Origin: Nocardioides marmoribigeumensis
GTDB lineage: Bacteria > Actinomycetota > Actinomycetes > Propionibacteriales > Nocardioidaceae
Assembly (NCBI RefSeq): GCF_031458325.1
Contig: NZ_JAVDYG010000001.1
Coordinates: forward strand, 3,782,001 to 3,846,000
DNA: 64,000 bases
Direction of reading: 5' to 3'
Shown here: positions 1 to 64,000 of the stretch, one piece after another
How the letters are laid out: every line of letters starts with the position of its first letter
Position numbering within the stretch: position 1 is the first letter of the stretch
The notes under the pieces: generated by a model
Database searches by the model: none
Seen by the model: only the letters and a program-made list of their open reading frames with translations
What the model was told of the DNA's origin: nothing
Made by a program: the position numbers and the translations under genes

Positions 1-593
1 CCACGCTCCTTGGTGTCCTTGGCGGTCCACGGGGCGGCCATGAACTTGTCGGAGAGCGAGGACCCGGCGAAGACGTCGGCGAGCTTCTTCAGCGCGTCGA
101 CCTGCTTCGCGTCAGCGGCGACGGTGTCGTCGTACCAGAGGATCGTGTAGCCGTGCTCGAGGCTGTGCACGAGCCGCTCGAGGGGCGGCCGGTCCTCGGC
201 GGTCCAGAACTTGCGCACCTGGCCGCCGAACAGGAACTGGCCCCAGTGGGGACCGGCGGCGGGCGGGTTGGTGGTGTAGGTGATCGACTGGCCCTCGGGG
301 CGGTGGTCCTGGTTGCCCTCGGCCTTCTTGGTGACCACGTCCTGGCAGCCCGCGGCCGAGGCGGGGACGCCGATGGCCGAGAGTGCGTCGGGCTTCGGCT
401 TGCTGGCCTGCTGGAACTGCACGAACACCATGACGCCGACGACGACCGCGAGCACCAGGGCCGGAGCCACCATCAGCGCCGTGCGACGGCGTGCCTTGGA
501 CCGCTCCTCGGCGCGCATCCGCTCCAGGGTCGCGCGGCGCTCGGCGGTGACGCCTCCGGCGCCGGCGCCGGTGTTCTTCTTGCTCTTGGCCAC
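1..593 (-). CDS. DUF3105 membrane-anchored protein, C-terminus cut by window edge
   Basis: The protein starts at GTG 593 (VAKSKKNTG...) and runs off the left edge. It has a basic cytoplasmic N-terminus with a coiled stretch (ERRATLERMRAEERSKARRR), one transmembrane helix at about residues 40-57 (TALMVAPALVLAVVVGVMVF), then an extracytoplasmic domain. That domain has the features I associate with DUF3105: a GHQDHRPEG-like region, TTNPPAAGPHW, and VHSLEHGYTILWYD. The family is actinobacterial and of unknown biochemical role; the conserved His residues suggest metal or ligand binding, which is inference. It lies downstream of the F420 genes in the same direction with a 53-bp gap, so it may be read through from them. 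Confidence 0.8.
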   Translation of the reverse strand, partial: MAKSKKNTGAGAGGVTAERRATLERMRAEERSKARRRTALMVAPALVLAVVVGVMVFVQFQQASKPKPDALSAIGVPASAAGCQDVVTKKAEGNQDHRPEGQSITYTTNPPAAGPHWGQFLFGGQVRKFWTAEDRPPLERLVHSLEHGYTILWYDDTVAADAKQVDALKKLADVFAGSSLSDKFMAAPWTAKDTKER

Positions 594-646
594 GGGTCGC
601 TCTCTCGTCGTCCGGCCGGGGGACCGGGGTCGGGGGAAGGGGCGGG

Positions 647-1648
647 TCAGGGACCGATCCTAGAGGCTGGCCCCACACGCAGTCCGCCAGGCGCGTCGTA
701 CGGCGACCGGGCGGCCCAGCCGCACGCCAGCAGCACCGCGGCGAGGAGCCGGTCGCTGCCCGGCGGCACCTCGAGCACCCAGCCGTCCTCGCCGGGCGAC
801 AGCCGCGCGCCGGTGCCGAGCACCCGCGCCAGCGCGCCGCCCAGCTCCTCCGGCGTCGCGGGCGCGCCGAACCCGCGGGCCCCGGCGCGGCCGGGCTCGA
901 GGGCGGTGAGGACCGCCTCGCGGGCCCCCAGGCCGAAGAGGTCCTCGTCCTCGGCCCGCACCAGGGCGGCGGCGCCGGGGCCGTGGTCGCCCGCCGGGAG
1001 CACGAAGGCGTCCAGCCCTCGGACCAGCGCCGCCGGGCTGTGCGAGAGCTTGCCGGTGGCGAGCTCGGCGGCGGAGGCGACCTCGTCGGCCACGGCCGGC
1101 GCGGTGACCACCAGCGGGTTGCCGTAGGCGTCGGCGCGACCGCCGTGGTCGTCGAGCACGACGAGCCCGGCAGCCCCCATCGCCAGGTCGGTCTGGCCGG
1201 CCCGCCAGGCGCGACCGGCGGTGTCGGTGAGGACCACGGCCACGTTGGCCCCCCAGTGGCGGCTCAGCGCCTCGCGGAGGGCGCGTGCCGAGCCGTCGGG
1301 GTCCAGCGGCAGGAGCACGAGCGTGCCGGTCTCGACGTTGGAGGCGTCGACGCCCGCGGCCGCCATCACGAAGCCGTGGCGCGTGCGCACGATGCGGGTG
1401 CGACCCCGGACCGCGACCACCCGGTCGGTCTCCGCGGCGACGGCCTCGGCCCGCGGGTCCTCGGCGTCCGCGTCGGCGGCCACGAGCCGGCCCTCGGCCT
1501 TGCTCACCACTTTGCTGGTCACCGCGACCACGTCGCCGTCCTGGGGGACGACGCCCGCCCCGCGCCAGGCGACGGCGAGCAGCGCGGCCAGGTCGTCGCC
1601 CGGCCGCACCTCGCCGACCCCGGTCGCCGGGACGACGAGGAGGGTCAC
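647..1648 (-). CDS. fbiB: Coenzyme F420-0:L-glutamate ligase (CofE/FbiB N-domain) with short C-terminal tail
   Basis: GTP-dependent gamma-glutamyl ligase that adds L-glutamates to F420-0. GTG 1648 overlaps the stop of fbiA (GTGA), so the two are translationally coupled. CofE features: PATGVGEVRPGDDL at the start, DVVAVTSKVVSKAEGR, a TRHGFVMAAAGVDASN stretch, and SRHWGANVAVVLTDTAGRAWRAGQTD, which carries metal and substrate ligands. The CofE part ends at about residue 245 with a DEDLFGLG linker like that of mycobacterial FbiB. Instead of the roughly 200-residue FMN nitroreductase domain of full FbiB there is only an 85-residue tail (333 aa in total). The protein may therefore be CofE-like only, with dehydro-F420 reduction done elsewhere. 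Confidence 0.88.
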   Translation of the reverse strand: MTLLVVPATGVGEVRPGDDLAALLAVAWRGAGVVPQDGDVVAVTSKVVSKAEGRLVAADADAEDPRAEAVAAETDRVVAVRGRTRIVRTRHGFVMAAAGVDASNVETGTLVLLPLDPDGSARALREALSRHWGANVAVVLTDTAGRAWRAGQTDLAMGAAGLVVLDDHGGRADAYGNPLVVTAPAVADEVASAAELATGKLSHSPAALVRGLDAFVLPAGDHGPGAAALVRAEDEDLFGLGAREAVLTALEPGRAGARGFGAPATPEELGGALARVLGTGARLSPGEDGWVLEVPPGSDRLLAAVLLACGWAARSPYDAPGGLRVGPASRIGP

Positions 1649-2661
1649 GCGCCCAGTCCCACCAGGGCGAGGGCGGCGCGCGCCATCGCGGCCGTGGCGT
1701 CGTGGTCGGTCATCATCAGCGGCACCGCGTCGCAGGCCATGCCGGTCGCCCGGACCCGCTCGACCAGCGCCGCGTCGACGGTGTCGACGAGCCAGCCGTC
1801 GAGCAGCCCGCCAGCGGACCGCGCCCCGTAGTGCTCGGCGACGCCGGCGGCCGAGACCTCGACCCCGATCGACTCGAGCAGCTGGTGGGCCATCCCGCGG
1901 ACGTGGGTGCCGGCGACGATGGGGGAGAGCCCGACCACCGGGGCCGAGGTCGCGGCGAGGGCCTGGCGGACGCCGGGCACCCCGAGGATCGTGCCGATCG
2001 AGACCACCGGGTTGGACGGCGGCAGGAGGACGACGTCGGCCTCGGTGATCGCCTCGACCACCCCGGCGGCCGGCGTGGCGGCGTCGATGCCCACGGGCAC
2101 GACCGCGAGGGCCGGCACCGCGGCCCGCAGCCGGATCCAGTACTCCTGGAAGTGCACCACCCGCTTGCCCGAGGGCGCCTGGTCGTCCGGGACCGCGACG
2201 TGCGTCTCGACCCGGTCGTCGGTCATCGGGAGCAGCCGGACACCCGGCTGCCAGCGGGCGCACAGGGCCTCGGTGACCGCGGACAGCGTGTAGCCCGCGT
2301 CGAGCATCCGGGTGCGGACCAGGTGGGTGGCGAGGTCACGGTCGCCGAGGCCGAACCACGCCTCCTCCACGCCGTACGCCGCGAGCTCCTCCTTGGCGTG
2401 CCAGGTCTCGTCGGTGCGACCCCAGCCGCGCTCGGGGTCGATCCCGCCGCCGAGGGTGTACATCACGGTGTCCAGGTCGGGGCAGATCTTGAGCCCGTGC
2501 ATCCACAGGTCGTCGGCGGTGTTGGCGACGACGGTGACCTCGTCGCCCCAGCCGGGGACGCGTGCCAGGCCCTGGAGGAAGCGGGCGCCGCCGACGCCGC
2601 CGGACAGCACGGTGACGCGTCGTCGAGCCCGGTCCGGGGGGCTGCTGGGGGAGGTCGTCAT
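1645..2661 (-). CDS. fbiA: 2-phospho-L-lactate / phosphoenolpyruvate transferase (CofD/FbiA)
   Basis: Transfers the phosphoenolpyruvyl or 2-phospholactyl moiety to the deazaflavin Fo, forming (dehydro-)F420-0. At 338 aa it is of normal family length. The signature N-terminal TVLSGGVGGARFLQGL and the downstream NTADDLWMHGLKICPDLDTVMYTL are visible, as is PSNPVVSIGTIL near residue 205. It is the first gene of the two-gene F420 side-chain operon with fbiB. Start ATG 2661 is supported by a -10-like hexamer only 6 nt upstream, which suggests a leaderless mRNA. Fo synthase and F420-using enzymes are not in the window. Confidence 0.93.
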   Translation of the reverse strand: MTTSPSSPPDRARRRVTVLSGGVGGARFLQGLARVPGWGDEVTVVANTADDLWMHGLKICPDLDTVMYTLGGGIDPERGWGRTDETWHAKEELAAYGVEEAWFGLGDRDLATHLVRTRMLDAGYTLSAVTEALCARWQPGVRLLPMTDDRVETHVAVPDDQAPSGKRVVHFQEYWIRLRAAVPALAVVPVGIDAATPAAGVVEAITEADVVLLPPSNPVVSIGTILGVPGVRQALAATSAPVVGLSPIVAGTHVRGMAHQLLESIGVEVSAAGVAEHYGARSAGGLLDGWLVDTVDAALVERVRATGMACDAVPLMMTDHDATAAMARAALALVGLGA

Positions 2662-2697
2662 GGTCGCCTTCTACCCGTCCCGGCCGCCGGGGGTCAA
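2662..2697 (-). promoter_or_regulatory. Predicted leaderless promoter of fbiA
   Basis: On the minus strand a TTGACC hexamer (2697-2692), an 18-bp spacer and TAGAAG (2673-2668) precede ATG 2661 by 6 nt. There is no Shine-Dalgarno sequence, so transcription probably begins at or next to the start codon. The 350-bp fbiA-whiB intergenic region (2662-3011) holds this promoter and the whiB promoter; nothing else was recognised in it. Confidence 0.5.
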
Positions 2698-2893
2698 ACC
2701 GGGAGCGGGGGCTAGGGTCGCTGGCGGCGACCCCGGCCCGTGGGGCTCGTGGGACCAGAGTGACGGGTGGGACGGGACGTCGTACCCGCCGGTCTCGGGC
2801 CCGCGGGCCCGGATGGGACCGATCGGACCAGACCGGGGTGGATCGGGGCGGCCGCCGCTGCCGATCTCGCCCCGGTCAATAGCAGACTTCCGC

Positions 2894-2923
2894 TTGACTG
2901 CGGGCGTACGACATGCTTGTAAT
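2894..2923 (+). promoter_or_regulatory. Predicted sigma-70-type promoter of whiB
   Basis: TTGACT at 2894-2899, an 18-bp spacer and TGTAAT at 2918-2923 each match the housekeeping consensus at 5 of 6 positions. Transcription would start near 2930, giving a leader of about 80 nt that ends in the AAGGGGAG ribosome-binding site at 3000-3007 before GTG 3012. Confidence 0.55.
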
Positions 2924-3011
2924 TCTCACGGTGTCATTCCTTGTGGCGAGGGTTCAGGCACCACTCACAGGAGGGGATCCGTCAGGGTCACCCGGGTCGA
3001 AGGGGAGTGCC

Positions 3012-3269
3012 GTGCGAGAACTGTTCCTGGTCGAGGAGACCGAGACCGACGAGCTCAGCTGGCAGGAGCGAGCGCTGTGCGCTCAGACCGATCCGGAGGC
3101 GTTCTTCCCCGAGAAGGGCGGCTCCACGCGCGAGGCCAAGCGGGTGTGCCTCACGTGCGAGGTGCGCAACGACTGCCTCGAGTACGCCCTCGGCAACGAC
3201 GAGCGCTTCGGCATCTGGGGCGGCATGTCCGAGCGCGAGCGCCGCAAGCTCAAGCGCCGCGCGGTCTGA
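3012..3269 (+). CDS. whiB: WhiB-family [4Fe-4S] transcription factor (WhiB/WhiB2/WhmD orthologue)
   Basis: Small iron-sulfur transcription factor, 85 aa from GTG 3012 (RBS AAGGGGAG, 4-nt gap). The four cluster cysteines are in the usual order: ALCAQTDPEAFF, then CLTCEVRNDC with three cysteines. The GIWGGMSERERR beta-turn that contacts the principal sigma factor and a basic tail (KLKRRAV) follow. The FFPEKGGSTREAKRVC stretch is that of Streptomyces WhiB and mycobacterial WhiB2/WhmD, and the position next to fbiA matches those orthologues. In these organisms the protein acts with WhiA in septation control. An in-frame upstream extension to 2913 exists but lacks support. Confidence 0.93.
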   Translation: MRELFLVEETETDELSWQERALCAQTDPEAFFPEKGGSTREAKRVCLTCEVRNDCLEYALGNDERFGIWGGMSERERRKLKRRAV

Positions 3270-3274
3270 CCCCC

Positions 3275-3310
3275 GGCTCAGTCGGCTCAGTCGGCTCAGC
3301 CGTCTCAGTC
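3275..3310. repeat. Four-copy 9-bp tandem repeat between convergent genes
   Basis: GGCTCAGTC occurs at 3275, 3284 and, with substitutions, at 3293 and 3302. It fills the gap between whiB and the convergent gene and enters the latter's last codons. This is a simple micro-repeat with no clear function. Confidence 0.7.
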
Positions 3311-3700
3311 GTCGTCGGGGTCGTCGTACCTCGGGTCGACCTCGTGCGGGCTCCGCCCGAGGAGCTCGGCGACCTGCTCGACGACGACGGTGAGCACCAG
3401 GGCGGCCAGGTCCTCCGGCGTGGCCGCCCGCAGCTCGATCGGCCGACGGAAGACCACCAGCCGGACCGTGTCGCCTCGGCGCACCACCGAGGCCAGGGGC
3501 ACGGTCGACTCGTCCCAGCCCTCCGGCAGGACCGGCGCCTCCTCCACCGCGAGCTCGAGGCTGCCGAGGTCCTCGGGCCACCGCTCCTCCAGCGCCTCGA
3601 CGACCTCGAGGACCTGGGAGTCGAAGCGGTCCCGCCGCGAGGGGCGTCGCGGACCTCCTCGTGGGGTCAACGGTCCGGGCAGCACCGCCGGTCCCCGCAT
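3305..3700 (-). CDS. Rv3259-like metallopeptidase-fold protein lacking HExxH
   Basis: 131 aa from ATG 3700. This start gives MRGPAVLPGPL, which resembles the start I recall for mycobacterial Rv3259 and fits the same neighbours (whiB on one side, DUF3499 on the other). The fold family is the zincin-like COG3824 group. Where catalytic members have HExxH, this protein reads VVEQVAELLG, so both zinc histidines and the general-base glutamate are absent. The conserved core is RRDRFDSQVLEVVEALEERWP, then FRRPIELRA. The C-terminus is very acidic (YDDPDDD). It is probably not a protease; its real role is unknown. A longer in-frame start at 3805 is less likely. Confidence 0.75.
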   Translation of the reverse strand: MRGPAVLPGPLTPRGGPRRPSRRDRFDSQVLEVVEALEERWPEDLGSLELAVEEAPVLPEGWDESTVPLASVVRRGDTVRLVVFRRPIELRAATPEDLAALVLTVVVEQVAELLGRSPHEVDPRYDDPDDD

Positions 3701-3824
3701 CCCGCGTCCCCGCCGGTCGCGCCCGCTGCCGCGCCGGGGCCTCGCCCCGTCCACGCGGCCCGACTCCTCACGACCATCTGGACTCACGCCCGCGAGCCTA
3801 TCCACGACGCGCCGAACCTCCGGG

Positions 3825-3830
3825 TAGCGT
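3825..3830 (+). promoter_or_regulatory. -10 element of a predicted leaderless promoter (DUF3499 gene)
   Basis: TAGCGT lies 7 nt before GTG 3838 and no ribosome-binding site is visible. This fits leaderless expression. Confidence 0.4.
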
Positions 3831-3837
3831 CGGCGTC

Positions 3838-4236
3838 GTGAGTCCCGTCCGCCGCTGTTCGCGCACCGCCTGCCGGCGTCCGGCGGTCGCCACCCTCACC
3901 TACGTCTACGGCGACCAGACCGCCGTCCTCGGCCCGCTGGCGACCTACGCCGAGCCGCACGCCTACGACCTGTGCGACGAGCACAGCGACCGGCTCTCCG
4001 CCCCGCGCGGGTGGGAGGTGCTGCGGCTCGCGCCGGACCCCGACGCCCTCGGCCCCAGCACCGACGACCTGCTCGCGCTGGCCGACGCGGTCCGCGAGGC
4101 GGCGCGTCCGGTGCGGCCCGTCGAGCCGCCGGCTCCGCCCTCGGAGATCGGCCGTCGCGGCCACCTCCAGGTGCTGCGCGGCGAGCGCGGCGGTGAGCGG
4201 GACTCCGGCGGGCACAGCTCCAGCGGACAGCAGTAG
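3838..4236 (+). CDS. DUF3499 family protein (Rv3258c-like)
   Basis: 132 aa of unknown function, conserved at this position in actinobacteria. The N-terminus carries a likely metal-binding set: RRCSRTAC, then YDLCDEHSDR. The stretch ATLTYVYGDQTAVLGPL between them is characteristic of the family. The C-terminal third is a low-complexity Pro/Arg/Gly/Ser-rich tail. The start GTG 3838 is chosen because RRCSRTAC is the usual family N-terminus and a -10 hexamer precedes it by 7 nt. The end overlaps nothing; manB begins 11 bp later. Confidence 0.85.
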   Translation: MSPVRRCSRTACRRPAVATLTYVYGDQTAVLGPLATYAEPHAYDLCDEHSDRLSAPRGWEVLRLAPDPDALGPSTDDLLALADAVREAARPVRPVEPPAPPSEIGRRGHLQVLRGERGGERDSGGHSSSGQQ

Positions 4237-4239
4237 GTT
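4234..4239 (+). promoter_or_regulatory. -10 element of a predicted leaderless promoter (manB)
   Basis: TAGGTT lies 7 nt before GTG 4247. It overlaps the stop codon of the DUF3499 gene and decides between the possible starts of manB. Confidence 0.4.
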
Positions 4240-4246
4240 GAGCCGC

Positions 4247-5629
4247 GTGAGCGGCACCCGACCGACGACCGACCCGGCCAACCTGGACCAGGTCATCAAG
4301 GCCTACGACGTGCGCGGCACGGTCCCCGACCAGGTCGACGAGGAGCTGGCGCGCTCGGTCGGCCGGGCCTTCGTCGAGGTGACCGGGGCGGCGACGACGG
4401 GCGTGGTCGTGGGGCACGACATGCGTCCCTCGAGCCCGGGGCTCGCGCAGGCGTTCGCCGAGGGCGCCTCCCACGCCGGGGCCGACGTCACCATGATCGG
4501 GCTCGCCTCGACCGACCAGCTCTACTTCGCCTCGGGGCACCTCGGGCTGCCCGGGGCGATGTTCACCGCGAGCCACAACCCCGCGCAGTACAACGGCATC
4601 AAGCTGTGCCGCGCCGGTGCGGCTCCCGTCGGACGCGACACCGGACTGGCCCGGGTCCGCGACCTCGTCGCCGCCGGCGAGGCGCCACCCGGCGCGACCC
4701 CGGGCCGCGTCGAGCAGCGCGACGTGCTCGAGGACTACGCCGCCCACCTGCGCAGCCTCGCGCCGGTCACCGGGCGCCGCCTGCGGGTGGTCGTCGACGC
4801 CGGCAACGGCATGGCCGGTCACACCGCGCCGGCGGTGCTCGGCCCGCTCGACCTCCACGTCGTGGAGCTCTACTACGAGCTCGACGGCACCTTCCCCCAC
4901 CACGAGGCCAACCCGATCGAGCCGGACAACCTGCGCGACCTCCAGGCCGCCGTCCTGCACGAGGGGGCCGACCTCGGGCTGGCCTTCGACGGCGACGCCG
5001 ACCGCTGCTTCGTGGTCGACGAGCGCGGCGAGGCGGTGAGCCCCAGCGTCCTCACCGCGCTGATCGCGGCCCGCGAGCTGGCCAAGGAGCCCGGCGCGAC
5101 GGTGATCCACAACCTCATCACCAGCCGCGCGGTCCCCGAGATCATCGCCGAGCAGGGTGGCCGGGCGGTCCGCACCCGCGTCGGGCACTCCTACATCAAG
5201 GCGACGATGGCCGAGACGGGGGCCGTCTTCGGCGGCGAGCACTCCGGCCACTTCTACTTCCGCGACTTCTGGCGCGCCGACTCCGGCATGCTGGCCGCTC
5301 TCCACGTGCTGGCCGCGCTGGCGGAGCAGGACGGGCCGTTGAGCGCCCTGCTCGCGGACTACTCCCGCTACCGCGCCAGCGGCGAGATCAACTCCACCGT
5401 CACCGACCAGGCCGGTGTGGTGGCACGGCTGGAGAAGGGGTACGCCGGGCAGCCCGGTGTCGAGGTCGACCACCTCGACGGGCTGACCGTGACGCACGAC
5501 GACTGGTGGTTCAACGTCCGCCCGTCCAACACCGAGCCGCTGCTGCGGCTCAACGCCGAGGGCCGCGACGAGGCGACGATGACCGCCCTGCGCGACGAGG
5601 TCCTCACGACGATCAGGAGTGCACCGTGA
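4247..5629 (+). CDS. manB: Phosphomannomutase / phosphoglucomutase
   Basis: Interconverts hexose 6- and 1-phosphates, feeding GDP-mannose and other sugar nucleotides. 460 aa from GTG 4247. Alpha-D-phosphohexomutase motifs appear in order: the N-terminal IKAYDVRGTVPDQ; the phosphoserine loop FTASHNPAQYNGIK at about residues 105-118; the Mg-binding DGDADR at about 247; the sugar-binding GEHSGHFYF near 330; and the phosphate-binding RPSNTEPLLRLNAE near 425. It heads a chain with the Trm112-like protein and the SIS protein (4-bp overlaps). Upstream in-frame starts (4193, 4238) are less likely because of the -10 hexamer. Confidence 0.93.
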   Translation: MSGTRPTTDPANLDQVIKAYDVRGTVPDQVDEELARSVGRAFVEVTGAATTGVVVGHDMRPSSPGLAQAFAEGASHAGADVTMIGLASTDQLYFASGHLGLPGAMFTASHNPAQYNGIKLCRAGAAPVGRDTGLARVRDLVAAGEAPPGATPGRVEQRDVLEDYAAHLRSLAPVTGRRLRVVVDAGNGMAGHTAPAVLGPLDLHVVELYYELDGTFPHHEANPIEPDNLRDLQAAVLHEGADLGLAFDGDADRCFVVDERGEAVSPSVLTALIAARELAKEPGATVIHNLITSRAVPEIIAEQGGRAVRTRVGHSYIKATMAETGAVFGGEHSGHFYFRDFWRADSGMLAALHVLAALAEQDGPLSALLADYSRYRASGEINSTVTDQAGVVARLEKGYAGQPGVEVDHLDGLTVTHDDWWFNVRPSNTEPLLRLNAEGRDEATMTALRDEVLTTIRSAP

Positions 5630-5850
5630 CCGGCAACCCCACCCTCGACCCGGCGCTGCTCGAGCTCGTCCGCTGCCCGCAGTGCCACGGCACGTTGCAG
5701 GTCGACGGGGCGGCCGGGGCCGGCGATCCGGCCGACGAGGGCGGGCTCGTCTGCACCGCCTGCTCCCTGCGCTACCCGGTCCGCGGCGGGGTGCCCGTGC
5801 TCCTCGTCGACGACGCGGTCCCGTGGAACGCCGAGGCGGTGCGGCCGTGA
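5626..5850 (+). CDS. Trm112-family zinc-ribbon-like protein
   Basis: 74 aa. GTG 5626 overlaps the manB stop (GTGA) and an AGGAG site lies at 5616. It has the Trm112/YcaR pattern: LDPALLELVRCPQCHGTL, then LVCTACSLRYPVRGGVPVLL. The CxxC...CxxC zinc-ribbon cysteines are complete. Family members activate methyltransferases or are of unknown function. In actinobacteria this small protein sits between manB and the SIS protein, so a link to that pathway is inferred from context only. Confidence 0.85.
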   Translation: MTGNPTLDPALLELVRCPQCHGTLQVDGAAGAGDPADEGGLVCTACSLRYPVRGGVPVLLVDDAVPWNAEAVRP

Positions 5851-6893
5851 ACGAGGTCTTCGACGAGACGCGCCTGGACGATGAGGCCGCGCTCGAGCAG
5901 GCCGACCAGGTGCTGCGCCCGCTGGCCGAGGCCGGCGCCCGGGTGCGGCGCGAGTCGGTGGAGGCCGCCGAGGCGCTCGCCGCGGCGGTCGAGCAGATCA
6001 AGGACGACCAGCCACGCGCCGTCGTCGCGGCGGGGCCCGACTCGCGTCTGCTGCGCGCGGTGCTCGAGCCGCACTGCCCCGTCCCCTTCGTGGCGTGGCC
6101 CGGACCGGGGCTCCCGGGCTGGGCCGGCTCGCTCGACCTCGTCGTGATGCTCGCGCCGGGCGGCGAGGACCCCGGCAGCGCCGCGACCGTCGCCGAGGCC
6201 GTGCGCCGCGGTGCCCAGGTCGTCGTCGGCTGCCCGCCGGACTCGCTGGTGGCACGGCACGCCGAGGGCCGGCACGCGACCGTCCTCCCGGCGCGCAGCC
6301 ACGACCAGCTCGCCACCGCCGTGGTCGTCCTCGAGCTGCTCTCGCAGGTCGGGCTCGGCCCCGAGACCGTCCCCGACGAGGTGGCCGACGCGCTGGACCA
6401 GGTCGCGGTCGCGTGCTCGCCCCACCGGGACCTGACGGTCAACCCGGCCAAGGCCCTGGCCATCGCGTTCGCCGACTGCCTGCCGGTGGTGTGGGGCGGG
6501 TCGGTCCTCGCCGCCCGTGCGGCTCGCCGGGTCTCGGAGTCGATGCGCCGGGCCAGCGGACGGTCCGCGCTGGCCGGCGACGCCGAGCACCTGTTCCCGG
6601 TGCTCGCGGCGGCTGCCGCGCGCGACCTGTTCGACGACCCCTTCGCCGACGGGCACGACGGCGCGGTCCGCGAGCCCAGCCCCGCGCTGCTGGTGCTCGA
6701 CGACGGCTCGCAGGAGCCCGGCGTGGTCGAGGGCAGGCGTCGCCTGACCGAGGTGGCCGACGAGCGCGACCTGCGGGTCGAGGTGCTCACCGCCGCCACC
6801 GGGACGGACCTGGCGCGCTACGCCTCGCTGCTGGGGCAGGGCCGCTACGCCGCGGCGTACCTCGGCATCGGGCTGGGCCGGCGGCTCTTCTGA
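5847..6893 (+). CDS. SIS-domain phosphoglucose/phosphomannose isomerase-like protein
   Basis: 348 aa from GTG 5847 (4-bp overlap with the Trm112-like gene). The N-terminal half has a SIS-like sugar-phosphate fold (VVAAGPDSRLLRAVLEPH, then VVMLAPGGEDPGSAATVAEAV). The C-terminal part matches the PMI/PGI C-terminal domain (VNPAKALAIAFADCLPVVWGGS). Orthologues lie between manB and manA in Mycobacterium (Rv3256c) and Streptomyces. Here manA is absent and ahcY follows directly. Activity is inferred; the catalytic set of true isomerases is not obvious. Confidence 0.82.
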   Translation: MNEVFDETRLDDEAALEQADQVLRPLAEAGARVRRESVEAAEALAAAVEQIKDDQPRAVVAAGPDSRLLRAVLEPHCPVPFVAWPGPGLPGWAGSLDLVVMLAPGGEDPGSAATVAEAVRRGAQVVVGCPPDSLVARHAEGRHATVLPARSHDQLATAVVVLELLSQVGLGPETVPDEVADALDQVAVACSPHRDLTVNPAKALAIAFADCLPVVWGGSVLAARAARRVSESMRRASGRSALAGDAEHLFPVLAAAAARDLFDDPFADGHDGAVREPSPALLVLDDGSQEPGVVEGRRRLTEVADERDLRVEVLTAATGTDLARYASLLGQGRYAAAYLGIGLGRRLF

Positions 6894-6957
6894 GCCCACG
6901 TCGGGTCAGCAGCCTGCCGATCCGTCGGCGGGTGGCAGCCGAACCACCCGAGGGTCG

Positions 6958-6978
6958 GGCCCCGGGGAGGCCGGGGCC
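6958..6978 (+). terminator. GC-rich hairpin after the manB operon
   Basis: GGCCCCGG (6958-6965), a 5-nt loop and CCGGGGCC (6971-6978) form a perfect 8-bp stem without a T-tract. It sits 65 nt after the SIS gene and 45 nt before ahcY. The rest of the 129-bp gap has a possible -10 (TAGGAT, 6986-6991). No SAH riboswitch was recognised. Confidence 0.5.
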
Positions 6979-7022
6979 TCGCCGTTAGGATTGCTCCGAT
7001 ACGCCACTCATCGAGGAGAACA

Positions 7023-8453
<1,431 letters not shown>

Positions 8454-8472
8454 TCGACCGAGCCGACCTGCC

Positions 8473-9186
8473 ATGGCCGCGTCGTCCACCGAACCAGCCA
8501 GCCCGGGCCTTCCGCCCAAGGGCCGCGTGCTGGTCGTCGACGACGACGTGGCCCTGGCGGAGATGCTCTCGATCGTCCTGCGCAACGAGGGCTTCGAGTC
8601 GCGGGTGGTCAACCGCGGTGACCAGGTGCTGCCCGTGCTGCGCGACTACCGTCCCGACCTGGTGCTGCTCGACCTGATGCTGCCGGGCAAGGACGGCATC
8701 GACGTGTGCCGGGAGATCCGCGCCGAGTCGGGGGTCTCGATCGTGATGCTCACGGCCAAGAACGACACCGTCGACGTGGTGCTCGGCCTCGAGTCCGGGG
8801 CCGACGACTACGTCGTCAAGCCGTTCAAGCCCAAGGAGCTGATCGCCCGCATCCGCGCCCGCATCCGGCGGCTCGAGCCGCCGGGCACCGAGGTGCTGCA
8901 CGTCCAGGACCTCACCATCGACGTCGCCGGGCACCGGGTCACGCGCGGCGACGAGGTGTTCTCCCTGACGCCGCTGGAGTTCGACCTCCTCGTCTGCCTG
9001 GCCCGCAAGCCCTGGCAGGTCTTCACCCGCGAGGTGCTGCTGCAGGAGGTCTGGGGCTACCGCCACGCGGCGGACACCCGGCTGGTCAACGTCCACGTCC
9101 AGCGGCTGCGCTCGAAGATCGAGCACGACCCGGAGAACCCCGAGGTCGTCGTCACCGTCCGGGGCGTGGGCTACAAGGCGGGCTGA
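8473..9186 (+). CDS. mtrA: Response regulator MtrA
   Basis: OmpR/PhoB-type response regulator of the essential MtrAB system that controls cell-wall hydrolases and division or replication genes in actinobacteria. 237 aa. Receiver domain: VLVVDDDVALAEML, phospho-acceptor Asp in LVLLDLMLPG (about residue 67), then VIMLTAKN-like and YVVKPFKPKEL. C-terminal winged helix: LTPLEFDLLVCLARKPWQVFTREVLLQEVWGY, ending RGVGYKAG. It lies 3 bp before mtrB in the standard mtrA-mtrB-lpqB operon. ATG 8473 is the only sensible start; the first 15 residues are non-conserved. Confidence 0.97.
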   Translation: MAASSTEPASPGLPPKGRVLVVDDDVALAEMLSIVLRNEGFESRVVNRGDQVLPVLRDYRPDLVLLDLMLPGKDGIDVCREIRAESGVSIVMLTAKNDTVDVVLGLESGADDYVVKPFKPKELIARIRARIRRLEPPGTEVLHVQDLTIDVAGHRVTRGDEVFSLTPLEFDLLVCLARKPWQVFTREVLLQEVWGYRHAADTRLVNVHVQRLRSKIEHDPENPEVVVTVRGVGYKAG

Positions 9187-9189
9187 GCC

Positions 9190-10848
9190 GTGCTGGCGTC
9201 CGCCCGCAGCGCCCTCGCCCGGGCGGCCGCGTCCGCAGCCCGCCTGTGGCGGCGATCGCTGCAGGCCCGGGTGGTCCTCAGCACCGTCGCGCTCACCGCG
9301 CTGGTGGTGGCGCTGCTCGGGGTCGCGCTGCTGCGCCAGATCTCCGACGGGCTGGTGGGGGAGCGGGTCGAGGTGGCGCTCGCCGAGGCCGGGCAGAGCA
9401 GCGCCGAGGTGCAGAAGAGCCTGAGCGCGGCGAGCACCGACTTCGACGTCGAGGCCCAGCTGTCCGACCTCGCGGCCCGGGTGGTCGAGCGCGGGCGCTC
9501 CCAAGGGTACGACGTGGTGCTGATCGGGCCGCTGGCGACCAGTCCCGGCAGCACCGGCGACGGCACGGGACCCACCGGCGGCGGCCAGCGCTTCAGCCCC
9601 GGGCTCGACCCGACCAGCGTGCCGCCGGCCCTGCGCCGGAAGGTGGAGTCGCCCACGGGCGGGGGGGACGGGTGGACCTACACCGAGCTGCGCAGCGGTG
9701 GTGGCGCGACGGGCAGCGACGAGCCGACCCGCGTGCCGGCGGTCGTCGTGGGCTCGCGGCTGGTCCTGCCGGCCGACGGCGGCACCTACGCGCTCTACCA
9801 CCTGTTCCCGATGGGCCAGGAGGAGCAGACGCTCGCGCTGGTGCGCCGGGCGCTGCTCACCAGCGGCCTGCTGCTCATGCTCCTGGTGGCCGGGGTCGCG
9901 TTCCTGGTCGCCCGCCAGGTGGTGACCCCGGTCCGGCTGGCCCGGCGGGTGGCGGAGCGCATCGCCTCGGGCCGTCTCGAGGAGCGCATGCAGGTGCGGG
10001 GCGAGGACGACATCGCGCGCCTGGCCGGCTCGTTCAACCAGATGGCCGCCTCGCTGCAGAAGCAGATCCGTGCCCTGGAGGACATGTCAGCGGGGCAGCG
10101 GCGCTTCGTCTCCGACGTGTCCCACGAGCTGCGGACCCCCCTGACCACCGTGCGGATGGCCGCCGACGTGCTCCACGACGGCCGGCACCGGTTCGACCCG
10201 GTGACCGCCCGGTCCGCCGAGCTGCTGCACACCGAGCTCGACCGCTTCGAGAACCTCCTCACCGGCCTGCTCGAGATCAGCCGCTTCGACGCCGGCGCGG
10301 CCACGATGCACCTGGACCGGGTCGACCTGGTCGACGTCGCCCGCCGCGTGGTGGGCTCGATGTCGCTGCTGGCCGAGGACGCCGGCGTACGCCTGGTCCT
10401 CCTCCCGCCCGACCTGCCGTGCGTGGTCGAGGCCGACGCGTTGCGGGTCGAGCGGGTGGTGCGCAACCTGGTCGGCAACGCCATCGACTACGCCCGCCCG
10501 GCGATCGTGCCCGACATCGAGGTGCGCGTGGCCGGCAACGACACCGCGTGCGCGCTGACCGTCCGCGACCACGGGGTGGGTCTCGCCCCGGGCGACGAGA
10601 CGCGGGTGTTCAACCGGTTCTGGCGCGCCGACCCCGCCCGTGCCCGCACCACCGGCGGCACCGGTCTCGGCCTCGCGATCGCGCGCGAGGACGCCCGGCT
10701 GCACGGCGGCTGGCTCGAGGCGTGGGGTCGTCCGGGCGAGGGTGCGCAGTTCCGCCTGACGCTCCCGCGGCGCGCGGGGGAGGACCCGGTCTCCAGCCCG
10801 CTCCCGCTGCAGCCCGAGCCCGCGCCCAGCCGGGCGGTGACGCGATGA
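9190..10848 (+). CDS. mtrB: Sensor histidine kinase MtrB
   Basis: Membrane histidine kinase partner of MtrA. 552 aa from GTG 9190. TM1 is at about residues 30-52 (VVLSTVALTALVVALLGVAL), followed by an extracellular domain of about 170 residues rich in Gly/Ser/Thr. TM2 is at about 220-240 (LLTSGLLLMLLVAGVAFLVA). Then come HAMP, the HisKA box FVSDVSHELRTPLT (His near residue 312), the N-box NLVGNAIDYA, and G-boxes DHGVGLAPG and GTGLGLAIA. The end overlaps lpqB (ATGA). All catalytic motifs are intact. Confidence 0.97.
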   Translation: MLASARSALARAAASAARLWRRSLQARVVLSTVALTALVVALLGVALLRQISDGLVGERVEVALAEAGQSSAEVQKSLSAASTDFDVEAQLSDLAARVVERGRSQGYDVVLIGPLATSPGSTGDGTGPTGGGQRFSPGLDPTSVPPALRRKVESPTGGGDGWTYTELRSGGGATGSDEPTRVPAVVVGSRLVLPADGGTYALYHLFPMGQEEQTLALVRRALLTSGLLLMLLVAGVAFLVARQVVTPVRLARRVAERIASGRLEERMQVRGEDDIARLAGSFNQMAASLQKQIRALEDMSAGQRRFVSDVSHELRTPLTTVRMAADVLHDGRHRFDPVTARSAELLHTELDRFENLLTGLLEISRFDAGAATMHLDRVDLVDVARRVVGSMSLLAEDAGVRLVLLPPDLPCVVEADALRVERVVRNLVGNAIDYARPAIVPDIEVRVAGNDTACALTVRDHGVGLAPGDETRVFNRFWRADPARARTTGGTGLGLAIAREDARLHGGWLEAWGRPGEGAQFRLTLPRRAGEDPVSSPLPLQPEPAPSRAVTR

Positions 10849-12632
10849 GGTCCAGGCCGGTCGGCGTGGTCGCGGTGGTCCTGGCCGCGGCGCTCCTCGC
10901 GGCGTGCTCCCAGGTCCCCTCCGACGGTCCCGTCCGCTCCACGGGCAGCTCGGTCCCGTCGCCGTCCTCGGCGCCCTTCGACTTCAACCCGCCCGGCCCG
11001 CGCGCCGGGGCCGGACCGGCCGAGATCGTGACGGGCTTCCTCACCGCGCTGGAGGCGACGCCGGTCTCCACCCGCGTGGCCTCGCAGTACCTCACCGAGC
11101 GGGCCGCGTCCGCGTGGCGCCCCCAGCGCCGCACGCTGCTCTACCAGGGCCGCGACGTCCAGGCCGACCCCGTGCAGGACAGCTCGAGCCGCACCTCGGT
11201 GGCCCTGCGCCTCACCTCGCCCTACGCCCTCGACGGAGGGGGGCGTTGGGACGGGCCGGCACGCGACGTCGACGCGGACGGACTGACCCTCGAGCTGGTC
11301 CGCGACCGCGGCCAGTGGCGGCTCAGCTCGGTGCCCGACGCGATGGTGGTGCCGCTGTCCTACTTCCAGGACCACTACGCGCGCTACGACCTGCACTTCT
11401 TCGACCCGTCGGGCCGGCTGCTCGTGCCCGAGCCCGTCTACCTCCCGCGCGGTCCGCAGGCCGCGACGCTGCTCGTCGACCACCTGCTCGACGGCCCGCG
11501 GCGGCCCGACCGCGGCGTGGAGCGCACCTACTTCCCGCCGCGCACCCGGCTGGCGGTCAGCGTGCCGATCCGCAGCGACGGGGTCGCGGAGGTGCCGCTC
11601 AGCGAGGAGGTCGACGAGCTCGAGGGCGCCGACCTCGACCGCGCGCTCGCCCAGCTGGTGTGGACCCTGCGGCAGCTGCCCGACGTGACAGCGGTCCGCG
11701 TCACCGCCGGTGGCCGGCCGCTGCGGCTGACCGGCACCGGGCCGATGCTCGACGTCGACAGCGCCGCGTCCTACTCCCCGTTCGTCAGCTACGCCGAGGA
11801 CGCGCTGTTCAGCCTCGACGGCGACACGGTCCAGGAGATCCGCCCGTTCACGCGTCCGGCGCGCACGCCGCTCGTGAAGCTCCCCGTCGCCCTGCCGGGG
11901 GCCCGGCTCGGCGTGAGCCTGCAGGCCACGGCGGCCGCGGTCAGCGACGACGACGGGCTGGTCCGCACCTATCCCGCGGGGTCCGGCGTGGACTCGCCGG
12001 CCGGCGCCGGGGGAGCGATCACGGCCGGTGGCTCACTGCGCCCGCTGTGGGACTGGTCGCGCCGCGTGTGGCTGGTCGACCCGGCCGGCGGACCGGAGGC
12101 CGTGCGCGTCTCGGTCGGCAGCCGCCAGACGGTCCTCCCGGTGGCGGGTCTGCCTGCGGGCCCGCTGACCGCGGCGGCGCTGTCGCGCGACGGCACCCGG
12201 CTCGTGCTCGCGCTCGCCCCGGCGGGGGGACGCGGGGCACGGCTCTACCTCACCCGGGTCCTGCGCGCCAGCGACGAGTCCGGCACCCCCGTGCGCCTCT
12301 CTCGCGCGCGGCCGATCGCGACCCAGAGTCCCCTCAAGCGCGTGGTCGACGTCGCCTGGCGCGACGGCACCCAGGTGGCGGTGCTCTCCCGCACCTCACG
12401 CACCACCAGCCTGGTCGACCTGGTCTCGGTCGACGGCGAGTCGGAGTCGGGTGCGCTCAGCGAGCCCGTCGACGTGCTCTTCGACCGCGCGGTCTCGCTC
12501 ACCTCCTCGCCCGGCACCCGCACCCTGCTGGTCACGACGCTCGGGCGGCGCACCTTCGAGCTGAGCCTCCAGGGTCGCTGGGTCGAGGACGCGGACCTGC
12601 GCGACGTCGCGCGGCCGGTCTTCGTCGGCTAG
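10845..12632 (+). CDS. lpqB: Lipoprotein LpqB
   Basis: Extracytoplasmic lipoprotein that modulates MtrB signalling in actinobacteria. 595 aa from ATG 10845, overlapping mtrB by 4 bp. Lipoprotein signal: a short basic start, a hydrophobic stretch, then lipobox LLAAC with the lipidated Cys at residue 21. A GerMN-like domain follows (about 170-330, containing VPLSEEVDELEGADLDRALAQLVWTLRQLP). The second half is beta-propeller-like (SYAEDALFSLDGDTVQEI). The gene order makes the assignment secure. Confidence 0.94.
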   Translation: MRSRPVGVVAVVLAAALLAACSQVPSDGPVRSTGSSVPSPSSAPFDFNPPGPRAGAGPAEIVTGFLTALEATPVSTRVASQYLTERAASAWRPQRRTLLYQGRDVQADPVQDSSSRTSVALRLTSPYALDGGGRWDGPARDVDADGLTLELVRDRGQWRLSSVPDAMVVPLSYFQDHYARYDLHFFDPSGRLLVPEPVYLPRGPQAATLLVDHLLDGPRRPDRGVERTYFPPRTRLAVSVPIRSDGVAEVPLSEEVDELEGADLDRALAQLVWTLRQLPDVTAVRVTAGGRPLRLTGTGPMLDVDSAASYSPFVSYAEDALFSLDGDTVQEIRPFTRPARTPLVKLPVALPGARLGVSLQATAAAVSDDDGLVRTYPAGSGVDSPAGAGGAITAGGSLRPLWDWSRRVWLVDPAGGPEAVRVSVGSRQTVLPVAGLPAGPLTAAALSRDGTRLVLALAPAGGRGARLYLTRVLRASDESGTPVRLSRARPIATQSPLKRVVDVAWRDGTQVAVLSRTSRTTSLVDLVSVDGESESGALSEPVDVLFDRAVSLTSSPGTRTLLVTTLGRRTFELSLQGRWVEDADLRDVARPVFVG

Positions 12633-12641
12633 GGCGGCCGC

Positions 12642-13628
12642 TCAGTCCGGGCGGGTGACCTCGGCCGGGTCCAGCCCGACGAGGTCGCGGTAGCGGGCCG
12701 CGTCCACGTTGCCGCCGGAGAGGACCACGCCCACCCGGCCACCGACCCGGACGCGACCGGTCAGCAGCGCCGCCAGGGCGCAGGCGCCGCTGGGCTCGAG
12801 GACCGCCCCCAGGTGGCGGGCTGCCATCCGCATGGCCGCCACGATCTCCTCGTCGGACACGGTGACCACGTCGGTCAGGCGCGCCTGGAGCACCTCGAAC
12901 GGGTGGACGCCGGGGCTGGTCGTCTGCTGCCCGTCGGCGATGGTCCGGGGCACCTCGATGGTGACGCGCTCGCCCGCCGCGAGCGACCGTCGTACGTCGT
13001 CACCGGCCGCGGGCTCGACCCCGTGGACCCGGCAGCCCGGGAGCAGGGCCGCCGCAGCCGTCGCGCAGCCGGCCGCGAGGCCGCCCCCGCCCACCGGCAC
13101 GAACAGGTCGTCGACCGGGCCGCCGGGGGCGACGTCCTCGAGCAGCTCGAGGGCGACGGTGCCCTGGCCCGCCATCGTGAGGGGGTCGTCGTACGGGTGG
13201 ACGACGAGGCGGCCGGTCGCGCGCGCACGCTCCGCGAGCAGCGCCTCGCGGTCGGTGGAGTAGCGGTCGAAGGTCTCGACCAGCCCACCCGCCACCAGCG
13301 TCGCCGCACGCTTGGACTCCGGGGCGTCCTCCGGCATGAGCAGCAGCGCCGTCGTGCCACGGATCGCCGCCGCGCGTGCGACCGCCTGGGCGTGGTTGCC
13401 CGAGGAGACCGCGACCAGGCCGTGGCGCAGGTCGTGCGGCGACCGGGCCAGGGCGTTGTTGAGCGCCCCGCGCAGCTTGAACGCCCCGCCGACCTGCAGG
13501 TGCTCGGCCTTGAGCAGCACCTCGGCCCCCACCGCCTCGTCGATCGCCGGGCTGTGGAGCACCGGCGTCCGGACGACGTGGCCCTCGATCCGCCCGGCCG
13601 CGGCGCGGACGTCCTCGAGGCCGATCAC
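12642..13628 (-). CDS. PLP-dependent threonine/serine dehydratase
   Basis: Fold-type II PLP enzyme, 328 aa from GTG 13628, no ACT regulatory domain, so biodegradative or TdcB-like rather than feedback-inhibited IlvA. Motifs: RTPVLHSPAIDEA; Schiff-base lysine in GGAFKLRGA; phosphate-side SSGNHAQAVA; the PVGGGGLAAG glycine loop; GGNVD near the end. The predicted reaction is threonine to 2-oxobutyrate and ammonia; serine or threo-hydroxyaspartate specificity cannot be excluded. The gene is not part of the conserved lpqB-comF interval and is convergent with lpqB (9-bp gap). Confidence 0.85.
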   Translation of the reverse strand: MIGLEDVRAAAGRIEGHVVRTPVLHSPAIDEAVGAEVLLKAEHLQVGGAFKLRGALNNALARSPHDLRHGLVAVSSGNHAQAVARAAAIRGTTALLLMPEDAPESKRAATLVAGGLVETFDRYSTDREALLAERARATGRLVVHPYDDPLTMAGQGTVALELLEDVAPGGPVDDLFVPVGGGGLAAGCATAAAALLPGCRVHGVEPAAGDDVRRSLAAGERVTIEVPRTIADGQQTTSPGVHPFEVLQARLTDVVTVSDEEIVAAMRMAARHLGAVLEPSGACALAALLTGRVRVGGRVGVVLSGGNVDAARYRDLVGLDPAEVTRPD

Positions 13629-13649
13629 CGCCGCCTCGTCCCGTGAACC

Positions 13650-13668
13650 TGCATGGGTGCAGCATGCA
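13650..13668. promoter_or_regulatory. Inverted repeat in the divergent threonine dehydratase / nei promoter region
   Basis: TGCATG (13650-13655), a 7-nt loop and CATGCA (13663-13668) form a perfect dyad in the 77-bp divergent intergenic region. It is a possible operator for an unknown regulator. Confidence 0.3.
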
Positions 13669-13705
13669 CGGGCCCCGTCTTGACCGCGACTTGTTGGATG
13701 GGGAG

Positions 13706-14517
13706 GTGCCCGAGGGAGACAGCGTCCACCTGCTCGCCGAGCGGCTGCGACGTCACCTCGACGGGCGCACCGTCGTGCGCTCGGACCTGCGGGTGCCCCG
13801 GCACGCGACGGTGGACCTCGCCGGGCGCGTGGTGCTCGAGCACGCCACCCACGGCAAGCACCTGCTGACCCGGCTCGGCGGCGGGTTGACCCTCCACACC
13901 CACCTGCGCATGGACGGCTCGTGGACGGTGACGGGTCCCGGCAGGCGGCTGCCGCGCCGGCTGTGGGACGACGTGCGCGTGGTCCTCGAGGTCGACTCGG
14001 GGGAGACCGCTCACGGTCTGCTGCTGCCGGTCGTCGACGTCCTCCCGACGCGCGACGAGGCCACGGTGGTCGGCCACCTCGGGCCCGATCCGCTGCGACC
14101 CGACTGGGACGAGGCGGAGGCGGTCCGCCGGCTGTCCGCGGACCCCACCGTGCCGGTCGCGCGGGCGCTGCTCGACCAGACCAAGGTCGCCGGCTGGGGC
14201 AACCTGTGGGCAACGAGCTGTGCTTCCTGCGTGGCGTGAGCCCGTGGACCCCCGTCGGGGAGGTCGACGTCGCGGCGCTGGTGCGTCTCGGTGCCCGCGC
14301 CCTGCGTCACTCGGCCAGGTCGCCCGGCGCCTACCAGGTCACCACCGGCAACCGGCGGCGCGGCGAGCAGCACTACGTCGCCGGGCGCGCCCGGCGGCCG
14401 TGCCTGCGCTGCGGCACCGAGGTGCGCGTGGTCGACGCCGTCGACGGGGTCCCCGGCGCCCGCCGCACCTGGTGGTGCCCGCGGTGCCAGCCCGGCCCCG
14501 GTCCCGACGCCCGCTGA
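13706..14517 (+). pseudogene. nei: Endonuclease VIII (Nei2-like) with single-base frameshift
   Basis: Formamidopyrimidine-DNA glycosylase / endonuclease VIII family base-excision enzyme. From GTG 13706 the catalytic start is PEGDSVH (Pro2/Glu3 type). Frame 1 continues to KVAGWGNLW (near 14206), after which the conserved NELCFLRGVSP is found only in another frame. The zinc finger CLRCG...CPRC follows to 14517. A missing C in TGGGC(C)AACGAG near 14208-14212 explains it: 812 nt plus 1 gives 813, or 270 aa, the normal family length. As read, translation stops at 14239 without helix-two-turn-helix and zinc finger. This is either a real recent inactivation or a sequencing error. Confidence 0.85.
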
Positions 14518-14586
14518 GGGCACCTCTCTCCACAGCCGTCGTACGACGGGGCGCGCGACCCGCGCGCGGGGGCCAGGCTGGCGGGC

Positions 14587-15360
14587 GTGTGGGACGCGCT
14601 GCTCGACCTGGCCGCGGGGTCGGTGTGCGTGGTGTGCACCCGGCCCGGGCGGGCGCTGTGCCGGCGCTGCCACCGGGCCCTCCCGGGCGCGGGGGCGCCG
14701 GCTCGGCCGACGCCCTGCCCGCCAGGGCTGGTGCCGGTGCACGCCACGGGCGACTACGACGGCGCGCTGCGGGCCCTGGTGCTCGCCCACAAGGAGCACG
14801 CCGTGCACGGCCTCGCGGTGCCGCTGGGGGACCTCCTGGCGGTGGCGGTGACGGCGGCGCTGCGGGCCGAGGTCGGGCGCGCCTGGCCCTACCCGCCCTC
14901 CCCGGCGGGGCCCGTCGTGCTCGTGCCGGTGCCGAGCCACCCGCGGGTCGTGCGCGAGCGGGGGCACGACCCCCTGCTGCGGCTGACCCGCCGCGCGGCG
15001 ACCGCCCTGCGGCGCGACGGGGTGCCGGTGTCGGTCGCGAGACCGCTGCTCGTGGTCGGCCGGCCGCGCGACCAGGCGGGCCTGACCGCGCAGGAGCGGG
15101 CGGCCAACCTGGCCGGGCGCTTCGCGGCCAGGGCGGGCCCGGGCCCCGGCGACCCGGGGGCGGTCGTCCTCGTCGACGACGTGCTGACCACCGGCTGGAC
15201 GCTCCGGTCGGCCCAGGCCGCCCTGGAGCAACGGGGGTGGGCCCCGGTGGCCGGCGCGACCGTCGCGGCCACCCGCCGTCACAGGAGACAGGTGGTCCCA
15301 CCAGCCCCGGGAGTCCCGGACTTGGGGGTCCTGCTACCGCGATCACCACCGGGGCACTAG
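14587..15360 (+). CDS. comF: ComF family phosphoribosyltransferase-like protein
   Basis: 257 aa from GTG 14587. N-terminal zinc-binding pairs CVVC and CRRC, then the ComF/GntX core: GDYDGALRALVLAHKEHA; VPVPSHPRVVRERGHDPLLRL; and the PRPP-binding loop VVLVDDVLTTGWT near residue 200. In competent bacteria ComF is a DNA-uptake ATP/PRPP-site protein; in actinobacteria its role is not settled. It stands directly before the RNA-rich region and hpf, the same order as in mycobacteria and Streptomyces. Confidence 0.9.
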   Translation: MWDALLDLAAGSVCVVCTRPGRALCRRCHRALPGAGAPARPTPCPPGLVPVHATGDYDGALRALVLAHKEHAVHGLAVPLGDLLAVAVTAALRAEVGRAWPYPPSPAGPVVLVPVPSHPRVVRERGHDPLLRLTRRAATALRRDGVPVSVARPLLVVGRPRDQAGLTAQERAANLAGRFAARAGPGPGDPGAVVLVDDVLTTGWTLRSAQAALEQRGWAPVAGATVAATRRHRRQVVPPAPGVPDLGVLLPRSPPGH

Positions 15361-15758
15361 CGTCGTGACATGGAGTCCGCCCGGGTCCGTGGTTGCGTCG
15401 GGGGGACAGGCGCGAGCAGTGCCCCGCTCGGGGCCGTGCTCGCCCAGGCCTCCCGGCAAGCCGATGCCAGTCGCAGGCGAAACGGTCCACGTAAGCCCGG
15501 TGCCCCCGTCCGCGGGCGTGCCGGACGATCACGGTGCGGCTTAGAGGTAAGTCCTGCCGGCCGGTCCCTGCCAGATGCAGGGGTCAGCGCCGAGAAGGTG
15601 GGTAGTGGCAGAGAAGCCGCGAGAGCCTCAGCAGGCGGTTGTGGGGTCGAAGACCAGGTCGGCCGGGCGGGCTCCACTCTCAGCGCTGTCACTGCTGCTG
15701 TCACACTCGCTGGCAGGTGGATCGCCCGAACGGGAACTCACGAGGACCGGAGGTAGGC
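15361..15758 (+). ncRNA. Probable raiA-motif structured RNA between comF and hpf
   Basis: This 398-bp gap has no credible ORF, and its position between comFC and raiA/hpf is the location described for the raiA RNA motif of Firmicutes and Actinobacteria. Strong local hairpins are present: GCCCCG-CT-CGGGGC at 15421-15434, and CCCTGC-CAGAT-GCAGGG at 15566-15582. I cannot fold the whole region or match the consensus by eye, so the family call rests mainly on synteny. It could instead be a long structured 5' leader of hpf. The ends are approximate. Confidence 0.5.
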
Positions 15759-16379
15759 ATGGACATCGTCGTCAACGCCCGACACGGGGAGATCACGGAC
15801 AGGTTCCGTGAGCACGTGCAGGACAAGCTGGCCCGCCTCGAGAAGCACGACCAGAAGGTGATCCGGATCGAGGTCGAGGTCGAGAAGGAGCGCAACCCGC
15901 GCCAGCACGACCGCTGCGTCAAGGTCGAGCTCACCGCCTTCACCAAGGGTCCGGTGGTGCGCGCGGAGGCGGCGGCCGACGACAAGATGGCCGCCCTCGA
16001 CCTGGCGCTGGACAAGATGAGCGCGCAGATGCGTCGCGCGGCCGACCGCAAGCGGGTCCACCGCGGGCGGCACGCGCCGGTGTCCGTGGCGCAGGCGACC
16101 GCCGCGCTGGTCAACGGCAGCGTCGGCGCCGAGTCCGAGGAGTCGACCGACGACGCGGCGGCCCACGCGGGCGTGACCGCCGAGGGCCCGATGGTGGTGC
16201 GCGAGAAGACCCACGCCGCGACCCCGATGAACCTCGACCAGGCGCTCTACGAGATGGAGCTGGTCGGCCACGACTTCTTCCTCTTCGTCGAGGAGGGGAG
16301 CCGTCGCCCGTCGGTCGTCTACCGCCGCCGGGGCTACGACTACGGCGTGATCTCCCTGGACCTGGAGAACCCCGCCTGA
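15759..16379 (+). CDS. hpf: Ribosome hibernation promoting factor, long form
   Basis: 206 aa from ATG 15759 with a GGAGG site 5 nt upstream. The N-terminal S30AE domain (about 1-105: MDIVVNARHGEITDRFREHV, EVEVEKERNPRQHDRCVKVELTA) binds the 30S decoding centre. A variable Ala/Ser/Glu linker follows, then the long-HPF C-terminal dimerisation domain (about 150-206: VVREKTHAATPMNLDQALYEMELVGHDFFLF, ending VISLDLENPA). It joins 70S ribosomes into inactive 100S dimers in stationary phase. The upstream region probably carries a structured RNA. Confidence 0.95.
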   Translation: MDIVVNARHGEITDRFREHVQDKLARLEKHDQKVIRIEVEVEKERNPRQHDRCVKVELTAFTKGPVVRAEAAADDKMAALDLALDKMSAQMRRAADRKRVHRGRHAPVSVAQATAALVNGSVGAESEESTDDAAAHAGVTAEGPMVVREKTHAATPMNLDQALYEMELVGHDFFLFVEEGSRRPSVVYRRRGYDYGVISLDLENPA

Positions 16380-16380
16380 G

Positions 16381-16394
16381 CGGGCGACCGCCCG
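16381..16394 (+). terminator. Short GC hairpin after hpf
   Basis: CGGGCG (16381-16386), AC and CGCCCG (16389-16394) immediately follow the hpf stop. It is a compact stem without a T-tract, so a weak terminator candidate. The 133-bp gap to the next gene must also hold that gene's promoter, which I could not define. Confidence 0.35.
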
Positions 16395-16512
16395 GCTGAA
16401 GGGTGACTAGTCGTGATCTCGCCCAATTTGGCTAGTTCGAGACCCTGGTCCCGTGTGGCGGCGACGTAGGTCGTACGTCCGGATTTTGCTGAGCACGTAG
16501 CCCGATCGTGCC

Positions 16513-17223
16513 ATGATCCCTTCTGTGAACCTCCCCGCAAGCTCCGTGGCCAACGGTCAGGTCGCCGACAGCGCCATCCGGGTCCTGGTCGTCGACGACC
16601 AGGAGCTCTTCCGCCGCGGCCTCACCATGCTGCTCAACGTCGAGCCGGACATCGACGTCGTGGGCGAGGCCTCCAGCGGGGCCGAGGCGGTCGGTCTGTG
16701 CCACACCGAGGCCCCCGACGTGGTCCTCATGGACGTGCGGATGCCCAAGCAGAACGGCATCGAGGCCTGCGCCTCGATCAAGGACGCGGCGCCCGGCGCC
16801 CGCATCATCATGCTCACCGTCAGCGACGACGAGGGCGACCTCTACGACGCGGTCAAGAGCGGGGCCTCGGGCTACCTGCTCAAGGACTCCTCGATCGACG
16901 AGGTCTCCCAGGCGATCCGCGTCGTGGCCGACGGCCAGTCCCTGATCAGCCCCTCGATGGCGATCAAGCTGCTCGACGAGTTCAAGCAGATGTCGCGCGG
17001 CGACCGCAACCTCAGCCCCGGCCCCAAGCTCACCGAGCGCGAGCTCGAGGTCCTGCGCCTGGTGGCCCACGGCCTCAACAACCGCGAGATCGCCAAGCAG
17101 CTGTTCATCAGCGAGAACACCGTCAAGAACCACGTGCGCAACATCTTGGAGAAGCTCCAGCTGCACTCCCGCGTCGAGGCCGTGATGTACGCCGTGCGGG
17201 AGAAGCTGCTCGAGATCCCGTGA
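16513..17223 (+). CDS. NarL/FixJ-type response regulator (orphan)
   Basis: 236 aa from ATG 16513 (GTG 16525 is an alternative). Receiver: VLVVDDQELFRRGL, phospho-acceptor Asp in PDVVLMDVRMP (about residue 74), Thr in IIMLTVSDD, Lys in GYLLKDSS. The C-terminal LuxR helix-turn-helix is LTERELEVLRLVAHGLNNREIAKQLFISENTVKNHVRNIL. No kinase gene is adjacent. The same regulator follows hpf in Streptomyces. The partner and regulon are unknown. Confidence 0.93.
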   Translation: MIPSVNLPASSVANGQVADSAIRVLVVDDQELFRRGLTMLLNVEPDIDVVGEASSGAEAVGLCHTEAPDVVLMDVRMPKQNGIEACASIKDAAPGARIIMLTVSDDEGDLYDAVKSGASGYLLKDSSIDEVSQAIRVVADGQSLISPSMAIKLLDEFKQMSRGDRNLSPGPKLTERELEVLRLVAHGLNNREIAKQLFISENTVKNHVRNILEKLQLHSRVEAVMYAVREKLLEIP

Positions 17224-17230
17224 GCCGGCG

Positions 17231-18466
17231 CTGACCGACTCGCTCTCGCTGGCGCAGGCGCGTCGCGTCGCGCTGGCCGCCCAGGGGTTCCTGGACGCGC
17301 CCCACGCCGCCCCGACGATGCGCACGCTGCTGCGCACCCTGGGGCGCACCGGCGTCCTCCAGATCGACTCGGTCAACGTGCTGCAGCGCGCCCACTACAT
17401 GCCGCTGTTCAGCCGGATGGGTCCCTACGACACCTCCCTGCTGACCCGCGCCGCCGAGCAGCGACCCCGTCGACTGGTGGAGTACTGGGCCCACGAGGCG
17501 GCCTACATGCCGGTCGAGCTGTGGCCGTTGATGCAGCACCGCATGGCGACCGCGGAGACCAAGGCGTGGGGCGGTCCTCGCCGCATCGCGCGCGAGCAGC
17601 CGGACCTGGTGCAGTGGGTGCTCGAAGAGGTGCGCGAGCGCGGGCCGGTCAGCGCCCGCGACGTCGAGGGCGACGTCGAGCGCACCACGGACCACTGGGG
17701 CTGGAACTGGTCGGCGGCCAAGCAGGCGCTGGAGTACCTCTTCTTCGCCGGCCGGGTCACGGTCGCCGGGCGGGGCCCCGCCTTCGAGCGGCTGTACGAC
17801 GTCCCCGAGCGCGTGCTGCCCCCCGCGGTGCTCGCCGCCCCCGCCCCGGCGCCGGAGGAGGCGGCTCGGCAGCTGGTCGAGCGGGCGGCCCGCTCCCACG
17901 GGGTGGCCACCGTGCAGTGCCTGCGCGACTACTTCCGCATGGACGTGGCGCCGACCCGGCAGGCCGTGGCCGAGCTGGTCGAGGACGGGACCCTGCTGCC
18001 GGTGCAGGTCGAGGGCTGGCGCCGGCCGGCGTACCTCCACCGCGACGCGCGGCTGCCCCGCCGCGTCGACGCGGCCGCGCTGCTGAGCCCCTTCGACCCG
18101 GTGGTCTGGGAGCGCTCGCGTGCCGAGGCGCTGTTCGGCTTCCGCTACCGCATCGAGATCTACGTGCCGGCGGCCAAGCGCGTCCACGGCTACTACGTCC
18201 TGCCCTTCCTGCTCGGCGACACCCTGGTCGCGCGGGTGGACCTCAAGGCCGACCGGGCCGCGGGAGTCCTGGTCGTGCAGGGGTCCTTCGCCGAGCACGA
18301 CGCCCCGGCGTCCACCGCTGAGGCGCTGGCGGGCGAGCTCGCCGTGCTGGCCGTGTGGCTGGGGCTGGAGCGGGTGGAGGTCCGGCCCCGTGGGGACCTG
18401 GCCGCGAGTCTCGACGCGGCGGTGCGCGCGCTCGGGGGCCGTGGGCCGCTGCAGGTCTGTAGGTAG
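17231..18466 (+). CDS. YcaQ-like winged-helix DNA-binding protein (HTH_42), probable CTG start
   Basis: 411 aa if translated from CTG 17231. The codons before the first ATG (17318) encode LTDSLSLAQARRVALAAQGF, the usual N-terminus of the family, and no ATG, GTG or TTG is in frame between the previous stop and 17318. Downstream: GVLQIDSVNVLQRAHYMPLFSR, a WAHEA motif, and LLSPFDPVVWERSRAEALFGFRYRIEIYVP. Family members such as YcaQ/AlkX and AlkZ unhook DNA crosslinks or remove alkylated bases. QIDSVNV corresponds to the QxD region (QVD in YcaQ, QxQ in AlkZ), but activity here is inferred. The start lies 7 nt after the regulator's stop, suggesting coupling. Confidence 0.82.
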   Translation: MTDSLSLAQARRVALAAQGFLDAPHAAPTMRTLLRTLGRTGVLQIDSVNVLQRAHYMPLFSRMGPYDTSLLTRAAEQRPRRLVEYWAHEAAYMPVELWPLMQHRMATAETKAWGGPRRIAREQPDLVQWVLEEVRERGPVSARDVEGDVERTTDHWGWNWSAAKQALEYLFFAGRVTVAGRGPAFERLYDVPERVLPPAVLAAPAPAPEEAARQLVERAARSHGVATVQCLRDYFRMDVAPTRQAVAELVEDGTLLPVQVEGWRRPAYLHRDARLPRRVDAAALLSPFDPVVWERSRAEALFGFRYRIEIYVPAAKRVHGYYVLPFLLGDTLVARVDLKADRAAGVLVVQGSFAEHDAPASTAEALAGELAVLAVWLGLERVEVRPRGDLAASLDAAVRALGGRGPLQVCR

Positions 18467-18469
18467 AGT
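18464..18469 (+). promoter_or_regulatory. -10 element of a predicted leaderless secA promoter
   Basis: TAGAGT lies 6 nt before GTG 18476 and overlaps the upstream gene's TAG stop. There is no Shine-Dalgarno sequence before secA. Confidence 0.4.
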
Positions 18470-18475
18470 GCAGCC

Positions 18476-21281
<2,806 letters not shown>

Positions 21282-21289
<8 letters not shown>

Positions 21290-21815
21290 GCTCGAGCGCC
21301 GTACACACCCAGCGCTCCTGCTGCCGGTCCAGGCGCAGGGCGAGGGCGCGCGAGCGCCTGCCCTGGCGCAGGTGCACGCTCACCTCGGCGACCGACGGCG
21401 CCGGGCGGCTGACGTGCACGCTGCGCACCTGGGCCAGGGCTGTGGACCGCAGGGGCAGGGCGTCGGCGTCGGTGGTCGCCGCGAGCTGCACCAGGCGCGT
21501 GCGGCGCTCGAGGTCGCGGAAGACCTCGCGGCTGGTCCACCGCACGAGCTGACCGACCGGCCGGTGACCGCCGACCACCTCGACCAGCGCCTGCGCGAAG
21601 CGCACCGTCCACGCGCGCAGCTCGCGGTCCGCGACGTCAGGAGTGCGGCACGCGGGTGGCGCGGTGACGGGTCCCGGGTTGAGGGGGCCGGGCTCGTCGG
21701 GGACGAGGTGGAGGGCCAGGGTGCCCTGCACGACGGGTCGCGCGGGGTCCTGGGGCTCGGGGACGAGGCGGGTGACCACCGGCGCGGGAAGGGCCTGGGG
21801 CCGGGGACGGGTCAT
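21282..21815 (-). CDS. Rv3235-like conserved actinobacterial protein
   Basis: 177 aa from ATG 21815, coupled to the upstream LysM gene by an ATGA overlap. The N-terminal 80 residues are Pro-rich and disordered. The C-terminal domain reads [40 protein letters not shown]..., ending [10 protein letters not shown], the pattern of the small proteins encoded beside secA in actinobacteria (Rv3235). The function is not known. It is convergent with secA, overlapping its last 8 bp. Confidence 0.8.
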
Positions 21816-22585
21816 CGTGCTGCTCCTGCGGGTCGGGTGCGGACGGGGTGCGGGGAGTCGGGGGAGCCGGGGGAGGTCGCCGCGCGCCAGCCGTCCGGGA
21901 CGACGAGCCGGGCGCCGGCGACGAGCACGTCCGGGTCGGGCCCGAGGGTCGCCCGGTTGAGGCGGTGCAGCCGGGGCCACGCGCGAGCGACCTGCCCGTC
22001 GGAGGCCGACGGACCGAGCAGCGTCGCGGTGATGCTCCACAGGCAGTCGCCGGGCCGTGCCGTCACGGTGCGGGGCGCGACCCGGGGGTGCCGGTGGGTC
22101 TCGCGCGGGTGCGCTGCGCGCTCGGGAGCGGCGCCGGTCGGCAGGCCGGGCAGCGGCAGGCCGTCGAGGAGCCCCCAGCCGCGCGGGTGAGCCGGGTGGT
22201 CGGCCACCGGCTGGGCGCCGGGGGTCGTCAGGCAGCCGCCGACCAGGACCACGAGGAGCGAGCGGACGAAGGCCGGGCGCAGGCACGCCCGGGCGGCGCG
22301 CGGCGCCGGACGGGAGGGGTGGCGTCCCAGGTCACGGGCGCAGGCGAGCACGGCGGCGGCGAACCACGCGCCGCAGATCGCCATCCCGGTCCAGGCGGTG
22401 GCCTCGAGGGCCGCGGACACCCGAGCCGGGTCGCCGGGGGCCAGGCCCGCTCCGTGCCCCGGCCCGACCAGCGTCGCCGCGGCGGCGCGGAGGCCGCGGA
22501 CCGAGACGGTGGTGGCGGCCACGGCGAGGCTCTGCAGCGCGCCGGTCGCCAGGACCAGGCGCAGGCCTCGGGAGGTGGGGGACAC
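21812..22585 (-). CDS. Membrane protein with C-terminal LysM domain
   Basis: 257 aa from GTG 22585, preceded by GGAG with a 5-nt gap; an in-frame TTG at 22609 is an alternative. Hydrophobic segments: about residues 8-25, 65-80 (WTGMAICGAWFAAAVLACA) and 110-125 (FVRSLLVVLVGGCL). The C-terminal LysM is RTVTARPGDCLWSIT...WPRLHRLNRATLGPDPDVLVAGARLVVP, expected to bind peptidoglycan or act as a fold-only module. Forms an operon with the Rv3235-like gene, which suggests a shared envelope role. Confidence 0.82.
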   Translation of the reverse strand: MSPTSRGLRLVLATGALQSLAVAATTVSVRGLRAAAATLVGPGHGAGLAPGDPARVSAALEATAWTGMAICGAWFAAAVLACARDLGRHPSRPAPRAARACLRPAFVRSLLVVLVGGCLTTPGAQPVADHPAHPRGWGLLDGLPLPGLPTGAAPERAAHPRETHRHPRVAPRTVTARPGDCLWSITATLLGPSASDGQVARAWPRLHRLNRATLGPDPDVLVAGARLVVPDGWRAATSPGSPDSPHPVRTRPAGAAR

Positions 22586-22630
22586 GGGTGCTCCGATCGG
22601 GTCGAACAAGTCGATGACCAGTCTTAACCC

Positions 22631-22657
22631 GTGTTTGACTGAGTTTGCAAGAGTTTG
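22631..22657. promoter_or_regulatory. Three 10-bp-phased direct repeats in a divergent intergenic region
   Basis: GTGTTTG at 22631, GAGTTTG at 22641 and GAGTTTG at 22651 are spaced exactly one helical turn apart, between the LysM gene and the gene at 22681. The layout suits cooperative head-to-tail binding by a BldC-like regulator, and such a protein is encoded at 23295-23513. The link is inference. Confidence 0.45.
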
Positions 22658-22680
22658 GCCTCGATCTTGTGGAGGACGCG

Positions 22681-23241
22681 GTGGGCTGGCACGGTGGACC
22701 GATGGGCTGGGAAGAGCGACTGCTGGGCGTGCTCGACGACCTCGAGCAGCAGGCCGAGGGGCTGGCGCTGGCGGCGCGCGACGTCGATGTGGCGGAGCTG
22801 GGCCGGGCGGAGTACGCCGAGGTCGACCTGGCGGCGCGTCTGCACGCCTCGGTCGGCCGGGTGGTCCAGCTGGACCTGCCGGGCTGGGGCCGGCGTGAGG
22901 TCGTCCTGGAGCGGGCGGGCCGGGGATGTGCCGTGGTCCGCGAGGCGCGTCCGGGCGCGCAGGCCGCGGTGCTCAACCTCGACCACCTGCGCGGCGCGTC
23001 GGGCCTGGACCCCGGCGCGCGGCCGGAGGAGCTGCGTCGCGTGACCGCCCGGCTCGGGCTCGCCTCGGCGCTGCGCCACCTCGCCGAGGAGGTCGAGCGG
23101 GTCACGGTCGTGCGCACCGACGGCGAGCGTCGCACCGGGGCGCTGGCGAGGCTGGGGGCCGACTTCGTCGAGGTGGTCGGCGAGGCCGGGCACGTCGAGG
23201 TGCTGCCGCTCGCGGTGGTCGTCGCGGTCTCGCCGGCCTGA
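22681..23241 (+). CDS. Conserved actinobacterial hypothetical protein
   Basis: 186 aa from GTG 22681, with GGAGG at 22671-22675. ATG 22702 (MGWEERLLGVLDDLEQQAEGL) is the alternative start and fits better the N-terminus I expect for related proteins. A helical N-terminal half (DLEQQAEGLALAARDVDVAELGRAEYAEVDLAARLHASVGR) is followed by a beta-rich part. The end (RTGALARLGADFVEVVGEAGHVEVLPLAVVVAV) resembles an Sm-like small barrel. Related proteins are found upstream of BldC-like HTH genes in Streptomyces and Nocardioides. Function unknown. Confidence 0.7.
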   Translation: MGWHGGPMGWEERLLGVLDDLEQQAEGLALAARDVDVAELGRAEYAEVDLAARLHASVGRVVQLDLPGWGRREVVLERAGRGCAVVREARPGAQAAVLNLDHLRGASGLDPGARPEELRRVTARLGLASALRHLAEEVERVTVVRTDGERRTGALARLGADFVEVVGEAGHVEVLPLAVVVAVSPA

Positions 23242-23294
23242 GGGGCCAGGGTCGGCCAGGGACGGGCTCGCCGAGCCGGTCGCGTCAGGTCAGG

Positions 23295-23513
23295 TCAGGT
23301 CTTGGTCTGGCCCTTGATCTGGGCCTCGGTCTCGGCGTACATCCGCTGGATGAAGGCCTCGAGCTCGTCGCGCTCGATGCGCCACTGCCCCCGCCCGCCG
23401 ATCTTGAGGGCCCGGATCTCGCCCCGCTGCACCAGCGCGCTGACCTGCGCGAGCGAGGTGTTGAGCACCTCGGCCACGTCGTTGAGCGTGAGGAACCGCG
23501 GACCGTCGGTCAT
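23295..23513 (-). CDS. Small excisionase/BldC-like helix-turn-helix DNA-binding protein
   Basis: 72 aa from ATG 23513. A single MerR-type winged helix: FLTLNDVAEVLNTSLAQVSALVQRGEIRALKIGGRGQWRIERDELEAFIQ. The size and lack of a dimerisation coil match BldC and excisionase family (HTH_17) regulators rather than full MerR proteins. It is chromosomal, not element-borne. It may act on the phased repeats at 22631-22657. The convergent neighbour ends 53 bp away, in a short gap holding a triple AGGTC micro-repeat. Confidence 0.85.
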   Translation of the reverse strand: MTDGPRFLTLNDVAEVLNTSLAQVSALVQRGEIRALKIGGRGQWRIERDELEAFIQRMYAETEAQIKGQTKT

Positions 23514-23611
23514 GGGGCCATCGTGACACCTGGGACCACACGAGGACGGAATTTGCCCCGGCCTGTGGACAACTCTCGTTCGGGTGGTGCCGGAGGGGGT
23601 ATCAAGTCCGC

Positions 23612-24307
23612 GTGACCTCGACAGCTCCTCCCCGGCAGGACGGCCGCACCGACGTGCCAGCCCCGCCGCCGGCAGTCCGGCTGGTGCGCCCCGGCTGGCG
23701 CGACCCGCGCCTCGTGGTGGGCCTCCTGCTGGTCTGCGCCTCGGTCCTGCTGGGCGCCCGCCTGCTCGCCTCGGGTGACGACACGACGCCGGTGTGGGCC
23801 ACCGACGGCCCCGTCGCGGCAGGGGCCGGCCTCACCGCCTCCGACGTGCGTGTGGTGCGCGTGCGCTTCTCCTCCGAGGCCGACGCCGGCCGCTACCTCT
23901 CAGCAGATGCGCCCCTGGGCGCCGGCCTGGTCGCCACCCGCGACCTCGGCGAGGGCGAGCTCGTGCCCGCCGACGCCGTGCGCGCCGGGGGCGGGTCGCT
24001 GCGCCAGCTCCCGCTCACGCTCCCGTCCGGAGCCGTGCCGCCGGCCGTGCGGGTCGGCACCCGCGTCGACGTGTGGGCCGTCCCGCGTGAGGCAGGCGGC
24101 TCCGCGTCGGCCGGCGCACCGGGCGCGTCCGCGACGGCGAGCCGGCTGCTGCTGGAGGACGTCCCGGTGCTGGCCGTCGGCCGCGGGGGAGTCGGCGGCC
24201 CGGAGGCGCTGCAGCAGGTCGTGGTCGGGCTGCCGGCCTCGACCGACGTCGCGCCGGTGGTCGAGGCCCTCGGCAGGGGCACCGCCCTGCTCGTGGGGCG
24301 CCCGTGA
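23612..24307 (+). CDS. SAF-domain protein, CpaB/RcpC-like Tad pilus component
   Basis: 231 aa from GTG 23612. A Pro-rich cytoplasmic start, one TM at about residues 32-52 (LVVGLLLVCASVLLGARLL), then a SAF domain beginning VWATDGPVAAGAGLTASDVRVVRV and containing GAGLVATRDLGEGELVPADAV. It ends in a beta-rich RcpC-like part (GTRVDVWAVPRE, VVVGLPASTDVAPVVEAL). In Tad systems CpaB/RcpC is a periplasmic or cell-wall assembly protein. It is coupled to the CpaE-like gene by a GTGA overlap. It lies about 22 kb from the cpaF-tadBC genes in this window. Confidence 0.8.
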   Translation: MTSTAPPRQDGRTDVPAPPPAVRLVRPGWRDPRLVVGLLLVCASVLLGARLLASGDDTTPVWATDGPVAAGAGLTASDVRVVRVRFSSEADAGRYLSADAPLGAGLVATRDLGEGELVPADAVRAGGGSLRQLPLTLPSGAVPPAVRVGTRVDVWAVPREAGGSASAGAPGASATASRLLLEDVPVLAVGRGGVGGPEALQQVVVGLPASTDVAPVVEALGRGTALLVGRP

Positions 24308-25560
24308 CGGGCGCGGACGGCGCCCGCCTCGGCGTGCTGCTCGCCGGTGACGGCGAGGACTGGGAGCGACCCGCCCTCGACACCCTCCAGGGCACACGCG
24401 ACCTCGTGCTGCTGCGCCGCTGCCTCGACCTGACCGAGCTGCTCGCCACCGCCACCAGTGGCACCGCCCAGGTGGCGGTGGTCGGTCACCGCAGCCACGG
24501 GCTCGACCGCGACGCGGTCGACCGGCTGGCCTCCGCGGGGGTCAGGGTGGTCGTGGTCGTGGCGGACGCCGGCACCAGCGCGTCGTCGTACTCCCAGGAG
24601 TGCGAGCGCCTCGAGCGGCTGGGCGTCGCCTCGGTCCTGCCCGCCGCCGCGGTCGGCGCCGACCTCGCCCGGGTGGTGCGCGAGGCCGTCGTGCACGACG
24701 TGGCAGCCGCCGGCCCGGACCTCCCCGGCCCCGTGCCTCTTCCCGAGGGTGCCGAGGGGCGCCTCGTCGCGGTGTGGGGCGCCCACGGCGCCCCCGGCCG
24801 TACGACGGTCGCGGTCGGCCTGGGCGCGGTGCTGGCGGCGCAGGGCGTGCCGGTGGTGGTCGTCGACGCCGACCCGCACGGCGGCGCGGTGGGCCAGCAC
24901 CTGGGGGTCCTCGACGAGGCGTCGGGACTGCTCGGCGCGGTGCGCCTGGCCAACGCCGGGTCGCTCGACCCGGCTCGTCTGGCCGCGAGTGCCCGCACGG
25001 TGGAGCCGGGGCTGGCGGTGCTCACCGGCCTGCCGCGGGCCGACCGCTGGCAGGAGGTCCGCCCCGGGCCCCTCGGCGACGTCCTCGACGTCACGCGTGC
25101 GCTGGCCGACCTCGTGCTGGTCGACGCGGGCGCCGGCCTCGAGCCACCGCCCGCTCCCGGGCTGCCGGTCCCGCGCACGCGCGAAGCGCTGGTCAGCGGC
25201 GTGCTGGAGGCGGTCGACGAGGTGCTGGTCGTGGCCTCGCCGGACCCCGTGGGCCTGACCCGGCTCGCCCGGTCCCTGGTGGACCTGCGCGCGGTGCGCC
25301 CCGGCGGGCCCTCGGTGGTCGTGGTCAACCGCATGCGGTCCGGGCTGGGCTGGCGCGAGCGCGACGTGACCGACATGGTCGCCCGGCTCTGCCCCGCGGC
25401 GTCGGTCGTGTTCGTGCCCGACGACCCGGCCACCGCCGACAAGGCGCTGGTCGGGGGACGCACCGTGGCGCAGGTCGACCCACGGGGGGCCACGCGCCTG
25501 GGCACCGGGCTGGCCCGGGTGGCGGCCGCCCTGACCGCGGGCGCCGCGCTCAGACGGTGA
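24304..25560 (+). CDS. CpaE-like MinD/ParA-type P-loop ATPase
   Basis: 418 aa from GTG 24304. The N-terminal receiver-like domain (about 1-150) lacks an obvious phospho-Asp. The C-terminal MinD-like ATPase has the deviant Walker A GAHGAPGRTTVAVGLGAVLA with no signature lysine at the usual place, then VVVVDADPHGGAVGQHLG and DLVLVDAGAG. CpaE-type proteins localise Tad pilus machinery or are septum-site-like. The gene is convergent with and overlaps the next by 11 bp. Confidence 0.8.
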   Translation: MTGADGARLGVLLAGDGEDWERPALDTLQGTRDLVLLRRCLDLTELLATATSGTAQVAVVGHRSHGLDRDAVDRLASAGVRVVVVVADAGTSASSYSQECERLERLGVASVLPAAAVGADLARVVREAVVHDVAAAGPDLPGPVPLPEGAEGRLVAVWGAHGAPGRTTVAVGLGAVLAAQGVPVVVVDADPHGGAVGQHLGVLDEASGLLGAVRLANAGSLDPARLAASARTVEPGLAVLTGLPRADRWQEVRPGPLGDVLDVTRALADLVLVDAGAGLEPPPAPGLPVPRTREALVSGVLEAVDEVLVVASPDPVGLTRLARSLVDLRAVRPGGPSVVVVNRMRSGLGWRERDVTDMVARLCPAASVVFVPDDPATADKALVGGRTVAQVDPRGATRLGTGLARVAAALTAGAALRR

Positions 25561-26869
25561 GCAGCAGGTAGAGCCCGCCGACGGTGAAGACCACCATCAC
25601 CACCAGCAGCGGCAGCTGGCCGGTGAGCTGGTGGCGGCGGGGCAGGAGCTTCATCGCCTTGTCGTGCGCCGCCACGACGCCGAGCACGTGGCCACCGACG
25701 ATCGAGACCACCTTGGTGTAGGCCAGCAGCGTCTGGTGCTGCGAGAGCCAGTAGCTCACCTGGAGGTCGGCGGTGCCCAGCAGGTCGGAGCCGTCGCCCA
25801 TCGGGTCGCTGAGGTAGACCAGCGTCTGCTGGCCGTACTCCACCAGCAGCGTGAGGTAGTGGGCGATGACGTAGCCCACGATGATCGGGACCAGTGACGG
25901 GGCGAACCTCAGCGGCAGGTCGCCGCGGTAGCCGTCGCCGGCGGACGGTGCGGCGAGCGTGGCGAGCCCGAACAGCCCGGCGACCAGGAGCCAGAAGCCC
26001 ATCAGCGCCAGGGTGTCGAGCAGGCTCTTGTCGACCCCGAGGTCGGTGGTGACCCGCAGCCAGGCGAGGGACTCCTTGAACGAGTCGAACGCCGTGCTGC
26101 CGAGCAGGATGCCGGTCAGGGCCAGGAGACCGGGCACGGGCCGCAGCCCGTCGAGGTTGGCCAGGGGGGAGCGGACGACCAGCACGCCGTCGGCGCGCCG
26201 CCCGAACACCGAGAGGTGGCCGACGAGCGTCGAGTAGGCCTCGAAGGGGTCGGCGGCCGCGATCCACCGCTGGCCGAAGACCGCGGCGCCCACGAGCACC
26301 ACCGCGAAGTAGACCGCGAACCACAGCTGCACGGGCCCGAGGAAGCTCGAGCGCGGGTAGACCAGCTCGAGCCAGGTGAAGGCGAAGATGCCGAACGCGG
26401 CCGGCCACACGCCGACCCACGGCGGCAGGGTGGCCACGCCCTCGTCGGGGTCGCCGCCGGTCACCCGGGACAGCAGGAGGTGGACGGTCCGCAGCGGGTT
26501 GACCGCGCGGTAGAAGGGTCCGAACAGCAGCGACATCGGCACCAGCCCCACCCACAGCCACACGTAGACCACGCCGAGGGTGGGGTTGATCGCCGAGTCG
26601 GGGCCGAAGTGCGCCGCCCAGATGACGTAGCCGGTGAAGACGAAGCCGAGCAGCCGCAACGCCCAGGAGACCGGGCCTCCGTCGACGGCTCGGGCGAGCG
26701 CGGCCGGGAGGGGGCGGCCCGCGGTCTCACCGTCGAACCGCGGCCGCCGCCACGCCAGCACCAGCACGGCGAACGAGACGGCGAGGGCGGCAGCGCCGCC
26801 GGCCAGGGCGAACGGCAGCGAGATCGGGAGGTCCTGCGCGCCGCCGATGCCGTGCGTGAAGACCTTCAC
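25550..26869 (-). CDS. Polytopic membrane protein of unknown function
   Basis: 439 aa. GTG 26869 is chosen because AGGAG ends 5 nt upstream; GTG 26875 lies inside that site. About 9-10 hydrophobic segments are visible, beginning LPFALAGGAAALAVSFAVLVLAW and ending LPLLVVMVVFTVGGLYLLLTV. Conserved-looking features: YVIWAAHFGPDSAINPTLGVVYVWLWVGLVPMSLLFGPFYRAVNPLRT and DPFEAYSTLVGHLSVFGR. I do not recognise a transporter or enzyme family. Similar proteins occur in actinobacteria as hypothetical membrane proteins. Confidence 0.75.
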   Translation of the reverse strand: MKVFTHGIGGAQDLPISLPFALAGGAAALAVSFAVLVLAWRRPRFDGETAGRPLPAALARAVDGGPVSWALRLLGFVFTGYVIWAAHFGPDSAINPTLGVVYVWLWVGLVPMSLLFGPFYRAVNPLRTVHLLLSRVTGGDPDEGVATLPPWVGVWPAAFGIFAFTWLELVYPRSSFLGPVQLWFAVYFAVVLVGAAVFGQRWIAAADPFEAYSTLVGHLSVFGRRADGVLVVRSPLANLDGLRPVPGLLALTGILLGSTAFDSFKESLAWLRVTTDLGVDKSLLDTLALMGFWLLVAGLFGLATLAAPSAGDGYRGDLPLRFAPSLVPIIVGYVIAHYLTLLVEYGQQTLVYLSDPMGDGSDLLGTADLQVSYWLSQHQTLLAYTKVVSIVGGHVLGVVAAHDKAMKLLPRRHQLTGQLPLLVVMVVFTVGGLYLLLTV

Positions 26870-26957
26870 ACTCACTCCTGGGTGGTCAGCGGTCGTCCGG
26901 GCGTCGATCAGTGAAACAATCCCACGTCAGGCGACGCCGAGCGGAGGAGGGCACGCG

Positions 26958-28373
26958 GTGGAGCGACTGCGCCCGGGGGACGTGGCCCTGCTCGACATCG
27001 AGTCGGGCGGCCCGCCCATGCACGTGGCGACCGTCGAGGTCTTCGAGCCAGGACCCGAGGGCTTCGACCACGCGAGGCTGCTCGCGCTGATCGGTGACCG
27101 GCTGGCCTTCGTGCCGCGCTACCGCCAGCGGCTCCTCCCGGTGCCGGGCGGTCTCGCCGCGCCGGTGTGGGTCGATGACGCCGACTTCGACCTGACCTAC
27201 CACGTGCGCGAGTCCGCCGTGCCCCGACCGGGCACGATGGCCCAGCTCGAGGAGCTGGTCTCCCGCATCATCGCCCGCCCGCTCGACCGCAGCCGACCGC
27301 TGTGGGAGATGTACCTCATCGAGGGGCTCGAGGACGGGCGCGTGGCGATCCTGGCCAAGTCCCACCAGACGCTCGTCGACGGCGTCTCGACGATCGACCT
27401 GGGCCAGGTCATCCTCGACCACGACACCGTGGCGCGCGAGCGCATCCCCGACGACTGGGTGCCCCGCCGCGAGCCGTCCGCGCTGAGCATGCTGGCCGCC
27501 GCGGCCCAGACCCGCGCCGCCGCTCCCGACGTGACCGCGCCCGCCCGGGCCGTCGCCCGGGCCGCGCTGCGGCACAACCCGCTCGCCCTCGGCGTCCGGG
27601 CCGGGCGATCGGCGCCCGAGAGCCCGCTGCAGACCACGCTCTCGCAGCAGCGCCGCTTCCACACGGTGCGCACCGACCTCGACGACTACCGCCAGGTCCG
27701 CCGCTTCCACGGCGCCACGGTCAACGACGTCGTGCTCGCCACCGTCACCGGTGCGCTGCGGTTCTGGCTGATGACGCGTGCGGAGTCGGTGCACAGCAGC
27801 CGGCAGCTCCGCGCGATGGTCCCGATGTCCGTGCTCGACAACGACCTCGAGCCGACCTCGCTCGGCAGCCAGGTCACCGGCACCGTCCTCGCCCTGCCGA
27901 TCGGCGAGTCCAGCCCGGTCGTGCGGCTCCACCAGGTCTCCTACGCCCTCAAGGCCCACAAGGACACCGGCAAGGCGGTCTCCGCGCTGCGGCTGATCGG
28001 GGTCGGCGGGTTCGCGCCCACCACGTTCCACGCCCTCGGTGCCCGGGTCGCGGCCGACTCCCGCGGTCGCGAGTTCAACCTGGTGGTCACCAACGTCCCC
28101 GGACCGCAGTTCCCGCTCTACGCCGCCGGGGCCCGGATGCTCGAGACCTATCCCGCCCAGCCGCTGCTGCCGGACCACGCGATGGCGATCGGCGTGACGT
28201 CGTACGACGGCGGGGTCTACTACGGCATCACCGCCGACCGCGACGCGATCCCCGACGTCGACGTCGTCGGGCAGTGCCTCAGCGAGGCGCTGGCCGAGCT
28301 GGTCGACACCACCTCCGAGACGCGCATGCGGGCACCGCGCGGTCGCACGGCGGACGGCCCCCTCGATGGCTGA
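26958..28373 (+). CDS. Wax ester synthase/diacylglycerol acyltransferase-like protein, altered active site
   Basis: 471 aa from GTG 26958, RBS GGAGGAGGG. The WS/DGAT fold is clear: LRPGDVALLDIESGGPPMHV, RSRPLWEMYLIEGLEDGR, RRFHGATVNDVVLATVTGALR, MVPMSVL, FNLVVTNVPGPQFPLYAAGARM, and the C-terminal TSYDGGVYYGITAD. Where active enzymes have HHxxxDG, this one reads SHQTLVDG (about residue 135), so the second, catalytic histidine is Gln. Acyl transfer from acyl-CoA to fatty alcohol or diacylglycerol may be lost or changed. The next gene starts 20 bp later. Confidence 0.85.
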   Translation: MERLRPGDVALLDIESGGPPMHVATVEVFEPGPEGFDHARLLALIGDRLAFVPRYRQRLLPVPGGLAAPVWVDDADFDLTYHVRESAVPRPGTMAQLEELVSRIIARPLDRSRPLWEMYLIEGLEDGRVAILAKSHQTLVDGVSTIDLGQVILDHDTVARERIPDDWVPRREPSALSMLAAAAQTRAAAPDVTAPARAVARAALRHNPLALGVRAGRSAPESPLQTTLSQQRRFHTVRTDLDDYRQVRRFHGATVNDVVLATVTGALRFWLMTRAESVHSSRQLRAMVPMSVLDNDLEPTSLGSQVTGTVLALPIGESSPVVRLHQVSYALKAHKDTGKAVSALRLIGVGGFAPTTFHALGARVAADSRGREFNLVVTNVPGPQFPLYAAGARMLETYPAQPLLPDHAMAIGVTSYDGGVYYGITADRDAIPDVDVVGQCLSEALAELVDTTSETRMRAPRGRTADGPLDG

Positions 28374-28393
28374 GTCGACCGAGGAGTCCTGAC

Positions 28394-28843
28394 GTGCGGG
28401 TCTACCTCCCCGCGGGTCCGGCCCTGCTGCGCGAGCTCCAGGAGACCGGCCGGCTCGCTGCCGACCCGGAGCGCACGGCCTACGCCGTGACACCCGAGGT
28501 GTGCGCCGAGCTCGGCGTGGGCGCCGACGACGAGGAGGCGGAGTACGCCGTCCTGGCGGTCGCCGCGGCCGACGCCGTCGCGCTCACCGGCGAGGTCGCC
28601 CGCCGGGTCGTGCTCGTGCTCGAGACGAACGCCACCGCCCGCGAGGGTGCCCTGGTCTCGGTGCCGCACGAGGTGCCGCTGAAGCGGGTCGAGGCGGTCC
28701 AGGCCGACGACGCCGACGCGGAGCCGCTGGTGCGCGCCGCGCGCGACGGCGACTCGTCCGCGACGGCGGCGCTGGAGGACCACGACCTCGGCTGGTTCGC
28801 CACCCAGGAGCTCGGCCAGGTCCTCGAGGTCCTTCGCGGCTAG
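28394..28843 (+). CDS. DUF6912-like actinobacterial protein
   Basis: 149 aa from GTG 28394 with GAGGAG 7 nt upstream. It begins VRVYLPAGPALLRELQETGRL and has a conserved AYAVTPEVCAELG...EEAEYAVLAVAAADAV stretch, then RRVVLVLET. Acidic overall, no membrane segment. I match it to DUF6912 by this start and the middle motif. Function unknown. It is probably co-transcribed with the acyltransferase-like gene. Confidence 0.72.
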   Translation: MRVYLPAGPALLRELQETGRLAADPERTAYAVTPEVCAELGVGADDEEAEYAVLAVAAADAVALTGEVARRVVLVLETNATAREGALVSVPHEVPLKRVEAVQADDADAEPLVRAARDGDSSATAALEDHDLGWFATQELGQVLEVLRG

Positions 28844-28905
28844 GTTTCGGGGTTCGGTCCGCTCGCACCTCAGCCAGCGCGGAGGGTCGTGGCACGATCG
28901 GGGTC

Positions 28906-30534
28906 ATGGACGCCGTGACGCACACCCCGCAGCCGGTGAACGAGCCCAACCTCACCTACGCCCCCGGCAGCCCCGAGCGCGAGGCGCTCCTCGCCGAGCT
29001 GGTCCGCCAGGAGGCCGAGCAGCCCGACCTGCCGGCCGTCATCGGCGGCGAGCACACGATGGGCGGAGGCCCCGAGCACCGCGTGGTGCAGCCCCACGAC
29101 CACCAGCACGTGATCGGCGTGACCAAGGCGGCCAGCAAGGCCGACACGAGGGCGGCGATCGCCGCGGCGACCGAGGCGGCCCCGGCCTGGCGGGCGCTGT
29201 CGTTCGACGACCGCGCGGCGATCCTGCTCAAGGCCGCCGACCTGCTCGCCGGTCCGTGGCGGCAGCAGCTCAACGCCGCGACCATGCTCGGGCAGTCCAA
29301 GACCGCGTTCCAGGCCGAGATCGACGCGGCGTGCGAGCTGATCGACTTCTGGCGGTTCAACGTCCACTTCGCGCGGCAGGTCCTCGCCGAGCAGCCGATC
29401 GCCAACTCGCCGGGGGTGTGGAACCGCACCGACCACCGTCCGCTCGAGGGCTTCGTCTACGCGGTGACCCCGTTCAACTTCACCGCGATCGCCGGCAACC
29501 TGCCGACCGCGCCGGCCCTCATGGGCAACACCGTCATCTGGAAGCCGTCGCTGACCCAGCAGCGCGCCGCCAGCCTCACCATGGAGCTGCTCGAGGAGGC
29601 AGGGATGCCCCCGGGCGTGATCAACCTGCTGCCCGGGCCCGGACCCGAGGTCTCCGACGTCGCGCTGGCCCACCCCGACCTCGCGGGGCTGCACTTCACC
29701 GGCTCGACGCCGACCTTCCAGTCGCTGTGGCGCACGATCGGGGACAACCTGACCCGCTTCCGCTCCTACCCCCGCATCGTGGGGGAGACCGGGGGCAAGG
29801 ACTTCGTCGTCGCGCACCCCTCGGCCGACCCCGACGTGCTGCGCACCGCGCTGATCCGCGGCGCCTTCGAGTACCAGGGCCAGAAGTGCTCCGCCGCGTC
29901 CAGGGCGTACGTCGCGCGGTCGGTCTGGGAGCGCATCAAGGACCAGCTGGTGGAGGAGACCGAGGCGATCGCCGTGGGTGACGTCACCGACCTGTCCAGC
30001 TTCATGGGCGCGGTGATCGACGACCGGGCGTTCGACAAGCACCGCCGGGCGATCAACCGGGCGAAGCGCTCCTCCAAGCTCGAGGTGCTGGCCGGCGGCA
30101 AGGTCGACGACAGCGTGGGGTGGTTCGTCCGCCCGACGATCGTGGAGTCCTCGACCCCCGACGACGAGATGTTCCGCACCGAGTACTTCGGGCCGATCCT
30201 CGCGGTCTCGGTCTTCGACGACGACCGCTTCGAGGACGCCGTCGACCAGATGGAGTCGTTCGCGCCCTACGCCCTCACCGGGTCGGTGGTCGCGCAGGAC
30301 CGCCGGGCCGTGGCGTGGGCGAGCGAGCGCCTGCGGTTCGCCGCGGGCAACTTCTACGTCAACGACAAGCCGACGGGCGCGGTCGTGGGGCAGCAGCCGT
30401 TCGGCGGTGGTCGGGCCTCGGGCACCAACGACAAGGCGGGCGCGGCCAGCAACCTGCTGCGGTGGACCTCCCCGCGCAGCATCAAGGAGACGCTGGTCCC
30501 GCCGACCGACTACCGCTACCCGTCCATGGGCTGA
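28906..30534 (+). CDS. pruA: L-glutamate gamma-semialdehyde (1-pyrroline-5-carboxylate) dehydrogenase
   Basis: NAD-dependent oxidation of glutamate semialdehyde to glutamate, the last step of proline catabolism. 542 aa from ATG 28906. Features of the class-4 ALDH branch: FIDFWRFN-like ELIDFWRFNVHF, VTPFNFTAIAGNLPTAPALMGNTVIWKPS, LHFTGSTPTF, the Glu loop GETGGKDF, and the catalytic Cys in YQGQKCSAASR (about residue 328). It ends ETLVPPTDYRYPSMG. No proline dehydrogenase gene is adjacent. The glutamate it makes is the substrate of the gdh gene at 31776. Confidence 0.96.
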   Translation: MDAVTHTPQPVNEPNLTYAPGSPEREALLAELVRQEAEQPDLPAVIGGEHTMGGGPEHRVVQPHDHQHVIGVTKAASKADTRAAIAAATEAAPAWRALSFDDRAAILLKAADLLAGPWRQQLNAATMLGQSKTAFQAEIDAACELIDFWRFNVHFARQVLAEQPIANSPGVWNRTDHRPLEGFVYAVTPFNFTAIAGNLPTAPALMGNTVIWKPSLTQQRAASLTMELLEEAGMPPGVINLLPGPGPEVSDVALAHPDLAGLHFTGSTPTFQSLWRTIGDNLTRFRSYPRIVGETGGKDFVVAHPSADPDVLRTALIRGAFEYQGQKCSAASRAYVARSVWERIKDQLVEETEAIAVGDVTDLSSFMGAVIDDRAFDKHRRAINRAKRSSKLEVLAGGKVDDSVGWFVRPTIVESSTPDDEMFRTEYFGPILAVSVFDDDRFEDAVDQMESFAPYALTGSVVAQDRRAVAWASERLRFAAGNFYVNDKPTGAVVGQQPFGGGRASGTNDKAGAASNLLRWTSPRSIKETLVPPTDYRYPSMG

Positions 30535-30538
30535 GCCG

Positions 30539-30739
30539 GTGAGCCCCGTCTGGCTGGTGGCCCAGCACCTCGGGAGCCTGCACGGCTACGAGAAGCTGCT
30601 CGTGCTCCTCGTGGCCTTCGGGCCGTTCGTGGTGCTGTGGTTCGCCGTGCGCTACGCCAACCGGCGCAACGCCGCCGAGGACGCCCAGGACACGCAGGAC
30701 GCGCGGGACGACCTCAGCGGTCGCCCGCCAACCACCTGA
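30539..30739 (+). CDS. Small single-pass membrane protein
   Basis: 66 aa from GTG 30539, 4 bp after the pruA stop. One transmembrane helix at about residues 18-38 (KLLVLLVAFGPFVVLWFAV), then a charged Asp/Gln/Arg-rich tail (AAEDAQDTQDARDDL). Its 3' end overlaps the convergent DUF2505 gene by 26 bp. No family recognised. Confidence 0.6.
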   Translation: MSPVWLVAQHLGSLHGYEKLLVLLVAFGPFVVLWFAVRYANRRNAAEDAQDTQDARDDLSGRPPTT

Positions 30740-31199
30740 GGCCGGTCTCGCGCTCGCGGCGCAGGCCGCTGCCGAGGATCTTGCCGATCAGCCCCTCGAG
30801 CTTGCCGCCGACCAGCGGGATGTTGACCTTGACCTCGGCGTCGAACAGCTCGGTGCTGGTGCCGTCACCGTTGTCGACCAGCGTGATGCGGCCGCGCAGG
30901 TGGCCGGGCTTGCCCGGGATGGAGATGTCCAGCCTCGCGGCGTCGGCGGAGGTCCACTCCTCGTGCTGCACGGTCTCCACCGAGTCGCCGATCACCTTGC
31001 GCGCGGCACCGGGGGCGTCGCTGGTGTCCTGGCGCTGCCGGACCTCGACGGTCGAGGGCGGCTCGGAGGAGGAGACGCTCACGCTGTGGCTCAAGGCGTC
31101 CTGGGAGGCGCACACCGCCTCGCGGAAGGCCGGGTCGAGCAGCATCGCGAGGACCTCGGAGGCCGGGGCGGGGTAGTCGTGGACGCGCTCGAACTTCAC
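30714..31199 (-). CDS. DUF2505 family protein, copy 1
   Basis: 161 aa from ATG 31199. A SRPBCC/START-like fold is expected for DUF2505: MKFERVHDYPAPASEVLAMLLDPAFREAV, TSADAARLDISIPGKPGHLRGRITL, VKVNIPLVGGKLEGLIGKIL. It is coupled to its paralogue by an ATGA overlap. Hydrophobic-ligand binding is inferred from the fold; no substrate is known. Confidence 0.85.
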   Translation of the reverse strand: MKFERVHDYPAPASEVLAMLLDPAFREAVCASQDALSHSVSVSSSEPPSTVEVRQRQDTSDAPGAARKVIGDSVETVQHEEWTSADAARLDISIPGKPGHLRGRITLVDNGDGTSTELFDAEVKVNIPLVGGKLEGLIGKILGSGLRRERETGLRWLAGDR

Positions 31200-31690
31200 G
31201 CGCGCTCTCCCTTGTCACCACGGAGCCACGCGACGCCGGCGGCCGCCTCCTTCTCGCGGCCCTGGACGAACAGGTCGCCCATCACCTTCTCGAGCTTGCC
31301 GCCGATGAGGGGGACCGAGACCTTGCACTCGCCCTCGAACTGCTGGGTGGTGCGGCCCCCGATCTCGCTGAGGCGGTAGCCGCCGGTGACCCGGGTCGGC
31401 TTGCCCGGGGTCGTGATCTCCAGGTGCGAGCTGGCCTGGCTGTCCCAGGTCTCCACCACGACGGCCTGCGTGGTCTCCCCGGCGAACTTCGTCGCGAACG
31501 ACGGCACGCCCTGGACGGGCTGCACCTGGTCCATGCGCACCTGGGTGACCTCGTCCTGCTGGGTGACGTCGACCTTCACCTCGATCACCCCCGAGGCCTT
31601 GGCGGCGTGCTCCCGGAAGGCGGGATCGGTGAGCATGGCGAACACCTCGGCCAGCGGGGCGTCGTACGTCGTCGTGTGGCTGAGCTTCAT
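31196..31690 (-). CDS. DUF2505 family protein, copy 2
   Basis: 164 aa from ATG 31690 (a longer in-frame read to 31945 is antisense to the gdh start). Clearly paralogous to the next gene: MKLSHTTTYDAPLAEVFAMLTDPAFREHAAKAS, HLEITTPGKPTRVTGGYRL, CKVSVPLIGGKLEKVMGDLF. A tandem duplication is likely. It is divergent from gdh with 85 bp between starts. Function unknown beyond the SRPBCC-type fold. Confidence 0.85.
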   Translation of the reverse strand: MKLSHTTTYDAPLAEVFAMLTDPAFREHAAKASGVIEVKVDVTQQDEVTQVRMDQVQPVQGVPSFATKFAGETTQAVVVETWDSQASSHLEITTPGKPTRVTGGYRLSEIGGRTTQQFEGECKVSVPLIGGKLEKVMGDLFVQGREKEAAAGVAWLRGDKGERA

Positions 31691-31762
31691 GGCTCGCATC
31701 CTGCCGCATCCGCGACGCGGCACGTCGCAGATGGGGTGGTTGGCAGCGGATCGGAGGCGCAA

Positions 31763-31768
31763 TAGTGT
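31763..31768 (+). promoter_or_regulatory. -10 element of a predicted leaderless gdh promoter
   Basis: TAGTGT lies 7 nt before GTG 31776. No Shine-Dalgarno sequence is visible. Confidence 0.45.
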
Positions 31769-31775
31769 CGAAGAC

Positions 31776-34700
31776 GTGCCCACCACCAAGTCCGCAGACC
31801 CCAAGGACGAGCTGATCGTGAAGGCCGCCGCGACGGCCAGTGGCAAGAAGGGGACGGGCACGCCGCCCAGAGCGGCCCTGGAGGCGCTGCTGAGGCAGTA
31901 CTGGCGCCACGTCGCCTTCGAGGACCTCGGCGAGCGCGCCGACACCGACGTGCTGGGGGCGGCCCTGAGCCACTACCGCCTGGCGGAGAGGCGGCTTCCC
32001 GGCGTCGCCAACGTGCGCGCGTTCACCCCGACCGTGGCGGAGCACGGCTGGTCGGCGGGCGGGCACACGGTCGTCGAGGTGGTCACCGACGACATGTCGT
32101 TCCTGGTCGACTCGGTGACGATGGAGCTCAACGACGAAGGGCGGGGGGTGCACCTGGTCGTCCACCCGCAGCTCATCGTGCGCCGCACGCTCACCGGCGA
32201 GCTGGTCGAGGTGATCGAGGACGAGTCGACCCAGGTCGAGTCCGAGCACGACGTGCTGCGCGAGTCGTGGATGCACGTCGAGATCGACCGCGACGCCAGC
32301 CAGGCCGAGCTGGACCGCACTGTCTCGCGCCTGCAGAAGGTGCTCAGCGACGTGCGCGAGTCCGTCGAGGACTGGGAGAAGATGCGCCAGCAGGTGCTCG
32401 ACGTGATCGACGACCTGCGGGCGCAGCCGCCCGCCTCGCTCCCGCAGTACGAGGTCGAGCAGGGCATCGACCTGCTCAGCTGGCTGGCCGACGACCACTT
32501 CACGTTCCTCGGCTACCGCGAGTACCTCCTCGGCGAGGAGGCCGGCGAGGAGGTGCTGCGCGCGGTCACCGGGACCGGGCTCGGCATCCTGCGTGCCGAC
32601 CAGACGATGTCGACGTCCTTCGGCAAGATGCCGCCCCTGGTGCGGGAGAAGGCGCGCGAGCTCAAGCTCCTGGTGCTGGCCAAGGCCAACTCCAAGTCGA
32701 CGGTCCACCGGCCCGCCTACCTCGACTACGTCGGGGTCAAGACCTTCGACGAGTCGGGCGCGGTCGTGGGGGAGCGGCGCTTCCTCGGCCTCTACTCCTC
32801 CACGGCCTACACCGAGTCCCTCACGCGCATCCCGCTGCTGCGGGAGAAGGCCTACGCCGTCATCGAGTCCGCCGGAGTCGAGCGCGCCAGCCACACCGGC
32901 AAGGCGCTCATGGACGTGCTGGAGAACTACCCGCGCGACGAGCTCTTCCAGACCCCGCTCGAGGACCTCCAGCCGATCGCGATGGCGGTGCTGCAGACGC
33001 GGGAGCGGCGGCAGGTGCGTCTCTTCGTCCGCTACGACGCCTATCGCCGGTTCCTGTCCTGCCTGGTCTACCTGCCGCGGGACCGCTACAACACCGGCGT
33101 CCGCGAGCGGATCTCGGCGATCCTGCTCAAGGAGCTGGGCGGGGAGACCATCGAGTACACCGCTCGCGTCTCGGAGTCGATGCTCGCGCGGCTGCACTTC
33201 GTGGTGCGGCCGCCCCGGGGCCAGACGGTGGAGGGCGAGGTCGCCGTCCCCGAGCTGGAGCAGAAGCTCGCCGAGGCCGCCCGCTCGTGGGAGGACGACT
33301 TCGTCGCCGCCGTCCGCGAGGAGTACGGCGAGTCCAAGGGCTCGGCGCTCGCCCGGAAGTACGCCGACTCGTTCCCCGAGGCCTACAAGGAGGACTACAA
33401 GGCCCGCACGGGCGCGGTCGACATCGGTCAGCTCGAGGCGATCGAGGGCGACGAGGGCATCGGGCTGTCGTTCTACCGGCCGGTGGACTGCGGCGCCAAC
33501 GAGGCCCGGCTGAAGATCTACCGCATCGGCGGCCCGCTGTCGCTGAGCGAGGTGCTGCCGATCCTGTCGTCGATGGGTGTCGAGGTCGTCGACGAGTGGC
33601 CCTACGAGCTGGAGGGCCTCGACCGCGAGACCCACCTCTACGACTTCGGCCTGCGGCACCACCGCCCCGTGTCGTGGGAGGCGCGCGAGCTGGTGCAGGA
33701 CGCGATCGCCGCGGTCTGGTACGCCCGCAACGAGGCCGACGGGTTCAACGCGCTCGTCCTCGACGCCGAGCTCGACTGGCGCCAGGCGACCGTGCTCCGC
33801 GCCTACGCGAAGTACATGCGCCAGGGCGGCACACCGTTCGCGCAGGACTACATCGAGGGCGCGCTGCTCAACAACGCGCCGATCACGCGCATGCTGGTGC
33901 AGCTGTTCGAGGCGCGGTTCGACCCCGGCTTCACCGGGGACCGCGGCGAGCGGTGCACCGAGCTCGAGGGGCGGATCGAGCGCGCGCTCGAGGACGTCGC
34001 CAGCCTGGACCAGGACCGCATCCTGCGCTCCTACCTCACGGTCGTCAACGCCACGCTGCGGACGAACTTCTACCAGTCCGGGGGCGAGGACGGCACGGGC
34101 GGTCCCAAGCCCTACATCTCCTTCAAGCTCGAGCCGAGCGCGATCCCCGAGCTGCCCGAGCCGCGACCGCGGTTCGAGATCTTCGTCTACTCGCCGCGGG
34201 TCGAGGGCGTCCACCTGCGGTTCGGTCCCGTGGCGCGTGGCGGTCTGCGCTGGAGCGACCGTCGCGACGACTTCCGCACCGAGGTGCTGGGGCTGGTCAA
34301 GGCACAGATGGTGAAGAACTCGGTGATCGTGCCCGTCGGCTCCAAGGGCGGGTTCTTCCCCAAGCAGCTGCCCGACCCGGCCAAGGACCGCGAGGCCTGG
34401 CTGGCGGAGGGCAAGGCCTGCTACCGCATGTTCATCTCGGGCCTGCTCGACCTCACCGACAACCTCGTGGACGGCGAGGCGGTGCCGCCGCGCGACGTCG
34501 TACGCCACGACGGGGACGACACCTACCTGGTCGTCGCGGCCGACAAGGGCACCGCGACGTTCTCGGACATCGCCAACGAGATCTCCCAGTCCTACGGCTA
34601 CTGGCTGGGCGACGCCTTCGCCTCGGGCGGCTCGGTCGGCTACGACCACAAGGCGATGGGCATCACCGCGCGCGGCGCGTGGGAGTCGGTCAAGCGCCAC

Positions 34701-36677
34701 TTCCGCGAGGAGGGGGTGGACTGCCAGCACGAGGACTTCACCTGCGTCGGCATCGGTGACATGTCCGGTGACGTCTTCGGCAACGGGATGCTGCTCTCGG
34801 AGCACACGCGCCTGGTCGCGGCCTTCGACCACCGCGACATCTTCCTGGACCCCTCACCCGACGCCGCGACGTCCTTCGCCGAGCGCAAGCGGCTCTTCGA
34901 CCTGCCGCGGTCGAGCTGGCAGGACTACGACCACACCCTGATCTCCGCGGGGGGCGGCGTCTACTCCCGCAGCAGCAAGTCGATCCCCGTGGGCGAGGAG
35001 GTCCGCCGGTCCCTCGGCATCGCGGGCGACCGGTCCACGATGACGCCGCAGGAGCTGATGCGCGCGATCCTGCTCGCCGACGTGGACCTGCTGTGGAACG
35101 GCGGCATCGGCACCTACGTCAAGGCCTCGACCGAGAGCCACGCCGACGTTGGGGACAAGGCCAACGACGCGATCCGGGTCAACGGCTCGCAGCTGCGCTG
35201 CCGGTGCGTGGGCGAGGGCGGCAACCTCGGGCTCACCCAGCTCGGGCGCATCGAGTACGCCCGCGAGGGCCGTGGCGGCGAGGGCGGCCGGATCAACACC
35301 GACTTCATCGACAACTCCGCCGGGGTGGACACGTCCGACCACGAGGTCAACATCAAGATCCTGCTCGACCGCGTGGTGCGCGACGGCGACCTGACCCAGA
35401 AGCAGCGCAACGACCTGCTCGCCTCGATGACCGACGAGGTCGGGGCGCTGGTCCTGGTCGACAACTACGAGCAGAACGTCGCGATGTCCGGGGCCGACAT
35501 GCAGGCCGCGCCGCTGGCGCACGTGCACGAGGACTGGATGCAGCGGCTCGAGCGCGAGGGCCACCTCGACCGGGCCCTGGAGTTCCTCCCCACCACCGAG
35601 GAGCTCCAGGCGCGCATCGAGCAGGGCGAGGGGCTGTCCTCGCCCGAGCTCGCGGTCCTGCTGTCCTACACCAAGATCGTGCTGGCCCAGGAGCTCGTCG
35701 AGACCGACCTGCCGGACGACCCGTTCCTCGAGGTCGACCTGCTGGAGTACTTCCCGGAGAAGATGCGGACGACGTACGCCGACCAGATCCGCCAGCACCC
35801 GCTGCGCCGCGAGATCGTCACCACCGCCACGGTCAACGCGCTGATCAACGGCGCCGGGATCACCTTCTACCACCGGCTCTCGGAGGAGACCGGCTCCTCG
35901 GCCGAGGAGATCGTCCGGGCCAACTTCGTGGCGCGCGAGATCTACGGCTCGCGGCCCTTCGTGGACACGGTGTTCTCCTACGACAACCGCATCGCCACGC
36001 GCACGCAGATGATGATGCGGCTGCAGATGCGCACCCTGGTCGAGCGCGCGACGCGGTGGCTGCTCAACAACCGCCGGCCGCCGCTGGACAGCCAGGCCAC
36101 GGTCGACTGGTTCCGGCCGATGGTCGCCGACCTGCTCGAGCAGATGCCCGACATCGTGGTCGGTGAGCAGCGCGACCTCTTCGACAAGTGGCGCACCGGG
36201 TTGGAGGAGCAGGGCGTCCCTGCCGACCTCGCGCGCCGCGCGGCGATCCTGCCGCTGTGCTACTCGCTGCTGTCGGTGGTCGAGACCGCCCGGCGCGACG
36301 ACCTCGACCCGCTGCTGGTGGCCAGGACCCACCTGCTGGTGGGCGAGAAGCTGAGCCTGCCGATCCTGATCCAGCGCATCCTCGACCTGCCCCGCACCGA
36401 CCGCTGGCAGACGATGGCGCGCGCGGCGCTGCGCGACGACCTCTACTCCGTGCACGCGGCCCTCACCTCGCAGGTGATCGACCGCACCGGCGGGGCCGAC
36501 GACGGGGACTCCTCCGAGGAGGCTGTGGCGCGGCGGATCGCCACGTGGGAGGACGGCGACGGCGTGCTGGTCGAGCGGGCCGTGCAGACGCTCCGCGAGA
36601 TCTGCACCGACGACCGGGCGGACCTGGCGCGGATGTCGGTGGGCCTGCGGGTCGTGCGCACCCTGCTGTCGTCCTGA
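31776..36677 (+). CDS. gdh: NAD-specific glutamate dehydrogenase, giant (GDH180) class
   Basis: Oxidative deamination of glutamate to 2-oxoglutarate with NAD. 1633 aa from GTG 31776, the normal length of the actinobacterial large tetrameric class. Long N-terminal ACT-like regulatory segments (about 1-700) include DDMSFLVDSVTMELN and FTFLGYREYLLG. The catalytic domain follows: VHLRFGPVARGGLRWSDRRDDFRTEVLGLVKAQMVKNSVIVPVGSKGGF (catalytic Lys), then CVGIGDMSGDVFGNGMLLS and ADVDLLWNGGIGTYVKA. C-terminal helical domains end at TLLSS. Complete. With pruA it forms a proline-to-2-oxoglutarate route. Confidence 0.96.
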   Translation: MPTTKSADPKDELIVKAAATASGKKGTGTPPRAALEALLRQYWRHVAFEDLGERADTDVLGAALSHYRLAERRLPGVANVRAFTPTVAEHGWSAGGHTVVEVVTDDMSFLVDSVTMELNDEGRGVHLVVHPQLIVRRTLTGELVEVIEDESTQVESEHDVLRESWMHVEIDRDASQAELDRTVSRLQKVLSDVRESVEDWEKMRQQVLDVIDDLRAQPPASLPQYEVEQGIDLLSWLADDHFTFLGYREYLLGEEAGEEVLRAVTGTGLGILRADQTMSTSFGKMPPLVREKARELKLLVLAKANSKSTVHRPAYLDYVGVKTFDESGAVVGERRFLGLYSSTAYTESLTRIPLLREKAYAVIESAGVERASHTGKALMDVLENYPRDELFQTPLEDLQPIAMAVLQTRERRQVRLFVRYDAYRRFLSCLVYLPRDRYNTGVRERISAILLKELGGETIEYTARVSESMLARLHFVVRPPRGQTVEGEVAVPELEQKLAEAARSWEDDFVAAVREEYGESKGSALARKYADSFPEAYKEDYKARTGAVDIGQLEAIEGDEGIGLSFYRPVDCGANEARLKIYRIGGPLSLSEVLPILSSMGVEVVDEWPYELEGLDRETHLYDFGLRHHRPVSWEARELVQDAIAAVWYARNEADGFNALVLDAELDWRQATVLRAYAKYMRQGGTPFAQDYIEGALLNNAPITRMLVQLFEARFDPGFTGDRGERCTELEGRIERALEDVASLDQDRILRSYLTVVNATLRTNFYQSGGEDGTGGPKPYISFKLEPSAIPELPEPRPRFEIFVYSPRVEGVHLRFGPVARGGLRWSDRRDDFRTEVLGLVKAQMVKNSVIVPVGSKGGFFPKQLPDPAKDREAWLAEGKACYRMFISGLLDLTDNLVDGEAVPPRDVVRHDGDDTYLVVAADKGTATFSDIANEISQSYGYWLGDAFASGGSVGYDHKAMGITARGAWESVKRHFREEGVDCQHEDFTCVGIGDMSGDVFGNGMLLSEHTRLVAAFDHRDIFLDPSPDAATSFAERKRLFDLPRSSWQDYDHTLISAGGGVYSRSSKSIPVGEEVRRSLGIAGDRSTMTPQELMRAILLADVDLLWNGGIGTYVKASTESHADVGDKANDAIRVNGSQLRCRCVGEGGNLGLTQLGRIEYAREGRGGEGGRINTDFIDNSAGVDTSDHEVNIKILLDRVVRDGDLTQKQRNDLLASMTDEVGALVLVDNYEQNVAMSGADMQAAPLAHVHEDWMQRLEREGHLDRALEFLPTTEELQARIEQGEGLSSPELAVLLSYTKIVLAQELVETDLPDDPFLEVDLLEYFPEKMRTTYADQIRQHPLRREIVTTATVNALINGAGITFYHRLSEETGSSAEEIVRANFVAREIYGSRPFVDTVFSYDNRIATRTQMMMRLQMRTLVERATRWLLNNRRPPLDSQATVDWFRPMVADLLEQMPDIVVGEQRDLFDKWRTGLEEQGVPADLARRAAILPLCYSLLSVVETARRDDLDPLLVARTHLLVGEKLSLPILIQRILDLPRTDRWQTMARAALRDDLYSVHAALTSQVIDRTGGADDGDSSEEAVARRIATWEDGDGVLVERAVQTLREICTDDRADLARMSVGLRVVRTLLSS

Positions 36678-36707
36678 CCAGCCGCTGGCCGGGATGGTCG
36701 CGACCAC

Positions 36708-36713
36708 TACCGT
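36708..36713 (+). promoter_or_regulatory. -10 element of a predicted leaderless amidase promoter
   Basis: TACCGT lies 6 nt before ATG 36720; no ribosome-binding site is present. Confidence 0.4.
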
Positions 36714-36719
36714 GACGCC

Positions 36720-38141
36720 ATGACTGACGAGCTCCTCTGGTCCGGCGTCTCCGGGCAGGCCACCGCGGTGGCCGCGGGCGAGGTCAGCGCCGCGGCGCTG
36801 CTCGAGGCGACGCTGGCCCGCATCGAGCAGGTGGACCCGACGCTCCACGCGTTCACGGTGGTGGCCGCCGACGCGGCGCGGGCCGAGGCCGCCGCCCGCG
36901 ATGCCGCGCAGGCCGCGGGGGAGCCGCTCGGCCCGCTGCACGGCGTGCCCGTCGCGATCAAGGACGAGAACGACGTCGCCGGCCTGGTGACCAGCTTCGG
37001 CGGCCACGGCAACAGCGAGCCGGTCGCCGAGGACGGCGAGGCGACGCGCCTGCTGCGTGAGGCCGGAGCGGTGGTGGTGGGCAAGACCAACCTGCCCGAG
37101 TTCGGGCAGTTCCCGTTCACCGAGTCCGAGCGCTTCGGCAACACCCTCAACCCGTGGGACACCTCCCGGACTCCCGGGGGCTCTTCCGGGGGCACCGCGG
37201 CCGCGGTCGCCTCGGGCATGGTCGCGGCCGCGATCGGTGGGGACGGGGGCGGCTCGATCCGCATTCCCTCGGCCTGCTGCGGCCTCTTCGGCCTCAAGCC
37301 CACCCGCGGCAGGGTCTCGGCGTCCCCGTGGCCGGACCTGTGGGGGAGCCTCGGAGTGATCGGCCCGCTCACCCGGTCCGTGCTCGACAGCGCCCTGGTG
37401 TACGACGTCCTGCGCGACCGCGTGACCCCGACCGACCGCTGGCGGGCCCCGGACAGCACCTCGTTCGTCGACGCCGCCCGGTCCGGCGGCGACGGGTCCG
37501 CCCCCCGGCTGCGGATCGGCTGGACCCCCAGGTCGACGGTGCCGGGGGTGAAGCCGAGCGCCGAGCAGGCGCAGGCCCTGCGTGAGACGGTGACGCTGCT
37601 GGGCGACCTCGGGCACGAGGTGGTCGAGGTCGCCCCTCGCTACCCCGACGTGACCGCCGCCTTCCTCCCCCAGCTCTTCGGTGCGGTGCGCGAGGAGACC
37701 CGGCGCGTGCAGCACCCCGACCGGCTGGAGAAGCGCACCCGCGAGATGGCGCGGCTGGGCGTGTGGGCGACGCCGCGGGTGGTCGCGGCCGCCGAACGGC
37801 GCGGGGAGCGCATCGCCGAGATCGTGGACGCGCGGGTCTTCGGGCTCGTCGACGTGCTGCTCACCCCGACGATCCCCGGCCTGCCGCCTCCGGTGGGCGC
37901 GGTCGAGGGCCGCTCGGCCGTCCCGTCCCTGCTCGCGAGCACCCCGATGGTCGGCTACTGCGCGATCTGGAACGTCACGGGCCACCCGGCCGCGGCGGTC
38001 CCCGCCGGGCTCAGCCCCGACGACCTGCCCACCTCGGTCCAGCTGGTCGCACGGCGCGGGGCCGAGACCACGCTGCTCGCGCTGGCCGCCGAGATCGAGA
38101 AGGCGCGCCCCTGGGCGGGCCGACGGCCGGTGGTGTCATGA
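36720..38141 (+). CDS. Amidase signature family enzyme
   Basis: 473 aa. Ser-cisSer-Lys amidase: catalytic Lys in VPVAIKDENDVAG (about residue 81), the signature GGSSGGTAAAVASGMVAAAIGGDGGGSIRIPSACCG (about 153-188) with both serines, then FGLKPTRGRVS. The C-terminal MVGYCAIWNVTGHPAAAVPAG is typical. The substrate is unknown; relatives include enantioselective amidases and 6-aminohexanoate-cyclic-dimer hydrolase types. It is not GatA, since no gatB or gatC is near. It overlaps the SDR gene by 4 bp. Confidence 0.92.
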   Translation: MTDELLWSGVSGQATAVAAGEVSAAALLEATLARIEQVDPTLHAFTVVAADAARAEAAARDAAQAAGEPLGPLHGVPVAIKDENDVAGLVTSFGGHGNSEPVAEDGEATRLLREAGAVVVGKTNLPEFGQFPFTESERFGNTLNPWDTSRTPGGSSGGTAAAVASGMVAAAIGGDGGGSIRIPSACCGLFGLKPTRGRVSASPWPDLWGSLGVIGPLTRSVLDSALVYDVLRDRVTPTDRWRAPDSTSFVDAARSGGDGSAPRLRIGWTPRSTVPGVKPSAEQAQALRETVTLLGDLGHEVVEVAPRYPDVTAAFLPQLFGAVREETRRVQHPDRLEKRTREMARLGVWATPRVVAAAERRGERIAEIVDARVFGLVDVLLTPTIPGLPPPVGAVEGRSAVPSLLASTPMVGYCAIWNVTGHPAAAVPAGLSPDDLPTSVQLVARRGAETTLLALAAEIEKARPWAGRRPVVS

Positions 38142-39031
38142 GGGGCGTGCCGGCCGTCCTGCTCGCTGGACCCGTCTCGCGCGCCCGACGGCTGGTCTCG
38201 CTGCTCACGGGGGCCGACCTGCCGTCGCCCCTGCAGGGGCGACGGGTGATGGTGACCGGGGCGTCGTCGGGCATCGGGGAGGCGACCGCGCTGGCCTGCG
38301 CCGCCCGCGGTGCCGAGGTGCTCCTGGTGGCGCGGCGGGCCGACGAGCTGCGACGCGTCGCTGTCGACATCACCGCCGCCGGCGGAGTGGCGCACTGCTA
38401 CCCGTGCGACCTGTCCTCCGGGGAGGCGGTCGACGACCTGGTCAAGGTCGTGCTCGCCGAGCACGGTGGGGTCGACTACCTGGTCAACAACGCGGGCCGC
38501 TCGATCCGCCGGTCGATCGCGTCGTCATACGAGCGCATGCACGACTACGAGCGCACGATGGAGATCAACTACTTCGGGCCCGTCCGGCTGACGATGGGGC
38601 TGCTGCCGGCGATGGTCGACCAGGGGTTCGGCCACGTCGTCAACGTGCTGAGCTGGGGCGTGCTGGTCAAGGCGCCGAAGTTCTCGGCCTACCTCGCCTC
38701 CAAGTCCGCGCTCGACGTGTTCAGCCGGATCGCCGCACGTGAGTACCTCGGCGACAACATCACCTTCACCAACGTGCGGATGTCGCTGGTGCGGACCGAC
38801 ATGATCGGCCCGACCGGGCTCTACGCCAAGGCGCCGGCTCTCACTGCGGAGCAGGCGGCCGCCAAGGTCGTGCGCGCGCTCGAGGACCGCCCCGTGACGG
38901 TCGACCCGTTGCCGGCCCGCGCGATCGACGCGCTCAACCTGCTGACGCCGCGGGTCGCCGACCTGGTGTTCCACGCCGTCCACCAGCGGTTCCGCGAGTC
39001 CTCGCAGGCGCGCCGGCACCTGAGGGACTGA
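38138..39031 (+). CDS. Short-chain dehydrogenase/reductase
   Basis: 297 aa from ATG 38138 (ATGA overlap with the amidase). Classical SDR motifs: cofactor loop VTGASSGIGEA near residue 37, NNAG, SWG before the active site, and YLASK (Tyr and Lys of YxxxK). An N-terminal extension of about 30 residues and the C-terminal LNLLTPRVADLVFHAVHQRF suggest membrane association. The ARRADE segment after the glycine loop favours NADP. The substrate is unknown; the length and tail recall mycobacterial SDRs acting on lipids. Confidence 0.9.
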   Translation: MRGVPAVLLAGPVSRARRLVSLLTGADLPSPLQGRRVMVTGASSGIGEATALACAARGAEVLLVARRADELRRVAVDITAAGGVAHCYPCDLSSGEAVDDLVKVVLAEHGGVDYLVNNAGRSIRRSIASSYERMHDYERTMEINYFGPVRLTMGLLPAMVDQGFGHVVNVLSWGVLVKAPKFSAYLASKSALDVFSRIAAREYLGDNITFTNVRMSLVRTDMIGPTGLYAKAPALTAEQAAAKVVRALEDRPVTVDPLPARAIDALNLLTPRVADLVFHAVHQRFRESSQARRHLRD

Positions 39032-39079
39032 CCCCGGGGGCGGGGCCGCCGTGCCTGCGGTGGACAGGTGCCCCGAGGA

Positions 39080-39415
39080 CTAGCGGCGAGCGCGCACCCG
39101 GTGCGCGACCGCGCACAGCGTGACCACGCCCGCTACGAGGGCTCCGCGGGCCAGTGCCCCGCTCGCTCGGCGGCCCCGGACCGTTCGGGTCGCCTGGCTC
39201 GACAGCACCGCCCAGTTGCTCTGGTGTGAGATCGCGGAGCCGTTGCTCTGGTGCGACATCAGCGAGAGCGACGACATCGACGACAGGATCGACGCCGCCG
39301 AGGCGAACGACCCCACGCTGGCGAAGGAGGCGAACGACCCGACGCTCATCACCGACAGCACCGAGTCCTGGGAGCAGACCGACAGCAGCGATCTCTCGGA
39401 CCGGTAGGACCACAT
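39080..39415 (-). CDS. Serine-rich repeat small protein
   Basis: 111 aa from ATG 39415. The first 70 residues are a degenerate repeat of roughly five residues with Ser every second or third position: SVLSVMSVGSFASFASVGS, then FASAASILSSMSSLSLMS. A basic stretch and a hydrophobic segment (ALVAGVVTLCAVAH) follow. Small proteins with such Ser-Val-Gly-Ser repeats are common in Nocardioides and relatives, but their role is unknown; a beta-helix-like or surface structure is inference. The opposite strand has a 95-aa ORF (39120-39407) over the same DNA, which I consider the shadow. Confidence 0.55.
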   Translation of the reverse strand: MWSYRSERSLLSVCSQDSVLSVMSVGSFASFASVGSFASAASILSSMSSLSLMSHQSNGSAISHQSNWAVLSSQATRTVRGRRASGALARGALVAGVVTLCAVAHRVRARR

Positions 39416-39485
39416 GACCGCGACCTCAGGTCACCGGACCCGCATCCGCGCGCCGCTCGCCCGCGCACGTCCGTGCGCTGCGTCG

Positions 39486-41057
39486 TCAGTCGAGGGGGTA
39501 GGTGCCGGTGGCGGTGACGAGGTAGGCGTGGCCGAGGGGTGAGTCCCAGCGGTAGGCGGCGGGTGGTCCGCCGCGGTCGTCGGCGCTGATCACGGGTGCT
39601 GCGGTTGTCCAGTCGTCATCGGGCCAGTGGTGTTCGGGCCAGCCGATGTCGAGGTCCCAGGGGTCGGTGATGCGTCGGTAGGTCCAGTGTCCGTGGGTCT
39701 TGGCTCGGTGGTGGTGTCGGCAGAGCTTGGCGAGGTTGTGGTTGGACGTCTGCCCGGGTGGTCCGCCGTCGTCGGGGTCGAGGAACGGGTCGGTGTGGTC
39801 GAGGTCGTAGCGGCCTCGGTTGGTGCAGTAGGGGAACACGCAGCCGTGGTCGCGTTCGTCGACCAGGGCGCGGAGGTGGTCGGGGGCTTCGTAGGCGTCG
39901 ACGGCGTGGTGGTGGTTGAGGTCGATCACGGGGGTGACCTGCACGCGTGTGCCGGGGGCGAGGTCGGCGAGCCACTGCTCGACCGCGGCCCGCGAGATCG
40001 GGGACGCGGCGTGGGGCAGGCCGCTGGCCTGGATCCTTGCGACGTCGGTGGAGGTGTGCAGGTGCAGGTGGATGGGGCGCTCGACCCCCAGCGGGCTGCG
40101 GACCCGGGGGGCCCGGGGGGCCCGGTTCGGCCGGCGGCGCGGCACCGGGTCACCGTCTCCGGTCTCCCCGGTCTCCCCGGTCTCCCCGGTCTCGGCGTTG
40201 ATGACGGCGTCGGCGGAGTGGGACAGGTCGATGGCGTGCTGCGGGTCGGCGAGGATCCCGATGGCCTTGGACATGCGGACCAGCTCGGGGGAGTCGTCGC
40301 CGAGGATGCCCAGCTCGGTGGCCGTGGTCTTGAGTGCGTCACGGAAGTCCAGGCCGTCGGGGACCGAGGTGAGGCCCTCGAACCGCATGGTGCCGTCGGG
40401 TCGGCTGTCCTGCAGGACGAGGTCGTCGGCCCCGTGCTCGTAGTCGAACCACACCCCCCGCTTGTCACTCGCGGCCTCGGCCTCGGCCGCGGCAGGGTCG
40501 GGGTCGAAGCGCAGGACCGCGGCGTCGATGGCGTTCTTGATCCGGGTCACCGACAGGCTGGTGGTGAACGGGGCGAGGTTGCGGTCGACCCAGTCCGCCG
40601 CCTCCTCCGGCAGGGTCCGGGTCTGCTGGGCCACGGTGCGGGCCTTCCAGGCGGGGAGCTTGCCGGCGTGGACCCGGGCCCAGCAGCGGGGCAGACGCTC
40701 ACGGAGCTCCAGGGCGTCCTGGGTCAACGACCGGGCAGCGCCGTGGCTGGTGCGCAGGGTCGTGGCGAGCTCGGTCACGCAGTACTCGTCGACCGCGACC
40801 CCCGACATGAGGATCGGCATGTTCGCTGGGTCCACCGAGACCGGCGCCGGTAGGAGAGAGTCGCCGTCGAGGGCGACCGTGTCGGCGCGGTGCAGGTCGG
40901 CCCACTCGGTGACCAGGGACAGCGTGCGGGCCTCGGCCGCCTCGATCGTGCGCTGCTCGGCACGGACCCCGGACAACAGCACCTCACGACGCCACCCACG
41001 GCCCTGGGAGGTCAGGTCCTCAGGGGCGGGGGCGGTGAACCCGGCGGTCGCTGTCAT
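39486..41057 (-). CDS. DUF222/HNH endonuclease domain protein (13E12 repeat family)
   Basis: 523 aa from ATG 41057. The N-terminal helical DUF222 region (about 20-310) includes a TRIKNAIDAAVLRFDPD stretch. A Gly-Glu-Thr tandem repeat lies near residue 290. The C-terminal HNH nuclease has CVFPYCTNRGRYDLDHTDPF, then HNLAKLCRHHHRAKTHGHWTYRR, with the Cys pair and His residues needed for metal binding. The family is often multi-copy in actinobacterial genomes and sometimes linked to REP13E12 mobile sequences. Function unproven. Confidence 0.88.
   Translation of the reverse strand: MTATAGFTAPAPEDLTSQGRGWRREVLLSGVRAEQRTIEAAEARTLSLVTEWADLHRADTVALDGDSLLPAPVSVDPANMPILMSGVAVDEYCVTELATTLRTSHGAARSLTQDALELRERLPRCWARVHAGKLPAWKARTVAQQTRTLPEEAADWVDRNLAPFTTSLSVTRIKNAIDAAVLRFDPDPAAAEAEAASDKRGVWFDYEHGADDLVLQDSRPDGTMRFEGLTSVPDGLDFRDALKTTATELGILGDDSPELVRMSKAIGILADPQHAIDLSHSADAVINAETGETGETGETGDGDPVPRRRPNRAPRAPRVRSPLGVERPIHLHLHTSTDVARIQASGLPHAASPISRAAVEQWLADLAPGTRVQVTPVIDLNHHHAVDAYEAPDHLRALVDERDHGCVFPYCTNRGRYDLDHTDPFLDPDDGGPPGQTSNHNLAKLCRHHHRAKTHGHWTYRRITDPWDLDIGWPEHHWPDDDWTTAAPVISADDRGGPPAAYRWDSPLGHAYLVTATGTYPLD
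40161..40194. repeat. 9-bp tandem repeat inside the DUF222/HNH gene
   Basis: GGTCTCCCC is repeated at 40161, 40170 and 40179 with a fourth partial unit at 40188. It encodes the GETGETGETG run. In-frame unit length means copy-number change would keep the reading frame. Confidence 0.75.
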
Positions 41058-41151
41058 GACCTCATCCCACCACCGAGCTCCGACACTTTCTCTCCGGTGC
41101 ACAGGCGACTCCCGGGCTCTCGACCACCTCGCGGTCGCGCCCGGCGTACGG

Positions 41152-42102
41152 TCAGCTGGCCTTCTTGGCCGCAGTCTTCTTGGAGGTCGTCTTCTTGGCG
41201 GCGGGCTTCTTGGTGGCCGACTTCTTCTTCGTGTCGGACTTCTTCTTGGGCGGTGAGGACTTCTTGGCCGGCTTCTCCGCGTCGTCGGAGGAGGACGAGG
41301 ACGAGGACGACGACGAGCTCTCGCCACGTCCCGTCTTGGCGGCCTCGACCGAGCGCTGGAGGGCGGCCAGGAGGTCGACGACCTCGCCGGACGAGGCCTC
41401 CTCCGGCTTGGTGCGGGTGACCTCCCCGCCCTGGCGCTTGGCCTCGACGAGCTTCTCGACGGCCTCGGCGTAGTCGTCCTCGAAGTCCGCCGGGTCGAAG
41501 TCGCCGGCCAGGGTCTCCAGGAGCATCTGGGCCATCTTGAGCTCCTGCTTCCTGGGCTCCCCGGCCTCCTCGAGGACGGGGAAGTCCGCGGCGCGGATCT
41601 CGTCGGGCCACATCAGGGTCTGCATCACCAGGACGTCGTCCCGGACGCGGAGGAGGGCCGGCGAGGTGCGCGTGCGGAGCGACACGGTCACGACGGCGAC
41701 GCGGTCGCTCTCGCGGAGGGCGTCGCGGAGGAGGGCGTAGGGCCGGACGCCGGACTTCTCCGGCTCGAGGTAATAGGACTTCTCCAGCATCAGCGGGTCG
41801 ATCTGGTCGCTGGGCACGAACTTCTCGACCGAGATCTCCTTGCTGCTGCTCAGTGGGAGCTCGGCCAGGTCGTCGTCGGTGAGGATGACCATCTCACCGT
41901 CGTCGGTCTCGTAGCCCTTGGCGATGTCGGCGTAGGCGACCTCCTCGCCGTCGAGCGAGCAGACGCGTTGGTACTTGATCCGCCCGCCGTCCTTGGCGTG
42001 CACCTGGCGGAAGGAGACGTCGTGGCTCTCCGTGGCGGAGTAGAGCTTCACCGGCACCGTGACCAGGCCGAACGAGACGGCGCCCTTCCAGATGGCTCGC
42101 AT
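41152..42102 (-). CDS. ku: Ku family DNA end-binding protein
   Basis: Homodimeric Ku of bacterial non-homologous end joining. 316 aa from ATG 42102. The Ku core (MRAIWKGAVSFGLVTVPVKLYSATE, DGEEVAYADIAKGYE, FVPSDQIDPLMLEKSYYLEP) spans about 1-250. The tail is unusual: eleven consecutive serines near residue 262, then a Lys/Ala/Pro/Ser tail with repeated KK pairs, likely for DNA threading or LigD contact. It is divergent from the ligase gene with only 21 bp between starts. The start is preceded at 6 nt by TAGCGT, so the mRNA is probably leaderless. Confidence 0.96.
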   Translation of the reverse strand: MRAIWKGAVSFGLVTVPVKLYSATESHDVSFRQVHAKDGGRIKYQRVCSLDGEEVAYADIAKGYETDDGEMVILTDDDLAELPLSSSKEISVEKFVPSDQIDPLMLEKSYYLEPEKSGVRPYALLRDALRESDRVAVVTVSLRTRTSPALLRVRDDVLVMQTLMWPDEIRAADFPVLEEAGEPRKQELKMAQMLLETLAGDFDPADFEDDYAEAVEKLVEAKRQGGEVTRTKPEEASSGEVVDLLAALQRSVEAAKTGRGESSSSSSSSSSSDDAEKPAKKSSPPKKKSDTKKKSATKKPAAKKTTSKKTAAKKAS

Positions 42103-42108
42103 GCTTGC

Positions 42109-42114
42109 ACGCTA
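42109..42114 (-). promoter_or_regulatory. -10 element of a predicted leaderless ku promoter
   Basis: TAGCGT on the minus strand lies 6 nt before ATG 42102. It falls inside the 21-bp ku/ligase divergent gap, so ku and ligase promoters must overlap each other's coding sequence. Confidence 0.45.
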
Positions 42115-42123
42115 CCCGTCAGG

Positions 42124-43089
42124 ATGGTCCGCATGCGCCCGATGCTGGCCACTCGTGGCACCTACGTCCCCGCCGGGTCGGAGTGGTTGCACGAGGTCAA
42201 GTGGGACGGCATGCGCGTGATCGCCACCGTGCGCGACGGCCGGCTGACCCTGCACTCGCGCAACGAGAACGACGTGACCGTCTCCTTCCCCGACCTCCAG
42301 GGGCTGGCCGGACGGGCGACCTTCGGCGGCAAGGACGTGGTCCTCGACGGCGAGGTCGTGGCGTTCCTGGACGGGCTGCCGGTCTTCGGCGCCCTCGCCG
42401 AACGCATGCACGTCGCCCACGCGAGGAGGGCCGAGCAGCTGGCGGCCACCAACCCCGTCACGCTCCTGCTGTTCGACCTGATGCACCTGGACGGGCTCGA
42501 CCTGACCCCCCTCCCGCTCGAGCAGCGCCGCCAGGTGCTCGCCGACCTGGTCGAGGAGGGGCCGCGCTGGCGCGTCCCTCCGGCGTACGACGACGGGCAG
42601 GTCCTGCTGGACGCCACCAGGGCGCAGGGCCTCGAGGGCATCGTGAGCAAGCGGCGCGGGTCGGCGTACCGCCCGGGGGTGCGCAGCCCCGACTGGCTGA
42701 AGTTCCCGCACCGCCCGACGGGGTCCTACGTCGTCGGCGCGTGGCGCACGGAGACCGCGTCGCGACGGCTGGGCTCGGTGCTGGTGGGGGAGCCGACCGA
42801 GGAGGGGCTGGTCTACCGTGGGCGCGTCGGCAGCGGGCTCGCCGGGACGGCGGGGGAGGCGTTGAGGGAGAGGCTGGCCGGCACCGAGGTGGAGGACAGC
42901 CCGTTCGGCACCGAGGTGCCGCGCGAGGACCGCGTGGGCGCGCGGTGGGTGCGTCCCGAGGTGGTGCTCGAGGTGGCCAGCCTGGGGCTGACGCCGCAGA
43001 AGCGGCTGCGCCAGCCGTCCTACCTCGGCGTGCGCACGGACCTGCGTCCCGAGGACCTGCTGCTGCTCGAGGAGACGCTGGATGGCTGA
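42124..43089 (+). CDS. ligD: ATP-dependent DNA ligase, LigD ligase domain
   Basis: 321 aa from ATG 42124 (ATG 42133 or 42142 possible). Nucleotidyltransferase motif I EVKWDGMRVIATV with the adenylated Lys near residue 26. Motif III/IIIa-like LDGEVVAFLDGLPVFGAL, motif IV EGIVSKRRGSAYRPGVRS and motif V LKFPHR follow, then the OB-fold domain ending GVRTDLRPEDLLLLEETL. It seals ends in NHEJ. Here the ligase is a separate polypeptide from the polymerase domain (8-bp overlap with the next gene). Confidence 0.93.
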   Translation: MVRMRPMLATRGTYVPAGSEWLHEVKWDGMRVIATVRDGRLTLHSRNENDVTVSFPDLQGLAGRATFGGKDVVLDGEVVAFLDGLPVFGALAERMHVAHARRAEQLAATNPVTLLLFDLMHLDGLDLTPLPLEQRRQVLADLVEEGPRWRVPPAYDDGQVLLDATRAQGLEGIVSKRRGSAYRPGVRSPDWLKFPHRPTGSYVVGAWRTETASRRLGSVLVGEPTEEGLVYRGRVGSGLAGTAGEALRERLAGTEVEDSPFGTEVPREDRVGARWVRPEVVLEVASLGLTPQKRLRQPSYLGVRTDLRPEDLLLLEETLDG

Positions 43090-44008
43090 GGCCACGCAGG
43101 AGGAGGTCCGGGTCGACGTCGACGGGCGGACGCTCAAGCTGAGCAACCTGTCCAAGGTGCTCTACCCCGACACCGGGACGACCAAGGGCGAGGTGCTGCA
43201 CTACTACGCCCAGGTCGCACCGACCCTGCTGCCCCACCTGGCCGGGCGCGGGGTCACCCGCATCCGCTGGCCGCACGGCACCGGCGACCAGTCGTTCTTC
43301 GAGAAGAACCTGCCCTCGGGCGCACCGGACTGGCTGCCCCGGGTCACCGTCACGTCGTCCGGCTCGCGAGGTGGCGGGGACCGGATCAGCTACCCGTTCG
43401 TCGACTCGCTGGCCGGCCTGACCTACCTCGCCAACCTGGCGTCGCTGGAGCTGCACGTGCACCAGTGGCGCTTCGGCAAGGACGGCCCGGTCAACCCTGA
43501 CCGCATGGTCATCGACCTCGACCCGGGGCACCCGGCCTCGCTGCACGAGTGCGCGCAGGTGGCCCTGCTGGTGCGCGACAAGCTCTCCTCCCTGGGCCTG
43601 CCCTGCGTGCCGGTCACCTCGGGCAGCAAGGGCCTGCACCTCTACGCACCCATGCCCGGCGACCTCACCTCCGACCAGGTCCGCGATGCGGCTCGCCAGA
43701 TCGCCGAGGGGCTGGAGAAGTCGCACAGGTCGCTGGTCACCTCGGTCATGACGAAGACCAAGCGGCCGGGCAAGGTGTTCCTCGACTGGTCGCAGAACAC
43801 CGCCGCCAAGACGACGATCAGCCCCTACTCGATGCGCGGCGCCCTCACGCCGTACGCCGCGGCGCCGCGGACCTGGGACGAGGTCGAGGAGGGTGCCGAG
43901 GAGGTCGGCGCACTCGAGCAGCTGACCTACGACGTGGTGCTCCGACGCCTCGCCGAGGACGGCGACCTGTTCGCGGACCTGCTGCCCACGTGGGACGTCC
44001 CGGGGTGA
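43082..44008 (+). CDS. LigD polymerase domain (primase-type NHEJ polymerase)
   Basis: 308 aa, overlapping the ligase gene by 8 bp. Archaeo-eukaryotic primase-like polymerase of NHEJ: LSNLSKVLYPDTGTTKGEVLHYYAQVA, the metal-binding MVIDLDPG near residue 145, VTSGSKGLHLYAPM with the nucleotide-binding His, and FLDWSQNTAAKTTISPYSMRG. It fills gaps with ribonucleotides or deoxynucleotides at broken ends. No phosphoesterase domain is encoded in the window, so the LigD activities are split and the 3'-processing part is missing or elsewhere. Confidence 0.94.
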   Translation: MAEATQEEVRVDVDGRTLKLSNLSKVLYPDTGTTKGEVLHYYAQVAPTLLPHLAGRGVTRIRWPHGTGDQSFFEKNLPSGAPDWLPRVTVTSSGSRGGGDRISYPFVDSLAGLTYLANLASLELHVHQWRFGKDGPVNPDRMVIDLDPGHPASLHECAQVALLVRDKLSSLGLPCVPVTSGSKGLHLYAPMPGDLTSDQVRDAARQIAEGLEKSHRSLVTSVMTKTKRPGKVFLDWSQNTAAKTTISPYSMRGALTPYAAAPRTWDEVEEGAEEVGALEQLTYDVVLRRLAEDGDLFADLLPTWDVPG

Positions 44009-44026
44009 CGCAGCAGACACGTCGAA

Positions 44027-44042
44027 AGACTGTCAGTCTGAC
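44027..44042. promoter_or_regulatory. Overlapping palindromes upstream of the DoxX gene
   Basis: AGACTGTCAGTCT (44027-44039) is a perfect 13-bp palindrome. GTCAGTCTGAC (44032-44042) is a second perfect palindrome sharing eight bases. They sit about 95 bp before the DoxX start and look like an operator for a dimeric repressor. Confidence 0.45.
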
Positions 44043-44137
44043 AAGAACAGGAGCACTATCGAGGTGAAGGTTGTGCTCCGACGGGGGCCGCAGATCAGCC
44101 CCAGGAGTGCCGGAGCACCCGATCTCTGGAGGGGATC

Positions 44138-44680
44138 ATGGCCACCACGCTCCACACCACCGCACACGACCACAGGCTCCACGAGCTGACCGAGAACCAC
44201 GCGGTCGCCTTGCTCGGCGGCCTCACCCGGCTCTCCCTGGGCTGGATCTTCCTGTGGGCGTTCCTCGACAAGACCTTCGGCCTCGGTCACGAGACCGCGT
44301 CGAAGGACTCCTGGCTCAACGGCGGCAGCCCGACCAAGGGCTTCCTCGGCTTCGCGGCCGCAGGACCGTTCAAGGGCCTCTACAACGACCTCGCCGGCCA
44401 GACCTGGGTGGACTGGCTCTTCATGCTCGGGCTGCTGGGCATCGGCGTGGCCCTGCTCGCAGGTGTCTTCATGAACCTCGCCGCCTGGGCCGGCACGGTC
44501 CTCCTGGTCCTCATGTGGACCGCGGTCCTGCCCCCCGACAACAACCCGTTCATGGACGATCACCTCGTCTACGCGCTGGTCCTGCTGACCCTGGCCGCCC
44601 TGGGCGCCGGCCGTTGGCTCGGACTCGGCGACTGGTGGGAGCGTCAGGACGTGGTGCAGAAGCACCCCGTGCTGCGGTAG
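44138..44680 (+). CDS. DoxX-like integral membrane protein
   Basis: 180 aa from ATG 44138, RBS GGAGGGG. Four TM segments: about 30-50 (RLSLGWIFLWAFLDKTFGLG), 95-115 (WLFMLGLLGIGVALLAGVFM), 118-135 and 145-165. The pattern (GWIFLWAFLDKTFGLG, then NNPFMDDHLVYALVLL) is the DoxX/thiosulfate:quinone oxidoreductase small-subunit type. In related actinobacteria such proteins are linked to redox stress or sulfur handling. No partner subunit is next to it. A palindromic operator candidate lies upstream and a strong terminator downstream. Confidence 0.82.
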   Translation: MATTLHTTAHDHRLHELTENHAVALLGGLTRLSLGWIFLWAFLDKTFGLGHETASKDSWLNGGSPTKGFLGFAAAGPFKGLYNDLAGQTWVDWLFMLGLLGIGVALLAGVFMNLAAWAGTVLLVLMWTAVLPPDNNPFMDDHLVYALVLLTLAALGAGRWLGLGDWWERQDVVQKHPVLR

Positions 44681-44692
44681 TTCCCCTCCGAG

Positions 44693-44727
44693 GCCGGCCC
44701 CGTCGCTCACGCACCGACGGGGCCGGC
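44693..44727. terminator. Bidirectional terminator between convergent genes
   Basis: GCCGGCCCCGTCG (44693-44705), a 9-nt loop and CGACGGGGCCGGC (44715-44727) form a perfect 13-bp stem between the DoxX gene and the convergent glycosyltransferase-like gene. It lacks a T-tract, as is usual in high-GC actinobacteria. Confidence 0.75.
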
Positions 44728-44784
44728 GCACGTCTGCGCGACCCAGGTGTGCGCCGGGGCGCGGCGGTGAGGGGAGTGCTCGGG

Positions 44785-46653
44785 TCAGCCGGAGGCGACC
44801 CGGTCGCGGACCGTCGTGCCGGGAGCCGGCGCCTCGCGGGCGCAGGCCGGCAGGTCGCTCCAGGACGAGAGGTCCGAGGAGCTGCGGAGGATCTGGCGCA
44901 TCATGCGGACGAAGCAGGTGCGGTCCAGGAGCCGGTCCCGCGGGGTCAGGGCGCCGCCGAGGGTCTGCCAGGCAGTGTCGGAGTAGAACGTCGGGGCGTC
45001 CGGGACGCGCTGGGGGTCGTCGTCGACGACCTCGTAGACCGCCATGGCCTGCCACCAGTTCCCGTGCGCCGGCTGCTGGAGGTAGACCCGGCGGAAGGCC
45101 GGGCTCACCTCGAGGTAGGGGATGAGCCCCCCGGCGTCGAAGGTGAGCGTCGCCCAGCCGGTCGCGACGATGTAGGCGGGGTGCCGGGTCCGGACGAAGT
45201 TCAGCAGGTCGCACTCGAAGATCGACCCGAACCGCTCGTCCGACCTGGTCATGACCAGCGCACGGCCCTTGCACCCGGGCGCGCCATGGGTCCGTCCGCG
45301 GAAGCCCGATCGCTCGCTCCAGTAGAGCCGGTTGTCGGAGCTGCCCGGAGGTGCGGCGTACTGCGGGATGAGCTCGAGGTCCACCTTCGCGTGGGAGGCG
45401 AGCCAGTAGAAGCTGCAGTACTGCAGGGTGCAGCCGACGGTCCGACCCTCGGCGTGCTCGGAGAGCCAGTCGGCCACGTCGTGCGAGGCCTGGATCTGCC
45501 ACCCCTGCTGGTCGGCGGGGCGCCGTGAGCCGGCCGACACGGCTCCGGAGGCGGCTGTGGTCACGACCATCGCCAGCGCTGCGACCACCCCGACCGCGCC
45601 GGCGGCCCGCCGCAGCCTCGGGGCACGGGCGGGGGACGGGCGGCGCGCCAGGCCTCGGGCTACGAGGGCACCGACGAGGAAGGCGATCCCGGAGGGGAGC
45701 AGGGCGGCGTTGCGGGTCGCGAGGCCGGCGCTGGCGGAGTAGATCGCGAGACCGGACCCGCTCGCGCACAGCAGCAGCCCGGTCAGCTCGAGCGGTCGGT
45801 CGACCCGAGGCGCCGACCACAGGATGATCACCACGGTCAGGGCGGCGAAGGCGATGAACAGGGGCGAGTCCACGAACGCCTGGTGCTGCACGCGGTCGGG
45901 GGCGGCCACCGCTGCGTCGAGGAACGAGGTGCCCGTGGCGCCCGCGGTGAGGACTGTGGCGTAGTACGTCGCCGGCACGGTGGCGACCACGAGGAGTCCG
46001 GACACCCAGCGCGGCAGGTGGGTGCGGATCAGGACGACGGCGGCCACGCACAGCGGGATCGCCAGTGCCCCCGTCTCCTTGGTCAGGATCGAGACGACGG
46101 TCGCCAGGCACGCCACGACGACCCAGGGCCGGCTGGTGCGAGGCCCTGTCGTGGCGAGGACCGCTGCCACCAGCGCCATGACGGTGGTGGCGCAGACCCA
46201 GCCGTCGGGCACGAAGTAGGAGCCGCCCGAGACCAGCGTCCACGGCTGCGCGACGGCGGCCACGCCTGCCGCGACGGCGGCCGTCCACGACCGGGTCAGG
46301 CGGAGCGTGAGGAGCCCGCCCAGCGGGGCCAGCAGGACCAGCGGCAGCCGCGAGACCCAGATCGAGGCGGCGAGGCTCTCGTGGACGAGCCACGGCGCCG
46401 TGAGGGCGAGGGGGTAGACGGGGCGGTCCCACCAGTGGAGGGGAGTGCCGTCGATGAGCCGGTATCCGTCGCCGTGGATGACGTTGTAGCCGACCGAGAG
46501 GTAGGCGCTGCCGTCGGAGTTGAGCCACCACGCACCGAGCACCACGAACCAGAGCACGCCCGCCGCCGTGAGGACGACCAGGAGCAGTGCGACGAGACGC
46601 CGGTCCGACGAGGAGTGGTCCGCGGTCGGCTCGATCGGCTCGGTCGGGGGCAT
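44785..46653 (-). CDS. Polytopic glycosyltransferase-like membrane protein (GT-C fold)
   Basis: 622 aa from ATG 46653, chosen because TACACT precedes it by 7 nt and the family-like part begins soon after. TM1 is at about residues 22-42. The first extracytoplasmic loop has LNSDGSAYLSVGYNVIHGDGYRL, with the Asp expected in GT-C enzymes, and PLHWWDRPVYPLALTAPWL. About ten TM helices follow to residue 380, then a 240-residue extracellular C-terminal domain (DVADWLSEHAEGRTVGCTLQYCSFYWL...). It probably uses a polyprenyl-phosphate sugar; the acceptor is unknown. Confidence 0.72.
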   Translation of the reverse strand: MPPTEPIEPTADHSSSDRRLVALLLVVLTAAGVLWFVVLGAWWLNSDGSAYLSVGYNVIHGDGYRLIDGTPLHWWDRPVYPLALTAPWLVHESLAASIWVSRLPLVLLAPLGGLLTLRLTRSWTAAVAAGVAAVAQPWTLVSGGSYFVPDGWVCATTVMALVAAVLATTGPRTSRPWVVVACLATVVSILTKETGALAIPLCVAAVVLIRTHLPRWVSGLLVVATVPATYYATVLTAGATGTSFLDAAVAAPDRVQHQAFVDSPLFIAFAALTVVIILWSAPRVDRPLELTGLLLCASGSGLAIYSASAGLATRNAALLPSGIAFLVGALVARGLARRPSPARAPRLRRAAGAVGVVAALAMVVTTAASGAVSAGSRRPADQQGWQIQASHDVADWLSEHAEGRTVGCTLQYCSFYWLASHAKVDLELIPQYAAPPGSSDNRLYWSERSGFRGRTHGAPGCKGRALVMTRSDERFGSIFECDLLNFVRTRHPAYIVATGWATLTFDAGGLIPYLEVSPAFRRVYLQQPAHGNWWQAMAVYEVVDDDPQRVPDAPTFYSDTAWQTLGGALTPRDRLLDRTCFVRMMRQILRSSSDLSSWSDLPACAREAPAPGTTVRDRVASG

Positions 46654-46660
46654 GAGCGGC

Positions 46661-46666
46661 AGTGTA
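46661..46666 (-). promoter_or_regulatory. -10 element of a predicted leaderless promoter (glycosyltransferase-like gene)
   Basis: TACACT on the minus strand lies 7 nt before ATG 46653. The remaining 200 bp to cpaF holds no recognised site. Confidence 0.4.
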
Positions 46667-46873
46667 GGGACCACCCCGTCGCGCGCTGCCGGCCCCCGGG
46701 GGCTGCCTCGGGGAAGCCGAGACCGTCATGTGATCTGCGCCACACTGGTCGAACAGGAGTGACCCGAGGAGACTGCTGTGGCGGGTTGTCCACAGATGGC
46801 GGACACCCGAGGTGTGCAGCTCCTCCGCCCGGGTGAAAGTGGCCCGCAAGCACCAAGTGAAGGCCCGGGGGAC

Positions 46874-47575
46874 ATGAGCCTGCACATCACCTCCTCGGAC
46901 GAGGCGATCCGCGACGCGCTCGACGCGCACCTGCGAGAGGTCGTGCGTCGCGACGGCGTCGACCCGCAGCGCGACCACGCCGCCGTACGCCGCCTCGCCA
47001 CGTCGGTCGTCCGGGCCCACGACGAGCGCAGCCTCACCGGCGCGGTGCTCCCGGTCGTGGACTCCGAGGCCCTGGTCGACGAGCTCGTCGCCAACCTGGC
47101 CGGCTACGGCCCGCTCCAGCGCTACCTCGAGGACCCGTCGGTCGAGGAGATCTGGATCAACGACCCGGCGCGCGTGTTCATCGCTCGGGCGGGTCGCCAC
47201 GAGCTGACGCCGGTCGTCCTCACCCGGGCCCAGGTCGCCGAGCTCGTCGAGCGGATGCTCAAGTCCAGCGGCCGCCGCGTCGACATCAGCCAGCCGTTCG
47301 TCGACGCGATGCTGCCGGGCGGGCACCGCCTTCACGTGGTCCTCGAGGGCATCTCGCGCGGGTTCAGCGCCGTCAACATCCGCAAGTTCGTCGTGCGCGC
47401 GGCGCGGCTCTCCGACCTGGTCGCCCTGGGCAGCCTCACGCAGCCGGCCGCCGACTTCCTCTCGGCCTCCGTGAGCGCCGGTCTCAACATCGTCGTGAGC
47501 GGCGGCACTCGGGCCGGGGGATTACAGCGATATTTGGCCCCGGGCCGCCCCTCTTACGCCCCGGCGTGTGCATAA
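46874..47575 (+). pseudogene. cpaF: CpaF/TadA secretion ATPase, 5' part, split by an integrative element
   Basis: Hexameric ATPase that powers Tad/Flp pilus assembly. The 5' fragment starts at ATG 46874 (MSLHITSSDEAIRDAL, with GGGG 3-8 nt upstream; GTG 46778 is a longer alternative). It covers the N-terminal domain and most of the first RecA-like part (VDELVANLAGYGPLQRYLEDPSVEEIWINDPARVF; GRRVDISQPFVDAMLPGG; LNIVVSGGT). Native sequence ends at 47508 inside Walker A. Element DNA then adds 22 foreign residues to a stop at 47575. Joined to 58969-59584 the gene is 1251 nt and in frame, so it is interrupted, not degenerate. Confidence 0.92.
47489..47533. other. attL of the serine-integrase element
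   Basis: Left junction. Chromosomal cpaF sequence runs up to the shared GCAC (47505-47508). After it comes the element arm: CCGGGG at 47514, then an ATTACAGCGATAT segment at 47521-47533. The arm mirrors the element's right arm (58942-58961) at 13 of 20 positions. Confidence 0.8.
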
Positions 47576-47641
47576 CCTGTCCGCCCATGTCGGTCGTCGC
47601 AGGTATGGTCTCGGCATTTACCTGTACCTAGAGGGGGACCC

Positions 47642-48325
47642 GTGGCGACCTATCCGTACATCTCCGGCCAGGCGGCGCTTGCCGCGGCCTTTGCGCAACT
47701 CCGCAAGGGCGGCTGGTCGAAGGTGGATGCTGGCTACCTGCAGCGGTTCAACATCGCCCCCGCCAACGAGTCGTACGTGATCTCCATCCTGCGGTTTCTG
47801 GGCATCGTCGACGATGAGGGCAACCGGGTCGCGGACAACACGCAGTTCTTCTACGGCAACGACGAGGCCTTCAAGGAGGGCCTCGACGCGACGCTTCGCC
47901 GCGCCTACGCGCAGTTGTTCGACGAGATGGGGGACGGAGCGTTCGAGGCCGAGAAGCAGGACCTGACCCACTGGTTCCGCGCCGCCGACAGGACCTCGGA
48001 CCTCGTGGGGCAGCGCCAGGCGTCGACTTTCCAGACCCTCTCCGCGATCGCGGGGCATGGGGACGTCCCGGTCGCGCGGACGGCGACCGCCAAGAAGGCC
48101 GCCTCGGGCACGAACGGCTCGGCCAAGAAGGCGACCGCCAAGAAGGCCTCGGCCAAGCAGACGGAGAAGCCTGTCGGCGGCGACGGCGACGGCGTCAAGT
48201 TGAAGGCTCAGGGCGTTCAGGACGTCGGGCTGACGGTCCGCATCGAGGTCAACCTCCCGCCCGGGGGCGACGCCGACACCTACGACGCGATCTTCGCGAG
48301 CATCAAGAAGCACCTGATGTCGTGA
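47642..48325 (+). CDS. DUF5343 family protein (element cargo)
   Basis: 227 aa from GTG 47642 with an AGAGGGGG site. The N-terminal DUF5343 domain spans about 1-140: YPYISGQAALAAAFAQLRKGGWSKVDAGYLQRFNI, then SYVISILRFLGIVDDEGNR, a winged-helix-like pattern. An Ala/Lys-rich linker (TAKKAASGTNGSAKKATAKKAS) resembling nucleic-acid-binding tails follows. The C-terminal segment ends DVGLTVRIEVNLPPGGDADTYDAIFASIKKHL. It is coupled to the Ymh-like gene by GTGA. DUF5343 has no settled function; the pairing and location at the element's edge suggest an accessory or defence cassette. Confidence 0.72.
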   Translation: MATYPYISGQAALAAAFAQLRKGGWSKVDAGYLQRFNIAPANESYVISILRFLGIVDDEGNRVADNTQFFYGNDEAFKEGLDATLRRAYAQLFDEMGDGAFEAEKQDLTHWFRAADRTSDLVGQRQASTFQTLSAIAGHGDVPVARTATAKKAASGTNGSAKKATAKKASAKQTEKPVGGDGDGVKLKAQGVQDVGLTVRIEVNLPPGGDADTYDAIFASIKKHLMS

Positions 48326-48855
48326 GCGAACCGCTCGACCGCTTCGAGCGGATCACGCGGTCGGTCGGCGCGGCACCGGCCGCCCTGTCAGTCGAGGCCG
48401 CCGACAGCGCCACCGCCACGGACGCGGCCGTGATCGAGGTGGTCGAAGTCGAGGAGCCGCACCCGTTCGAGTCGCGGAACATCCACCCGGACCTGCCCAA
48501 GAAGGTCCGGTCGCTGTTTGACGACGGCTACTGGGAGGATGCCGTCTTCTCCGCCTTCAAGTTCATCGAGAAGGAGGTCAAGCGGATCTCCAACGTGCGG
48601 AGGAAGGTCGGATTCGACCTCATGATGGACGTCTTCAACGAGAACGCGCCGAAGGTACAACTGAACGCCCTCGCCAACGACTCCGACGTCGACGAGCAGC
48701 GCGGATACCGGCATATGTTCGCGGGTGCGACCGCGGGCATCCGCAACCCGCGCGGCCACGAGGTCGAGGTTGGCGACACCCCGGACGAGGCCCTGGACTA
48801 CCTGGCCCTCGCCTCGCTGCTCCTGCGGAGGCTCGACGCCGCTGGCCTCCGCTAG
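48322..48855 (+). CDS. TIGR02391/Ymh-like protein (element cargo)
   Basis: 177 aa from GTG 48322. After a variable 55-residue N-terminus comes the family core: HPFESRNIHPDLPKKVRSLFDDGYWEDAVFSAFKFIEKEVKRIS, then GYRHMFAGATAGIRNPRGHEVE, ending in DYLALASLLLRRLDAAG. The helical core with a conserved RNP.H motif is what I associate with the Hypoth_Ymh (TIGR02391) family, found sporadically on mobile DNA and near restriction genes. It resembles HEPN-like all-helical RNase folds (a RNxxxH-like stretch), but that is inference. Confidence 0.68.
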   Translation: MSEPLDRFERITRSVGAAPAALSVEAADSATATDAAVIEVVEVEEPHPFESRNIHPDLPKKVRSLFDDGYWEDAVFSAFKFIEKEVKRISNVRRKVGFDLMMDVFNENAPKVQLNALANDSDVDEQRGYRHMFAGATAGIRNPRGHEVEVGDTPDEALDYLALASLLLRRLDAAGLR

Positions 48856-48944
48856 GAGGATGCCCTGGCTGCACAGCATCCGGCGAAGTCGCGTAATGAT
48901 TGACCTGAGGAAGCCGACACCTTGAGTTGAGAGGAACGGCTTCC

Positions 48945-49118
48945 ATGTCAGAAATGCCCACCGTGAGCGCCGCGTGCGCCCGCCTCGCAGCACTCCGGCG
49001 CTGGAGATGCGAGGACGACCCCGGCGTGGTGCAGGCCGAGCGCGACCTGGTCGTCGCCCATGCCGCCGCTCTGACCGCCGAGGCTGCCCGCCTGCTCCGC
49101 GGGGAGGCCCGGCCGTGA
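48945..49118 (+). CDS. Small element protein, unknown
   Basis: 57 aa from ATG 48945 with GAGAGGAA upstream; an in-frame TTG at 48927 would add six residues. Mostly helical and Ala/Arg/Glu-rich (VSAACARLAALRRWRCEDDPGVV...HAAALTAEAARLL). First of a chain of five genes with 4-bp overlaps leading into terL. No family recognised. Confidence 0.55.
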   Translation: MSEMPTVSAACARLAALRRWRCEDDPGVVQAERDLVVAHAAALTAEAARLLRGEARP

Positions 49119-49357
49119 TCGAGCCCTACCGCTACGCCAACGGCGAGGTTCACGGCGGTCCCCCCGAGCCGCCCGACCCCTGGTCGGGCACCGAGACCCC
49201 CAGCCTCGCCGCGGAGTCGTCACCGCGGCGGGGCCGGGGCACCAGCCGCCTCGTCCTGCGAGCCCGCCGCGTGCGCGACGACCCGCAGTGGGCGAGCCGG
49301 TCGCCGGAGAGCAAGCGGCGCCTGCTCGACCTGGACGAGAGGGAGGCGCGGCGGTGA
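49115..49357 (+). CDS. Small element protein, unknown
   Basis: 80 aa from GTG 49115 (4-bp overlap with the previous gene). A Pro/Gly-rich first half is followed by a strongly basic second half (SSPRRGRGTSRLVLRARRVRDDPQWA). It ends LLDLDEREARR. Possibly nucleic-acid binding; no family recognised. Confidence 0.5.
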   Translation: MIEPYRYANGEVHGGPPEPPDPWSGTETPSLAAESSPRRGRGTSRLVLRARRVRDDPQWASRSPESKRRLLDLDEREARR

Positions 49358-50175
49358 GCGCCGTCGCGTGCCAGGTCTGCGGCCTGGCCACCGACCAGCG
49401 CCCGGAACGGCGCCTGGTCCGCACGCCCGCGGGCGTGGCGGTCGGCCAGGGCTACGAGGTCGGCACCTGCGACGACTGCGCCGCGCTCGACCCGGCCCGC
49501 CCGGGGCTCGCCGTCCGCGCCGCGCTCCGCGTTCTGGGCAAGGAGGAGGCCGACGACGTGCTCGCCGCCAAGGCGTTCGAGGAGGCCGGGGTCGACGTCA
49601 CCGAGGTCCTCTACGACCGCGGCGACGACCGCGGCGGCCGGGGGGCGCGAGGCCCGCAGCGCAAGGCGTTCGCCCACGTCGGCGCCGACGGCCTGGCCGC
49701 CCTCCGGCTCGGCTACGCCAAGGTGCTCGACATGCGGGTCCACGCCGCGACCCGCGACCGGGCGGTGCCGCCGACCGCCCCGCCGGAGGGCCACCCGCCC
49801 GCCTGCGTGGCGTGCGGCGTCGCCCGGTCGGCCGGGTGGGCCACAGTGCGGACCAAGGCGCTGACCCGCGGGCCGGACTTCCTCGACGGCTGCGTGTGCT
49901 CCACCTGCGCCGAGGTCCTGCGCGACGTCGGCGCGGTCGGCGCGACCTTCCTGGAGCGGGCGGCCATGCAGGCCAAGGGGATCGACTGGGTCGCTGGCGC
50001 GAGGGTGCCGGGCCTGCAGGCGTGGGTCGCCACCGGCCTCCCGCCGGGCGAGCCGTGGGGGTGGGTCGACCTGGCCCTGCCCGAGCCGGAGATGGACCCC
50101 CTGGCCCTTCTCCGGTCCCAGGTGGCCGACCTCCAGCGCGAGGTCGCGGTGCTGCGCGAGGCGGTGGCCCGGTGA
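49354..50175 (+). CDS. Element protein with paired zinc-binding cysteines
   Basis: 273 aa from GTG 49354, 4-bp overlaps on both sides. Four Cys pairs suggest two zinc sites: CQVCG near the start with CDDC about 30 residues later, and CVACG (near residue 150) with CSTC (near 185). The C-terminal coil is LRSQVADLQREVAVLREAVA. Placement just before terL is where phages encode small terminase or HNH proteins, but neither an HNH motif nor a clear HTH is seen. No family recognised. Confidence 0.55.
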   Translation: MSAVACQVCGLATDQRPERRLVRTPAGVAVGQGYEVGTCDDCAALDPARPGLAVRAALRVLGKEEADDVLAAKAFEEAGVDVTEVLYDRGDDRGGRGARGPQRKAFAHVGADGLAALRLGYAKVLDMRVHAATRDRAVPPTAPPEGHPPACVACGVARSAGWATVRTKALTRGPDFLDGCVCSTCAEVLRDVGAVGATFLERAAMQAKGIDWVAGARVPGLQAWVATGLPPGEPWGWVDLALPEPEMDPLALLRSQVADLQREVAVLREAVAR

Positions 50176-50363
50176 GCGGCTTCTGCGGTGACCGCGCGTG
50201 CGCCAACCGGGTGCAGTTCTTCCTCATGACGCCGGACGACGAGGGCATCGCCGAGCCGTGCGCGGCCTGCCTCGCGGCGCTCGCGGCGACGCTGGAGGTC
50301 GGCGGCCCGGCGGCGTCCCTGCGCGACCTGCACCGCGCGGTCCTGGCGAGGGGCGCGGCGTGA
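50172..50363 (+). CDS. Small Cys-containing element protein
   Basis: 63 aa from GTG 50172, overlapping its neighbours by 4 bp. It contains GFCGDRACANRVQFFL and CAACLAAL, so a single four-cysteine zinc knuckle is likely. Unknown function. Confidence 0.5.
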   Translation: MSGFCGDRACANRVQFFLMTPDDEGIAEPCAACLAALAATLEVGGPAASLRDLHRAVLARGAA

Positions 50364-50560
50364 CCGCGGCGACCGTGGTCACGTTCCGGGCCGAGGAGGC
50401 CGAGGCGCGCCTGGCCCGCTTCGCCGAGTGGGCCGGGGGCGCCGTCGAGGTCGAGGACCTCGGCAACCTCGAAGGCCACCGCCGCTACCGCGTGGACGCC
50501 GAGCGGTGGGCGGCGTACACCCGGGCCACGGCGCCGAAGCGGGCGAGGCCGACGCGGTGA
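50360..50560 (+). CDS. Small element protein, unknown
   Basis: 66 aa from GTG 50360, overlapping both neighbours by 4 bp. An alpha/beta pattern (VVTFRAEEAEARLARFAEWAGG, then YRVDAERWAAYTRATAP) ends in a basic tail (KRARPTR). It directly precedes terL, a position typical of small terminase subunits, but there is no recognisable HTH. Confidence 0.5.
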   Translation: MTAATVVTFRAEEAEARLARFAEWAGGAVEVEDLGNLEGHRRYRVDAERWAAYTRATAPKRARPTR

Positions 50561-52053
50561 GCGAGGCCGCCTACAACGTCGCCCTGACCCTGCGCGTGGT
50601 CGCGGGCACGTCCGAGCCGGCGCCGTGGGGGTCCGTCGCCGACGCCCGGCAGCGGGCCGACATGCGAGCCCTGCTCGCCGGGGACGACTCCCGGCAGCAC
50701 GTCTGGCAGCGCGCCCGCGGCTACATGAAGACCACCGACTCCGGCGTCGCGGCGCTCGCCGCGCTGCTGACCGACGTGCCCGCCAACGGGGTCGTGCAGG
50801 TGTTCGCGGTCGACCTGGAACAGGCCCGCAAGATCATGACCGCGATCCGCACCGCGGCCGCCCACCTGCCGTCCGTGCCCCTGAAGGTCACCGCGAGCCG
50901 GGTGACCCGCACCGACAACGACGCCGCGATCGTGGTCGAGACCTCCGACGCAGCGTCGGCGCTCGGGGCCAGCCCGCACCTGCTGATCCTCGACGAGTTC
51001 GCGAACTGGAAGGACACCGCGTCGTTCCAGGACCTGTGGGACAACGTCTACTCGGGCCTGCCCAAGCAGGGCAACGCGCGCATCCTCATCGTCACGTCGG
51101 CCGGGCCGATCGGGACCTGGCCCCACGGGCGGCTGACCACCTTCCAGGGCTCGAAGCACTGGCGCTACAGCCTCGCGCCCGGCCCGGCCCCGTGGCGCAC
51201 GCCCGAGGACCTGGAGCGGCAGCGGGAGGGCCTGTCGTCGGCGGCGGCGTTCCGCATGTTCCACCTCAACGAGTTCACGACGCCCGAGGACGGCCTGGTC
51301 GGCGAGGAGGACCTGGCCGCCGCGGTCGCGGAGGGCGTCCGCGTTCGGCCGTACGACCCGCGGCACGCCTACGTCGTGACCGCCGACCTCGGCGTCGTGA
51401 AGGACGCCACCGTGGTCACCGTGTGCCACCGCGAGGGTGACCGCGTGGTGCAGGACGTCCTCGCCCGGTGGCTGCCGCGGCACGGCCGCCACGTCCGCCT
51501 GGACGACGTCCGCGACGAGGTCGCGCGGCTGCACGCCGAGTACGGCAGCGCCCCGGTGCGGATCGACCCGAGCCAGGCAAGGCAGATGGTCCAGGGGCTG
51601 CAGGAGACCGGGGTCCTGATCGAGACGGTCACGATCGACGCCAACTACAACCACGCCTGCGCGACGGCCCTGCAGCAGGCGTTCGAGCGGCGCCGGGTCG
51701 ACCTGCTCGACGTGCCCGAACAGACGGCGGAACTGGGCACGGTGGTGGTCAGGACGCGGACGTCGGGCGGCAAGGAGACGGTCGCCCTCGACTCGACCGG
51801 CAACGGCCACGACGACATCGCCGACGTGCTCGGCATGGCCGCCGAGTTCCTCATGTCGCGGCCGTACTTCGGCGTGCCCTCGATCAACAACGCGGCCGCC
51901 CTGCGCGGCACCGAGATCCGCCGCGGCGGCGGCGCCCGGGAGGGCGTGCGGCTCGGCAAGCGGGACCTCGGCACCGTGCCCAACAACACCCGCCGCAAGG
52001 TGCCGGGGGCGCCGGGGGCCTACGAGCGGTTCCGCCGGCGCGTGGGCTACTAG
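50557..52053 (+). CDS. Terminase large subunit-like protein
   Basis: 498 aa from GTG 50557. N-terminal ATPase: a deviant P-loop ARGYMKTTDSGVAALAALL near residue 50, and Walker B LLILDEFANWKD near 145. C-terminal RNase H-like nuclease: VTADLGVVKDATVVTVCHR with the first metal Asp (near residue 272), RIDPSQ, and GNGHDDIADVLGMA with the last Asp pair near 420. Terminases cut and pump DNA into capsids. No portal or capsid gene accompanies it, so it may redirect a helper phage's packaging or process the element's own DNA. Confidence 0.82.
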   Translation: MSEAAYNVALTLRVVAGTSEPAPWGSVADARQRADMRALLAGDDSRQHVWQRARGYMKTTDSGVAALAALLTDVPANGVVQVFAVDLEQARKIMTAIRTAAAHLPSVPLKVTASRVTRTDNDAAIVVETSDAASALGASPHLLILDEFANWKDTASFQDLWDNVYSGLPKQGNARILIVTSAGPIGTWPHGRLTTFQGSKHWRYSLAPGPAPWRTPEDLERQREGLSSAAAFRMFHLNEFTTPEDGLVGEEDLAAAVAEGVRVRPYDPRHAYVVTADLGVVKDATVVTVCHREGDRVVQDVLARWLPRHGRHVRLDDVRDEVARLHAEYGSAPVRIDPSQARQMVQGLQETGVLIETVTIDANYNHACATALQQAFERRRVDLLDVPEQTAELGTVVVRTRTSGGKETVALDSTGNGHDDIADVLGMAAEFLMSRPYFGVPSINNAAALRGTEIRRGGGAREGVRLGKRDLGTVPNNTRRKVPGAPGAYERFRRRVGY

Positions 52054-52260
52054 GGCGGTCCGTCGAGGGTCCGGGCCTACCGGCGCGGCACCCGCGTCAC
52101 CGTCGCCGGCGCCTTCTCTGGACCGCCGAGGGCCGCCGGGTGCCCAGGTGCGCGGGCACCCCTGGCCGGGCGAGAGATGGGCACCGTGCAGGGCCTGGCC
52201 AAGTCCGAGGGGGCGGGCGCGCGGGATGATGGGAGCGGAGTTCGCCCGTCTCCGTGCGCT

Positions 52261-52294
52261 GAGCCCCGGCCGCTTGCTCTGACGGCCGGGGCTC
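52261..52294 (+). terminator. Strong hairpin terminator after terL
   Basis: GAGCCCCGGCCG (52261-52272), a 10-nt loop and CGGCCGGGGCTC (52283-52294) form a perfect 12-bp stem. The 389-bp gap 52054-52442 otherwise holds only a possible -10 (TAGGAT, 52325-52330) for the replication genes; no convincing -35 pairs with it. Confidence 0.75.
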
Positions 52295-52442
52295 GGCCGT
52301 CTCCGCACTTGGCCGAACCCAAGCTAGGATGGAGCCTGCGGGATGACGGGCAGTCACCCACCGGCGCCAGTACGGGCGTACCGCCGGTCGGGGCCTCGAC
52401 CGCGAGAACGCCCTCCGGGACGGCCCAAGCATCGCGGCAGCC

Positions 52443-52688
52443 GTGGACGTGCAAGCCGCACGCACGGATGGGCAAACTCCCGTGATCCCCACGAGGACAA
52501 CGACACTGGCCGCGTACGCGCGCGCCGTGAAGCACAACGAGCCGCCCGAGGTCGTCGCCGACGCCCTCGCGCTCGACACCGCGGCCCGGCTGCAGGAGCA
52601 GATCCTGGCCGCCTTCGACCGCTCGCCGATCGACCCCGACGACGCCGACGAACTGGCCGACCTGCTCCGGTCCGGGGGTGCGTCATGA
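52443..52688 (+). CDS. Small element protein upstream of the primase
   Basis: 81 aa from GTG 52443 (GTG 52482 is an alternative). After a variable start it is helical and acidic (LAAYARAVKHNEPPEVVADALALDTAARLQEQILAAFDRSPIDPDDADELADLLRSG). It overlaps the primase-polymerase gene by 4 bp (ATGA), so it is co-translated with it and may be a replication accessory. No family recognised. Confidence 0.55.
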   Translation: MDVQAARTDGQTPVIPTRTTTLAAYARAVKHNEPPEVVADALALDTAARLQEQILAAFDRSPIDPDDADELADLLRSGGAS

Positions 52689-55195
52689 CGCTGTTCCCCG
52701 ACCCGGCCGGGCCGTACGAGGCCGCCGCCGAGGCGTACCGCGACGCTGGCATGGCGCCGATCTCCCTTCCCTGCAAGGCGAAGTCGCCGCCGGTCGCCGG
52801 CCACACCGGCAGCAAGCACCGCGGCGTGTACGCGGAGACCGACGCCGACCTCCGCTTCCACGCCCAGATGCGCCGAAAGGGCAACGTCGGGGTCCGGCTG
52901 CCCGAGGACGTGGTCGGCATCGACGTCGACGTCCGCCACGCGGGCGACACGACGGTCGCCATGCTGGCGGCCGCCCTCGGGCCGCTGCCGCCGACGCTGC
53001 ACTCAACGTCGCGCGACGACGGGTCGCGGATCGCGTTCTACCGCGTGCCCACCGGCCTGCGGTGGCGCGACGTGGGCGAGGGCGTAGAGACGGTGTGGTG
53101 GGGCTCGCGGTACGCCGTGGCGTGGCCGAGCGTCCACCCCGACACCGGCGCGGTCTACCACTGGCACACGGCCGACGACGAGCGGCTCGACGGGGTCCCC
53201 AGCGAGGGCTGGGCGCTCGCCGCCGCCCTCCCCGCGGCGTGGGTCGACGCGCTGACCTCCGACGTCGAGGAGAGCGACGGCCCGGTCGACCTGGCGGTCC
53301 TCCGACCGGACGTCGCGCGAGCGCGGGTGCGGGGCACGCTGGACTGGCTCCGTGAGGCGAAGGACGGCGAGCGCAACAAGCGGATCTACGACGCGGGCGT
53401 GCTGCTCGGCGGGTTCTGGGCACGGCTGCCCGACGACGTCACCGAGGAGGACGACCTCACCCACGAGGCGCTGCAGGAGGCGGCACGCAAGGCGTTCGCG
53501 GACCTCGGCGTCGCCCCCGACGAGCCGAAGGCGAACGACACGCTGCAGCGCGGGTGGGAGGCGGGGCTGCGGGCACCGGCTGCCGACAACGACTGGGACG
53601 GCGACGTCGGGAGCCCGGCCGACGACTTCGCCCCGGAGCCGGGCGAGCGGCCCCGCAAGCGCATGTCGGTGGACGTAGCCAACGACAGCGACGCGCTGCA
53701 GTGGTGCAAGCGGGCCGTCGGCACCGGCGACCTGGCCGGGATGTTCCTCCGCGGCGACGAACTGGTCTACACGGCCAGGGTCGGGGAGGCCGGGTACGTG
53801 CCGCCCGCCGGCAAGAAGGAGCAGGAGGACGGGACGGTCCGGTACGACGAGGACGGCCCCGCCCAGGTCCGGCGCCTGTCCGCGCGCACGCTCGCGGCGT
53901 ACGTCGACCACCACACCCGCGTCTACAAGTCCACGCAGAAGGCCGGGCCGGTGCCCGCGATCTTCCCCGAGGTCATCGCGGGCCGGGCGCTCTCCGCCCC
54001 GGAGTTGCTCGGCGGCGCGCGGCGGCTCAACGGCGTGACCACCGTGCCGCTGGTGCTCCACGACGGGTCGGTGCTCTCCGAGCCCGGCTACCACCGCGGC
54101 AGCGGGCTGCTCTACCTGCCGACGCGGGAGACGCCGGCGGTGCCGGGCCGGCTGACGCGGGCCGACGCGGAGGCCGCGCTGGCCACCCTGCTCGACGTCG
54201 TCGCGGACTTCCCCTTCGTGAGCGAGCACGACCGGGCCAACTGGCTCGCCGCGCTCCTCACGCCGGTCATGAAGGTGCTCGTGCCGCCGCCCTACCCGCT
54301 GGTCGCGATCGGCGCCCCGTCGGCGGGCTCGGGCAAGTCGCTGCTCGCGTGGGTCCTGCGCGAGGTCGTGGGCGGGGTCTTCCGGTCCGAGATGGCCCGC
54401 GACGGGCAGGAACTCCGCAAGCAGATCACGACCATCCTCGACAAGACGGTGGGGGCGTTCGCGCAGTTCGACAACGTGCGCGGCACCCTGCGGTCGTCCG
54501 CGCTGGAGGGCCTCCTCACGTCCGACGTCTGGTCCGACCGGCTGCTCGGCGAGAACACGGAGGTCACCGCCCCGAACGACCGGGTGTGGGTGCTCACCGG
54601 CAACAACCTGTCCCTCGGCGGCGACCTGCGGCGCCGGACGGTGTGGTCGTGGATCGACGCCAAGATGGAGCGCCCGGAGGAGCGGACGGCGTTCCGGCAC
54701 ACCAACCTCAAGGCCCACGTCCGCGAGCACCGGGGCGACCTGCTCGCCGCGATGGTCACGGTGGTCGCGGCCTGGGTCCAGGCCGGTCGGCCCAGCGCCG
54801 GCGGCGGGGGGCGGTCCGACGACTTCGCCGAGTGGCAGCAGGCGACCCGCGGCGTGCTCGCGTTCGGCGGCTTCACCGGGGTCGTCAACCACGCCGACAC
54901 GGTGCGGCGGTCCAACCTCTCCGACGAGGACGAGGCGGGGACCCTGTTCGAGGCGCTGTTCCGGCGCTGGGGGTCCCGGCCGTGGACCCCCCGCGAGACC
55001 AGCGACGCCGTCGAGATCGAGGACGGGATCGTCGAGGACGACCTCCCGGGCAGGCTCGCCGAGAAGGTCGGGCGGCCGGGGTTCAGCAAGTCGCTCGGGT
55101 GGTGGCTGTCGGACCACGAGGGCCAGGTCCACCGCGGCGTGACGCTGCACCGCTCCGGCACGAAGAAGTGGCGGCTCGACCACGACCTGCTCTGA
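52685..55195 (+). CDS. Primase-polymerase with C-terminal helicase-like ATPase
   Basis: 836 aa from ATG 52685. The N-terminal Prim-Pol domain (about 1-190) has a bifunctional DNA primase/polymerase look: GMAPISLPCKAKSPPVAGHTG, then VGVRLPEDVVGIDVDVRH with the metal-binding Asp pair (about residues 79-81), and LHSTSRDDGSRIAFYRVP. A middle region of about 250 residues follows. The C-terminal ATPase has Walker A AIGAPSAGSGKSLLAWVL near residue 545, LTGNNLSLGGDLRRRT (sensor-like Asn and Arg residues) near 640, and a winged C-terminus. It should prime and unwind the element's DNA for autonomous replication. Confidence 0.85.
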   Translation: MTLFPDPAGPYEAAAEAYRDAGMAPISLPCKAKSPPVAGHTGSKHRGVYAETDADLRFHAQMRRKGNVGVRLPEDVVGIDVDVRHAGDTTVAMLAAALGPLPPTLHSTSRDDGSRIAFYRVPTGLRWRDVGEGVETVWWGSRYAVAWPSVHPDTGAVYHWHTADDERLDGVPSEGWALAAALPAAWVDALTSDVEESDGPVDLAVLRPDVARARVRGTLDWLREAKDGERNKRIYDAGVLLGGFWARLPDDVTEEDDLTHEALQEAARKAFADLGVAPDEPKANDTLQRGWEAGLRAPAADNDWDGDVGSPADDFAPEPGERPRKRMSVDVANDSDALQWCKRAVGTGDLAGMFLRGDELVYTARVGEAGYVPPAGKKEQEDGTVRYDEDGPAQVRRLSARTLAAYVDHHTRVYKSTQKAGPVPAIFPEVIAGRALSAPELLGGARRLNGVTTVPLVLHDGSVLSEPGYHRGSGLLYLPTRETPAVPGRLTRADAEAALATLLDVVADFPFVSEHDRANWLAALLTPVMKVLVPPPYPLVAIGAPSAGSGKSLLAWVLREVVGGVFRSEMARDGQELRKQITTILDKTVGAFAQFDNVRGTLRSSALEGLLTSDVWSDRLLGENTEVTAPNDRVWVLTGNNLSLGGDLRRRTVWSWIDAKMERPEERTAFRHTNLKAHVREHRGDLLAAMVTVVAAWVQAGRPSAGGGGRSDDFAEWQQATRGVLAFGGFTGVVNHADTVRRSNLSDEDEAGTLFEALFRRWGSRPWTPRETSDAVEIEDGIVEDDLPGRLAEKVGRPGFSKSLGWWLSDHEGQVHRGVTLHRSGTKKWRLDHDLL

Positions 55196-55212
55196 GGCGG
55201 GCCGTCAGGGGT

Positions 55213-55239
55213 GCCCCGGCCGGGCCTGTCGGCCGGGGC
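55213..55239 (+). terminator. Hairpin terminator after the primase-polymerase gene
   Basis: GCCCCGGCC (55213-55221), a 9-nt loop and GGCCGGGGC (55231-55239) form a perfect 9-bp stem, 17 bp after the stop. The stem sequence resembles that of the terminator at 52261. Confidence 0.65.
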
Positions 55240-55257
55240 GCCCCGGGGGCCGGCGGG

Positions 55258-55515
55258 AAACCGCAAACCGCCCGCTCCGGGGGCGCCGGGGGTTGGGCGG
55301 TTTTGTGGGCGGTTTCGGTTTCCGGGCCTACCTGGGTTGGGGTCGATCTTGCTCCCTGCAGAAGCAGGGAGAACAGAGAAGTGGCTTTGGGAGTGCGCCG
55401 GGGGCAGTGCCCCCGACCCCGACGGGGCGTGAAACAGAAACCGCCGGAGAAACCGCCCGGCGGCCCCGCACGGTGCTGCACCCCCGGCGCGGCGGTTTCT
55501 CGGCCCCGGCGGTTT
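55258..55515. repeat. Array of eight AAACCGC repeats in alternating pairs, candidate replication origin
   Basis: Direct copies of AAACCGC lie at 55258, 55265, 55438 and 55450. Inverted copies (GCGGTTT) lie at 55297, 55309, 55492 and 55509. The order is two forward, two reverse, two forward, two reverse. The second set forms a long interrupted palindrome (about 55436-55457 with 55491-55516). Between the sets are two perfect hairpins: CTCCCTGC-AGAA-GCAGGGAG (55352-55371) and CGGGGGC-AGT-GCCCCCG (55399-55415). The gap of 452 bp (55196-55647) has no gene and follows a primase/helicase, so an origin or RNA-structured control region is likely. Confidence 0.7.
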
Positions 55516-55591
55516 CCCACCGACCCCGGCGGGCCGTCTGGGGTCAACCCGTGAGCCGTCAGCGGACCGTCCGGGGACTGGGCATATTTGG

Positions 55592-55607
55592 GGTTGACGC
55601 TTCAACC
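55592..55607. promoter_or_regulatory. Palindrome before the resolvase gene
   Basis: GGTTGA (55592-55597), a 4-nt centre and TCAACC (55602-55607) form a perfect dyad 40 bp before the resolvase start. It includes a TTGACG that could be a -35. It may be an operator or resolvase site. Confidence 0.4.
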
Positions 55608-55647
55608 ATCCCGGCCCGGACGGGCCGACAACGACAGGGGACCACCC

Positions 55648-56226
55648 ATGCCAGCCATCGTCGGCTACCGCCGCGTGAGCACCGCAGACCAGCGCCTCGA
55701 CCGGCAGATCCTGGGCGGCTGCGACCGGATGTACGAGGACACGGCCAGCGGCAAGGACCGCGACCGGCCGGGGCTCGCCGCCTGCCTGGCCTACGTCCGC
55801 GAGGGGGACACCCTGCGCTGCCACAGCGCCGACCGCCTCGCCCGGAGCCTGGCCGACCTGATCGCCACCGTGGACGACCTGACCGCCCGCGGCGTGCGCG
55901 TCGAGTTCATCAAGGAGGGCCTGACCTTCGAGCGCGACTCCGCGGACCCCTACGCCCGCTGCCTGTTCCAGGTCATGGGCGCGTTCGCCGAGTTGGAGCG
56001 CAACATGATCCGCGCCCGGCAGGCCGAGGGGATCGCCCTCGCCCGGCAGCGCGGCGCGTACGTCGGCCGGATGCCCGCGCTGTCCCCGGAGGAGGTCAGG
56101 ACGGCCCGGCAGCGGCACGCCGACGGCGTCACGCTGGCCCGGCTCGTGCGGGACTACGGCGTCGCCAAGAGCACGATGCAGGCGGCGCTCGCGGGCACCG
56201 GCGTGTACGCCGCGGTGGCGTCGTGA
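55648..56226 (+). CDS. Small serine recombinase (resolvase/invertase family)
   Basis: 192 aa from ATG 55648. Catalytic domain: VGYRRVSTADQRLDRQ with the nucleophile Ser near residue 11, HSADRLARSLADL with catalytic Arg residues, and MGAFAELERNMIRARQAEGIALARQRG including the E-helix. The C-terminal helix-turn-helix is VTLARLVRDYGVAKSTMQAAL. This length is typical of resolvases and invertases, not integrases. It could resolve element multimers or invert a segment; no target pair was identified. It starts a forward chain with two tiny genes. Confidence 0.93.
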   Translation: MPAIVGYRRVSTADQRLDRQILGGCDRMYEDTASGKDRDRPGLAACLAYVREGDTLRCHSADRLARSLADLIATVDDLTARGVRVEFIKEGLTFERDSADPYARCLFQVMGAFAELERNMIRARQAEGIALARQRGAYVGRMPALSPEEVRTARQRHADGVTLARLVRDYGVAKSTMQAALAGTGVYAAVAS

Positions 56227-56456
56227 CCGCCCTCGACGTGTCCGACCCCGTCGCCCTGGAGGCCGCCCTGGAGGCCCTGCCCGAGGGCACCTGGGTCGAG
56301 GTCGACGCCGGCGTCGAGGTCCTCCGCGTCGTGCGCGTGCCCGGCGGGTGGCACCTGCCCGGCGACCTCGCCGTCGCGTCCGCGGACGTCGTGGACGGCG
56401 AGCCGGGTAGCGTCGTCGTCCTGACCGAGGAGGGCGCCGGTGTGCAGGCAGTGTGA
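56223..56456 (+). CDS. Small element protein, unknown
   Basis: 77 aa from GTG 56223, overlapping the resolvase by 4 bp. It is acidic and Val-rich with a beta-type pattern (TWVEVDAGVEVLRVVRVPGGWHLPGDLAVASADVV). No family recognised. Confidence 0.5.
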   Translation: MTALDVSDPVALEAALEALPEGTWVEVDAGVEVLRVVRVPGGWHLPGDLAVASADVVDGEPGSVVVLTEEGAGVQAV

Positions 56457-56613
56457 GAGCGGCGCGGAGGCCGCGGAGTCGTACGACGTCCTGGCCGAGG
56501 ACGACCTGGAGGGCCTCACCCCGGAGCAGCGCGAGCGCGCCGCCGCGACGTGGGCCGAGAGCCCTACCGAGGCCACGCGCCGCGCGACGCAGGCGCTGCG
56601 CGACGACCGCTAG
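56440..56613 (+). CDS. Tiny element protein with CxxC, overlapping its neighbours
   Basis: 57 aa from GTG 56440, with a strong GAGGAGG site at 56428-56434. It begins VCRQCESGAEAAESYDVLAEDDLEGL and ends TQALRDDR. It overlaps the previous gene by 17 bp and the convergent DUF4145 gene by 4 bp. The good ribosome-binding site and acidic helical composition like its neighbours support it, but it is short. Confidence 0.45.
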   Translation: MCRQCESGAEAAESYDVLAEDDLEGLTPEQRERAAATWAESPTEATRRATQALRDDR

Positions 56614-57260
56614 GGCGCCGGAGGCTTCGCCTTCTTAGCAACGCGGGCCGCCTTGCGCTTCTCCAGCCGGGCCGGGGACTGGTACACCTCGTCCAGGACC
56701 TCGGCCATGAGTTCGACGACCTCCTCGGCCTCCTCCTTCGTGACCGGTTCGACGAAGTCCCCGTGGGCCATGTCGTTGCCGAAGTGCCGGATCTCGTGCG
56801 CCTGCTCTTGCGTGTGCTTCCGGATGTGGTCGCCGTCGCGGAGCGCGTCGATCCGCTTCTCCAGGTTGCGCCCCTCGGCCTTCTTGTCCTTGGCGGTCGC
56901 CTCGATGACCGCGCGAGCGAGGGCGCCTGCGGCCCGGTAGGCCCCGACGGCGAGGCACAGAGTCGCTTCGCTGGCGGCCTCGCCGATGTGGGTCGGCACA
57001 TCCTCGAACTCGATGACCTCGAGGTGACGCGGGAACCATCTGGGGGATGACCACTGGTGGTTGTCCGCGGTGTCCGACGGGTACATGCCCGCGCTGTAGA
57101 AGGTGGTCCGTTCGGTCGCCATGTTGAGCCGCTTGCAGTTCGGGCACTTGTACACGGCGTCTGCGAAGACTCCACCACCGATCGCCGGTGACGCGTGGAG
57201 GTGGGAGACCGGCTCCATGTACGCCAGGCGGCCGCAGTGCCCGCAGTTCGTGCTTGCCAT
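56610..57260 (-). CDS. DUF4145 family protein (element cargo)
   Basis: 216 aa from ATG 57260 (GTG 57269 would add three residues). The N-terminal zinc ribbon CGHCG with CPNC is followed by FEDVPTHIGEAASEATLCLAVGAYRAAGALARAVIEATAKDKKAEG and the family signature HEIRHFGNDMAHGDF. A coil and Lys/Ala-rich tail end it. DUF4145 proteins are common on mobile DNA and near restriction or defence genes; the mechanism is not known. The R-H-F-G-N-D-M-A-H stretch is HEPN-like. Same strand as, and 51 bp after, the integrase gene. Confidence 0.85.
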   Translation of the reverse strand: MASTNCGHCGRLAYMEPVSHLHASPAIGGGVFADAVYKCPNCKRLNMATERTTFYSAGMYPSDTADNHQWSSPRWFPRHLEVIEFEDVPTHIGEAASEATLCLAVGAYRAAGALARAVIEATAKDKKAEGRNLEKRIDALRDGDHIRKHTQEQAHEIRHFGNDMAHGDFVEPVTKEEAEEVVELMAEVLDEVYQSPARLEKRKAARVAKKAKPPAP

Positions 57261-57311
57261 GTCAGGCACCCTATGTGGGGCCGCCGACAGCGCGAGAGCG
57301 GTTCCGGCCCG

Positions 57312-58868
57312 TCACGCTGGTTCGGCCACCCAGGACTCGTCCGGCTTCCAGTCGAACAGTAGGCGCGCCCGCACCTGTTCCCGCGTGCGGCGCCCGGGCC
57401 TGCCCTTGAGCACGGTGACCCGGGAGAGCACGTCGTCGAGCACGCGGCGCTGCGCCGCCTCGTCGCCTTCGGCTGCCTCCCACGCCTCGCGGTAGGTCTG
57501 GCCGGTCGCGACCCACTCCCACCGGAGCACTGGACGCCTGGCGAGCGCCGCCTCCCGCTGCCGACGCAGGGCCTTGATTTGGGTCGCGAGCGAGTCGTAC
57601 TCGGCGTCGTCGGCGTCGAGTTGCTGGGCCTGCAGCGCGCGGATGTCGAGGGCCAGGTCGGCGGCGTCCTCGGCGCCGCCCGCGTCGGCCGTCTCGACCC
57701 GGTGCATGCGCGCGGTGTCGCCCCACCCCCGCAGGAACTCCTCGACCACGACGTCCTCGAAGTTGCTGATGGACATGCGGCACTTCGGGCAGTTGTAGCC
57801 CGGCCTGCCGTTGATGAAGTTCCGCCACATGCGCTGGCCGCCGTCGAGGCCCTCGCACGCGCAGACCACGAGGCCGCTGAGCAGCCCGCTGGTCTGCTTG
57901 CGCGCCGCCCGCGGCCGGTTCTGCGGCTTGTCTGCGGCGTCGAGCCCGGCGACCATCGCGGTCCAGTCGCCGCGCGACATGACGGCCAGGTGCTCGTGAA
58001 TCACCACGCGCCCGACGGCGTCGGTCATGACGCCCTCGCCCCGGCGCTTGCTGCCGACGTTGCCGGGGTTGGACGGGACCGCCCCGTACAGGAACGGGTG
58101 CCGGAGGATGCGCTCGACGGAGGACCACGACTCCCACGTCGTCGGCAGCCCCTCGGTCTCGACCGGCTCCCTGCCGTCCGGCAGGTCGGCGTTGTGTCGG
58201 AGCGCGCGGGCCAGGCGGGGCGGGGTGGCCCCGGCCTCGTTGAGCCACATGCGGACGCTGTGGATCGAGTCGCCCCGGCGCACGCGCTCGACCATGCCCT
58301 TCACCCAGCCGATCGTCTCGGCGTCCTGCACGTACACGTAGCCGATGCCGTCCGCGGCCCGCACGCGGCGGTAGCCGTAGCAGACCGTGCCGCCCGGCGC
58401 CCGCCCGTCGGCCAGGACCTTCTGGCGCGAGTCGGCCACGCGCGCCGAGATGTCGTCGGCGGTCATCTCGGCGACGGCCGCGAGCACGGAGGCGACGATC
58501 TTGCCGACGGGGGAGTCGAGCGAGAAGCCCTCGTTGACGCTCGCGAGCGACCGGCCCTGGTCCTGGAGCGCGCGGACCGTCGCCCAGAACGCGTTGAAGT
58601 TCCGCGACAGCCGGTCGATCCTGTAGACGACCACGCAGTCGAAGTCGGCTTCCGCGAGGGCGCGCCACCCGGGTCGCTCCGCGGGGTCGACCTTCGACCC
58701 GCTGGTGTCCGGGTCGGACCACACGCCGACCACGCTCATGCCCTGGGACTCGGCCCACTTGCGGCACCGGTCCTCCTGCACGGCGAGGGACACCGTGTCC
58801 TTGTCGCCCTTCCGCGTCACGCTCTGCCGCAGGTACAGCGCCGCCCGGCGCTGGCTACTCTCGGTCAT
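57312..58868 (-). CDS. int: Large serine recombinase (site-specific integrase)
   Basis: 518 aa from ATG 58868 with AGGAG upstream. Catalytic domain: RAALYLRQSVTRKGDKDTVSLAVQEDRCRKWAE with nucleophile Ser near residue 15, then VVVYRIDRLSRN. Recombinase domain follows: PGGTVCYGYRRV and VERILRHPFLYGAVPSN. A zinc-ribbon domain carries CAC and CPKC (about 330-360). A coiled-coil stretch (LDIRALQAQQLDADDAEYDSLATQIKALRRQREAAL) is next, and the C-terminal region ends WVAEPA. It lies 100 bp inside the right junction and points inward, so it is the enzyme expected to recombine attL and attR. Confidence 0.95.
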   Translation of the reverse strand: MTESSQRRAALYLRQSVTRKGDKDTVSLAVQEDRCRKWAESQGMSVVGVWSDPDTSGSKVDPAERPGWRALAEADFDCVVVYRIDRLSRNFNAFWATVRALQDQGRSLASVNEGFSLDSPVGKIVASVLAAVAEMTADDISARVADSRQKVLADGRAPGGTVCYGYRRVRAADGIGYVYVQDAETIGWVKGMVERVRRGDSIHSVRMWLNEAGATPPRLARALRHNADLPDGREPVETEGLPTTWESWSSVERILRHPFLYGAVPSNPGNVGSKRRGEGVMTDAVGRVVIHEHLAVMSRGDWTAMVAGLDAADKPQNRPRAARKQTSGLLSGLVVCACEGLDGGQRMWRNFINGRPGYNCPKCRMSISNFEDVVVEEFLRGWGDTARMHRVETADAGGAEDAADLALDIRALQAQQLDADDAEYDSLATQIKALRRQREAALARRPVLRWEWVATGQTYREAWEAAEGDEAAQRRVLDDVLSRVTVLKGRPGRRTREQVRARLLFDWKPDESWVAEPA

Positions 58869-58941
58869 GTCGGCTCCTCGTGTGCCGTCCAGACCCCCGG
58901 TGGTGCCAGCCACGCGGGGGTCGCCTGTCTCGCCCCCATTA

Positions 58942-58990
58942 TTACCGCTTTCCGACCCCGGGGCGCACCCAGGCGGGCAAGACCACCATG
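58942..58990. other. attR of the serine-integrase element
   Basis: Right junction. The element arm at 58942-58961 (ending GACCCCGG) is followed by the shared GCAC (58965-58968) and then native cpaF (CCAGGCGGGCAAGACC). Crossover at the AC of GCAC restores the glycine-rich loop of cpaF exactly. Confidence 0.8.
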
Positions 58991-59584
58991 CTCAACACCC
59001 TCGCGGCCGCCATCCCCGGCGGGCAGCGGGTGGTCAGCACCGAGGAGGTGTTCGAGCTCGACTTCCGGCACCCCGACTGGGTCGCCCTCCAGACGCGGCA
59101 GAGCGGGCTCGAGGGCACCGGCGAGATCCGGCTGCGCGACCTGGTCAAGGAGAGCCTGCGCATGCGGCCCAGCCGCCTCATCGTCGGGGAGGTGCGCGCC
59201 GAGGAGTGCCTCGACCTGCTGCTCGCCCTCAACGCCGGGTTGCCCGGCATGGCGTCGCTGCACGCCAACAGTGCCCGCGAGGCGCTGGTCAAGATGTGCA
59301 CGCTGCCGCTGCTCGCGGGGGAGAACATCTCGGCGCGCTTCGTCGTCCCGACCGTGGCCTCGTCGGTGGACCTGGTGGTCCACCTCGGGCTGGACCCCGA
59401 CGGCGTACGACGCGTGCACGAGGTGGTGGCCGTCCCCGGCCGGGTGGAGGGTGACGTGATCGAGACCGAGCCCGTCTTCGTGCGTCGCGACGACACTCTG
59501 GTGCGCGCCAACGGCACGCCTCCGCGGCCCGAGCGCTTCGCGCGCGCCGGCATCGACCTCACCCGCATCCTCGGGGGCCGGTGA
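58969..59584 (+). pseudogene. cpaF: CpaF/TadA secretion ATPase, 3' part
   Basis: The rest of the ATPase resumes in Walker A: QAGKTTMLNTLAAAIPGGQRVVSTEEVFELDFRHPDWVALQTRQ. Walker B/Asp box follows (LRMRPSRLIVGEVRAEECLDLL), then the His box GMASLHANSAREAL. It ends RFARAGIDLTRILGGR. It has no start codon of its own near the junction; an open frame continues into element DNA from 58880. By itself it cannot bind nucleotide normally. The stop overlaps the tadB start (TGATG). Confidence 0.92.
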
Positions 59585-60435
59585 TGGGGGCGTTCGTCGG
59601 GCTGCTGCTGGGCGTCGGCCTCCTGCTGGTGTGGAGCGCGTTCTCCACGCCGGCGCCGGAGCGGTCCGCCCGTCCCGCGTCCGCACTGAGGGAGCAGCTC
59701 GACCGGGCCGGCCTGGCCGGCACGTCACCGCGCACCGTCGTGGCCGCGAGTGCGGCCCTCTTCCTCGTGGCGTTCCTGACGGTGCTCGTGATCTCCAGGA
59801 CCGTGCCGGTGGCGTTCGTCTTCGCGGCGATGGGCGCCTACGCCCCTCTTGCCTGGGTGGCCGCACGGGGCCGCTCGCGGCAGCAGGAGCTGGCCGAGGT
59901 GTGGCCCGACGCGGTGGACAACCTCGCCAGCGCCGTCCGAGCCGGTCTCTCGCTGCCGGACGCCCTCGCCGGCCTCGGTGACCGCGGTCCCGAGCCACTG
60001 CGCGAGGCCTTCCAGGTGTTCGCCCGTGACTACCAGGCCTCGGGCCGGCTCGGCGACTGCCTCGACGCGCTCAAGGTGCGGCTGGCCGACCCGGTCGGCG
60101 ACCGGGTGGTCGAGGGACTCCGGGTGGCCCGCGAGGTCGGCGGCGGCGACCTGGGCCGTCTCCTGCGCAACCTGTCGGCCCACCTCCGCGACGACTCTCG
60201 GACCCGCTCCGAGCTCGTGGCGCGGCAGAGCTGGGCGGTCAACGGCGCGCGGCTGGCGGTGGCGGCGCCCTGGCTCGTCCTGCTCCTCATGTCCTTCCAG
60301 CCCGACGTGATCGCGCGCTACTCCTCGCCCGGCGGCGTCGTGGTGCTCGTCCTCGGTGCGTCGCTGTGCCTGTTCGCCTACCGCGCCATGCTCCGGATCG
60401 GTCGCCTGCCCACCGAGAAGCGGGTGCTGTCGTGA
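59584..60435 (+). CDS. tadB: TadB-like Tad pilus assembly membrane protein
   Basis: 283 aa from ATG 59584 (GTG 59581 possible). A GspF/T2SSF-type platform protein. TM1 is at about 5-20; two TMs are at about 58-98; the T2SSF core is VWPDAVDNLASAVRAGLSLPDALAGLGDRGPEPLREAFQVFARDYQASGRL with REVGGGDLGRLLRNLSAHLRDD; two C-terminal TMs begin LAVAAPWLVLLLMSFQP. It partners TadC and the CpaF ATPase. Intact, but probably useless while cpaF is split. Confidence 0.9.
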   Translation: MGAFVGLLLGVGLLLVWSAFSTPAPERSARPASALREQLDRAGLAGTSPRTVVAASAALFLVAFLTVLVISRTVPVAFVFAAMGAYAPLAWVAARGRSRQQELAEVWPDAVDNLASAVRAGLSLPDALAGLGDRGPEPLREAFQVFARDYQASGRLGDCLDALKVRLADPVGDRVVEGLRVAREVGGGDLGRLLRNLSAHLRDDSRTRSELVARQSWAVNGARLAVAAPWLVLLLMSFQPDVIARYSSPGGVVVLVLGASLCLFAYRAMLRIGRLPTEKRVLS

Positions 60436-61346
60436 GCTGGTCGGTCACCGGAGGGCTCGCGGGGCTGGGGCTCTCGCTCGGAGCGCTGCTGGTCGTCGCG
60501 CACGTCCAGGCCAGGCGCCGGCCCGACTTCGCCGGCCGAGTGCTGCGCCACCTCACCGACCTGCCCGAGCTCGGCGGCGGACGGGTGCCGGCGGGCGCAT
60601 CCGCCGGGCGCCGGCTCCTCGGGCTGCTGGCCGCCGGGATCGGCGACGTCCTCGGTGGGGCCACCTCGGTGCGCCGCCGCCTCGAGCGTGCCGACCTCGA
60701 CCTCTCCGTCGCCGAGTTCCGCGTGCAGCAGGCGATCTGGGGCCTGGTCGCGCTGTGCGGGTTCGGGGCGCTGACCGTGCTGGTTGCCCTCCGCAGCCCC
60801 TCCAGGGTCGTGCCCATGGTGGTCCTGACCCTGGTCGCCGGCGCGCTCGGCGTGCTGCTGCGCGAGAACCGCCTCACCGCGCAGGTGCGCGCCCACGAGG
60901 GCGAGGTGCTGGCCGAGCTGCCCGCCCTGGCCGAGCTGCTCGCCCTCGCGGTCGCTGCCGGCGAGGGCCCGGTGGCCGCTCTCGACCGCGTGGTCGGGCG
61001 CAGTCGCGGTGCCCTGTCGCGTGAGCTCGCGCGGGTCCTCGCCGCGATGCGGACCGGCACGCCGGTCTCCACGGCCTTCGACGACTACGCCGCCCGCACC
61101 GGTCTGCCGGTGGTGGCCCGGTTCGCCAGCGGGCTCGCCGTCGCCGTCGAGCGCGGCACCCCACTGGCCGAGGTCCTGCACGCCCAGGCGGCCGACGTAC
61201 GCGAGGCGCAGCGGCGGGCCCTCATCGAGTCGGGTGGTCGTCGCGAGATCGCGATGATGGTGCCAGTCGTCTTTCTTGTCCTTCCGACAACAGTCATGTT
61301 CGCGTTCTGGCCCGGCCTCGTCGGGCTCCGTCTGGTCACACCCTGA
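60432..61346 (+). CDS. tadC: TadC-like Tad pilus assembly membrane protein
   Basis: 304 aa from GTG 60432, overlapping tadB by 4 bp. A second T2SSF protein: an N-terminal TM, two central TMs (WGLVALCGFGALTVLVAL; VVLTLVAGALGVLL), then the core LPALAELLALAVAAGEGPVAALDRVVGRSRGALSRELARVLAAMRTGTPVSTAF, EAQRRALIESGGRREIAMMVPVVFLVLPTTVMFAFWPGL. The order cpaF-tadB-tadC is that of actinobacterial tad loci. Confidence 0.9.
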   Translation: MSWSVTGGLAGLGLSLGALLVVAHVQARRRPDFAGRVLRHLTDLPELGGGRVPAGASAGRRLLGLLAAGIGDVLGGATSVRRRLERADLDLSVAEFRVQQAIWGLVALCGFGALTVLVALRSPSRVVPMVVLTLVAGALGVLLRENRLTAQVRAHEGEVLAELPALAELLALAVAAGEGPVAALDRVVGRSRGALSRELARVLAAMRTGTPVSTAFDDYAARTGLPVVARFASGLAVAVERGTPLAEVLHAQAADVREAQRRALIESGGRREIAMMVPVVFLVLPTTVMFAFWPGLVGLRLVTP

Positions 61347-61360
61347 CCCTGGAGGTAGCA

Positions 61361-61564
61361 GTGCAGCTCATCGTCACCCACCTGATGGCGTTCTTCGCCA
61401 GCCTGTTCGCGCGCACGTCGAGGCGCACGGCCGACGAGCGCGGCGACGTGCCCGGCTGGGTCCTGGTGACCGTCATGACCGCCGGCCTGGTGGCCGGGCT
61501 CTGGGCGGTTGCCGGCCCCGAGCTGGAGCGCATGCTCCGCGAGGCGCTGCAGTCGGTGTCGTGA
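61361..61564 (+). CDS. Flp/Tad-type small pilin-like protein
   Basis: 67 aa from GTG 61361, RBS GGAGG 8 nt upstream. A basic N-terminal segment is followed by RGDVPGWVLVTVMTAGLVAGLWAVAGPELERML, one hydrophobic helix as in Flp prepilins. The canonical Glu/Tyr processing pair is not clear; cleavage after the Gly of ERG is a guess. The position (after tadC, before TadE genes) supports its being the major pilin. Confidence 0.7.
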   Translation: MQLIVTHLMAFFASLFARTSRRTADERGDVPGWVLVTVMTAGLVAGLWAVAGPELERMLREALQSVS

Positions 61565-61959
61565 TCCCGCCCGCACCGGGCCGTCGCGACCAGCAGGGAG
61601 CGGCGGTCGTCGACTTCGTGCTGGTCCTGGTCGTCCTGGTGCCGCTCTTCCTCGGCATCCTGCAGGTCGGCCTCGTGCTCCACGTGCGCAACACCCTCAC
61701 CTCCGCCGCGTCCGAGGGGGCGAGGTACGCCGCCCGCGTCGACCGCGGCCTCGAGGACGGACGAGCACGTGCCCGCGAGCAGGTCGCCGACGCCCTGACC
61801 GGCGACCTCGCGGCCGCGGTCACCGCCCGTGCCACCACCGTCCAGGGCCAGCCGGGTGTCGAGGTCGAGGTCTCCGCCGACGTGCCCGCCCTCGGAGTCT
61901 GGGGCCCCGCCCTGCACCTCGACGTCACCGGCCACGCCGTGAAGGAGACGCTGCCGTGA
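61561..61959 (+). CDS. tadE: TadE-like minor pilin
   Basis: 132 aa from GTG 61561 (4-bp overlap). TadE pattern: DQQGAAVVDFVLVLVVLVPLFLGILQVGLVLHVRNTLTSAASEGARYAARVD, that is, a single N-terminal TM followed by the conserved AASEGAR segment. A beta-rich extracytoplasmic tail ends VTGHAVKETLP. Pseudopilin of the Tad system. Confidence 0.85.
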   Translation: MIPPAPGRRDQQGAAVVDFVLVLVVLVPLFLGILQVGLVLHVRNTLTSAASEGARYAARVDRGLEDGRARAREQVADALTGDLAAAVTARATTVQGQPGVEVEVSADVPALGVWGPALHLDVTGHAVKETLP

Positions 61960-62393
61960 GACGCCGCACCGACCAGGGCTCTGCGCTCGTCGAGGTGACG
62001 TGGCTGTCGCTGCTGCTCCTCGTCCCGCTGGTCTACGTGATGGTCTCGGTCTTCGCCGTCCAGTCCGGCTCGTTCGCGGTCAGTGGTGCCGCACGGGCCG
62101 CGGCCCGGGCCTACTCGCTCGCGCCCGACGAGGCCTCCGCACCAGCCCGGGCCCGCGCGGCGGCTGCGGTGTCCCTCGCCGACCACGACATCCGGGCCGG
62201 CGACGCGGTCGTGACCGTCACGTGCCGCCCCGACCCGGCCAACTGCCTCGCGCCCGGCAGCCTCATCACCGCGGTCGTCCGGCACCAGGTGGTGCTGCCG
62301 CTGGTCCCCTCCGCGCTCGGTCGCCAGGCGCCGAGCTTCCGGGTCGAGGCCCGCAGCACGGTCTCCTACGGCACCTTCCGGGAGGACAGGTGA
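61956..62393 (+). CDS. TadE/TadF-like pseudopilin
   Basis: 145 aa from GTG 61956 (4-bp overlap). DQGSALVEVTWLSLLLLVPLVYVMVSVFAVQSGSFAVSGAARAAARAYSL gives one TM and an Ala-rich segment like TadE. A CRPDPANC pair of cysteines in the exported part may form a disulfide. Second minor pilin of the operon. Confidence 0.78.
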   Translation: MRRRTDQGSALVEVTWLSLLLLVPLVYVMVSVFAVQSGSFAVSGAARAAARAYSLAPDEASAPARARAAAAVSLADHDIRAGDAVVTVTCRPDPANCLAPGSLITAVVRHQVVLPLVPSALGRQAPSFRVEARSTVSYGTFREDR

Positions 62394-62824
62394 GACCCGG
62401 GAGGGACGAACGTGGCCAGACCGCGCTGCTGATCGTGGGGTTCTTCCTCGTGGCCGTGCTGCTCGTCGTCGTGGTGGTCGACGCGTCGGCGGCCTACCTC
62501 CGGCGGCAGGAGCTCGACGCCCTGGCCGACGGCGCCGCCCTCGCCGCGGCCGACGGGCTCCAGGGAGCGCAGGTCTACGAGCAGGGGCTGGGGGAGCGGG
62601 CCGCGATCGACCAGGGGCTGGCCCGTGCGCTGGTCGCGGACTACCTCGACCGCCTGGGCGCGCGACGCGACCATCCCGGCCTGGTGCCGGAGGTGACCGT
62701 GCGCGCGGACTCCGTCGACGTCGTCGTACGCGCGCCGCTCGAGCTGCCGCTCGTGCCGCCCGGCTGGACGTCGGGCAGCCGGGTCACCGGGCGCGCCTCG
62801 GCCTTCGTCGCGGTCAGCGACTGA
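62390..62824 (+). CDS. TadG-like pilus-associated protein
   Basis: 144 aa from GTG 62390 (4-bp overlap). DERGQTALLIVGFFLVAVLLVVVVVDASAAYLRRQELDALADGAALAAADGLQ is the TadG N-terminal (Flp pilus-assembly) signature. It lacks the long VWA part of full TadG, as in other actinobacterial versions. Last gene of the operon; a hairpin follows. Confidence 0.82.
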   Translation: MRPGRDERGQTALLIVGFFLVAVLLVVVVVDASAAYLRRQELDALADGAALAAADGLQGAQVYEQGLGERAAIDQGLARALVADYLDRLGARRDHPGLVPEVTVRADSVDVVVRAPLELPLVPPGWTSGSRVTGRASAFVAVSD

Positions 62825-62840
62825 CGTGCCGGCGGTCCCG

Positions 62841-62861
62841 GTCGGGGCCGAAGGGCCCGAC
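62841..62861 (+). terminator. Hairpin after the tad operon
   Basis: GTCGGGGCC (62841-62849), loop GAAG and GGCCCGAC (62854-62861) form a stem with one bulged G, 16 bp past the last tad gene. Confidence 0.5.
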
Positions 62862-62986
62862 CCGCCCAGGGGGTGATGACCACCGTCAGCTCTGCCCCAT
62901 AGGGTGAGTCCGCTGCCCCGACAGCGGTGATCCCCGGCTGACCCGAGGACGCCCTGGGGGCGCACGCCCAGCTGAAGGAGGTCACC

Positions 62987-63646
62987 GTGTCTCGGGAGCA
63001 CGCCATGGCCACCGGCGAGACGTCGGTGCTGCCACCGGTGCGCCGCTCCGGTCCGCCGGACGCGTTGCGCGTGCTGCGCGAGCGCACCTCGAGCCCCCAC
63101 GCCGGCCTCGACGCCGGGCTCACCGGCGACGACCGTCGCGTCGCCGACGAGCCGTCCTACCTCCGGCTGCTGCACGTGCTCGCCACCCTCCATGCCGGGG
63201 TCGAGGCGCCGCTGCACGAGTGGGTCGGCGTCACCCCGTGGGTCCGCGACGCCCTCGGTGACGTGCCGCTCCCCGCCCGCGCCGGCCTCTTCGCCGACGA
63301 CCTGGTGAGCCTGGGCGCGACCGCGCCCGACCCCCACCTCGCCGAGGAGTACGACGACGCGCACGGCCTGGCGACCCTCTACCTCCTCGCCGGGTCGTCC
63401 AAGGGCGCCCGGGTCCTGCTGCGGGGGTTGCCCGACGACGTGGCGCCCGGCGCCCGGCGTGGTCTCACCGACGCCGCCTCGCGCGACTCCGCCCGCCTGT
63501 GGGGTGCGGTGGTGTCCCTGCTGGGCGCGCCGCTGGCGCGGGCCCACCCGAGCACCCACCTCGACCTGGCCGCTGCGGCCGCGGACCGGGCGGCCGGCGT
63601 CTTCGGTGCCCTGCACGCACTGGTCGACGGGCGGAGGGCCTCGTGA
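62987..63646 (+). CDS. bphO: Heme oxygenase-like protein (BphO type)
   Basis: 219 aa from GTG 62987, with a near-perfect AAGGAGGT site 4 nt upstream. The proximal heme His is likely in RERTSSPHAGLDAGLTG (near residue 38). The distal-helix pattern is AHGLATLYLLAGSSKGARVLLRGL. Opens heme to biliverdin, the chromophore for the phytochrome that follows (4-bp overlap). It resembles the BphO group more than the HmuO iron-scavenging group because of this pairing. Confidence 0.85.
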   Translation: MSREHAMATGETSVLPPVRRSGPPDALRVLRERTSSPHAGLDAGLTGDDRRVADEPSYLRLLHVLATLHAGVEAPLHEWVGVTPWVRDALGDVPLPARAGLFADDLVSLGATAPDPHLAEEYDDAHGLATLYLLAGSSKGARVLLRGLPDDVAPGARRGLTDAASRDSARLWGAVVSLLGAPLARAHPSTHLDLAAAAADRAAGVFGALHALVDGRRAS

Positions 63647-64000
63647 GCGACGCGACGGCCACCGAGGTCGCCGAGGGCTTCCTCCCGGTCGGTGCCGACA
63701 TCGACCTCACCAACTGCGAGCGCGAGCCGATCCACATCCCCGGCAGCGTCCAGCCGCACGGCGTCCTGCTCACCACGACCGGCCTCGACGGCACCGTGGT
63801 GCAGGTCAGCAGCAACTGCGCCGCCGTCTTCGGCGTGGAGGCCGAGCACCTGCTCGGCGTCCCGGTCGCCGACCTTTTCCACCCCTCCTCGAGCCGCGTG
63901 CTGGCGCGCGCGATGGCGGACCCCGCCGCTGACCGCACGATCTCCCCGTGGCGCGTGATGGTGCCGGACGGCTCCGGACGCCCGGTCGTCTACGACCTGC
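63643..64000 (+). CDS. bphP: Bacteriophytochrome, N-terminal part (cut by window edge)
   Basis: The first 119 residues of a bacteriophytochrome from GTG 63643. The biliverdin-binding Cys is in LTNCEREPIHIPGSVQPHGVLL (Cys25), exactly where Deinococcus-type BphP carries it. The PAS domain continues through VVQVSSNCAAVFG and LLGVPVADLFHPSS. The GAF, PHY and output domains lie beyond the window, so whether it is a histidine kinase or a diguanylate-cyclase type is not visible. Confidence 0.9.
   Translation, partial: MSDATATEVAEGFLPVGADIDLTNCEREPIHIPGSVQPHGVLLTTTGLDGTVVQVSSNCAAVFGVEAEHLLGVPVADLFHPSSSRVLARAMADPAADRTISPWRVMVPDGSGRPVVYDL

Follow-up and report, generated by a model that had tools for sequence, protein, structure and literature searches.

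The window analysed here is a stretch of 64,000 bp from Nocardioides marmoribigeumensis. It contains an integrated, satellite-like element of ~11.5 kb (47503-58970; the ends are approximate, with an att core of about GCAC(T/C)C(A/G)GGC). Its insertion divides a T2SSE/CpaF (tadA-type) ATPase gene within the Walker A motif, between GGT and AGKTT, and this gene is uninterrupted at the insertion point in three other genomes of the genus. Within the element, the gene for TerL, the terminase large subunit (50551-52053, + strand; Pfam TerL_ATPase, 1.4e-7; PHROG terminase large subunit, 3.8e-28), is followed by a primase-helicase gene (52685-55195, +), a repeat array (55258-55515), a gene for a small serine resolvase/invertase (55648-56226, +; Pfam Resolvase, 8.2e-36) and, on the opposite strand, a large serine integrase gene (57312-58913, -; Pfam Resolvase and Recombinase; PHROG integrase, 2.3e-70). 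A preliminary description of this DNA had placed the array next to a primase/helicase gene and read it as a putative replication origin; the Prim-Pol/helicase gene does lie directly upstream.

The primase-helicase, a protein of 836 aa with the Walker A sequence GSGKS, is our initiator candidate, characterized by means of Pfam, PHROG, AlphaFold and PDB fold matches; its start was placed by the homolog in G182, the genome with the nearest related element. The N-terminus is a Prim-Pol domain (Pfam PF09250, E 2.8e-16), and the protein matches PHROG DNA polymerase/primase families. No Pfam or NCBIfam model names the family of the helicase half (53558-55192), which is found in >100 mostly actinobacterial elements. 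The AlphaFold model of the helicase (67-sequence alignment, mean pLDDT 89) consists of an AAA+ core and a C-terminal domain. A PDB sequence search with the helicase profile gave no convincing homolog, but the fold search did return matches of the D5/SF3 type, namely the SaPI5 primase-helicase (7ola), PriRep1 with dsDNA (7pds), NrS-1, poxvirus E5/D5 and AsfvPrimPol, at E ~1e-7 but with low TM-scores (~0.3-0.4). In the C-terminal domain (model residues 454-545, roughly 740-836 of the full protein, encoded at 54920-55192, +; pLDDT mostly about 90) the structural elements follow one another as in a winged helix (H454-471, H478-484, H498-501, H509-518, E528-532, E538-542), and we propose this domain as the putative reader of the repeats.

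Anatomy and rarity of the array

The 7-mer AAACCGC/GCGGTTT is present in eight exact copies within 258 bp (55258-55515) in the order ++ -- ++ --, with + strand starts at 55258, 55265, 55438 and 55450 and - strand starts at 55297, 55309, 55492 and 55509. The alternating forward and reverse pairs first noticed in the letters are borne out. The same holds for the lack of a gene in this intergenic region, where we found no convincing gene but only overlapping high-GC ORFs. The 7-mer search delimits the two outer sets as set 1 (AAACCGC AAACCGC, 55258-55271, +) and set 4 (GCGGTTT ctcggccccg GCGGTTT, 55492-55515, -), which are also able to pair with the inner sets 2 and 3.

This clustering is confined to the array. 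In the 64-kb window the 7-mer occurs nine times against 2.4 expected, a count reached in 0 of 100 shuffles. The preliminary description had proposed counting it elsewhere in the genome (one contig of 4,440,796 bp); by pattern search, the 7-mer turns out not to be dense genome-wide, with 61 copies in total and the 53 outside the array scattered at ~1.2 per 100 kb, so that its density in the array is >2,000-fold that of the rest. Same-strand pairs of the 7-mer at most 20 bp apart exist only four times in the whole genome, and all four are the pairs of the array. A composition-corrected iteron score gives 11.0 for the array against a median of ~3.4 for control windows from related loci. Together with an arm test (see below), this score replaced a 'most frequent 7-mer' statistic, which was dropped because G-runs in the shuffles inflated it.

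The core of the array is an interrupted palindrome. Its left arm (GGGCGGTTTTGTGGGCGGTTTCGGTTTC, 55295-55322, -) holds set 2 and its right arm (GAAACAGAAACCGCCGGAGAAACCGCCC, 55431-55458, +) holds set 3, each arm being made of two exact iterons and one degenerate third copy. With a gap of 108 bp, this is the strongest such palindrome found by the palindrome/arm search, and its score of 15.5 is reached by 0.45% of 440 control windows. A long interrupted palindrome had been described before, formed within the second set of repeats; the palindrome is real and the second-set pairing is also present, but the best form joins sets 2 and 3. Between these sets lie the two perfect hairpins previously pointed out, CTCCCTGC-agaa-GCAGGGAG (55352-55371) and CGGGGGC-AGT-GCCCCCG (55399-55415). 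The 108-bp centre itself (55323-55430, beginning with CGGGCCTACC) is, by its GC content and the arm comparison, a candidate opening/priming region, and its 69% GC makes it, on an absolute scale, a weak unwinding element.

One further hairpin stands between the stop codon of the primase-helicase gene and the array (55213-55239). It has a 10-bp GC-rich stem, follows the stop codon immediately (i.e. in terminator position) and lacks a T run. Five relatives from viral contigs (L118, L124, L125, L129 and L162) likewise have terminator-like hairpins, some of them T-tailed, in the first ~60 bp past the helicase stop codon, ahead of the iteron arms, and one has been described for pRN1 too. A terminator-like hairpin would keep the origin free of transcription.

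The array might instead work in the transcript, as a structured RNA (an option already raised in the preliminary description), a terminator or an antisense copy-control RNA. The array strand does fold far better than its shuffles (DNA parameters, z -7.5), an excess that is due to the inverted repeats. Rfam offers no family near its gathering score (the best hits reach 19.8 and 14.6 bits, with gathering scores of 100 and 42), and promoter/terminator scans found no T-rich intrinsic terminator on the + strand. Moreover, the arms contain tandem direct copies whose sequence tracks a DNA-binding domain (see below), neither of which is expected for an RNA. We consider a function in the transcript extremely improbable.

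Homologous loci and the joint change of iterons and C-terminal domain

Helicase homologs were gathered from GTDB contigs, viral contigs, plasmids and genomes of the family, with the helicase alignment as query giving 59 viral and 77 genome loci. The iteron score was then computed for 120 non-redundant loci, in windows of 500 bp placed between -4500 and +4500 relative to the stop codon of the helicase gene. Away from the gene end it is flat (median 3.2-3.7), and the share of loci above 6 is mostly 0-7% (10% at +500, about 3% overall). At 0 and +250 from the stop codon, the median is 8.1 and 9.8 and the share above 6 is 70% and 76%, respectively. The 3' end of the helicase gene is the only place in these 120 loci where the score peaks.

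The repeat itself varies from element to element (AAACCGC, CGGGTTT, CCCCGCA, CTCCGCA, ATCTCCG, GTGGGAA, AGGGTTT and others), and the copies within one element change together. What is constant is the plan: tandem copies in the same orientation, often 7-12 bp apart, then a centre, then inverted copies. Conservation of the exact 7-mer was rejected as a test because relatives use other 7-mers. The preliminary description had asked for conservation of the repeats in related elements. The origin reading withstands this check, as it does that of genome-wide density: the architecture is kept, though the 7-mer is not.

The arm test is blind to the sequence of the repeat; its sole requirement is a pair of inverted arms separated by 40-160 bp. 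By this measure, the loci have a median of 17.5 against 9.0 for the 440 control windows, and 81 of the 120 exceed the 99th percentile of the controls (the window scores 15.5 and G182 13.5). By the exact 7-mer or the arm test, scores are low in roughly one quarter to one third of the homologous loci; some of these are truncated, some have the array inside the 3' end of the gene and some are apparently arrayless. In 27 of 28 close relatives, GC content is lower in the centre than in the gene (mean 54% vs 68%), and the only motif found in the centre is a slight preference for CACGCG/CTACGCG close to the left arm.

Comparison with G182 shows which part of the initiator changes along with the iterons. 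The flanking genes of the two elements are 75-83% identical (TerL 75%, the small gene before the primase 83%, the resolvase 82%). The primase-helicases share 72-81% in the Prim-Pol part and only 33-42% in the C-terminal domain, the fastest-diverging part of the protein. The arms in G182 are GCGGATTGTTTTGTT and AACAAAACAACCCGC, 103 bp apart and with a concentric stem; they have diverged and lack exact tandem 7-mers. (A global DNA alignment of the two regions was not used as evidence, being too gap-tolerant in GC-rich DNA.) The same link is observed across ~100 loci. In a Mantel test controlling for core identity, loci more alike in the C-terminal domain also have more similar iterons (partial rank r 0.29, 0 of 200 permutations), whereas identity in the AAA+ core has no such predictive value once the C-terminus is held fixed (r ~-0.03, p 0.77). 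The result is the same if only DNA after the stop codon is used or if close pairs are removed. As a correlation between sequences, this co-divergence is what one would expect if the C-terminal domain reads the iterons.

These comparisons also bear on the small serine resolvase, for which the array could be a res or operator site. The array lies immediately upstream of the resolvase gene (55648-56226), and in both G182 and G329 (a second genome with a related element) the next gene is a serine recombinase as well. Across the family, however, a serine recombinase follows within 1.5 kb downstream for only 5 of the 103 good arrays, and the resolvases of the window and G182 are still 82% identical although the iterons have changed. 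The arm spacing of ~108 bp is also unlike that of resolvase subsites, which measure 28-34 bp, and a separate small inverted repeat, GTTGACGCTTCAAC, is found directly before the resolvase gene. We therefore rate a resolvase site as very unlikely. The GTTGACGCTTCAAC repeat is an imperfect palindrome at 55590-55607, just ahead of the resolvase start, and is perfect in G182 (GTTGAACGTTCAAC); it is possibly a resolvase operator or res subsite in its own right, apart from the iterons.

Known origins and a proposed mode of action

A described system with the same layout is the Streptomyces plasmid pWTY27. The 300 bp directly 3' of its repA gene carry five GTGGGAAC and five inverted TTCCCAC iterons, and this region is needed in cis for replication and restores replication when added back; it includes an inverted repeat of ~105 bp that RepA footprints, and the replicon behaves as bidirectional (PMC3583192). 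In a tblastn search, the helicase half of the window's protein matches pWTY27 RepA as a homolog over 94% of its length (31% identity, E 7e-54). Our scan, blind to the published work, puts the iterons of this locus (L164) +51 to +276 past the repA stop codon, within the published region. The two systems share a Prim-Pol with a homologous helicase, a long interrupted palindrome and, in the noncoding DNA right after the helicase gene, short iterons of either orientation. They differ in that Prim-Pol (RepB) and helicase (RepA) are separate genes in pWTY27 but fused in the window, in the iterons (GTGGGAAC/TTCCCAC against AAACCGC) and in their carriers, a conjugative plasmid on the one hand and a TerL-carrying integrated element on the other.

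Taken with an array that is unique in its genome and an architecture kept among relatives, the iteron origin of pWTY27 in the same position supports the origin reading of the preliminary description. From sequence and analogy, we hold with high confidence that the array serves the integrated element as its replication origin and that its iterons are recognised by the C-terminal domain of the primase-helicase encoded upstream.

A protein-bound array could also serve regulation and not the start of replication, i.e. as a transcriptional operator or partition-like site for the initiator or another protein of the element. Iteron initiators often autoregulate, and the array could regulate the downstream resolvase gene. 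Autoregulatory iterons usually lie 5' of their gene, though, and the array is 3' of the initiator. Furthermore, the homologous region of pWTY27 is the one required in cis for replication and able to restore it (PMC3583192). A purely regulatory site has, in our judgement, a very small chance of being the right explanation.

Other systems resemble the proposed origin in part. The AICE RepPP type (SCO4618-like, as in SLP1) has a Prim-Pol followed by a helicase, as in the window, a likeness by gene arrangement (PMC3218068); we found no description of a Prim-Pol origin in that paper. Three relatives in our set (L008, L017 and L025) have arrays 3' of the gene in an excisionase/integrase-like context. 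The element in the window, unlike AICEs, has no FtsK/Tra gene: none of its ten scanned ORFs contains an FtsK domain of the FtsK/SpoIIIE-type Tra, and it is for this reason that we do not class it as an AICE.

SaPI origins are staphylococcal and AT-rich, and neither SaPI nor SCC elements have a detectable sequence relation to the window. SaPI Rep origins occupy the stretch immediately past the helicase gene, and SCCmec Cch2 uses its C-terminal domain to bind a putative origin in this position (PMC7581432). SaPI5 PriRep1 and SCCmec Cch2 are like the window in origin position, short iterons, a D5-like helicase and a C-terminal DNA-binding domain (DNA binding being predicted in the window), and with SCC the window further shares a serine recombinase as the following gene (PMC7581432). 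The archaeal pRN1 offers a fused Prim-Pol-helicase with a winged helix (orf904), as here, and its origin, 3' of the gene, is a stem-loop conserved in shape but variable in sequence (PMC4234260). Its interrupted palindrome in this position matches the window, but it is a single stem-loop, with no iterons reported as essential.

On these grounds, the origin might work as follows. The serine integrase would excise the element as a circle. The Prim-Pol/helicase would then bind the AAACCGC iterons via its C-terminal winged helix, and two opposed oligomers could assemble on the inverted arms (55295-55322 and 55431-55458). By analogy with pWTY27 and SaPI/SCC, the D5/SF3-like AAA+ rings would open the less G+C-rich 108-bp centre, perhaps helped by the two hairpins within it. 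The fused Prim-Pol would lay primers, and host replisomes would leave both ways, again as suggested by pWTY27 and SaPI/SCC. The outer sets 1 and 4 might be extra loading sites or sites of copy-number control or autoregulation.

The analysis provides a testable candidate origin for a large actinobacterial family of phage-like contigs, integrative elements, plasmids and satellite-like islands whose initiator lacks a helicase domain model. It also gives a simple rule for finding such origins, which is to inspect the ~350 bp after the helicase stop codon. With ~100 natural initiator-iteron pairs at hand, a winged-helix recognition code could be read from them, which would be useful for building compatible actinobacterial vectors and for understanding the (in)compatibility of related elements.

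The element and its relatives at the tadA site

The element resembles a phage satellite because TerL is present and no capsid gene was found in the element ORFs scanned, and it may be one. As in SaPIs/PICIs, packaging/capsid genes are present but fall short of a full virion set (in the window just TerL, in G329 a major head protein), and an iteron array lies downstream of the primase/helicase gene. The tyrosine integrase of PICIs has no counterpart, the integrase of the window being of the large serine type. Among the families matched by the ORFs scanned, which included part of the small ones, there is no Stl/AlpA-type regulator. No helper phage emerged, TerL had no relative in phage or viral-contig collections at the sensitivity used, and the primase and TerL as single-sequence queries had no match among viral contigs. 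Relatives of TerL were seen in no more than a few genomes, all of the same family (75% identity for G182, 27-42% for five others). The element itself could be a remnant no longer able to excise.

Elements of 11-11.5 kb occupy the same Walker A codons in the window (47503-58970), in G182 (L019, ~5720-16810) and in G329, which belongs to the same family as the window's genome (L027, ~2010-13530). Each breaks its tadA/CpaF-type gene, and their serine integrases are only 37-41% identical. A wider proposal, whose chances we judge to be evenly balanced, has two parts. First, the array would belong to a wide and for the most part undescribed class of origins in actinobacteria, served by a Prim-Pol/D5-like helicase without a Pfam/NCBIfam helicase model and built on the same 3' plan; in this class iterons and winged helix change together, so that close relatives would differ in origin specificity. 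Second, the elements of the window, G182 and G329 would form a new family of ~11.5-kb, defence-carrying phage satellites of Nocardioidaceae that insert into the Walker A motif of tadA. Potentially new are how broad this class is, the way in which iterons and C-terminal domain change jointly, and the satellite-like family, targeted to tadA, in which the array is found.

The tadA-site elements seem to carry alternative packaging/capsid genes together with defence cargo. In the window, defence-like genes are found at 47642-48855 and 56610-57269 and include DUF5343 (PADLOC candidate PDC-M34A), Hypoth_ymh (PD-Lambda-3_B-like) and DUF4145/HEPN (a weak PD-T7-4-like match). No TerL like that of the window was found in the G329 element. 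Its - strand (2104-3824 and 6248-7330) encodes a phage major head protein (PHROG 3990, E 1.4e-106) along with a pair of TIR-domain proteins, of which one has a TIR of the CAP12/Pycsar-effector type.
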